Below are positions 1-32,856 of a DNA stretch of 32,856 nt, piece after piece (position 1 is the first letter of the stretch; every line of letters starts with the position of its first letter). The DNA comes from Caldithrix sp. Its GTDB lineage: Bacteria > Calditrichota > Calditrichia > Calditrichales > Calditrichaceae. The stretch lies in contig DYOS01000029.1 in assembly GCA_020720405.1 (NCBI GenBank), positions 1 through 32,856 of the forward strand, read 5' to 3'. The notes under the pieces are model-generated. The model saw nothing but the letters and a program-made list of their open reading frames with translations, made no database searches and was not told the DNA's origin. The translations under genes and the position numbers were made by a program.

Positions 1-338
1 GGTCAGTAAAATGGACACGATTTCCCCTCTGATTTGCCGCTGAGATTGTCGGGAAAATAGGCCAAAACTTGATTAAGTGAAAAAAGATGATGAAAGAGGA
101 TCAGGAATTGAGAATTGAAGAGTCTCCTAACAATGCCACCCTGATCCCGCAAGGCAGGCTGTTGCAGAAGTTCTTGTAACAGTCATGCTGAGCAGAGCGA
201 AGCATCCCCTCGGGATGACAAGTTTTCGGTCTCGCCTCATGCGGAGTGAGAAATCTATAAAAAAAATCCGCCACCGGATGACACGGATTTTCAGTCTATT
301 CTCTGTTCCGTGTCCACTTTTTCCCGGAGCGGTTCTGG
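1..338. other. Intergenic region at left edge, no gene seen
   Basis: I find no convincing coding sequence here. The one longer open frame (185-385) runs over a repeat and into the 3' end of the sulfotransferase on the other strand, and has no recognisable protein features. The stretch holds one copy of the dispersed inverted-repeat family (152-258). Confidence 0.6.
152..258. repeat. Dispersed intergenic repeat, copy A
   Basis: The left end (152-169, aggcaggctgtt-g-cagaa) matches the left end of the element at 9316-9333 with one difference. It is followed by a GTCATGCTGAGC start (182 onward), a GGGATGAC segment (212-219) and an end in AAATCTAT (251-258). These are the same building blocks as the copy at 9325-9497, but rearranged or internally deleted: the outer arm pair ctgttgcagaa / ttcttgtaacag is brought together at 159-181. 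A non-autonomous palindromic intergenic element is the best description; no transposase is visible nearby. Confidence 0.6.
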
Positions 339-1364
339 TCAGGCCGTTGTCCGGCTGGCCGGACGGGATTTTTGCAATGGTGTGAACAGAGATTTAATAC
401 GCAGGGATGCCCGGTACCAGCTATCCTGCCAGTAGCGGCTCATCAGTATTTTTTTCATTTCATTGTCCGCTTCCCAGAATACTTTCTCAAAAGGTGTTGG
501 CGGACGGAGTTCATCAAACTGGGTGGAGTACCCAAACTGGCGCAACTGGTCACCGGCCATTTTTTCAAAACGGCGCTGCTGACCTTTGCTCATTTTAGAT
601 TTCCACTTGTTGAAATTGCCGGCTTTAAGATCATATGGCAGATGAGCAGCAATAAAATCAATCAATTGGTTGCCGGCATCATCGATACCAAAAAAGTTGA
701 CCAGGCTGGCAAAAACATCAACCGGGTTGCTCAGTAAATCTTCATAGCGGATGGTCAGGTGCTGACCGGGCTTTAAACGGGTAAAAAAGGCTTCGACCAA
801 AGCTGTTTTTTTCTGCCAGTCTTCCGCAGCCTTAAAACTATTTTTTGCACCAAAGGGCGTCTCAAATTCGGATAAAGCCACATCGCGGCCGTCCCGGATA
901 ATATGCAGAAACTGGGCATCCGGATAGAGTTCATGCAGCACCGGCAGATGATATATATATTCGGGTGTTTTGTCTCCCCAGCGCTCCATGCCATGATATT
1001 CTGCAAACTGCCCGAACACAGTACTCAGGACATCCGCATAATTTTTTCCTGTATAATTTGCAATAGCTGCCCCGGGATTGAAATCAAAATCAAAACGCTT
1101 TTTTATCCGCTTAAAATACCGTTCAGCGGCGATATCTTTTATCAGCCGGGCAGCATTGGCTTTGTCAGACAGGTCGCCGTAATGCTTCAGATTCTGATAA
1201 AAACGAATGATGAATTGACTTTCGGTACCAAAATTTATTTTCAGATATTTCCGGATCAGTTTGATCAGAACGCTGGTGCCGGACCGTCCATGGCCGATCA
1301 CAAAAACAGGTGTCAGGCGGGCATGCCTGACCTGCAAATCAGGTAAAATTTCCTGCTCGATCAT
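339..1364 (-). CDS. Sulfotransferase family protein
   Basis: Predicted PAPS-dependent sulfotransferase, transferring a sulfuryl group to an unidentified acceptor, probably a glycan or lipid. The 5'-phosphosulfate loop is seen at residues 24-31 (GHGRSGTS) and the 3'-phosphate motif around residues 155-165 (IIRDGRDVALSEF), the classic Sulfotransfer_1/3 pair. Length about 341 residues is normal for the family. An upstream in-frame ATG at 1374-1376 exists, but the bases between it and the second ATG form the Shine-Dalgarno GGAGGA, correctly spaced for the ATG at 1362-1364, so I chose the latter. It is cytoplasmic, with no signal peptide. The next gene in the same direction upstream is a polysaccharide-deacetylase-like protein, which fits a role in surface-glycan decoration. 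The acceptor cannot be told from sequence. Confidence 0.88.
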   Translation of the reverse strand: MIEQEILPDLQVRHARLTPVFVIGHGRSGTSVLIKLIRKYLKINFGTESQFIIRFYQNLKHYGDLSDKANAARLIKDIAAERYFKRIKKRFDFDFNPGAAIANYTGKNYADVLSTVFGQFAEYHGMERWGDKTPEYIYHLPVLHELYPDAQFLHIIRDGRDVALSEFETPFGAKNSFKAAEDWQKKTALVEAFFTRLKPGQHLTIRYEDLLSNPVDVFASLVNFFGIDDAGNQLIDFIAAHLPYDLKAGNFNKWKSKMSKGQQRRFEKMAGDQLRQFGYSTQFDELRPPTPFEKVFWEADNEMKKILMSRYWQDSWYRASLRIKSLFTPLQKSRPASRTTA

Positions 1365-1475
1365 AATTTCCTCCATTGAATTGGCGGATGATCCCCAGAA
1401 CAGGTTAGAAATTGATTAACTTTAGGTTAGATAAAAATTAATAAAGGGATAAAGTGCGCCCGGCCACAAGCCGCA

Positions 1476-2432
1476 TCACTGCTTTGGATACATGGCCTGC
1501 AGCGCTAAATAATTGATACTGTGGTGTTCATTCATATAGGAAAAATATTTATCCAGCCGGTCGAGGTAGCGCTGCACGTCCTCGTTGGTTTTATTGTATT
1601 TCGAACCCATCGGCATCAGTTCGTTGGAATGAAACATCATATTCAGCACCGTGGCCCCGTTGCGGATTTGCTGTTCGCTCAGTTCGATCATCTGGCGCAG
1701 GTTGGCATAACTTGGCCGCAGCCAGAACAGGTCTAAACCAAAAGCTTTTTTCAGCAGGCGGCGCGCCCCGATATTGGGCAAAGATGTGTAGCGGGCCGCC
1801 AGCCACTTCGCTATCGGCCGGTTAAAACCGACCGTCAGCGGCACCTCGTACAATTTCGATTTTCCGGCTTGTCTGACATTTTTTTCATCCAGAAAATAGG
1901 GTTCAATCGATGGCAGATAGCCGAAGCCCGGCTCAAATTTCATTTTTGCCTGGCGGAAAGGAACGACACTTGTATCCACCGTGTAGCCCAATTCGAGCAA
2001 AACCGGTACGGTGGATTCGTCAAAGCCATAGCGTCCGGCGCGGTACGTTTTTGGTTGCTCACCTGTCGATTGGGCAATGGCTTCAGTCAGCATTTTCATC
2101 TTTTTGTACTGCAATTCGGGTGGCAGATTGTGGGTGAAAGAGTTGGCAACGGTCCGTTCTTCCTCGTAAGGCGGATTGACCCAGGGGTGAAGGTGGGTGC
2201 CGATTTCCGCATTCTGCCCGCGGCGGAAACCATTCAAAATCTGCATGGCGGCCTCATTGACCGCCACCGGGTAATCGATTAAGTAAGTGGCAACCACGCC
2301 ATGTTTGTTAAACACCTCCTGCAAAGCCGGCAGGTATTTGATATTTTCAACCGTGTACTGACTGTGGTCTTCGTAGGCGCTGCCCCATTCGCGTTCTTCT
2401 TCGGTGTCGATGGTAACTAAAAAACGAATCAT
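1476..2432 (-). CDS. Polysaccharide deacetylase-like (WalW-type) protein
   Basis: The N-terminus MIRFLVTIDTEEE and the later segment EIGTHLHPWVNPP correspond to the Asp-containing motif 1 and His-containing motif 2 of NodB/carbohydrate esterase 4 domains, in the divergent form seen in WalW-like proteins of polysaccharide loci. A TYRAGRYGFD segment fits motif 3. These residues would bind a divalent metal for N- or O-deacetylation of a glycan; the substrate is unknown. Length is about 318 residues, with no signal peptide. The open frame extends 15 codons further upstream to 2477, but AAGGA lies 8 bases before the ATG at 2430-2432 and the domain starts there, so I use that start. It sits 111 bases upstream of the sulfotransferase on the same strand and is possibly co-transcribed. 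Confidence 0.8.
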   Translation of the reverse strand: MIRFLVTIDTEEEREWGSAYEDHSQYTVENIKYLPALQEVFNKHGVVATYLIDYPVAVNEAAMQILNGFRRGQNAEIGTHLHPWVNPPYEEERTVANSFTHNLPPELQYKKMKMLTEAIAQSTGEQPKTYRAGRYGFDESTVPVLLELGYTVDTSVVPFRQAKMKFEPGFGYLPSIEPYFLDEKNVRQAGKSKLYEVPLTVGFNRPIAKWLAARYTSLPNIGARRLLKKAFGLDLFWLRPSYANLRQMIELSEQQIRNGATVLNMMFHSNELMPMGSKYNKTNEDVQRYLDRLDKYFSYMNEHHSINYLALQAMYPKQ

Positions 2433-2881
2433 TTTTCTATCCTTGTTCTGTTCTCTGGTTAAAATCGTCTCAACCACCGGCAGCTTGAAGATATTTCAAA
2501 AAAGATTCTGCACAGATAGTTATGACCGATTGCGCCCAAAATAAAATTTTGAATCCCTGACTCAGGTGAGTGAATGGATAGCTGCTTTACCGGATCAATT
2601 TTAGCGCTGATGGTGAGTTATAATTTCCGATTGGTAAGCAACGCCTCAAAATGGGGATCGTAATCCCCAAATTCAATTAAATTTGGTGATCATATTCCCC
2701 AAATTAACAGATACCGGATTTATCTGATTTTATGCGGATTACAAAATTGGGGTAGCACCGGAATAAACCAGATCATTCACATAAAGCACAGCAAAAGCCG
2801 CATAAAAATTCCATCCGTTTTGTGATATGCAGTTTTATTCAGAATGAATAACTAGTTCATCAACATCTTTCGATACTCATC
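2433..2881. other. Intergenic region with palindromic motifs, no gene seen
   Basis: About 450 bases between two minus-strand genes, AT-rich in part. No open frame with recognisable protein character was found. It should contain the promoter of the deacetylase gene (reading leftward) and the end of the transcript of the outer-membrane barrel gene. I could not identify a hairpin plus T-tract. The region contains the palindrome cluster at 2653-2705. Confidence 0.5.
2653..2705. repeat. Cluster of CCAAATT / GGGGAT palindromes
   Basis: GGGGAT-CGTA-ATCCCC (2653-2668) is a perfect inverted repeat. CCAAATT (2667-2673) pairs with AATTTGG (2680-2686), and CCAAATT recurs at 2699-2705, 32 bases after the first. 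The two units GATCGTAATCCCCAAATT and GATCATATTCCCCAAATT are near-direct repeats. A related AAATTGGGG lies at 2744-2752. It could be an operator array or a degenerate repeat; no bound protein can be named. Confidence 0.5.
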
Positions 2882-5800
2882 TTAAAAAAAGGCGCGCAGT
2901 TCGGCTTGTCCGCTGTGAATGATTTTCTCAAATCCGGCCTCATCGCGTCCGGAATACTGCAAACTGAAGACTATATTTTTGGCCACCGTGTATTCACTGT
3001 GCAATTGCCAGGTTTTGGAAAGACCGGCCCGTTTACCCTGTGCCATTTCAAAAGGCACAACCAGGTTTAAGGGATTTTTGGTTATGCTGACTTTCTGCAG
3101 ATTGTATTCAGCGCTAAAACGACCTTTGGCAGGCCAGGCATAATTCAGCCGCAGGCGGGCCAGCAGGTACCATAAATCCAGGGGATAGGTGCTGACAGCA
3201 TTTGATTCCAGTCCGGCGGTGTTTTCGAGGCCGAACTCCCAGCGCTTGATTGGCCGCCAGGAAGTACGCTGTTTACCATACCAGCCGCTGATATTCCGGT
3301 TCCGGGAAACGGCTGCGGCGCTGATCCGGCGCAGATTTTTATTGCTGATTTCATTCTGGGTCTGGATTTCACTGCTTATCCGCCAGTCGGCCTGAACACT
3401 GCGTTCGATGTTCAGCCGGTCTTCATTTTCACCGGCATCCAGATATTGGTTGAACAAATCATCGCGGTAGCGGTAGCGCAACCGCCATGAAAGCGCACGG
3501 TTTTGGCGGTTGATAAAAATATCCTGGTTATAAATAATACTGCCCCGGATAGTCTGATCGCCCTGGAATTTATTCAGATTCAACAGGTAAATGGAGGCCA
3601 GTTTTTTCTCGCCGGTTTCTTCATCAAAGCGCAGATAGGTTTCGCCGCTGAGCAAACTCAGCCATTTTCCCGCTGCATTAGTTTTACCGGCGGCCTGTTT
3701 TGAAAAATCAAAGAGTAAGCGCCAGGAAGTTTCCAGTTTGGTAACCGGTTTAAACTGCCCGGAGGGTAAAATAAAGAGAACAAAATTTCCGTCCGGGTCG
3801 GGTACATATTCAGAGAGCTGCTCATCGTAGCGGTACAGACCGCGGCCCTGCCCCACTTCGAGATAAATTTTTTCTTTCAGGGCAGTCTGTTCGGTGGAAA
3901 TACGGTATTGCCAGCCCAGGCTCAGGCTGCGGCTGGTATTGCGGCGGTTCAGATTGACTTCGGCCAGATTGGTTGAACGGTCCTGCCAGGTGGTGTCCTG
4001 CAGGGTCACATCGCTGTACAGTGCTTTTAGCGAGTCAACCTGAACGGCTTCAAAGCGCCGGGTATAGTCTTTTTCCCGGAAAACCAGGCGCAAATTTCCG
4101 CTGGTCAGTTCCAGATTTTTCAGTTCGAGCCTTGTTTCGGCGGTCTGCGACCAGGCCTGGCCGACCAATTTACCATTGGCTGCCACATCGTACAGGTAAT
4201 CCTGTCTCTGACCGTAATCCAGAAAACCATCGACATGGCGCCGGTTGAGCAGCCCGAGGCGTAAACCATATTCATCATAAACAAAGCCGGAAATCTGCCG
4301 GGACACATTGCGCCGGTCCTCGCGCTGATAACGTAATTCGGGACTGAACCAGCCCAGGGGATGACCAACTCCGGCCTGGTAGCGCTGCCACAAATTCCGG
4401 GAAGACAAGGTGGTGATTCTGCTTTCGATGCGCTCGGTTAAAGCCCGGCCGCTCCAGCCGTCACGGTTTTCAAGGTAAAGGCTAAGGCCCTGGCGGGAAG
4501 AATTGAGCGTGCTCTTTTTCAACTGACCGATATTTGCTTTAAGGCGGAGATTTTTACGCGGCAGATATTGCAGATTACCCTGCAGACTTTGTTCCTGGCT
4601 ACTCTGGGCCTGGCTGTTCAGAATGTTCCAGAAGGAATTATAATCGGCCCGGTTCAACCGGCTGGCACTGGTAAAATGTTCATCAATCTGCCGGCCTTCC
4701 ACCTGCCACGATAAGGAACCCAGAGCTAAACCAGCCAGACCAATTTCCCGTTCAGCCTGGGCGGCTTCAATGCTCCAGGCCAGCCCAATATTATCTCCGT
4801 CATTCAAAGCAGACAAAACGTTCCGGTCCTGGCGTGAGAGCGCAGTTTCAGCCCGCACAGTAAGACCGGAAGCCGCTGTCCACTCCAGGTCAATATCGGT
4901 TAACTCCAGACTGGAGGGTAAAGGCAGCAGAACCAGGGGCAGGTAACTTCCGGCACCTGGGCCGGCAAAACGGTACACCCCGAGCCGGTCGCGGACATAA
5001 TCGCCCAAACCGTTGCCGACATAGCTGAAGCGGACCTGATAGTCGCCCTGTCCGGCGCCGCGGTAACGGTAAATGCGCAGAGCCTGCCCGGCGATAACCG
5101 TATCGATGGCGCTGTAGCTGCCGGCGGAATCACTGACTGCGGTTACCCCGCTGCGCACGGCGGAAAGGGGATCATCACCGGCAGCACGGATAATTTCTTT
5201 GTCTTCGGCTGAAAGATTTGTCCCGCTTTCGAATAACTGACCCGGATCATCTTTTTCCAGAAAATAACGGGCGCCGATCTTCCAGGATGGGCCAATCTGA
5301 TTGCGGGTTATGGCACTGTAAACATTGCGGTTGAACTGCTGGTCGGACGGGAAGTACTCAAAATCGGCCTCGAGGCGCGAGGCGCTGGTGATCAGCCGGT
5401 TATTGGTAAATGTGATCTGGCCGTTGCCGTATTCGATAATATAATCGTTGCTTTCGCCGCGCTGCATTTCCTGCCCGTCAATCCATATTCGTTCGGTTCC
5501 GGCCAGAACCACAATGTCGGTCCGCCCGTTTTCGCCGGTTAACTGGTAGGGGCCCTGCCGCCCTTCCTGACCGATCAGCAAAATGTGATTGAAATAGCCG
5601 CGGGTGGTTCCGGCGGTTACCCCGGCCTGCTGTTTGCGGTAATCACCGGATAATGTTAAACCCTGCAATTTGCGCGACAGACGGGCAAAGCGGGTGTCAT
5701 CGTAAAAAAGGTTAAAATCGCCGACGGTACCCGATAGGTATGGGCTTTTAAAGTGCACAAAGACTTTATCCACTTCATTCAGGCTCTGGGTATTGCCTTC

Positions 5801-6382
5801 AGGTTGGATCGGGGTAGCCTCATCGGTCAGGGCGGCGACAATTTCCACCTGTTCAGTCAGCTGTCCGGCAATTTCCAGATTCAGCCCGGAGTTTAGAGTG
5901 AGATCCTGGTTGGAACCAATGCGCACACCGCGCATCAGGCTGCCGCTGGTATTAAGTCCGGGCGGCATTTCGGCAAAAGGATTATGAAGTTGGCGGGCCG
6001 GCTGGACGGAAAGGATTTTGCTCAGGGAATCGCCGGCAGGAATGCTGCTCCGGCTTGTATCAAACAGAGCCAGGCGGCGGGGCAGATTAAAGGGCTGCCG
6101 CTTGTAGCGGATATGCAGCGTATCGCCGGGCTGAAGCGGAACATAAAATTCAATACGCTGCTCATTGACCAGGCTAAAATCTGTGATGGTCAGCGGAATG
6201 CCGTTTTTTTTGATATCCAGTGTCTGCGGCTTCAGGTAATGATGGGCCGGAAACACCCAGAAAGTTGCTTTACTTCGGGCCACCATCGCCGAATCAACCT
6301 GCCAGGGATCCGCTGGGATAAGGGTTTGAGACTGTGCCGGGCGGAGAAAAAGAAGCAGAATAAAGGGCAGGTATCGTTTCAT
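2882..6382 (-). CDS. Large outer-membrane beta-barrel protein
   Basis: 1166 residues with a clear Sec signal peptide (MKRYLPFILLLFLRPAQSQ) and a terminal Phe (ELRAFF), as expected for BAM-inserted barrels. Most of residues 500-1166 are alternating-hydrophobicity strands rich in Tyr, Trp, Arg and Leu. Residues about 145-250 contain a conserved-looking block (RGVRIGSNQDLTLNSGL, then AALTDEATPIQPEGNTQ, then DKVFVHFKSP and GTVGDFNL), and around 310-330 there is an IIEYGNGQITFTNNRLI segment like the usher/surface-protein DYTIDYxxGEITF pattern. I recall such blocks in uncharacterised FCB-group proteins. Its start codon overlaps the stop of the upstream NHL-repeat gene (TAATG), so the two are translationally coupled. 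Transport, secretion or assembly roles are all possible; I do not assign one. Confidence 0.85.
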   Translation of the reverse strand: MKRYLPFILLLFLRPAQSQTLIPADPWQVDSAMVARSKATFWVFPAHHYLKPQTLDIKKNGIPLTITDFSLVNEQRIEFYVPLQPGDTLHIRYKRQPFNLPRRLALFDTSRSSIPAGDSLSKILSVQPARQLHNPFAEMPPGLNTSGSLMRGVRIGSNQDLTLNSGLNLEIAGQLTEQVEIVAALTDEATPIQPEGNTQSLNEVDKVFVHFKSPYLSGTVGDFNLFYDDTRFARLSRKLQGLTLSGDYRKQQAGVTAGTTRGYFNHILLIGQEGRQGPYQLTGENGRTDIVVLAGTERIWIDGQEMQRGESNDYIIEYGNGQITFTNNRLITSASRLEADFEYFPSDQQFNRNVYSAITRNQIGPSWKIGARYFLEKDDPGQLFESGTNLSAEDKEIIRAAGDDPLSAVRSGVTAVSDSAGSYSAIDTVIAGQALRIYRYRGAGQGDYQVRFSYVGNGLGDYVRDRLGVYRFAGPGAGSYLPLVLLPLPSSLELTDIDLEWTAASGLTVRAETALSRQDRNVLSALNDGDNIGLAWSIEAAQAEREIGLAGLALGSLSWQVEGRQIDEHFTSASRLNRADYNSFWNILNSQAQSSQEQSLQGNLQYLPRKNLRLKANIGQLKKSTLNSSRQGLSLYLENRDGWSGRALTERIESRITTLSSRNLWQRYQAGVGHPLGWFSPELRYQREDRRNVSRQISGFVYDEYGLRLGLLNRRHVDGFLDYGQRQDYLYDVAANGKLVGQAWSQTAETRLELKNLELTSGNLRLVFREKDYTRRFEAVQVDSLKALYSDVTLQDTTWQDRSTNLAEVNLNRRNTSRSLSLGWQYRISTEQTALKEKIYLEVGQGRGLYRYDEQLSEYVPDPDGNFVLFILPSGQFKPVTKLETSWRLLFDFSKQAAGKTNAAGKWLSLLSGETYLRFDEETGEKKLASIYLLNLNKFQGDQTIRGSIIYNQDIFINRQNRALSWRLRYRYRDDLFNQYLDAGENEDRLNIERSVQADWRISSEIQTQNEISNKNLRRISAAAVSRNRNISGWYGKQRTSWRPIKRWEFGLENTAGLESNAVSTYPLDLWYLLARLRLNYAWPAKGRFSAEYNLQKVSITKNPLNLVVPFEMAQGKRAGLSKTWQLHSEYTVAKNIVFSLQYSGRDEAGFEKIIHSGQAELRAFF

Positions 6383-7290
6383 TACCTGTGCTTCTCAGGT
6401 GCAGCAGTCAGAATCAGGGCATCTTCATCGAGAATCAAGACCCGGAAAGGCAACCTGTCATCTTTGAACAGGGCAATATCACGCGGTTGTCTGAGCGGCT
6501 GACCCGATTGCCAGGTAACCGGCTCGGTCACCCGGCGCCGCAGATCATAATAAAAAAGCAGACCAGCCTGACTGTCGGTTATCCATAAACCGGCTTCATC
6601 GGCGGCCAGACCGCAGGGCTGCTGCATCAACGGGTGGGTCAGTTCTTCAAGATAGCTGCCGAATGAATCAAAAAGGAGAATGGCTGAACGACCCGGATCG
6701 CTGACCGCAATACGATTATTGGCAAGAAGCTCGAGTTGACAAGGGTTAGTTAAACTGGCCAAACCGGATTCATAGCCGCCGAAAACCAGTTCAGGCGAAC
6801 CTTCGCGATTGAATTTGATGATCCGGTTGGCCGACTGTTCGAGAATATACAGGTTATTCTGAGAATCGATGAGCAGGCTGCGTACCTCGGCAAACTGGAA
6901 TTCAGGCCGGGCCCCGGGGTTGGAAACCAGTTCGGAAATAAAATTAAACTGGCGGTCATAGCGCAGAATACGCTGATTATTATAGTCGGCTACAAAAATG
7001 TTTATCGCTGAACCGGCCCGGATATCCGCCGGGCGGTCAAATTGTTCGTAACCAAAGCCGAAACCTCCAACCACTCTTTGCAAATTGAGTTGCGCATCGA
7101 GCAATAAGATGCGGTGGTGACCGCTGTCGACAATGAAAATAGTACCGTCGGCTCCAATATCGATGGCCTGGGGTTGGAGCAGGGTTAGGTTTTGCGGGCC
7201 AAATGTATTGATGCGACCGGTCTCCTGAAGAAACGGCTGGGCGGATAAAAGGCAAAACGAACTGAAAATAAGCAGGGAAATACAGCGCAT
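6382..7290 (-). CDS. Secreted NHL-repeat beta-propeller protein
   Basis: 302 residues: a signal peptide (MRCISLLIFSSFCLLSAQ) followed by successive NHL/six-bladed propeller repeats. Examples are AIDIGADGTIFIVDSGHHRILLL (in part), IFVADYNNQRILRYD, LYILEQSANRIIKFNREG, RIAVSDPGRSAILLFDSFG and GLWITDSQAGLLFYYD. These repeats form protein- or ligand-binding propellers and have no catalytic signature here. No lipobox is evident, so it is probably periplasmic or exported. Its stop codon overlaps the start of the 1166-residue barrel gene by one base, so the two products are likely made together and may act as a periplasmic/outer-membrane pair. The start is fixed by the signal peptide; no Shine-Dalgarno is visible, and a promoter-like sequence lies unusually close (7296-7324). 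Confidence 0.88.
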   Translation of the reverse strand: MRCISLLIFSSFCLLSAQPFLQETGRINTFGPQNLTLLQPQAIDIGADGTIFIVDSGHHRILLLDAQLNLQRVVGGFGFGYEQFDRPADIRAGSAINIFVADYNNQRILRYDRQFNFISELVSNPGARPEFQFAEVRSLLIDSQNNLYILEQSANRIIKFNREGSPELVFGGYESGLASLTNPCQLELLANNRIAVSDPGRSAILLFDSFGSYLEELTHPLMQQPCGLAADEAGLWITDSQAGLLFYYDLRRRVTEPVTWQSGQPLRQPRDIALFKDDRLPFRVLILDEDALILTAAPEKHR

Positions 7291-7610
7291 GGCAAAATGT
7301 AGAGGCCGCTCCGCAGGTTTTCAAGCGGGTTGCTTTCAATCCGGGGTAAAGAAACGGAGTGGGAAAAGCGGAGAAAGAAGAGAGCAGCCTAAAAAAAATG
7401 AACAGCCGGGTAAAACAGTAGGCAGCATAAAGCAGTAAGGAAATCGGTGTGTTGCGGTGTCCATCGGTGGCTTATAAAAATTTAACAGAATAAACAGGAT
7501 GAAATAAAAAATTGTCATTGCTGAATGCAAAAGGACAGAACGATAGTGTCAGCCCGGATTTGCTTGTTTCAGGTTGGTTTGATAAAATTGCCAAAAAATC
7601 AAATCAACCT
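7291..7610. other. Divergent intergenic region
   Basis: 320 bases separating the minus-strand NHL gene from the plus-strand epimerase. An in-frame extension of the epimerase to a TTG at 7512 exists, but the added 33 residues show no domain and I leave them non-coding. A minus-strand promoter candidate is at 7296-7324. I see no clear promoter or terminator for the rightward gene. Confidence 0.5.
7296..7324 (-). promoter_or_regulatory. Candidate promoter of the NHL / outer-membrane barrel operon
   Basis: Read on the minus strand: TTGAAA (7324-7319), 17-base spacer, TACATT (7301-7296). Five of six and four of six bases match the sigma70 consensus. The TACATT ends only 5 bases before the ATG at 7290, so transcription from here would give a leaderless or nearly leaderless mRNA. 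Confidence 0.4.
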
Positions 7611-8594
7611 ATGAAAAAAGCATTAGTAACGGGCGCCAGCGGATTTATCGGCAGTTTTTTGGTTGAGCATCTACTGGCGGCCGGTTATCAGGTTAAAGTA
7701 ATAATCCGCACCTCGAGCAGTCTGGAATGGCTGGCTGACCTTGATGTGGAATGTTTATATGGCCGGCTCGATGACCGGCAGTTGCTCGAGCGGGCTGTGC
7801 GCGATGTGGATTACATCTTTCATTTGGCCGGTAAAACCAGAGCACAAACCGATCGTTCGTTTTATGAGATAAACTATAAGCTGACCAAAAACCTGCTGGA
7901 AATCGTCAGCAGATCAAATCCGGGTTTGAAGAAATTCACTTATCTCAGTTCATTTGCTGCGGCCGGACCCAGCCGGACCATCGATCCGGTTACCGAAGAG
8001 GATTCGCCGGCGCCGGTTTCTTCCTTTGGTAAAAGCAAGCTGGCCACCGAACGATTATTTTTTAACAATCCGCCTGTTTTTCCCTTTGTCATACTTCGTC
8101 CGGCGCTTGTTTTCGGGCCGCGTGACCGGGTCAGTCTGCAATTTTTCAGACTGCTGAATAAAAGCGTTATTCCGCAGATTAACGGAATGGATCATTATGT
8201 TAGTCTGATTTATGTCAAGGACCTGGTCAATGCCCTGCTGGCTGCTGCAGAATCAGAAGAAACGAATCAAAAAATCTATTTTGTCGCTGCACCCAAAGCC
8301 TATTCGGTCAGCGAATTATCAAGACTGACCCTTATACTGTTGGGGAAGAAAGGTTTTCGGCTCCACGTACCCCATAAGTTTCTGGCCGGGTATGCTAATT
8401 TTAAAAATGTACTTCACGGATTTTTCAAGGGGCAGGGCAATTTGAATTCGGATTTGGTTAATGAATTGAAATACTCTTTTTGGATCTGCTCTTCTGCTAA
8501 ATTTCAGGAAGAACTTCCTTTCTCTGAATTCCACTCCATGGAAGAATCCCTGCAGGAGACCATCGACTGGTATTCTGGTTATGGCTGGTTATAA
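7611..8594 (+). CDS. NAD(P)-dependent epimerase/reductase, extended SDR
   Basis: 327 residues from the ATG at 7611. The N-terminal Rossmann motif GASGFIG (residues 8-14) binds NAD(P), and HLAGKT (around 69-74) and TYLSSFAAAG are the usual SDR follow-on motifs. The family resembles dihydroflavonol-reductase/3beta-hydroxysteroid-dehydrogenase-like extended SDRs acting on sugar nucleotides, steroids or polyketide-like substrates. The catalytic YxxxK motif reads F139-G-K-S-K143 (codon ttt at 8025-8027), so the active-site tyrosine is missing while the lysine and upstream serines remain. An in-frame TTG at 7512 would add 33 unsupported residues; no strong Shine-Dalgarno marks either start. A small membrane protein follows 9 bases later. 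The substrate is unknown. Confidence 0.85.
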   Translation: MKKALVTGASGFIGSFLVEHLLAAGYQVKVIIRTSSSLEWLADLDVECLYGRLDDRQLLERAVRDVDYIFHLAGKTRAQTDRSFYEINYKLTKNLLEIVSRSNPGLKKFTYLSSFAAAGPSRTIDPVTEEDSPAPVSSFGKSKLATERLFFNNPPVFPFVILRPALVFGPRDRVSLQFFRLLNKSVIPQINGMDHYVSLIYVKDLVNALLAAAESEETNQKIYFVAAPKAYSVSELSRLTLILLGKKGFRLHVPHKFLAGYANFKNVLHGFFKGQGNLNSDLVNELKYSFWICSSAKFQEELPFSEFHSMEESLQETIDWYSGYGWL

Positions 8595-8603
8595 AATCCG
8601 GAT

Positions 8604-8828
8604 ATGAATAATTCGGCTCCGAATAACAATCCCTCACCACTCTGGCCCCGTATTAAACGATTTTACCACCAAAAGCCGTTTCTGGCCGCCCTGCTTTTAT
8701 TTCTTGGTCTGATTGGAATGGTCATTCCTGTAATTCCGGGAATCGTACTGGTGATCCTGGCTATCGGACTGTTCAAGAAAGGCTGGACACGGTACTGGCC
8801 GCGCAAACAGCGACCGGGTGACGGATGA
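8604..8828 (+). CDS. Small membrane protein
   Basis: 74 residues. A polar N-terminus is followed by one long hydrophobic stretch (about residues 26-60), best read as two closely spaced helices broken by the Pro/Gly segment IPVIPG, then a basic tail (FKKGW...WPRKQRP). The GxxGxxIPxIPGI pattern is reminiscent of the short PGPGW and DUF454-type inner-membrane families, but I do not assign it firmly. It starts 9 bases after the epimerase stop, so it is probably in the same transcript. The ribosome site is weak. Function is unknown. Confidence 0.65.
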   Translation: MNNSAPNNNPSPLWPRIKRFYHQKPFLAALLLFLGLIGMVIPVIPGIVLVILAIGLFKKGWTRYWPRKQRPGDG

Positions 8829-9315
8829 GATGTGGTATCATTTTTTACCCCTTCTAAACGGTTGCTCCGTGATTGAACAAGAATATCCACTAAAAAACTG
8901 ATCCGATCCCAAAAAGGCTGGCTTGGTGAGATGATCAGTAATCCGGATTATTTATACCCGTATTGACCGGAAAAGTCAGGGCGTTTCGGGACGAGCCGCA
9001 ACCTGTTACGGCATCCATTCTGTCTGTTCAACAAAACAGGTGATGCTTCTTTTTATTGATTTCGAAAAGGGTGTTGAGTTCTTTCTGATAGCAGCGGCAG
9101 AGGTAAATCAGAACCGTATTTACCCGAAATTGAGCGATAGAAAATAAGGAAGCAGGCCAGCCATTAATTATATTATTAGCCGCAAAATCCATCAAGAAGC
9201 GCTAAGAAATCAAATTCCAACACCACAGCTACAAATTAAATAACCAAATCTTTCTTTTTTTTCCTTCGTGTACTTCGTGGCTTGGTGGGAGTTTTTTTTA
9301 GCCGCAAAGTCCCCC

Positions 9316-9506
9316 AGGCAGGCTGTTACAGAAAGGCTGTTTTTCCCTGTCATTCCGCCGGAGCGGAACAAGTTTCCGAGGAGCCTGCGCCGAGGAATCT
9401 ATGTTTTTATTAAACTTATAGATTTCTCTCCCCGATAAATCGGAGATCGAAAACCTGTCCCGTGCAGACGGGATGACCGTTTTAGGGATTCTGTAACAAC
9501 AGGCAA
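9316..9506. repeat. Nested inverted-repeat element, copy B (MITE/REP-like)
   Basis: Outer arms GTTACAGAA (9325-9333) and TTCTGTAAC (9489-9497) are a perfect 9-base inverted pair. Inner arms begin GTCATTCCG (9349) and end CGGGATGAC (9469-9477), and meet at AATCTAT (9396-9402) and ATAGATT (9418-9424) around a short AT-rich centre. Each arm also carries its own hairpin, TTCCG-ccggag-CGGAA on the left and CCCG-TCTGCA-CGGG on the right. Bases 9347-9396 match 32807-32856 at 49 of 50 positions. No open frame lies inside, so it is a non-autonomous palindromic repeat. Confidence 0.8.
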
Positions 9507-9588
9507 GGGAAGAGAAGTGAAAAATTTGAATTACCTGATTTTTCCGACACCTGTTTTCAAAATAATGGAGAATTTTATGCTCATCCTG

Positions 9589-9606
9589 GTGCCCCTGGTG
9601 GGGCAC
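9589..9606. other. Short perfect hairpin
   Basis: GTGCCCC (9589-9595), loop TGGT, GGGGCAC (9600-9606): 7 perfect base pairs. No T-tract follows on either strand, so a terminator is not supported. It lies between convergent genes, downstream of the minus-strand YjjX-type gene. Confidence 0.4.
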
Positions 9607-9683
9607 GGATAAATTATTTGTCAGTAAGAGTTGAAATGCAGCCATTCAACTACGCCAGATTTAAGTCTGCTGCAAAGTTTATT

Positions 9684-10244
9684 TCAGACGGATCGATAGG
9701 CATCCGGTTCAAGCAGCGGAACAACCGCACTGATAACAGCCGATTCAAAAGCAGCACGGCGGGTAATCAGGTTTCTGCTGAGAATGCCAAATGCACCTTT
9801 ATTTGATCGCACATCAATCTGACCGGAATACGCATCGATCACTTCGGCCAGTTCCCGCTTTTTTTCAAATAATTCATAAGAGATTGACGGGGGCAGCGTA
9901 ATCAGCGCTGAGGCCCCGAAATAAGAGCGGTCTCCATCCGTGGCAAAAACCCAGTTCTGCAAAAAGGTTTGATTTTCTTCCCGGTACACACCACCCTCCA
10001 TGCCCAGGGCAATGTGCCGCTGGCCATTTGTTTCGAAATGGCTGAGGATATATTCGGCCCGCTGCCGGGCGCCATCCTTTATTTCGGCCAGGGTCAGGGG
10101 CATGTCCGGCACAGTGGTTTTTGTGGGAATAGCAATGATTCGAAAGGCTGGCGGGTTAATAAAAAAAGCCTTTCCCAGTTTGGAAAAGGCCTGTTTTACT
10201 GCATCAAGTTTTGCCTTGTTTGTAGAGCCGGTCAGGATGATCAT
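9684..10244 (-). CDS. yjjX: Inosine/xanthosine triphosphatase, YjjX (DUF84) family
   Basis: 186 residues, the usual length. Predicted to hydrolyse non-canonical ITP and XTP so that deaminated purines are not incorporated into nucleic acids. Seen: an N-terminal GSTNKAKLDAV segment (binding loop of the Maf/HAM1-like fold), ARQRAEYIL, the family signature ALGMEGGV, and NKGAFGILSRNLITRR with a trailing FE-AV-A-P pattern. It overlaps the stop of the upstream TPR lipoprotein gene (ATGA), so it is the last gene of a three-gene minus-strand operon with the lipoprotein and a deaminase. That context hints at purine metabolism: deamination products of adenine nucleosides upstream, clean-up of inosine nucleotides here. 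The link is inference. Confidence 0.87.
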   Translation of the reverse strand: MIILTGSTNKAKLDAVKQAFSKLGKAFFINPPAFRIIAIPTKTTVPDMPLTLAEIKDGARQRAEYILSHFETNGQRHIALGMEGGVYREENQTFLQNWVFATDGDRSYFGASALITLPPSISYELFEKKRELAEVIDAYSGQIDVRSNKGAFGILSRNLITRRAAFESAVISAVVPLLEPDAYRSV

Positions 10245-11173
10245 TCGGTTTGTGCACTGGAATCGGCCGGTACGGTGGTTTCCTCAACCGGAACGGTTGG
10301 CACCTCTGTCGGTTGTTCGGTTTCAGGCTGAAGATTTTCCTGCTCCGGTTCAGTTGTTATGGTTGAGTCGGCAGCGGCTTCATACTCTGGTTCGGCGGTC
10401 TGTATGGTTTCCGGAATAAGGTTATCCATATTTCCTTCTTCTTCCTCAGCCGGTTGTTCAACCGGGCTTTCACTTTTTCCGGCCGCTTCTGCAGCTTCAG
10501 CTTTGGCCTGATCAGCGGCAGCGAGCTGGGCTTCAGTCAATTCAATTTCTGATGTGTCCTGCGGATTCTGGACTTTTATTTTGGCCAGGTTAACCAGCTC
10601 CGATTCCGGGTAAAGCAGAATAACTTTCTGATAGTAAGCAGCAGCTTCATCGAACTGGCCAAGCTTTGCACTGACCAAACCACTGCGGTACAGAGCTTCC
10701 GCTTTGGCGGCGGTCAGTTCGCTGTCTTCGTAATTACTGGCTTTTCTATAATATTGAAGTGCCTCGCGGTAATCTGTGGTATCGGTGGAGAAGATTCCCG
10801 GGTTAAAACTGGCGAAATTTTCCATCAGACGACCTAACTGCAGATAAATTTCAGGAACCCGTTCCGGAATAATATTTTCCCGCAGCAGCCTGAGCAGCAA
10901 CTGGCTCTGATCTTCGTAACGCTGAAGTTTTTCCAGGGCGGAAGCCATTTTTAACTGGGCGTCGATATGCAGATCGGAAGTTGGGAAATGGATTAACAAA
11001 TTACCGTAAGATTCCAGGGCTTCCTGGTAATTGTGTTCTTTCATCAGCTGGTCGCCTTTGGTCAGGTATTCCTGCGGTGCAGCCGGGGTGAGTCCTTCGC
11101 CTTTTTTACCTTTTGAACACTGAAGCAGGAAAATCGAAAGAATGAATAAGAAAAGTAAGATTCTGAATCTCAT
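10241..11173 (-). CDS. TPR-containing lipoprotein
   Basis: About 310 residues from the ATG at 11171-11173, which has GGGAG correctly spaced upstream; the in-frame GTG at 11183-11185 lies before that site and is less likely. A lipoprotein signal peptide ends LLQ|C with the lipidated Cys at residue 19. Residues about 35-210 form tetratricopeptide-like repeats (YLTKGDQLMKEHNYQEALE, EALYRSGLVSAKLGQFDEA). The last 100 residues are Glu-, Pro-, Thr- and Ala-rich and low-complexity, probably a disordered periplasmic tail. The N-terminal part resembles BamD-like TPR lipoproteins, but without enough identity to name it so. It is flanked in an operon by a deaminase upstream and a YjjX NTPase downstream. 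Role unknown; a scaffold in the envelope is plausible. Confidence 0.82.
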   Translation of the reverse strand: MRFRILLFLFILSIFLLQCSKGKKGEGLTPAAPQEYLTKGDQLMKEHNYQEALESYGNLLIHFPTSDLHIDAQLKMASALEKLQRYEDQSQLLLRLLRENIIPERVPEIYLQLGRLMENFASFNPGIFSTDTTDYREALQYYRKASNYEDSELTAAKAEALYRSGLVSAKLGQFDEAAAYYQKVILLYPESELVNLAKIKVQNPQDTSEIELTEAQLAAADQAKAEAAEAAGKSESPVEQPAEEEEGNMDNLIPETIQTAEPEYEAAADSTITTEPEQENLQPETEQPTEVPTVPVEETTVPADSSAQTE

Positions 11174-11184
11174 AATAGCTCCCA

Positions 11185-12507
11185 CTATATGATTTGTGCT
11201 GTCATTGAAGCCATTGCTTTAAGGGTTTCGCTGATAATACCATTTTCATCTAAGGTAGTCAATTGGCCGTTCCGGTAAACCCATTGTCCGTCAATCATCA
11301 GGTGCTCAACATCTGCACTTTTCGAAGCATAAACGAGACGGGCATAAATATTTTCGTAAGGCAGAGCGTGAATTGCCTCATTCCGGATAAAACAAATATC
11401 GGCTTTTTTGCCCGGTTCTAAACTACCGATTTCTTTTTCAAGATGAAGAGCCCGGGCGCCGTCGATAGTTGCCATGGCCAATACCTGCCCGGCCGGCATA
11501 GCTTCCGCTCCGTAAAACGGCTTCTGGATCAGGGCGGCATGACGCATTTCGGTGAATATATCCAGGTTGTTATTGCAGGGCGCACCGTCAGCGCCCAGAG
11601 AAACACGGATTCCCCTGTTCAGGTAATCGGGTATCGGGGCAATACCTGAACCTAATTTCAAATTAGCGCTGGGACAGTGCAGCACCCGTACACCATAATC
11701 TCTGAGAATTTCCCGCTCCGGCTCGTCGGTCCAGACACAATGGGCCAGGCAGAGTTTGTCATCGGTCAGGCCGAGTTTTTGAAAAAGCCTGATATTGCGC
11801 AAACCGAACCGCTCTTCAACCAGACGGATTTCGTCGCGGTTTTCGGAAGCATGGGTATGGTACAGGGTATCAAATTCCCGGCTTAGTTTTTTTGTTTTAA
11901 CCAGCAATTCTTCGCTGCACGAAACGGCGAAACGTGGTGCAAAGGCATAGCGCAAACGTCCGCCGGATGTGTTATGCCAGTTTTCGGCCAGGCGCTGGCT
12001 TTCAGCCAGGCTGTCTGCGGTGCTTTCCTGCAAACCGGCCGGATAGATACCGAAGTCCATCATGGTTTTACCGGAGTAGCCGCGGATGCCGCTTTCACGC
12101 ATGGCCTCAAAGACAGCATCCTGATGATGAACCGTGCCCATATCCAGAATGGTTGTGGTGCCGCCTTTGAATAATTCGGCAATCCCGAGCCGGGCACTGA
12201 GACTTAGCGTTTCATAAGTATGCCGGCCTTCAAAGGGCCAGATTTTTTTCTGAAGCCAGTCCAGTAACAGCAGATCATCAGCAAAATTGCGGAACAGGGT
12301 CTGGCAGAGGTGAATGTGGGTCTGGATGAATCCCGGGGTGATAATATAACCCGCGGCCTCGAATACTTCATCGGCTTTCTGCCGTGACGGCTGGGCTGAA
12401 ATCTCCTCTATCCGGTTACCATTAATAAGGATATTGCCACGCAGAATCCGGCGCTGTTCATCCATCGTCACGATCAGGGCATCTTTAATTAGTACGGTCT
12501 TGCTCAT
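11185..12507 (-). CDS. Amidohydrolase, 5'-methylthioadenosine/S-adenosylhomocysteine deaminase type (MtaD-like)
   Basis: 440 residues, typical of the TrzA/AtzA/SAH-deaminase branch of metal-dependent amidohydrolases. Metal ligands appear in order: H64-I-H66 (QTHIHLCQTLFR), a His in YHTHASEN, AHCVW, and the Asp of SLGADGAPCNNNLDIFTEM. The ADGAPCNN signature and the SADVEHLMIDGQWVYRNG tail are those of enzymes deaminating MTA, SAH or 5'-deoxyadenosine to the inosine-type nucleosides. Exact substrate preference cannot be read from sequence. It is first gene of the minus-strand operon with the TPR lipoprotein and YjjX, and a promoter candidate lies at 12532-12560. The stop lies 12 bases before the lipoprotein start. 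Cytoplasmic. Confidence 0.87.
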   Translation of the reverse strand: MSKTVLIKDALIVTMDEQRRILRGNILINGNRIEEISAQPSRQKADEVFEAAGYIITPGFIQTHIHLCQTLFRNFADDLLLLDWLQKKIWPFEGRHTYETLSLSARLGIAELFKGGTTTILDMGTVHHQDAVFEAMRESGIRGYSGKTMMDFGIYPAGLQESTADSLAESQRLAENWHNTSGGRLRYAFAPRFAVSCSEELLVKTKKLSREFDTLYHTHASENRDEIRLVEERFGLRNIRLFQKLGLTDDKLCLAHCVWTDEPEREILRDYGVRVLHCPSANLKLGSGIAPIPDYLNRGIRVSLGADGAPCNNNLDIFTEMRHAALIQKPFYGAEAMPAGQVLAMATIDGARALHLEKEIGSLEPGKKADICFIRNEAIHALPYENIYARLVYASKSADVEHLMIDGQWVYRNGQLTTLDENGIISETLKAMASMTAQII

Positions 12508-12531
12508 GCACTCACTTTCGTTTCTTCAGAA

Positions 12532-12560
12532 AAGATAAAATTCAGGCCGCTTTATTACAA
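12532..12560 (-). promoter_or_regulatory. Candidate promoter of the deaminase operon
   Basis: Minus strand: TTGTAA (12560-12555), 17-base spacer, TATCTT (12537-12532). Each hexamer matches sigma70 consensus at 4 of 6. It sits 25 bases before the ATG at 12507. Weak but well placed in the divergent gap with gapA. Confidence 0.35.
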
Positions 12561-12602
12561 AAAAATATCACTCGCGGAACTTTGCGGAATTTGTTATAAA
12601 CC

Positions 12603-12633
12603 TTGACACCCAAGTGGTGGTTCTTTATTTTTG
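12603..12633 (+). promoter_or_regulatory. Candidate gapA promoter
   Basis: TTGACA at 12603-12608, 17-base spacer, TATTTT at 12626-12631. The same stretch also fits the Bacteroidota housekeeping pattern: TTG (12603-12605), 20 bases, then TATTTTTG (12626-12633) matching TAnnTTTG exactly. It lies 50 bases before the gapA start codon. Confidence 0.6.
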
Positions 12634-12662
12634 CTTTTCTTTTCAATGAAAAAATGCTCTAA

Positions 12663-13682
<1,020 letters not shown>

Positions 13683-13688
13683 TTATTG

Positions 13689-13717
13689 AAGGCTGTCCCA
13701 GTGACAGCTTTTTTTTT
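13689..13717 (+). terminator. Intrinsic terminator after gapA
   Basis: GCTGTC (13692-13697), loop CCAGT, GACAGC (13703-13708), extended by weaker A-T/G-T pairs, followed by nine T (13709-13717). It lies between gapA and pgk and may be partial, giving more gapA than pgk transcript. Confidence 0.85.
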
Positions 13718-13768
13718 GATTTATCCATCCGGAGTAGGTGGTCCGGAATAAAATACAGGAGATTGGCT

Positions 13769-14980
13769 ATGGCAAAACTGACCATTGATCAACTGGATCT
13801 GAAAAATAAAAAAGTACTGATGCGATGTGATTTCAATGTACCCTTTGATGAACAGATGAATATTACCGATGACCGGAGGATTACGGCTTCACTCCCGACC
13901 ATCACAAAGGCTTTGGAAATGGGTGCCGCTGTTGTACTATGCAGTCATCTGGGTCGGCCTAAAGGCGGTCCGGAAGATAAGTACCGGCTTCATCCGGTAG
14001 CGAAAAGACTAAGCGAACTTCTGAAAAAAAATGTCGTCATGGCACCAGATTGTATCGGTAGTGAAGTCAATCAGCTAAAGAGTAATCTGCAAGCCGGTGA
14101 TGTGCTGCTTCTGGAAAATCTGCGTTTTCACAAAGAAGAAGAGAAGAATGATTCCGGATTTGCCAAAGAACTCGCTTCGGGGATGGATGTATTTATAAAT
14201 GATGCCTTTGGCTCGGCTCACCGGGCTCATGCTTCGACCGAAGGTGTGACTCATTTTTTTAAGCAGTCGGCGGCCGGTTACCTGATCGGGAAAGAGCTGA
14301 AATATTTGGGGGAGGTAGTTGAAAATCCGGCCCGGCCCTTTGTTGCTGTATTGGGTGGAGCAAAAATTTCGGGGAAAATCGATGTCATCCGGAATCTGAT
14401 GGACAAAGTAGATCAGCTTATTATCGGTGGCGGGATGGCCTATACTTTTTTTAAAGCTCAGGGATTTGGGATCGGGACTTCACTCTTGGAAGAGGATAAA
14501 ATTGAACTGGCTGCAGATCTTTTAAACGAAGCGGTGAGAAAACAAAAAACGCTTCTTTTGCCGGTGGATGTAAAAATTGCCGCGGCATTTGCCAATGATG
14601 CTGAAGCCAGAGTTGTTGATATAAAAAATATTCCACCGGATTTTATGGGTCTTGATATTGGTCCTGAAACCATGAAATTGTTTGCCAATGTCATCAGCTC
14701 AGCCAGAACTATTGTCTGGAACGGCCCGACCGGCGTTTTTGAAATGCCCAATTTTGCCCATGGCACCCGGGCAATGGCCGAAGCTATCGCCTCAGCCACA
14801 GGCAGCGGGGCGGTCAGTGTTGTCGGAGGCGGAGATTCTGCTGCGGCCGTTGCCCAGTATGATATGGAAGACCAGTTTACCCACATTTCGACCGGGGGCG
14901 GCGCTTCACTGGAATTTCTTGAAGGAAAAGTTTTACCGGGAATTGCGGCCTTAACGGAACTCAGAAGGGATTACGAATGA
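13769..14980 (+). CDS. pgk: Phosphoglycerate kinase
   Basis: 403 residues. Transfers the acyl phosphate of 1,3-bisphosphoglycerate to ADP in glycolysis. Seen in order: RCDFNVPFD (substrate binding), SHLGRPKG, LLLENLRFHKEE, GGAKISGKI, WNGPTGVFE and the nucleotide-binding GGGDSAAAV near the C-terminus. A TTG two codons upstream (13763) is in frame, but AGGAG at 13757-13761 is spaced for the ATG at 13769. The stop overlaps the tpiA start (ATGA), so the two enzymes are translationally coupled. It follows gapA after a terminator hairpin. Confidence 0.98.
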   Translation: MAKLTIDQLDLKNKKVLMRCDFNVPFDEQMNITDDRRITASLPTITKALEMGAAVVLCSHLGRPKGGPEDKYRLHPVAKRLSELLKKNVVMAPDCIGSEVNQLKSNLQAGDVLLLENLRFHKEEEKNDSGFAKELASGMDVFINDAFGSAHRAHASTEGVTHFFKQSAAGYLIGKELKYLGEVVENPARPFVAVLGGAKISGKIDVIRNLMDKVDQLIIGGGMAYTFFKAQGFGIGTSLLEEDKIELAADLLNEAVRKQKTLLLPVDVKIAAAFANDAEARVVDIKNIPPDFMGLDIGPETMKLFANVISSARTIVWNGPTGVFEMPNFAHGTRAMAEAIASATGSGAVSVVGGGDSAAAVAQYDMEDQFTHISTGGGASLEFLEGKVLPGIAALTELRRDYE

Positions 14981-15738
14981 GAAAGAAATTGATTGCCGGC
15001 AACTGGAAAATGTTTAAGACCAATTCGGAAGCCCTGCAATTGGCCAATCAGGTCAAAATAAAAACAACCGAGATCAGCAAAACTAAAATAGTAATGTGTC
15101 CGCCTTTTACAGCATTGGCGGCCGTTGCCGATGTTGTGCGCGGTACAAAAATTGGCGTCGGTGCGCAGAACCTGTATTGGGAAAAAGAGGGCGCCTTCAC
15201 CGCTGAAATTTCCGCCGGTATGATTAAAAGCACCGGTGCGGCTTATGTTATCATCGGTCACTCGGAACGCCGGCAGTATTTTGGTGAAACCGATGCCACG
15301 GTAAACAAAAGATTAATCTCTGCCCTGGAAAACGGATTGACGGCAATTGTCTGTGTCGGTGAAACCCTGAACGAGCGGGAAGCCAATGTGACCCGTGATG
15401 TGGTCGGAAAGCAGATCCGCGGCGCTTTTAACGGCATCACGGCCTCCGATTTCAGCCAGATCATCGTTGCCTATGAACCGGTTTGGGCAATAGGTACCGG
15501 TAAAACTGCAACACCGGATCAGGCCCAGGAAGTACACGCCTACCTGCGTCAGGTGATGGCCGATGAAAAAGGGCGGGAAATTGCAGAATCGTTACAGATT
15601 CTATACGGTGGAAGTGTTAAACCGGAGAATGCCAGTGAGCTTCTTTCCCAAAAGGATATTGACGGCGCTTTGGTTGGCGGTGCCTGTCTGAATGCAGATT
15701 CTTTCGGAGCGATCATTCATTCGGCAGAAGCGCTCTAA
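14977..15738 (+). CDS. tpiA: Triose-phosphate isomerase
   Basis: 253 residues, full length. Interconverts dihydroxyacetone phosphate and glyceraldehyde 3-phosphate as a cytosolic dimer. Active-site residues are all present: K11 in AGNWKM, H95 in GHSERRQYF and E167 in VAYEPVWAIGTG; the flexible loop 6 (IGTGKTAT) and phosphate-binding LYGGSVKP are intact. It starts inside the pgk stop codon (ATGA overlap). The 69-base gap to secG contains a promoter candidate. Confidence 0.98.
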   Translation: MRKKLIAGNWKMFKTNSEALQLANQVKIKTTEISKTKIVMCPPFTALAAVADVVRGTKIGVGAQNLYWEKEGAFTAEISAGMIKSTGAAYVIIGHSERRQYFGETDATVNKRLISALENGLTAIVCVGETLNEREANVTRDVVGKQIRGAFNGITASDFSQIIVAYEPVWAIGTGKTATPDQAQEVHAYLRQVMADEKGREIAESLQILYGGSVKPENASELLSQKDIDGALVGGACLNADSFGAIIHSAEAL

Positions 15739-15744
15739 AAAAAC

Positions 15745-15773
15745 TTGCCATCATTTTTGATGCAGGTTATATT
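15745..15773 (+). promoter_or_regulatory. Candidate secG-tRNA promoter
   Basis: TTGCCA (15745-15750), exactly 17 bases, TATATT (15768-15773), 34 bases before the secG start. It would let secG and the tRNA gene be transcribed independently of pgk-tpiA. Confidence 0.5.
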
Positions 15774-15807
15774 CGCCGCTTCGCTGAATTAAAGGAGTTG
15801 GGATTAA

Positions 15808-16161
15808 ATGTATACCTTTTTAGTAATACTGTTTGTGTTGCTTAGTTTCATTATGGTTGTCGGCATTTTACTACAAGCCGGTAAAGGACAGGGCTTAGCC
15901 GGATCAGTTGGCGGCGGTCTTGGTATCAGTTCGGCTTTGGGAGCACGCGGTGCGGCTGATTTTTTACAGAAATCGACGACCTGGTTGGCTGTTCTTTATA
16001 TGACCCTGGCCATTGCCATCGGTTATATTTATAAAACAAATGCTGAGACGACACAGCAAAGCCTGATTCAGCAGCGTACACAGGAACAACAGGCGATTCC
16101 TTCGCCCAACGTGCCTCTGGCGCCCGGACAGGATAATACGACACCCGAAACTCAAGAATAA
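15808..16161 (+). CDS. secG: Preprotein translocase subunit SecG
   Basis: 117 residues. Small inner-membrane subunit of the SecYEG channel. Two transmembrane helices (about residues 1-22 and 53-73) are separated by the diagnostic loop QAGKGQGLAGSVGGG and a GISSALGARGAADFL segment. The C-terminal 40 residues are Gln-, Thr- and Pro-rich, longer than the minimal core, as is common in this family. AAGGAG (15792-15797) precedes the ATG. The tRNA-Leu gene begins 4 bases after the stop codon, so the two must share a transcript. Confidence 0.95.
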   Translation: MYTFLVILFVLLSFIMVVGILLQAGKGQGLAGSVGGGLGISSALGARGAADFLQKSTTWLAVLYMTLAIAIGYIYKTNAETTQQSLIQQRTQEQQAIPSPNVPLAPGQDNTTPETQE

Positions 16162-16165
16162 ATCT

Positions 16166-16250
16166 GCTGGAGTGGTGGAATTGGCAGACACGCTATCTTG
16201 AGGGGGTAGTGGGTGAGATACCCGTGCGGGTTCAAGTCCCGCCTCCAGTA
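16166..16250 (+). tRNA. tRNA-Leu (anticodon GAG)
   Basis: Folds as a class II tRNA. Acceptor arm GCTGGAG (16166-16172) pairs with CTCCAGT (16243-16249, one G-U); discriminator A at 16250. The D-arm region GTGGAATTGGCAGACAC is typical of leucine tRNAs. Anticodon stem CTATC/GGTAG encloses loop TTGAGGG with anticodon GAG, reading CUC and CUU. The variable arm is GGGTGAGATACCC, and the T arm GCGGG-TTCAAGT-CCCGC. The 3' CCA is not encoded. It sits between secG and a terminator, the same secG-tRNA-Leu(GAG) order as E. coli secG-leuU. Confidence 0.97.
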
Positions 16251-16252
16251 CG

Positions 16253-16286
16253 AAAGCATCCTGAGTAATTAGGATGCTTTTTTTTT
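16253..16286 (+). terminator. Intrinsic terminator after secG-tRNA-Leu
   Basis: AAAGCATCCT (16253-16262) pairs perfectly with AGGATGCTTT (16271-16280) around an 8-base loop, and T continues to 16286. It starts 3 bases after the tRNA, and its T-tract ends only a few bases before the PAP2 gene. Confidence 0.92.
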
Positions 16287-16299
16287 ATCGGTGGCTCTA

Positions 16300-16866
16300 A
16301 TGTTAGAAATGCTTCAGAAGATCGACGCTTCACTTTTTTATTTTTTTAATGTCAGCCTGGCCAATCCTTTTTTTGATCTGATCATGCCGATTCTGACCGA
16401 AAAATCTACCTGGTTTCCGGTTTGGATTCTTGCTGTGTTCTGGCTATTGATCAAAGGCGGGAAAACGGGTCGTTGGGCACTGTTGCTGGCCATTCTTGCT
16501 GTCGCTATCTCTGATTATGTTTCAGCTTCAGTTCTGAAACCAATGATCGGGAGAATCCGGCCCTGTAATGTTGAACCGGTAATCCATCTGATTGGGAAAA
16601 AGAAATCGTCGTTCTCCTTTCCTTCAGCTCATGCGGCGAATTTTTTTGCTATCGCAACCGTTTTCTCATACTTCTATGACAAATATCAGAGTATTTTCTG
16701 GTTCTTTGCTGTAGTCGTCGCCTTTTCCAGAATTGCCATCGGGGTGCATTATCCATTTGATGTTGCCGGTGGTGCTTTTCTGGGATTATTAACCGCTACC
16801 GCATTGTTGACTATCTATAAAACATTTTTATCCCGGTCGCAGACCAAAATTGAGGACGAATTGTGA
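16300..16866 (+). CDS. PAP2-family membrane phosphatase
   Basis: 188 residues from the ATG at 16300 (GGTGG at 16290-16294 may serve as a weak ribosome site; an in-frame GTG at 16291 is the alternative). An integral membrane protein with about five helices and the three PAP2/haloperoxidase phosphatase motifs: K80-PMIGRIRP, PSAH (108-111, the usual PSGH with Ala) and S143-R...H150...D154 (SRIAIGVHYPFD). Predicted to dephosphorylate a lipid phosphate such as undecaprenyl diphosphate or phosphatidylglycerophosphate; the substrate is undetermined. Its stop overlaps the start of the DHH phosphoesterase (GTGA). It lies immediately behind a strong terminator, so its own promoter is unclear. Confidence 0.9.
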   Translation: MLEMLQKIDASLFYFFNVSLANPFFDLIMPILTEKSTWFPVWILAVFWLLIKGGKTGRWALLLAILAVAISDYVSASVLKPMIGRIRPCNVEPVIHLIGKKKSSFSFPSAHAANFFAIATVFSYFYDKYQSIFWFFAVVVAFSRIAIGVHYPFDVAGGAFLGLLTATALLTIYKTFLSRSQTKIEDEL

Positions 16867-17861
16867 CAGATCAGGAATCCATCCAAAATCAGGCTGTGCC
16901 TGCCTTGAACTTTATCCGTGCGAACGACCACTTTCTGCTGACCGCTCATGTAAACTGTGATGGTGATGCTATTGCTTCTGCCCTGGCTACCTACCGGCTT
17001 CTGGAGAAAATGGGGAAAAGTAGCCGGATTATTTTTCATGATCAAAAAATAGACAGCCGGTACGAATTTTTACCCTGTTTCGAAAAAATTGAATCCTACT
17101 CCGATGAAAAATGGGATAAACTTTTTCAGGATAAGCGGCCGGCGGTGATTGCTCTCGATACACCCAGCTATAAAAGACTGGGATCTGTTGGTGACCGCTT
17201 AAAGGATCAGGAACCCAGGATTAAAATTGATCATCATCCTTGTGAAGACGAATTCAGTCCGCTTGACTGGGTTAATATTCAGGTTTCTTCTACGACTTCA
17301 ATGATTTATGAAATTGCCAGAATGGCCGGGGTTGAAATTGATCCGGATTTAGCCAAACTGATTTACACCGGCATTGCCTATGACACAGGCCGGTTTTCTT
17401 TTTCGAATACAGGTTCACGCGATATGTTTATTGCCGGGCAGATGATTGAGGCTGGTGTTAAACCGGAAGAAATTCTTAACCGGATATTTTTTGAAAACAG
17501 CCTGGCTGGCCTGCAAACCATTGGCAAAGGACTGGCTTCTATGGAAAGCCACCTCGATGGAGCTGTTCAGGTTATTTTTCTCTCCGCACCAGATATGAAA
17601 GATGTGGCAGCCTGGGAGATAGAGGAGCTGGCTACTTACAGTGTTTGTGTCCGCGGCACAAAAATTGGCTTGTTTATCCGTGAAATCGAAGCGGATTTTT
17701 TTAAAATCAGCCTGCGTTCCCACAGTGAATTCGATGTTAATGACCTGGCCAAGAAATTTGGCGGCGGAGGGCACAGCCGGGCTGCGGGCTGCCGGATTCG
17801 TGGCTCAAAAGACCTTGTACTCAAACAACTGATCACAGCTATTGAAGAGACAAATGCCTGA
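16863..17861 (+). CDS. nrnA: DHH/DHHA1 phosphoesterase, NrnA-type oligoribonuclease/pAp phosphatase
   Basis: 332 residues starting at GTG inside the previous stop. Predicted Mn-dependent enzyme that degrades short RNA oligonucleotides and dephosphorylates 3'-phosphoadenosine 5'-phosphate. DHH-domain ligands are H29, D33 and D35 (HVNCDGDAIAS), ALDTPS, and the namesake D123-H124-H125; YTGIAYDTGRFSFSNT follows. The DHHA1 domain carries GGGGH-SRAAGC (from about residue 300). These are the NrnA signatures and the length is normal. pAp is a by-product of PAPS-dependent sulfotransfer, and a sulfotransferase lies at 339-1364 in this window, although far away. Confidence 0.9.
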   Translation: MTDQESIQNQAVPALNFIRANDHFLLTAHVNCDGDAIASALATYRLLEKMGKSSRIIFHDQKIDSRYEFLPCFEKIESYSDEKWDKLFQDKRPAVIALDTPSYKRLGSVGDRLKDQEPRIKIDHHPCEDEFSPLDWVNIQVSSTTSMIYEIARMAGVEIDPDLAKLIYTGIAYDTGRFSFSNTGSRDMFIAGQMIEAGVKPEEILNRIFFENSLAGLQTIGKGLASMESHLDGAVQVIFLSAPDMKDVAAWEIEELATYSVCVRGTKIGLFIREIEADFFKISLRSHSEFDVNDLAKKFGGGGHSRAAGCRIRGSKDLVLKQLITAIEETNA

Positions 17862-17876
17862 ACGGATCGGCTCGGT

Positions 17877-17913
17877 GTACCGCTTCGTACGGGAGACTCG
17901 TACGAAGCGGTAC
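17877..17913. repeat. Long perfect hairpin downstream of nrnA
   Basis: GTACCGCTTCGTAC (17877-17890) and GTACGAAGCGGTAC (17900-17913) are perfect 14-base inverted copies. Three further pairs form in the nine-base spacer (GGG-AGA-CTC, one G-T), leaving a 3-base loop. No T-tract follows (AACAAAAATT), so this is not a canonical terminator; transcript-end protection, a protein-binding palindrome or a degenerate terminator are all possible. Confidence 0.7.
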
Positions 17914-18057
17914 AACAAAAATTTATCATACACTAAATAAATTCAATAAAAACAACATTTCTCCTTTTGAATATTTCCCTGGCACAGAAGCTGTAAGTAA
18001 TTGGGCATGATCATATAGGGCCCAAGAAAAAAATCATCAATTCAAGGAGATAGTATC

Positions 18058-19005
18058 ATGAAGCATTTATTAATTTTTTTATTAGGACTTGGTCTTTTCA
18101 GTCTCACCTCGTGTAAAGAAGAGACAACAGGTAATGAATTTTCTGCCGAACAGGAAGCGGCCATACAGTCGGTTCTTGAAGACTCATCAGATATTTCCTT
18201 CGATGCCATGAACGATGAGAGTGAGAATAATTTTAGCGGCACATCTGGCAGCAGTATTCAGGAAGTTATTGACTTAAGATTTGGCCGGATCCGGAATAAA
18301 CCGGTTGAACGTTCAATCGAGATTGTTAAAGAATCGGATTCCACAGCGACAGCCTATGTTCATACCCGGGTCGAGGGAAAATTTGTGGTAGCTAAAACCG
18401 AATTACTGGCCGATACACTGAAGTTCGAGAGATACTCTAAAGACTTTGCCCATGAAATTGACCGTGTTATTCATTTGATTCGTTTCCAGGATCTCGAGGA
18501 TGAAAAGAAAAACTGGAAAATTGACGAAGTGTCATTGGCCGCCGGGCAATCCGTTCCTGAAAATAATGCCGTAATTCTTCAGGTAAAAGTCACCTCGCCG
18601 GATCAGGATCCGGTTATTATCACCGATCCGCTGGCGTACTTTCAGGAAGGTGCCAATGTTTTTACTTTTCCGCAGTGGGAAGAAGTTACCGTTGAAGTTA
18701 CCGTAAAGAACAACCTGCCGGAAAATGAGCGCTATTATGTCGGCGATTCAACTGCCAGTGAAACCGTTCTGCTGCATCATGGACGGACCCCGCGTTCTTT
18801 CAATAAATTCTACCGGACCAGGTTTGCTTTTAAAGGTCAGGATGCCAATGGTAATAACCTGTATGAAGGCACCTGGACAATCAAAGAAGTCCGTGGAATG
18901 CATAACGCCGTAATCGATGTAATTGAAAATAATACGATTTACAACAAAGATGCAGCTTACGACAGCAATACCTGGCAGGCTGCCTACCAGGTTGTAAAAT
19001 TCTGA
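18058..19005 (+). CDS. Uncharacterised lipoprotein
   Basis: 315 residues. The signal peptide ends with the lipobox SLTS|C, lipidated Cys at residue 19, so the mature protein is anchored to a membrane. AAGGAG precedes the ATG. After an acidic linker (EDSSD...NDESENN) come beta-rich segments: about 60-175 has alternating charged strands (RSIEIVKESDSTATAYVHTR), and about 175-315 has Ig-like character (VILQVKVTSPDQDPV, EEVTVEVTVKNNLPENERYYVG). I recognise no named domain. It is isolated by a hairpin upstream and a strong terminator downstream, so it is likely monocistronic, although it heads a run of envelope genes. Confidence 0.82.
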   Translation: MKHLLIFLLGLGLFSLTSCKEETTGNEFSAEQEAAIQSVLEDSSDISFDAMNDESENNFSGTSGSSIQEVIDLRFGRIRNKPVERSIEIVKESDSTATAYVHTRVEGKFVVAKTELLADTLKFERYSKDFAHEIDRVIHLIRFQDLEDEKKNWKIDEVSLAAGQSVPENNAVILQVKVTSPDQDPVIITDPLAYFQEGANVFTFPQWEEVTVEVTVKNNLPENERYYVGDSTASETVLLHHGRTPRSFNKFYRTRFAFKGQDANGNNLYEGTWTIKEVRGMHNAVIDVIENNTIYNKDAAYDSNTWQAAYQVVKF

Positions 19006-19018
19006 TAAGCCCTAATTT

Positions 19019-19050
19019 GAGTACGCGGTTTACCGCGTACTCTTTTTTTT
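19019..19050 (+). terminator. Intrinsic terminator after the lipoprotein gene
   Basis: GAGTACGCGG (19019-19028), loop TTTA, CCGCGTACTC (19033-19042), then eight T. Ten perfect pairs. Confidence 0.92.
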
Positions 19051-19064
19051 AGGATGAACCTGAA

Positions 19065-20576
19065 ATGAAAAAAATTCTCGTTTTAGCTATTACACTGCTC
19101 AGTTTCAGTTCTATTCAGGCCCAGGATAACCGGATTTTGGAACTGGCCCTGGATAAACTTGACCGGGAAATTCATGAGGTCCGGCGACTGGCAGAGCGCT
19201 ATAATATGACGGGAGTTATGAGTGAAATCGATCAGGCAAAATCTTTTTTTGATGAAGCAAAGAAATTCTTCGATCTTTTTAAACAATTTCCACAATTCAA
19301 TGTTTACCGGCAACGGGCTGTAACCAATTACACCAAGTCGAAAGCAGCTGTAAAGAGTGCTTTTAAACAAATTCTTTTCCAACCGACCACCCGTATTCTG
19401 AATGAAACAGATCAGAAGATAATCCGGGCGGAGAGCCTGATTCAGGCTAAAAAAAATTCACCCGAATCGGTTTCTATGCTAAACCGGGCCCGCCGATTTC
19501 GTGACCTGGCCGGGCGATCTTTGCGCGATGATTCATATCTTCAAGCCCAGGAATACCTGCGGATTTCCTTATTTTTCGCCCAGAAAACGATTGACCTGCT
19601 CGACGGGAATACCGACTCCGAGCTTCTTAAAAATGATGAATACCTGCGTTCCTGGCAAAATCTGAATCAGTTATTTAACCAGTATAGTAATGAACAGCAT
19701 TCCGGTGGTGAAGTAACCGATCTTATCATCAAAATAAGGTTGTATTTTCATAAAGCCGGTGTTGCTTATGAAAGCGGCAATCTGAAAGAAGCCATTGTAA
19801 ATCTTCAATTGGCCGAGCGGCTGCTGTTTCGTCTTCTTGATTTACAGGATAGTTCAACCGACCTGAGCGAAAAAATGCGCGACCAGATAACCGATTTAAA
19901 TCAGGTGCTTGATGGTATTGAACTTGAATCGCTCGGGCAGGAGAATCCTCAATACGACCTGATGCTGCGTAAAGCCAGACAATATCTATTGGAAAGTGAG
20001 CAATTAGCCGAACAGGGTGCCTTGATCAGGGCCAAACAAAGTTTGAATCTTGCCCAAAGACTGGTTATGAAAATTCAACAGACAAAGGGCGTTCAGAAAA
20101 ATACCAATGCCGAAGAAATTAAATCGAGACTTACAGAATTAAAACAGGTTATTCCTGCTCTCCAAAACCGCTCAGGTGGAAATGAACTGGCCCAAAATCT
20201 GTTGGCTGAAGCAGGGCAATATCTGCAAAATGCTGACGAAAAATTAGCCAATCAGCATCCGGTTCAGGCCCATCTTTTGGTTCAGTCGGCACTGCATCTG
20301 GTCCTTCAGGCAGATAAACTGCTGACCGGAGAACAAGAATCACAGGCACACACCGGGCAGGATCTGAGGCTCTGGCATAATGGTCTTCAGGAAAAAGTGA
20401 ACCGTCTCAAACAGAGCAGACACAGCGCAGATCATCAACTAATCATTGAAAATCTGGATAAAGAATTGGCCCGGGCCGGACAACTTTACGAAGCCGGTCA
20501 AACGGGAAAAGCAGCGGTCTGGTTATCGGTTATCGAACTGCAATTGAATGATATTGTAAAAAATCTGGTTAACTGA
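19065..20576 (+). CDS. Periplasmic alpha-helical repeat protein
   Basis: 503 residues with a signal peptide (MKKILVLAITLLSFSSIQAQ) and an otherwise almost wholly helical, Gln/Leu/Glu-rich sequence. Five helical-hairpin units start near residues 138, 220, 299, 379 and 461, a spacing of about 80 residues. Each has the pattern A-x-x-Y/F-L...A...L...G...A...L..A..L (for example RKARQYLLESEQLAEQGALI, then AKQSLNLAQRLV); a diverged sixth unit may start near residue 56. This recalls TPR or DUF4398-like helical scaffolds, but no named family is claimed. It begins 15 bases after the lipoprotein's terminator, so a separate promoter or read-through is needed. The outer-membrane barrel gene follows after one base. 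Confidence 0.82.
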   Translation: MKKILVLAITLLSFSSIQAQDNRILELALDKLDREIHEVRRLAERYNMTGVMSEIDQAKSFFDEAKKFFDLFKQFPQFNVYRQRAVTNYTKSKAAVKSAFKQILFQPTTRILNETDQKIIRAESLIQAKKNSPESVSMLNRARRFRDLAGRSLRDDSYLQAQEYLRISLFFAQKTIDLLDGNTDSELLKNDEYLRSWQNLNQLFNQYSNEQHSGGEVTDLIIKIRLYFHKAGVAYESGNLKEAIVNLQLAERLLFRLLDLQDSSTDLSEKMRDQITDLNQVLDGIELESLGQENPQYDLMLRKARQYLLESEQLAEQGALIRAKQSLNLAQRLVMKIQQTKGVQKNTNAEEIKSRLTELKQVIPALQNRSGGNELAQNLLAEAGQYLQNADEKLANQHPVQAHLLVQSALHLVLQADKLLTGEQESQAHTGQDLRLWHNGLQEKVNRLKQSRHSADHQLIIENLDKELARAGQLYEAGQTGKAAVWLSVIELQLNDIVKNLVN

Positions 20577-20577
20577 T

Positions 20578-22068
20578 TTGAGATTCTATCCAATCAAACT
20601 CCCGGCTTTGATTGTACTGTTCCTGATGCAAGGCGGTTACGCTCAGGATAACGAGCGGTATCAGTATGAACTTAAACATGCTGAAGTCCGGCTGTATCAA
20701 CGGTATAATCCCAAAGCTGCATCCCCGGCCCTGCTTGACTCAGCCGCGGTTTTTGCAGAGCAGGGTGAATATTTGCTGGCGGTCATTTTTTTGGATGAAT
20801 GGCTGGCTGAACCGGGTGCTCCCTTAAAGTCTGATGTCCTCAAGACTCCCGAGAGTAAACCTTTGGAAATTCTGCTTGCCTCCGGTGTTGATTATAACCG
20901 GCAGGAGTTTGAAATAGGATTTATGGAAACGGATAGTGTGCTTTCGGAGCAGCTTAATAAACCTTTTGTTAATCTGAATATTCAATACACCATACCATCA
21001 ATAAGTAAGGCCGTAAACAGAATTTCTATAAAAAACCGCTACGACAAAGATGTCTGGCAGCCGGCCCTGGAACTTTATTCCAGGTACCCGTCCTGGAGTG
21101 GTGCTTTTAATGTCAGGTATGAGCAAAATAAATCCTTACCTGATTTCACTTTTCTGGAATCTGATCTTCAATACTATTACACAAAAAAAATAGGTCAAAA
21201 CACTGAAATCAGGGTTTCTGAAGTTTTACGCTATAAAAATTACCTGCAGGTTTCAGACTATTTCCCGGATTATCTGAAAAATGATGCAAATTTGAATCTG
21301 ACCAGATTTTTCAAATACACCGGCCATACCACCATCTATTACCAAAACGGATTCAATGAAAGCCTGGCCTCCAGCCATAACGACCTGCGGGAACATAAAC
21401 TTGGCCTGAATTTCACAGACCGCTATTTTCAGTTCTGGACACCGGCTTTGGAATGCTCCTACAATGCTTACCGTTTTAGTTATTTAAGCCAGGATTCATT
21501 GTTCTCCAATACTTCCCGGAGTGTCGGGTTTGACCTGAATAATTCTGTGGAACTGGCCAGTCAGTTTCAGTCTGCCTGGGATTTGAGTTATCAATCAAAA
21601 AAGTACACAAAAAAAACTGCTCTCGATGCGGATTATAATTTTATAACCTCGGATGTTAAAATTATGTGGCAGCCTGATCTTCGCCTGGGTCTGGAAGGCG
21701 GATATCATTACGAGAAAAAAAACCATCTCCAGCCCGGTGGGGAAGAAAATGTCTATATCAGCGAACAAAATTACTTTGGGCACGGTCTTCTCCTGGGCCT
21801 CGATCTGCAGCCGGGCGAGGGTTTTCTGCTCTGGATAAATTCCGCTTATACCTGGCGGCGTTATCCCGATGCGGATCAGGAATCAGCCCTGACCCTGTAT
21901 ACCGACCGTAATATTCTTAATCTGTTCCTGACCCTCAGTTACCGGGTCACCGATAAGCTAACTCTTGAAGTTTTCTGTGCCTACGACAATGACCAGGATA
22001 AAGACACCGACCGCAATGACACCCGAAGCACTATTCTCAATGCGGAGTTGCAGTACCGGTTATGGTAG
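20578..22068 (+). CDS. Outer-membrane beta-barrel protein with N-terminal helical region
   Basis: 496 residues. It starts at TTG one base after the preceding stop; this start is favoured because the next Met (residue 17) would cut away most of the signal peptide (MRFYPIKLPALIVLFLMQGGYAQ). Residues 25-90 are helical and TPR-like (LLDSAAVFAEQGEYLLAVIFLDEWL). From about residue 110 to the end there are roughly 16-20 alternating amphipathic strands rich in Tyr and Trp, finishing in ELQYRLW with the terminal aromatic residue required for barrel assembly. Tight coupling to the periplasmic repeat protein suggests they form one complex. Cargo or function is unknown. Confidence 0.82.
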   Translation: MRFYPIKLPALIVLFLMQGGYAQDNERYQYELKHAEVRLYQRYNPKAASPALLDSAAVFAEQGEYLLAVIFLDEWLAEPGAPLKSDVLKTPESKPLEILLASGVDYNRQEFEIGFMETDSVLSEQLNKPFVNLNIQYTIPSISKAVNRISIKNRYDKDVWQPALELYSRYPSWSGAFNVRYEQNKSLPDFTFLESDLQYYYTKKIGQNTEIRVSEVLRYKNYLQVSDYFPDYLKNDANLNLTRFFKYTGHTTIYYQNGFNESLASSHNDLREHKLGLNFTDRYFQFWTPALECSYNAYRFSYLSQDSLFSNTSRSVGFDLNNSVELASQFQSAWDLSYQSKKYTKKTALDADYNFITSDVKIMWQPDLRLGLEGGYHYEKKNHLQPGGEENVYISEQNYFGHGLLLGLDLQPGEGFLLWINSAYTWRRYPDADQESALTLYTDRNILNLFLTLSYRVTDKLTLEVFCAYDNDQDKDTDRNDTRSTILNAELQYRLW

Positions 22069-22229
22069 CTCTGCTTTCCTTGACTTGCTGAATAGCTTCA
22101 AATAAATTGGCGAACACTTTTATTAGCTGATAATTATAATTTTATTAGCTTTTTTATAATTAATTAAGACAGTTTTGACCTGTTTGTCTATGCGGTTTTT
22201 GAATCAATGCTCCAGAGGTAAAAGCAATT

Positions 22230-23402
22230 ATGCATGATTTATTTCTTCTTTCCATTTATTTAAAAAAATGGTCCTACGGTGATAAAAAAATCACTTTTAA
22301 TTATTCCTTCACCGTGGCTGGCCAATATGAACGGTTTTTTGTTGAAATGCGGGTAACACCGCCGGCTAATATGGGCAACGAATTGCTCAGCAGCGTCTAT
22401 TACCGGGCCAAGGACCGCCTGATCAACCAGAAGGATATGGAGCTGGCCCCTGAAGAAACCGTGCAGATCAATATGGTAAATGAGGCCGAAATCAAGCGTA
22501 AAATAGGTGTTTATATTACCAAGATTCTTAAAGAGTTTAATAACAACCGCAAGTCGCAGGGTAAATCGCGAATGATTACCAGCCGCAGTCTGGACTTTTT
22601 CTACAATGACTTCGAGTTTGAACCGCTGTCGGATGAAATCAAATTCTTTATTCATCTGAACCGCGGTATGAACAAACTATCCGGTGAACTTTGGGAACCG
22701 GCCATTGAGGACCTGAAACAAGCTCTGAAATACCGCCCGGAAGATATTCGCGTCCACCAAAGCTTAAGCCTGGCCTATAAAAATCTGGGTAATTTTGAAC
22801 GGGCTCATGAGCATTCCGAATACATTTTGACGAATGATCCTAATGCCAACAACCGGATTAATCTGGCCCGCTCTTATATTTCGATGAATGCTTTCAGTAA
22901 AGCGGAAGGTGTATTGGCTGAATTGCCTGAGGAAGAAAAGAATACCAGGGAAGCCCTGCTGACCAGGGCCCAGCTTTATTATAAGACCGGTCAGAATTAC
23001 CAGGAAATTCTGGATTTGCTGTTAAATGAAGATGCCGATTGGCTGTCTGAACAGATGAATAGCAATTGGGATTTTAAGCTGGCCGAAAACGGTATTAATG
23101 ATATTACTTTATGGAATGCTGGCACCGCGGCCCGTTATCTTGGCATCGACCGGCCGTTTGAACTGACCCGGCGGGCTTTTAACGAACATATCCCCTGTTA
23201 TTTTGATTCTGAAGCCGGCATTATCCGTTTTTCGCGCTGGGAAATTGACTCCTGGATCGCCATCAAGGCCAAGTATTCACTGGAAGGCATGCATTATAAA
23301 ACATATCAGGAAAATCTCCGTCCCGAAGAAATTTTAAAAGCTGAAGGCAAAATTGCACCAGCTAAAAAAATAGTTGTGCCGGAAAATCCGGAGTCCGAAT
23401 AG
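22230..23402 (+). CDS. TPR protein with C-terminal excisionase-like HTH
   Basis: 390 residues, cytoplasmic. Residues 1-140 form an uncharacterised domain (MHDLFLLSIYLKKWSYGDK, later KRKIGVYITKILKEFNNNR). Residues about 145-265 are TPR repeats (PAIEDLKQALKYRPEDIRVH, SLAYKNLGNFERAHEHSEYIL). Residues about 291-345 (LWNAGTAARYLGIDRPFELTRRAF, quoted in part, then IIRFSRWEIDSWI) follow the MerR/excisionase HTH_17 layout: an AAxxLGI helix-turn, a recognition helix, and a wing ending R-x-E-I-x-x-W. A poorly conserved basic tail follows. TPR plus this HTH suggests a regulator with a protein-binding sensor part. The ribosome site is only moderate (AGAGG). The radical SAM gene starts 21 bases after its stop. 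Confidence 0.78.
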   Translation: MHDLFLLSIYLKKWSYGDKKITFNYSFTVAGQYERFFVEMRVTPPANMGNELLSSVYYRAKDRLINQKDMELAPEETVQINMVNEAEIKRKIGVYITKILKEFNNNRKSQGKSRMITSRSLDFFYNDFEFEPLSDEIKFFIHLNRGMNKLSGELWEPAIEDLKQALKYRPEDIRVHQSLSLAYKNLGNFERAHEHSEYILTNDPNANNRINLARSYISMNAFSKAEGVLAELPEEEKNTREALLTRAQLYYKTGQNYQEILDLLLNEDADWLSEQMNSNWDFKLAENGINDITLWNAGTAARYLGIDRPFELTRRAFNEHIPCYFDSEAGIIRFSRWEIDSWIAIKAKYSLEGMHYKTYQENLRPEEILKAEGKIAPAKKIVVPENPESE

Positions 23403-23423
23403 GCCGTGCCGAAACGAATCTGA

Positions 23424-24833
23424 ATGAAACGACTGCTTCTTGTAAATCCCTGGGTAGAGGATTTTACTGCCTATGATCTTTGGAACAAACCGCTCGGACT
23501 GCTATATTTAGCATCCTTCCTGAGAAATACCGGCTTTAGTGTTGATCTTCTCGATTGTCTCGATAAACATAGCGAGCCTGATTTTACCCCGGCTGTTAAA
23601 AAGTACGGTATCGGCAGCCTGCGCCGGACCGTGATCGAAAAACCTGAAATTCTCAATCATATTCCCCGTCATTTTGCCCGCTACGGCATCAGTGAAGAAA
23701 CTTTTCTTCATCGTCTCGGGGCGCAGCCCGAACCCGACGCCATTTTGGTTACCTCCGTAATGACTTACTGGTACACCGGCCTTAGGCACACAGTTGACCT
23801 GCTCCGCTCTGTATTTCCCGGCCGGCCTGTGATTCTGGGCGGTATTTATGCTTCACTGCTCCCGGAACATGCCAGGCAGGTCATCCGCCCCGATTATCTG
23901 GTTACCGGCCCGGGCGAGCTGAAAGTATTGCCCATTCTGCAAGAGATAACCGGTTTGCGCCCGGATCAGGAACAACTGCCGGCAACGCTCGATGATTATC
24001 CCTATCCTGCTTTTGATCTGGTCAACCATCCGGATTACCTGATTGTCATGACCGCCCGCGGTTGTCCCTACGACTGTTCCTTCTGTGCCCAGAAACAGGT
24101 GGCCATGCCGTACACCCGGCGCAAACCGGAACTGGTCGTAGATGAATTTGCCGGGCAGTATAAAAAATTCCGGCTGCGGGATTTCGCCTTTTATGATGAC
24201 GCCCTGTTCATTGCCCGGGATAAGCATATCAAGCCGATTCTGGCCGGACTAATTGATAAGAAGCTTCCGTTGCGCCTGCATTCGCCGAACGGACTGTTTG
24301 CCAAATATGTAGACCGGGAACTGGCCGGGCTGATGTACAAAAGCGGATTTAAAACCATCTGCCTTAGTTTTGAAACATCGAACGAGGCGCGCCGGGCAGA
24401 TATGTACTCGAAGGTGACCAATGACGATATGATTCAGGCGGTGCAACTTTTGACTGAAGCCGGTTTCCGCCCGGCCGAGCTTGAAGCTTATGTGTTAATG
24501 GGGCTGCCCGGACAACATCCTGAAGAAGTGCTGGCCAGTATGCTTTTTGTCCATAATCTCGGGCTGCAGGTGCGGCTGGCCTCTTTTTCCCCGCTACCGG
24601 GAACCCTGGAGTTCAGCCGGGCCGTGGAACTGGGCTTAATACCGGCTGATATTGATCCACTGCTGACCAATAAAACCATCTTCCCGCTGCTCAGCGATCC
24701 CATTGAAATTAAACGTATGAATAACATCCGCTCTCTTTCTAATTACCTGAATGAAGGCGCCAGGCGCGGCGTTTTGATGTTCAGTGACCCGCTGCTCGGT
24801 CCCTTGGTAAAAAATGCTGTAAGGAATTTGTAG
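23424..24833 (+). CDS. B12-binding-type radical SAM protein
   Basis: 469 residues. An N-terminal cobalamin-binding-like Rossmann domain (about 1-180: LLLVNPW..., GLLYLASFLRNTGFSVDLLD, VILGGIYASLLPEHA, YLVTGPGE) is followed by a radical SAM barrel with the 4Fe-4S motif C214-x3-C218-x2-C221 (RGCPYDCSFCAQ) and later a YVLMGLPGQ SAM-contact segment. I do not see the DxHxxG base-off cobalamin motif, which is absent in many family members. Substrate unknown: these enzymes modify lipids, peptides, tetrapyrroles or natural products. It lies only 2 bases before rlmD, another 4Fe-4S and SAM-using enzyme, so they are co-transcribed. Confidence 0.88.
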   Translation: MKRLLLVNPWVEDFTAYDLWNKPLGLLYLASFLRNTGFSVDLLDCLDKHSEPDFTPAVKKYGIGSLRRTVIEKPEILNHIPRHFARYGISEETFLHRLGAQPEPDAILVTSVMTYWYTGLRHTVDLLRSVFPGRPVILGGIYASLLPEHARQVIRPDYLVTGPGELKVLPILQEITGLRPDQEQLPATLDDYPYPAFDLVNHPDYLIVMTARGCPYDCSFCAQKQVAMPYTRRKPELVVDEFAGQYKKFRLRDFAFYDDALFIARDKHIKPILAGLIDKKLPLRLHSPNGLFAKYVDRELAGLMYKSGFKTICLSFETSNEARRADMYSKVTNDDMIQAVQLLTEAGFRPAELEAYVLMGLPGQHPEEVLASMLFVHNLGLQVRLASFSPLPGTLEFSRAVELGLIPADIDPLLTNKTIFPLLSDPIEIKRMNNIRSLSNYLNEGARRGVLMFSDPLLGPLVKNAVRNL

Positions 24834-24835
24834 TA

Positions 24836-26245
24836 ATGGATAAACAAACCTATCCGGTTAAAAAATCTGGTGAATACGAGCTAAAAATAGAAAAACTGGT
24901 CTTCGGCGGCGCCGGAATCGGACGGTTGGATAATTATGTTATCTTCGTTCCGGAAACATTGCCCGGCGATCTGGTCAGGGTCAGAATAACCAAACGAAAA
25001 ACCGCCTTTGCCGAAGCCCGGCTGTTGCAGGTTCTGGCCGCCTCCGATCTGCGCCAGACTCCGCCTTGTCCCTATTTTGAATGGTGCGGCGGATGCACCT
25101 GGCAAAATATGGATTATTCCAGCCAGACCCGGTACAAGGAAAACATCGTCCGCGAATCTCTGGAACGGATCGGCCGGCAGAATGATTTTGAGTTTTTACC
25201 AATCATCGCCGCGGAAAAATCGTTCGGCTACCGCAATAAAATGGAGTTTTCTTTTGCCGACCGGCGCTGGCTATTACCCGCCGAACTGGATGACCCGGCC
25301 ATCGAACGCAACCTGGCTCTTGGTCTGCATGCCCCGGGTACCTTTGACCGGATTCTGCAGATTGATCAATGTCTGCTCCAGCCCGACCTGCCCAATGCCG
25401 TTCTGCAAACTGTTTTCCGCTATGTAAAAGACAACGCCCTGCCGCCCTTTGGGCTGCGCAGCCACCAGGGCTTTCTGCGTTTTCTGGTTATCCGCAGCAG
25501 TAGTTTTTCCGGTGAAATCATGGTTAACCTGGTCACCGCTTACGAAGATATCCCACTGTTGCAGCCCCTGGCCGAACTGCTGACCAGCCGCTTCCCGCAG
25601 ATTAGTTCCGTGGTCAATAATATCAATTCCCGGCCGGCTCAGATCGCCTTTGGCGAACGGGAAATAACCCTGTCCGGTAAAAATTTTATCCAGGAAAAGC
25701 TGGGCCGCTTTGTCTTTGATATCTCGGCCAATTCTTTTTTCCAAACCAATACCGCCCAGGCCGAAAAGCTGTTTCAACTTGCCCTGGATTTTGCCAGTCC
25801 CCGCCCCGATTCTGCGATCTGGGATCTGTATTGCGGGGCGGGGACAATCAGTCTTTTCCTGGCCGCAGCGGGCGGACCGGTAACCGGGTTTGAAATGGTT
25901 GAGGACGCTGTGGCTGATGCCCGCCGTAATGCTACTACACATGGGGTGAGCAATGTCCGTTTTGTGGCCGGCGATCTGGCTAAAACCCTGGCCGGGCGGC
26001 AGGACAAACCGGATATTATCGTCACTGATCCACCCCGTTCCGGGATGCACCAGGCTGTGATCGACCAGATTCTGCGGGTTGCACCGGCCAGAATCGTTTA
26101 TGTTTCCTGCAATCCCACCACCATGGCCCGCGATATCGCCCTGCTCATGCCCGGTTACCAGCTTCGCCGGGTCCGCCCGGTAGATATGTTTCCCCAGACT
26201 TACCATATTGAAACCGTGGCCCTGCTGGAAAGAAACCAGGCATGA
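24836..26245 (+). CDS. rlmD: 23S rRNA (uracil-5-)-methyltransferase RlmD/RumA
   Basis: 469 residues. Methylates C5 of a 23S rRNA uridine (U1939 in E. coli numbering for RlmD; the RlmC/RlmCD site is possible). Order: TRAM RNA-binding domain (about 10-70), 4Fe-4S ligands C78, C84, C87 (CPYFEWCGGC) and C179, then the SAM-dependent methyltransferase domain with NSFFQTNTAQAEKLF, DLYCGAGTISLFLA, VTDPPRSGMH and the catalytic C425 in VSCNPTT. All key residues are present. It is flanked by a radical SAM gene (2-base gap) and overlapped by a SpoU methyltransferase gene (ATGA), an RNA-modification pair. Confidence 0.95.
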   Translation: MDKQTYPVKKSGEYELKIEKLVFGGAGIGRLDNYVIFVPETLPGDLVRVRITKRKTAFAEARLLQVLAASDLRQTPPCPYFEWCGGCTWQNMDYSSQTRYKENIVRESLERIGRQNDFEFLPIIAAEKSFGYRNKMEFSFADRRWLLPAELDDPAIERNLALGLHAPGTFDRILQIDQCLLQPDLPNAVLQTVFRYVKDNALPPFGLRSHQGFLRFLVIRSSSFSGEIMVNLVTAYEDIPLLQPLAELLTSRFPQISSVVNNINSRPAQIAFGEREITLSGKNFIQEKLGRFVFDISANSFFQTNTAQAEKLFQLALDFASPRPDSAIWDLYCGAGTISLFLAAAGGPVTGFEMVEDAVADARRNATTHGVSNVRFVAGDLAKTLAGRQDKPDIIVTDPPRSGMHQAVIDQILRVAPARIVYVSCNPTTMARDIALLMPGYQLRRVRPVDMFPQTYHIETVALLERNQA

Positions 26246-26790
26246 ACCGGAAACTAAGCTACCCGGAAATTTATGCCCGCCAGCCCCGCCTGAGCCAGGT
26301 CAAAACCCTGTCCCGGCTGCCCATTATTACCTGGGCTGAGAATATCCGCAGCCTGCATAATGTCGGCTCCATTTTCCGCACTTCGGATGCGGTGCGGGTG
26401 CGGGAACTGATTCTTAGCGGTTTCACCCCGTATCCGCCCCGGCCGGAAATTGAAAAAACAGCACTTGGCGCTACGGATTCAGTGCCGTGGAGTTATTTTG
26501 AGACAGGGCAGACGGTATTGGATCGTCTCCGGCAGCAAAAAATACCGGTTGTTGTACTTGAGCATACGACTGACAGTATCCGCTATACCGATTTTGACTG
26601 GAAATTTCCGGTTTGTCTGGTGCTCGGTAATGAGGTTGATGGGGTTTCGGCCGAGGTGGTTGAGCAGGCCGATTTTGCCGTTGAAATTCCCATGCTCGGG
26701 ATGAAGCAGTCTTTAAATGTCTCCGTGGCCTACGGCATTCTGATTTATCATGTGGCCATGCGCTGGCTGGACAATCATCCGCAAACTTGA
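26242..26790 (+). CDS. SpoU/TrmH-family RNA 2'-O-methyltransferase
   Basis: 182 residues, starting in the rlmD stop (ATGA). The three SPOUT motifs are visible: NVGSIFRTSDA (motif 1, with the catalytic Arg), LGNEVDGVS (motif 2) and IPMLGMKQSLNVSVAYGI (motif 3, in the trefoil knot that binds SAM). There is no extended N-terminal RNA-binding domain, so it is the short form. Predicted to methylate a ribose 2'-OH of tRNA or rRNA; the exact site cannot be assigned. Its stop codon overlaps the -35 element of the next operon's promoter. Confidence 0.93.
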   Translation: MNRKLSYPEIYARQPRLSQVKTLSRLPIITWAENIRSLHNVGSIFRTSDAVRVRELILSGFTPYPPRPEIEKTALGATDSVPWSYFETGQTVLDRLRQQKIPVVVLEHTTDSIRYTDFDWKFPVCLVLGNEVDGVSAEVVEQADFAVEIPMLGMKQSLNVSVAYGILIYHVAMRWLDNHPQT

Positions 26791-26816
26791 CATATTTTCA
26801 ACAGGTGCGGTATATT
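26787..26816 (+). promoter_or_regulatory. Strong sigma70-like promoter of the DUF4388 operon
   Basis: TTGACA (26787-26792, perfect -35) overlaps the stop codon of the SpoU gene; 18-base spacer; TATATT (26811-26816, 5 of 6 of the -10 consensus). It would give a leader of about 90 bases containing the 14-base perfect palindrome CCGGCTGCAGCCGG (26845-26858). Confidence 0.7.
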
Positions 26817-26915
26817 CTAAAAGTTATTCAGTATGTTTACCAGGCCGGCTGCAGCCGGAACGGATTCCCGGCTTGCCGTTTTGAGTATTTAGTTTAATCA
26901 CGAGCGGAAAAATCC

Positions 26916-28466
26916 ATGGCCCTAAAGACAATTCAACTGATTGATTCCCATCCAGCCCGATCAGACCAGTACAAACATGAATTTTCAGCACTGGGCTATA
27001 ATCTGATCAGCTACGCCGGTTTTCAGGATTATCACCACGATGCCTATGCAGCCGGCACCTTTCTGTATATCATCAACTATGCCGATATGGTCAGCCAGGA
27101 GCGTCAGCTGGTTCTCGATTTTTTCCGGGATAACCAGAAAAAAGCTGTTGTTATTACCGGTGTTCCTCTGGACGCTGCCAAACGCCTTGCTTTTTATGAT
27201 TTGGGTGCCCGCCGTGTTTTCGACGATTCCTATTCTCTCCACGATATTATCCAGATTCTGAGCGCCCAGATGGTTATGCTCTCGGAAAAACAGAAAAGCC
27301 ACCGCTTTTTACTGCGTGGCAATCTGGAGGAAGCCTCACTGGTCCGGCTGATCAATAATCTCTCCCGGGAGAACCGTTCCGGCATTATAAAAATTGTCAC
27401 CGAAGAGAACAGTGGTAAAATTATTCTTCACAACGGCCGGCTGGATGATGCCCAGGTTGGGCTGATGCGCGGTGAAGAAGCTTTTCTGCACATGCTCTTC
27501 TGGAGCAGCGGTAATTACAATTTTACCTCCGCCACCGACCAGGCCGCCGGATCGGTTATTACCATGAGTAACATCGGGTTGTTTTTAATGGCTGAGCAGA
27601 TCCGCACCCGATTTATCGAACAGATGCAGATCTTCGGTTCACGCTTCACGGTTGTTCAATTAATTAACCGGGGCGATGTTTTACAGGGACTGGCACCGGT
27701 TTACCAAAAGCTGGTCGATTTTCTGAGCCAACCCAAACCGCTGTACAAAGCTCTGGAAAATCCTTTCCTGCCCTGTTACCGGACACTGGATTTTCTGGTC
27801 GGTCTAAAATCCGCTGGCAATCTTCAGATACAGGATCCGGTTTTCAGCGAATCACGGACCAAAACCAAAGAAGCACCGCCGGTTCCCGCCGCTGGCGGGA
27901 TACTAAGTGCGGATGAAATAAGCCAGCTCCGGCAAAACCTTCAGCTTACCCGCCAGAAGAAGGCTAAACTGATAGTCATCGGTTCCGCCGCTTCCGGAAA
28001 AGATGCCCTGTTCCGCAGCCTGAGCGGCTCCGGTAATGAACCGACCGGTTCTATAAATTACCAGTTTAAACAGGTTTTGCTGACGCCCGATCTGGAACTG
28101 ACCGTGATCGGTTTGAATCTGGAACAATCCGCTCTGACCCAGCTCGACCTGCTCAGTCAGGATCTGAACGCACTGGTTTTTATGCTTAGCAGCCAGGATC
28201 AATCCCGCTTTGAATATCAGAATTATCTGCTTAATCAGGTGCTGAATAAGCTCGATGTCCCGGCCCTGGCCGCGGTCAGCGATTGCCAGGATAAAATGGA
28301 ATGTGACCGGGTTTCGGCTCAGTTTATCCTGCCCAGACCGGTTACCTGGTCTGCCTTTGACAGCAGTGGTGGAAATATATTGGGCCGACTGCTGGCCAGC
28401 ATCCGGGAACCGGAAAAAAGCAAAAAGGAAACGGTCAGTGACCAGATGGAAGAGCAATCCGCATGA
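26916..28466 (+). CDS. Pseudo-receiver / DUF4388 / degenerate GTPase fusion protein
   Basis: 516 residues, no signal peptide. Residues 1-120 have a CheY-like fold pattern (IQLIDSHPARSDQYKHEF, then FLYIINYADM), but the phospho-acceptor position is N54, the acidic pocket is reduced to D10-S11 and the usual K-P is replaced, so it should not be phosphorylated normally. Residues about 131-210 are a DUF4388 domain (LRGNLEEASLVRLINNL, GKIILHNGRLDDAQVG, LHMLFWSSGNYNFT). After a linker and a Pro-rich segment, residues about 345-500 resemble a small Ras-like GTPase with P-loop G356-SAAS-G-K362-D363, where the expected Ser/Thr is Asp and no clear DxxG or NKxD is present. First gene of a three-gene ATGA-coupled operon. 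A signalling scaffold is inferred. Confidence 0.8.
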   Translation: MALKTIQLIDSHPARSDQYKHEFSALGYNLISYAGFQDYHHDAYAAGTFLYIINYADMVSQERQLVLDFFRDNQKKAVVITGVPLDAAKRLAFYDLGARRVFDDSYSLHDIIQILSAQMVMLSEKQKSHRFLLRGNLEEASLVRLINNLSRENRSGIIKIVTEENSGKIILHNGRLDDAQVGLMRGEEAFLHMLFWSSGNYNFTSATDQAAGSVITMSNIGLFLMAEQIRTRFIEQMQIFGSRFTVVQLINRGDVLQGLAPVYQKLVDFLSQPKPLYKALENPFLPCYRTLDFLVGLKSAGNLQIQDPVFSESRTKTKEAPPVPAAGGILSADEISQLRQNLQLTRQKKAKLIVIGSAASGKDALFRSLSGSGNEPTGSINYQFKQVLLTPDLELTVIGLNLEQSALTQLDLLSQDLNALVFMLSSQDQSRFEYQNYLLNQVLNKLDVPALAAVSDCQDKMECDRVSAQFILPRPVTWSAFDSSGGNILGRLLASIREPEKSKKETVSDQMEEQSA

Positions 28467-29599
28467 AAGATATTTTTATTATCACCAGCGAAGAAAAAAA
28501 CTACCAGATGCTCTATACCAGTCTTGGCAATCTGGACATCCATTTTTCCTGGTTCGATTCACCGGCCGAAGCCATACCTCTTCTGCCTGTGGAAAAGCCG
28601 GCTGCCCTGTTTCTTGTCTCAGCCCGATTGGATGAATTAAAGCAGAACACTGCCCGCCTGCGCCAGAATAATCCGGATATTCCGATCTGGGCTTTTCTGC
28701 CCGATACCCTGTTGGGGGCCAGAAATGATCTGTGGAGAATCGGTCTGAGTGATTTTATCCGCCTGCCCGTGCTGCGCCGGGAACTTCAGATCATTGTGCA
28801 GCGCCAGTTTTTCAGCCCCGATGCAGGCGGTGAAGAAGCATCCGATAAACGTCATGGTGAGCTTGAAGAAACCAATCTGCTGGACATTCTGCAGAGTTCT
28901 GTTGATCAGAAATTCAATGGCAGTATTCTGATTACCCATGGCGAAGGCAAGGGTGAAATTGAACTAAGTGACGGGCAGATTGTCAATGCCCGGCTGGGTG
29001 AATACGATCCGCTGATGGCAATCAAAATAATGTCAACCTGGGTTAACGGAGATTTTCAAACCCTGCCGACGCGGAAAAAATTTTTCCGGCGCCTAAAAAC
29101 TGAAACGCCGGGTGTTATCCGCGAATGTCTTGATTTTATCACCGGAATGCAGGAGAAAATGGCTGGTATGCACAAGCCTAAAGAGCGTCTGTATATTCGG
29201 CCCCAACTTGAATTTGAAGAATTGAATTATTTTGAGCGGCAGAATCTGATTCAGTTCCGGGAGGGCCTCAGCCTGATGGAGCACCTGCAGGAGTTTTCCG
29301 GAAATCCGGTTTATCTGCTGGACGAGTTCAAAAAATGGCAGACCAACGGCTGGCTTTTATCGGAAGATGCGTTTAAAAAAATGACCGCCCGGCTTAACCA
29401 GGCCGAGCGTCAGTCGGGTTTGCGCAAACTGTTCCAGAAGGTGTTCAGCCCGGAGGAGAGCCGCCCGCCAAAGGAACAAAACGGGTTGAGACTAAACGAA
29501 CTGGAGGCGGCGGTCAGCCCCGAACGGAAAACAGGCTGGCGATTCCGGCAGTTTGAGGTGCTTGAAATACTGACCGGTGCATTTGGGAAAGAGTTATGA
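28463..29599 (+). CDS. Pseudo-receiver / DUF4388 protein
   Basis: 378 residues, starting within the preceding stop (ATGA). Residues 1-115 are receiver-like (MKDIFIITSEEKNYQMLY, then AALFLVSARLDEL) but lack the aspartates of the acidic pocket and the phospho-acceptor. Residues about 131-212 are DUF4388 (HGELEETNLLDILQSS, FNGSILITHGEGKGEIELSD, GQIVNARLGEYDPLMAIKIM, GDFQTLP). The C-terminal part contains a winged-helix-like block (REGLSLMEHLQEFSGNPVYL, then DEFKKWQTNGWLL), often found beside DUF4388, and an unordered charged tail. Same N-terminal architecture as the gene before it, suggesting duplication. DUF4388 is common in gliding/polarity and chemosensory-type proteins of deltaproteobacteria and relatives; the precise role is unknown. 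Confidence 0.8.
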   Translation: MKDIFIITSEEKNYQMLYTSLGNLDIHFSWFDSPAEAIPLLPVEKPAALFLVSARLDELKQNTARLRQNNPDIPIWAFLPDTLLGARNDLWRIGLSDFIRLPVLRRELQIIVQRQFFSPDAGGEEASDKRHGELEETNLLDILQSSVDQKFNGSILITHGEGKGEIELSDGQIVNARLGEYDPLMAIKIMSTWVNGDFQTLPTRKKFFRRLKTETPGVIRECLDFITGMQEKMAGMHKPKERLYIRPQLEFEELNYFERQNLIQFREGLSLMEHLQEFSGNPVYLLDEFKKWQTNGWLLSEDAFKKMTARLNQAERQSGLRKLFQKVFSPEESRPPKEQNGLRLNELEAAVSPERKTGWRFRQFEVLEILTGAFGKEL

Positions 29600-30072
29600 A
29601 AACCATAGAAATTGTCCTCATCAACGACCTTGGCGAAAATCTGGAGGCCTTTCTGAGCAAATCCGGGCTTCCGGTAATCCGGGATTACAGCGGTTTCCGT
29701 TTTACCGAACTGGAAGTTGATTCTGAGACCCGCATTTATCTGTACCTGACCGAAGGCCGCTCCCCGGAAAAAAAAACCATCTTGTGGAATCAGATTTTCC
29801 CCATGGCCGCCTTCACCCTGATTCTCTCCAATGGGCCCGGTGAAAGTTTGCTCAAATTCCTGGAATTCTATTTCCGCCATTATGAAACACCGGTCTTTCT
29901 GGTCAATGTCAGCCAGGCCAGCCTGACACCGGATTCCCAGTTTTTATCAAGATTGCTTCTTGAAGAAAAGATCGAGGTCATCCAACTGGCCGGAAACGAA
30001 CCGGATCCGCTGCGCAAAGTGCTCTATCTCTGTGCCAAAAAAGTACTTATCGATTATAGAAATCAGGTTTAA
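29596..30072 (+). CDS. Small GTPase-fold-like protein lacking a P-loop
   Basis: 158 residues, starting within the preceding stop (ATGA). Predicted alternating alpha/beta. The pattern of strands (RIYLYLTEG, FTLILSN, PVFLVNVSQ, IEVIQLAG) and the closing helix (DPLRKVLYLCAKKVL) resembles the latter two thirds of MglA/Arf-like small GTPases and the C-terminal part of the 516-residue protein, but there is no Walker A and no NKxD. I do not recognise a named family. As last gene of the coupled trio it is likely a stoichiometric partner, perhaps a pseudo-GTPase adaptor. The PhoB-type gene starts 93 bases after its stop. Confidence 0.75.
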   Translation: MKTIEIVLINDLGENLEAFLSKSGLPVIRDYSGFRFTELEVDSETRIYLYLTEGRSPEKKTILWNQIFPMAAFTLILSNGPGESLLKFLEFYFRHYETPVFLVNVSQASLTPDSQFLSRLLLEEKIEVIQLAGNEPDPLRKVLYLCAKKVLIDYRNQV

Positions 30073-30165
30073 ATTGGCTTTAACAGGAATCGAACGAAAA
30101 TTTAACCCGCCATTAGTATTTTTCATACAAGATTAACGACATTACAATCAGCTAAAGAGGTGAAT

Positions 30166-30855
30166 GTGGCACGAGGTAATATTTTTGTAATTGACGATGA
30201 AGAGGATATTCTCGATCTGGTCGATTATAATCTGGCCAAGGAAGGTTTCCAGATTTCGCGTTTTACCACCGGTGAAGCTGCCCTGGAAGGTGTGAAGCGG
30301 GAGAAGCCCGACCTGGTGCTGCTTGATCTGATGCTGCCCGGTGTGGATGGGCTGGAAATCTGCCGGCAGCTGAAAAGGAATAAGGATTATTCGGAAATAC
30401 CAATCATCATGCTTACGGCAAAAGGTGAGGAAAGCGATATAGTCAGCGGTCTGGAATTAGGTGCCGACGATTATATTACAAAACCGTTTTCGCCAAAAGT
30501 TCTGCTGGCCAGGGTAAAAACCATTCTGCGCCGGAACCGAAAAACCACCCAGTCCGAAACCGACCGCATAGAAATATACGACCTGATTATCCATCCCGGC
30601 CGCCATGAAGCCCTGTATAAAGGTGAAGTGCTTCAACTGACCTATTCAGAATTTAAACTGCTTCATTTTCTGGCCCGCCGTCCGGGTTGGGTCTTCACCC
30701 GTTATCAGATTGTTGATGCCCTGCGCGGTGATAATTACCCGGTTACCGAACGGGCGGTTGATGTGCAGATTGTCGGTCTGCGCAAAAAACTTGGTGAAGC
30801 CGGGCGTTATATCGAAACGGTAAGAGGTGTGGGTTACAGGTTCCGGGAAGAATAA
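30166..30855 (+). CDS. PhoB-family response regulator
   Basis: About 229 residues. N-terminal receiver with intact pocket: VIDDEED, phospho-acceptor D54 (LVLLDLMLPG), T in MLTAKG and K in YITKPF. The C-terminal OmpR/PhoB winged helix (LTYSEFKLLHFLARRPGWVF, RAVDVQIVGLRKKLGE, IETVRGVGYRF) binds DNA as a dimer. I place the start at GTG 30166 because the in-frame GTG at 30160 lies inside the AAAGAGGTG ribosome site. Its stop overlaps the start of the kinase gene (TAATG). The phosphate-regulator branch is favoured by similarity and by the PhoR-like partner, but no pst or phoU gene is in the window, so the stimulus is unproven. Confidence 0.93.
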   Translation: MARGNIFVIDDEEDILDLVDYNLAKEGFQISRFTTGEAALEGVKREKPDLVLLDLMLPGVDGLEICRQLKRNKDYSEIPIIMLTAKGEESDIVSGLELGADDYITKPFSPKVLLARVKTILRRNRKTTQSETDRIEIYDLIIHPGRHEALYKGEVLQLTYSEFKLLHFLARRPGWVFTRYQIVDALRGDNYPVTERAVDVQIVGLRKKLGEAGRYIETVRGVGYRFREE

Positions 30856-32633
30856 TGTCCGGAACCCGTCTTTTCTGGCAGATTTTTCCCTCCTCACTGG
30901 CCATCACTCTGGTGGCCATCTTTGTATTGACCTGGTATTCAACAAAATTAACCAGGGAATTTTATCTCACAAAAACCTCCGGTGATTTGCAAAGCCGCAC
31001 GGAATTGATCCGGCCCACCGTTCTCGGCCACCTGGCTGAAGGCCAATATCTGGCCCTTGAAAACTGGATCGATCATCTTGAATTAAGTTCGCCGATGCGT
31101 ATCACGGTAATACTGCCCGACGGTCGGGTTGTGGCCGATTCCGATGAGAATCCACGCAATATGGATAACCATGCCACACGACCGGAAATTATCCGGGCAT
31201 TTAAGGATTCCGTCGGAACATCGATCCGATTCAGTGCCACTGTTGGCCGGAATCTGATGTATGTGGCCCTGCCTTTACACCATAAGGGCCAGATCATCGG
31301 GGTTCTGCGAACTGCATTATCTCTCCATTCTATCGAAGATGCCCTGCGCAAAATTCAAAGCAGGATTATGCTGGGTAGTTTTGTGGTCGCTCTGGCCACC
31401 ATACTGATCTCCCTGATTATCTCAAGGAGAATCAGCTTGCCGCTTGAAATTATGACTAAAAGTGTAGATGTCTTTGCCTCTGGTAATCTGGGTCATCGGC
31501 TATCCGTACCGCGTTCGCAGGAGATGAGTAAACTGGCCCGCAGCCTGAACCAGATGGCCTGGCAACTGGCTGAGCAAATCCGGACTATTGACATCCGGAA
31601 AAATGAACAGCAGGCTGTTCTGCAGAGTATGGCTGAAGGTATTCTGGCGGTCGATAACCAGAAAAAAATTATTATCCTGAATAAAGCGGCCTCCCGGTTT
31701 TTAAATATCGATAAGACCGCCAGTATCGGCCAAAGGGTGGATGCTGTGCTCCGGCATAGTACGCTTTACGATTTTATCTGTGCAACACTGGAAATGGTAC
31801 GGCCGCATGAAACCGAGGTGGAACTACCCGGTGAGCAGGTCAAATATCTTCAGGTCAGCGGTTCACCAATGCTGAATGACCAAAACAAATCGATTGGTGC
31901 CGTGATGGTTTTGAACGATGTGACGCGTCTCCGCCGTCTGGAGCAGGTGCGCCGGGATTTTGTAGCCAATGTTTCCCATGAAATCCGGACACCGCTGACC
32001 TCGATTAAAGGTTTTGTGGAAACTTTAAGAGAAGGTGCCATTGAGAATCCGGTTACGGCTAAACGATTTTTGGAGATTATTGAACGGCAGGCTGAGCGGC
32101 TTAATATGATTATTGAAGATTTGCTTCTGCTGGCCAGGCTGGAACAGGACAGCGGTGATCCATTGCATATGGAATTAAGCCTGGTTCGTCCGGTAATTGA
32201 AGATGCTATCCGGGCCTGTACGCCGCGGGTCATGGAAAAAAAGGTTGAGATTATTGTGGAATGCCCGCCGGAAGCAAAGGTGACCATGAGCGCCGCCCTG
32301 ATTGAGCAGGCTGTTATAAATCTGATCGACAACGCACTTAAGTACAGCGAAGATGAATCAAAAATTGAAATCTGCTGTGAAAAAGATCCGGCTGGTTTTT
32401 ATTTCCACATCCGGGATAATGGCATGGGGATTTCAGAGGAACATCTGCCCCGGCTTTTCGAGCGGTTTTATCGTGTTGACAAAGCCCGGTCACGGAAAAT
32501 GGGCGGAACAGGCCTGGGGCTGGCCATTGTCAAACATATTATTGGTGTTCATCATGGCCGCATTGATGTGAAAAGCGAGCTGGGCAAAGGCAGTACATTT
32601 TCCATCTTTATTCCGGCGTACCCGGCAGCCTGA
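30855..32633 (+). CDS. PhoR-like sensor histidine kinase
   Basis: 592 residues, start overlapping the regulator's stop. Order: TM1 (about 9-27), an extracytoplasmic domain of about 140 residues, TM2 (about 172-192), HAMP (about 193-245), a PAS-like domain (about 255-360: MAEGILAVDNQKKIIILNKA), HisKA with phospho-acceptor H375 (DFVANVSHEIRTPLTSIKGF), and HATPase_c with N box NLIDNALKYS, DNGMGIS, FERFYRV and GGTGLGLAIVKHI. The extracytoplasmic domain plus HAMP and PAS layout is that of Gram-positive- and FCB-type PhoR kinases. The complete set of catalytic boxes indicates an active kinase/phosphatase for the adjacent regulator. Confidence 0.93.
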   Translation: MSGTRLFWQIFPSSLAITLVAIFVLTWYSTKLTREFYLTKTSGDLQSRTELIRPTVLGHLAEGQYLALENWIDHLELSSPMRITVILPDGRVVADSDENPRNMDNHATRPEIIRAFKDSVGTSIRFSATVGRNLMYVALPLHHKGQIIGVLRTALSLHSIEDALRKIQSRIMLGSFVVALATILISLIISRRISLPLEIMTKSVDVFASGNLGHRLSVPRSQEMSKLARSLNQMAWQLAEQIRTIDIRKNEQQAVLQSMAEGILAVDNQKKIIILNKAASRFLNIDKTASIGQRVDAVLRHSTLYDFICATLEMVRPHETEVELPGEQVKYLQVSGSPMLNDQNKSIGAVMVLNDVTRLRRLEQVRRDFVANVSHEIRTPLTSIKGFVETLREGAIENPVTAKRFLEIIERQAERLNMIIEDLLLLARLEQDSGDPLHMELSLVRPVIEDAIRACTPRVMEKKVEIIVECPPEAKVTMSAALIEQAVINLIDNALKYSEDESKIEICCEKDPAGFYFHIRDNGMGISEEHLPRLFERFYRVDKARSRKMGGTGLGLAIVKHIIGVHHGRIDVKSELGKGSTFSIFIPAYPAA

Positions 32634-32806
32634 AAATTCTGCCCGGACAAAGAAGAAGAAAGCCAATTATCTCAAAGTTCCCGCTGCTTATACACGTTTG
32701 TTTCTTCGATGGCTGAGAAATTTTGACAGGATAGCAGGAGGAGTAGGATGGAAAGTGAGAAAGCAGAAGAACCACGATAGATTAATATCAGACCGTCCCT
32801 TCAATA

Positions 32807-32856
32807 CTGTCATTCCGCCGGAGCGGAACAAGTTTCCGAGGAGCCTGCGACGAGGA
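32807..32856. repeat. Dispersed intergenic repeat, copy C (cut by window edge)
   Basis: These 50 bases match 9347-9396 with a single mismatch (A at 32850 versus C at 9390). This corresponds to the left inner arm of copy B, including the hairpin TTCCG-ccggag-CGGAA; the rest lies beyond the window. The preceding 32634-32806 contains no gene I can support. Confidence 0.85.

Follow-up and report, generated by a model that had tools for sequence, protein, structure and literature searches.

The window analysed here, a stretch of 32,856 nucleotides from Caldithrix sp. (contig DYOS01000029.1 of assembly GCA_020720405.1), contains three consecutive forward-strand genes joined by ATGA overlaps, which are listed together with their domains and flanking features in Table 1. 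Reading frames, strands, coordinates and both overlaps agree with those given in the first-pass annotation, which was made from the sequence alone. That annotation also regarded a near-consensus promoter as driving the trio; a site matching 11 of 12 consensus positions does exist, but a scan of the region gave 8 such sites versus 3.5 expected, so a single promoter-like site is weak evidence. A search of the open-licence literature returned one paper that mentions DUF4388 and no earlier account of the trio.

Table 1. Features of the three-gene locus and of its surroundings (positions in the window)
Feature	Position	Strand	Description
RlmD/RumA-type RNA methyltransferase gene	24836-26245	+	upstream neighbour conserved across phylum; by content outside module
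SpoU/TrmH methyltransferase gene	26242-26790	+	upstream neighbour conserved across phylum; by content outside module
promoter-like TTGACA-18-TATATT	26787-26816	+	consensus match only; overlaps stop codon of upstream methyltransferase gene
gene 1	26916-28466	+	516 aa; pseudo-receiver + DUF4388/PATAN + winged-helix-like + Ras-like G domain
gene 1 receiver-like domain	26925-27278	+	aa 4-121; PDB profile match, AlphaFold2 model
gene 1 DUF4388/PATAN domain	27315-27587	+	aa 134-224; Pfam match
gene 1 winged-helix-like segment	27663-27839	+	aa ~250-308; model secondary structure only
gene 1 Ras-like G domain	27951-28415	+	aa ~346-500; AlphaFold2 model, Foldseek, profiles
gene 1 P-loop-like GSAASGKD	27981-28004	+	inside Ras-like G domain
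gene 1/gene 2 ATGA overlap	28463-28466	+
gene 2	28463-29599	+	378 aa; pseudo-receiver + DUF4388/PATAN + winged-helix-like + linker
gene 2 DUF4388/PATAN domain	28853-29125	+	aa 131-221; Pfam match
gene 2 basic amphipathic short helix GLRKLFQKVFSPE, C-terminal linker	29417-29455	+	conserved among relatives
gene 2/gene 3 ATGA overlap	29596-29599	+
gene 3	29596-30072	+	158 aa; stand-alone Ras-like fold without P-loop (pseudo-GTPase)
phoB-like/phoR-like two-component pair	30160-32633	+	adjoins trio in some family members only; outside module

The products of genes 1 and 2 both contain a DUF4388 domain (PF14332), which we take to be the domain named PATAN in InterPro, with scores above the Pfam gathering cut-off of 25 (gene 1: 41.9 bits, E-value 1e-10; gene 2: 29.5 bits, E-value 8e-7); a control search found PF14332 in Synechococcus. 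Matches to this family at E<=0.1 were obtained for 31 of 33 relatives of gene 1 and for all 31 relatives of gene 2. For the N-termini, profiles of the relatives matched receiver structures in the PDB (E-value 9e-6 for gene 1 and 2e-9 for gene 2), and the earlier description of both proteins as receiver-like domains followed by DUF4388 is thereby borne out. The AlphaFold2 model of gene 1 (14 relatives; mean pLDDT 78, pTM 0.40) exhibits good individual domains in an uncertain arrangement, namely a (beta-alpha)5 receiver, DUF4388, a winged-helix-like segment and a Ras-like domain, and a Foldseek search of the PDB with this model placed Arf/Arl-type small GTPases and a chain of a tubulin-cofactor complex at the top (best E-value 1.5e-7). 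Matches of gene 1 to an NCBIfam ABC-transporter family and other weak matches fall over the P-loop region, far under the respective cut-offs, and were rejected. The winged-helix-like segments matched no DNA-binding family in Pfam or the PDB, while the secondary structure in the gene 1 model fits a winged helix.

Gene 3 matched no family in Pfam. Its AlphaFold2 model (12 relatives; pLDDT 87, pTM 0.83) has the order of elements typical of Ras-like proteins, and the best PDB structures reported by Foldseek are Rab, Ras and Rho proteins (E-value 6e-6, TM ~0.6), with all matches listed being small GTPases or GTPase domains. Model and matches uphold its description as a stand-alone GTPase-like fold devoid of the P-loop. 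Two gene 3 rows (L061 and L062), initially read in a wrong frame, were left out of the later alignments; a profile identified their right frames.

The first-pass annotation had named unrelated folds in gene 3 and in the C-terminal part of gene 1 as an outcome that would speak against the module. The two are, however, of one fold and one family: both are Ras-like in the models, and the gene 3 profile aligns with the gene 1 G domain along its length (score 55.5, E-value 8e-9; controls reached at most 15.1 in 40 column shuffles and 14.5 with the reversed profile). The profiles of genes 1 and 2 align from the receiver through the winged helix (E-value 1e-22), and domain-wise comparisons gave 1e-8 for the two receivers and 8e-27 for the two PATAN domains. 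Moreover, genes 2 and 3 form a single reading frame in three genomes (G003, G007 and G011). The simplest reading of these similarities is that genes 2 and 3 together represent a copy of gene 1 that arose by an ancient tandem duplication, the duplicated ancestor having probably been one receiver-PATAN-winged helix-GTPase protein whose second copy was split in most lineages. The recognition of genes 2 and 3 as a putative copy of gene 1 is new here. In a tree built on the N-terminal part that genes 1 and 2 have in common, the copies of gene 1 and those of gene 2 from the two phyla in which the trio occurs (see below) form distinct groups, moderately supported (77/83 and 81/90); since each group spans both phyla, the duplication is old.

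The profiles of gene 3 and of the gene 1 G domain both match stand-alone GTPases at four other loci (L105, L107, L108 and L109), presumably of the COG2229/CvnD-like type. For gene 3 the E-values range from 1e-7 to 2e-5. These proteins exhibit complete GTPase motifs, and the matches root gene 3 in their family. At two of these loci (L107, positions 3011-4179; L108, positions 2637-3808), whose genomes measure 1.4-1.7 Mb, a gene for a 211-aa DUF4388 protein overlaps that of a canonical small GTPase; the pair in L107 lies directly 3' of a phosphofructokinase-like gene.

The module is real, old and common to two phyla. The neighbourhood check proposed in the first-pass annotation found the homologues together in all 36 Calditrichota loci uncut by a contig end, always in the order 1-2-3 (counting the three loci with genes 2 and 3 fused). 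Of 40 genomes from the phylum, 37 gave a match to the gene 1 profile with an E-value < 1e-90, the relative being either long or of full length, and 38, among them all 23 of good quality, matched the gene 3 profile. Retention of the trio across the whole phylum at only ~15-35% protein identity indicates more than chance. Labelled relatives in the alignment search are nearly all metagenome assemblies of Calditrichota (Calditrichia, Caldithrix), and a single-sequence search of genome contigs yielded no relatives. Among 345 genomes outside Calditrichota few have anything similar; restriction of the trio to Calditrichota is nonetheless ruled out, as it also occurs in a second phylum (that of G359 and G229), where gene 3 was found in 45 of 82 genomes and the three-gene order is present in the 13 sampled loci, which were opened because of their gene 3 match. 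One further locus of that phylum (L106 from G229) has genes 1 and 2 with no recognisable gene 3.

Among the standard switches in bacterial cell polarity are small Ras-like GTPases and receiver domains; to the first-pass annotation the receiver and GTPase sites of the trio looked inactive. In this genome the motifs are indeed eroded. In the gene 1 receiver the phosphosite aspartate is replaced by Asn54 and the threonine and lysine are lost (N54, G82, D104 in the window), while gene 2 exhibits V, L and L at the corresponding positions. Among relatives of gene 1 the phosphosite is D in 12, E in 10 and N in 6 of 32, with Thr and Lys mostly lost; in gene 2 it is never D, and 37 of 38 proteins have W, V, A or I there. 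Inactivity is not universal, however: gene 1 of L106, alone among the inspected rows, carries all five canonical receiver residues and looks phosphorylatable. Similarly, the label of degenerate GTPase fits the gene 1 C-terminus with respect to its Ras-like fold and eroded motifs, but its P-loop (GSAASGKD) is nearly intact rather than absent, with GxxxxGK kept and only the last residue of GxxxxGK[ST] changed. Neither G3 (DxxG or TPGQ, the PGQ of switch II included) nor G4 (NKxD) was found at its site in any of the 38 gene-1 relatives; PGQ and NKxD strings elsewhere in these proteins were inspected and rejected as chance matches outside the switch sites. No gene-3 protein of the phylum carries a P-loop. 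Since L106 gene 1 has the full receiver set together with a P-loop, the loss of catalytic sites appears to have been progressive rather than original.

The conservation that remains lies elsewhere. Within the gene 1 receiver, no other stretch of 20 residues is conserved as well as residues 84-103, which rank 1 among 99 such windows in the alignment of the order as well as in that of the phylum. They cover alpha4-beta5, which belongs to the face that receivers normally use for output; the active-site columns are about average. In the G domain an EYxxY motif in alpha3 is nearly invariant, and the P-loop columns are conserved below the domain average. That the output face and EYxxY are best conserved while the catalytic motifs are eroded points to docking as the probable function of both the receiver and the Ras-like folds. 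The linker of gene 2, otherwise variable, contains a short basic helix whose positive charge is kept by all 31 relatives. In 14 of the 31 its hydrophobic moment is larger than in 90% of shuffled sequences, which is only suggestive of an amphipathic helix; it is a candidate membrane tether.

The main rival to docking is nucleotide-dependent switching by gene 1. The gene 1 product could bind a guanine nucleotide that it does not hydrolyse alone, with the gene 3 pseudo-GTPase acting as its exchange or activating partner and the heterodimer as the switch. Genes 1 and 3 carry the two G domains of the duplicated unit, as this model would have it, and the GxxxxGK of the window is accompanied by a canonical P-loop in 7 of 38 gene-1 relatives (L033, L036, L045, L056, L057, L064 and L106) and a relaxed form in 16 of 38, so nucleotide binding has not been lost everywhere; gene 3 of the second phylum also comes nearer to a P-loop (GPKSVGKE in L140_8). 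However, the P-loop columns are the less conserved part of their domain, PGQ and NKxD are lost at their sites in all, and the intact P-loop is scattered over the tree in a way that forces at least 5 changes. We regard such a hidden switch as rather unlikely, although it is the alternative that fares best.

With respect to the cellular setting, ten DUF4388 matches were found in the same genome. One of the clusters observed (L126, G000:C30:26000-32000, positions 2350-5845) comprises a PATAN protein, a roadblock-like protein, a winged-helix-like protein, a HAMP membrane protein, MglB and a canonical MglA with complete GTPase motifs. Proximity of PATAN genes to mglA has been reported before (PMC4316618), and FrzS, a pseudo-receiver, docks within the MglA/SgmX network (PMC11580455). 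Roadblock matches occur in 40 of 40 genomes of the phylum; no roadblock (MglB) gene was found in the module loci. Other DUF4388 proteins are variously composed. In L003 (G000:C234, positions 997-3287), two adjacent genes each encode DUF4388 together with a cyclic-nucleotide-binding-like domain, and one of them also has a receiver-like end; a DUF4388 protein in L131 (G000:C95, positions 1173-5221) has a CheB-like C-terminus in addition to a second receiver and lies near a second CheB-like gene; and a single protein in L129 (G005, positions 2056-3153) unites a canonical receiver, DUF4388 and a roadblock-like domain, i.e. it is a natural fusion joining PATAN and MglB-type domains.

The same genome encodes a type IV pilus cluster with PilB, PilT, PilC, PilD and secretin-like genes, and for Caldithrix abyssi both a type IV pilus cluster and flagellar genes have been described (PMC5317091). 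In the pilus cluster of L127 (G000:C61, positions 13302-15620), a PilB-type motor is fused at its C-terminus to a receiver with canonical residues. By analogy with cyanobacteria, in which binding of PATAN domains to the pilus motor PilB is reported in work cited in PMC10519157, the trio might be a specific regulator of pilus extension that contacts PilB via PATAN, and the pilus genes and the receiver-PilB fusion of this genome would provide for such a role. Against it, no PilB/PilT motor genes were detected in G008 (94% complete) and G022 (92%), although both carry the module; this makes a pilus-only role unlikely, and among the ten DUF4388 matches others could fill it; we consider this explanation improbable.

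Neither mglA/mglB nor pilus genes lie beside the module, whose constant neighbours across the phylum are the two RNA methyltransferase genes. Homologues of SpoU and/or RlmD are immediately upstream in 30 of the 31 phylum loci that have upstream sequence (window included). Nearly throughout the phylum the two genes hold their place beside the trio (24836-26790 in the window); the RlmD-like gene is divided into two reading frames in G007 (L042, positions 5563-6969). Such constancy could mean that the trio is an accessory to translation or to rRNA/tRNA modification that works with these enzymes. In the window, however, the trio has a promoter-like site of its own and is separated from the upstream gene by a 125-bp gap, the methyltransferase genes are not adjacent to it in L060, and they were not recognised around the opened second-phylum loci, where no profile search was made. 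We know of no role of PATAN or receiver domains in RNA modification, and hold this explanation to be quite improbable.

Downstream, the first-pass annotation noted a canonical PhoB/PhoR pair. A phoB-like and a phoR-like gene do adjoin the trio here (240 bits for the regulator versus the PhoB equivalog cut-off of 296, and 402 for the kinase versus the PnpS cut-off of 400), but phoBR follows the trio only in the window, G001, G002, G005, G008, G012 and G014. As this adjacency is confined to 7 genomes of one family, phoBR is ruled out as a part of the module. Control of gene expression, in which the winged helices of genes 1 and 2 would bind DNA, the remainder would serve as a sensor and phoBR would be target or partner, is the least probable of the explanations considered. 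The winged-helix-like elements of the gene 1 model and the receiver/winged-helix protein that accompanies Group 3 MglA (PMC4316618) speak for it, but the segments match no DNA-binding family, that of gene 1 is conserved no more than DUF4388, and phoBR is so narrowly distributed.

We therefore return to docking, and tentatively propose, with a confidence somewhat short of even, that the trio forms a mostly non-catalytic adaptor complex whose most likely client is MglA/MglB-type polarity and surface machinery. The proposal builds on the observed domain content, homology, conserved linkage, loss of catalytic motifs and shift of conservation, and on the duplication that these similarities suggest. 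According to it, an ancestral receiver-PATAN-winged helix-Ras-like GTPase protein was duplicated in tandem; one duplicate would have remained intact as gene 1 and the other would have been divided into genes 2 and 3. The products may form a two-armed complex, in which the receivers and G domains would have given up chemical switching and serve for binding instead; the receivers would make contact by the alpha4-beta5 output face and the G domains by the side of alpha3. The gene 2-gene 3 fusions are an indirect hint that the products interact. The PATAN domains could be the client-binding part, and the basic amphipathic helix could tether the gene 2 protein at the membrane. As the client we infer the cell's MglA/MglB-type polarity and surface machinery, of which PATAN proteins are known companions; it is the likeliest of the candidates. 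Against the proposal count the position of the module away from mglA/mglB and pilus genes, the canonical P-loop kept by some gene-1 relatives and the low pTM of the gene 1 model. A scaffolding role of the trio would also fit the conservation pattern described above.

We give a nearly even chance to the broader claim that both duplicated receiver-PATAN-GTPase arms are pseudo-enzymes, with the Ras-like fold serving purely for pairing or docking, in at least two phyla and in every good-quality Calditrichota genome examined. If this is true, bacteria re-use switch folds as scaffolds, in the manner of eukaryotic pseudo-GTPases, and the module has been kept across two phyla while its switches decayed. 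The trio also provides a defined set of partners for DUF4388/PATAN, a domain that is common but of which few members have been studied, and the trio's occurrence in the cultivable Caldithrix lineage makes it amenable to testing.

Among known systems, the cyanobacterial PATAN regulators (PatA, PixE, PixG and LsiR), which are thought to connect signals with surface machinery (PMC7690835, PMC10519157), likewise combine PATAN with a receiver-type domain in a single protein. The trio differs from them in its pseudo-receivers and the added Ras-like domain, and in that its unit comprises two PATAN proteins and a lone pseudo-GTPase. Myxococcus MglA/MglB with RomR, FrzS and SgmX resembles it in the combination of a Ras-like fold with (pseudo-)receiver proteins, whereas the G domains of the trio lack switch II and the base-recognition motifs and the locus has no MglB gene, the canonical MglA/MglB pair being located elsewhere in the same genome. 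Group 3 MglA systems (MglA, MglB and a receiver/winged-helix protein; PMC4316618) share the receiver-like N-terminus, the winged helix and the Ras-like neighbour; however, they possess MglB and have no PATAN reported, and the G domains of the trio are degenerate. The stand-alone GTPases of L105 and L107-L109, matched by both trio profiles and in L107 and L108 preceded by a DUF4388 gene just 5', retain the P-loop and PGQ, unlike the trio domains. Finally, the pseudoGTPase domains of p190RhoGAP differ in partners and domain layout and have only the fold in common with the trio, but they too are Ras-like folds, which have lost nucleotide binding and act inside a regulator (PMC5593906).
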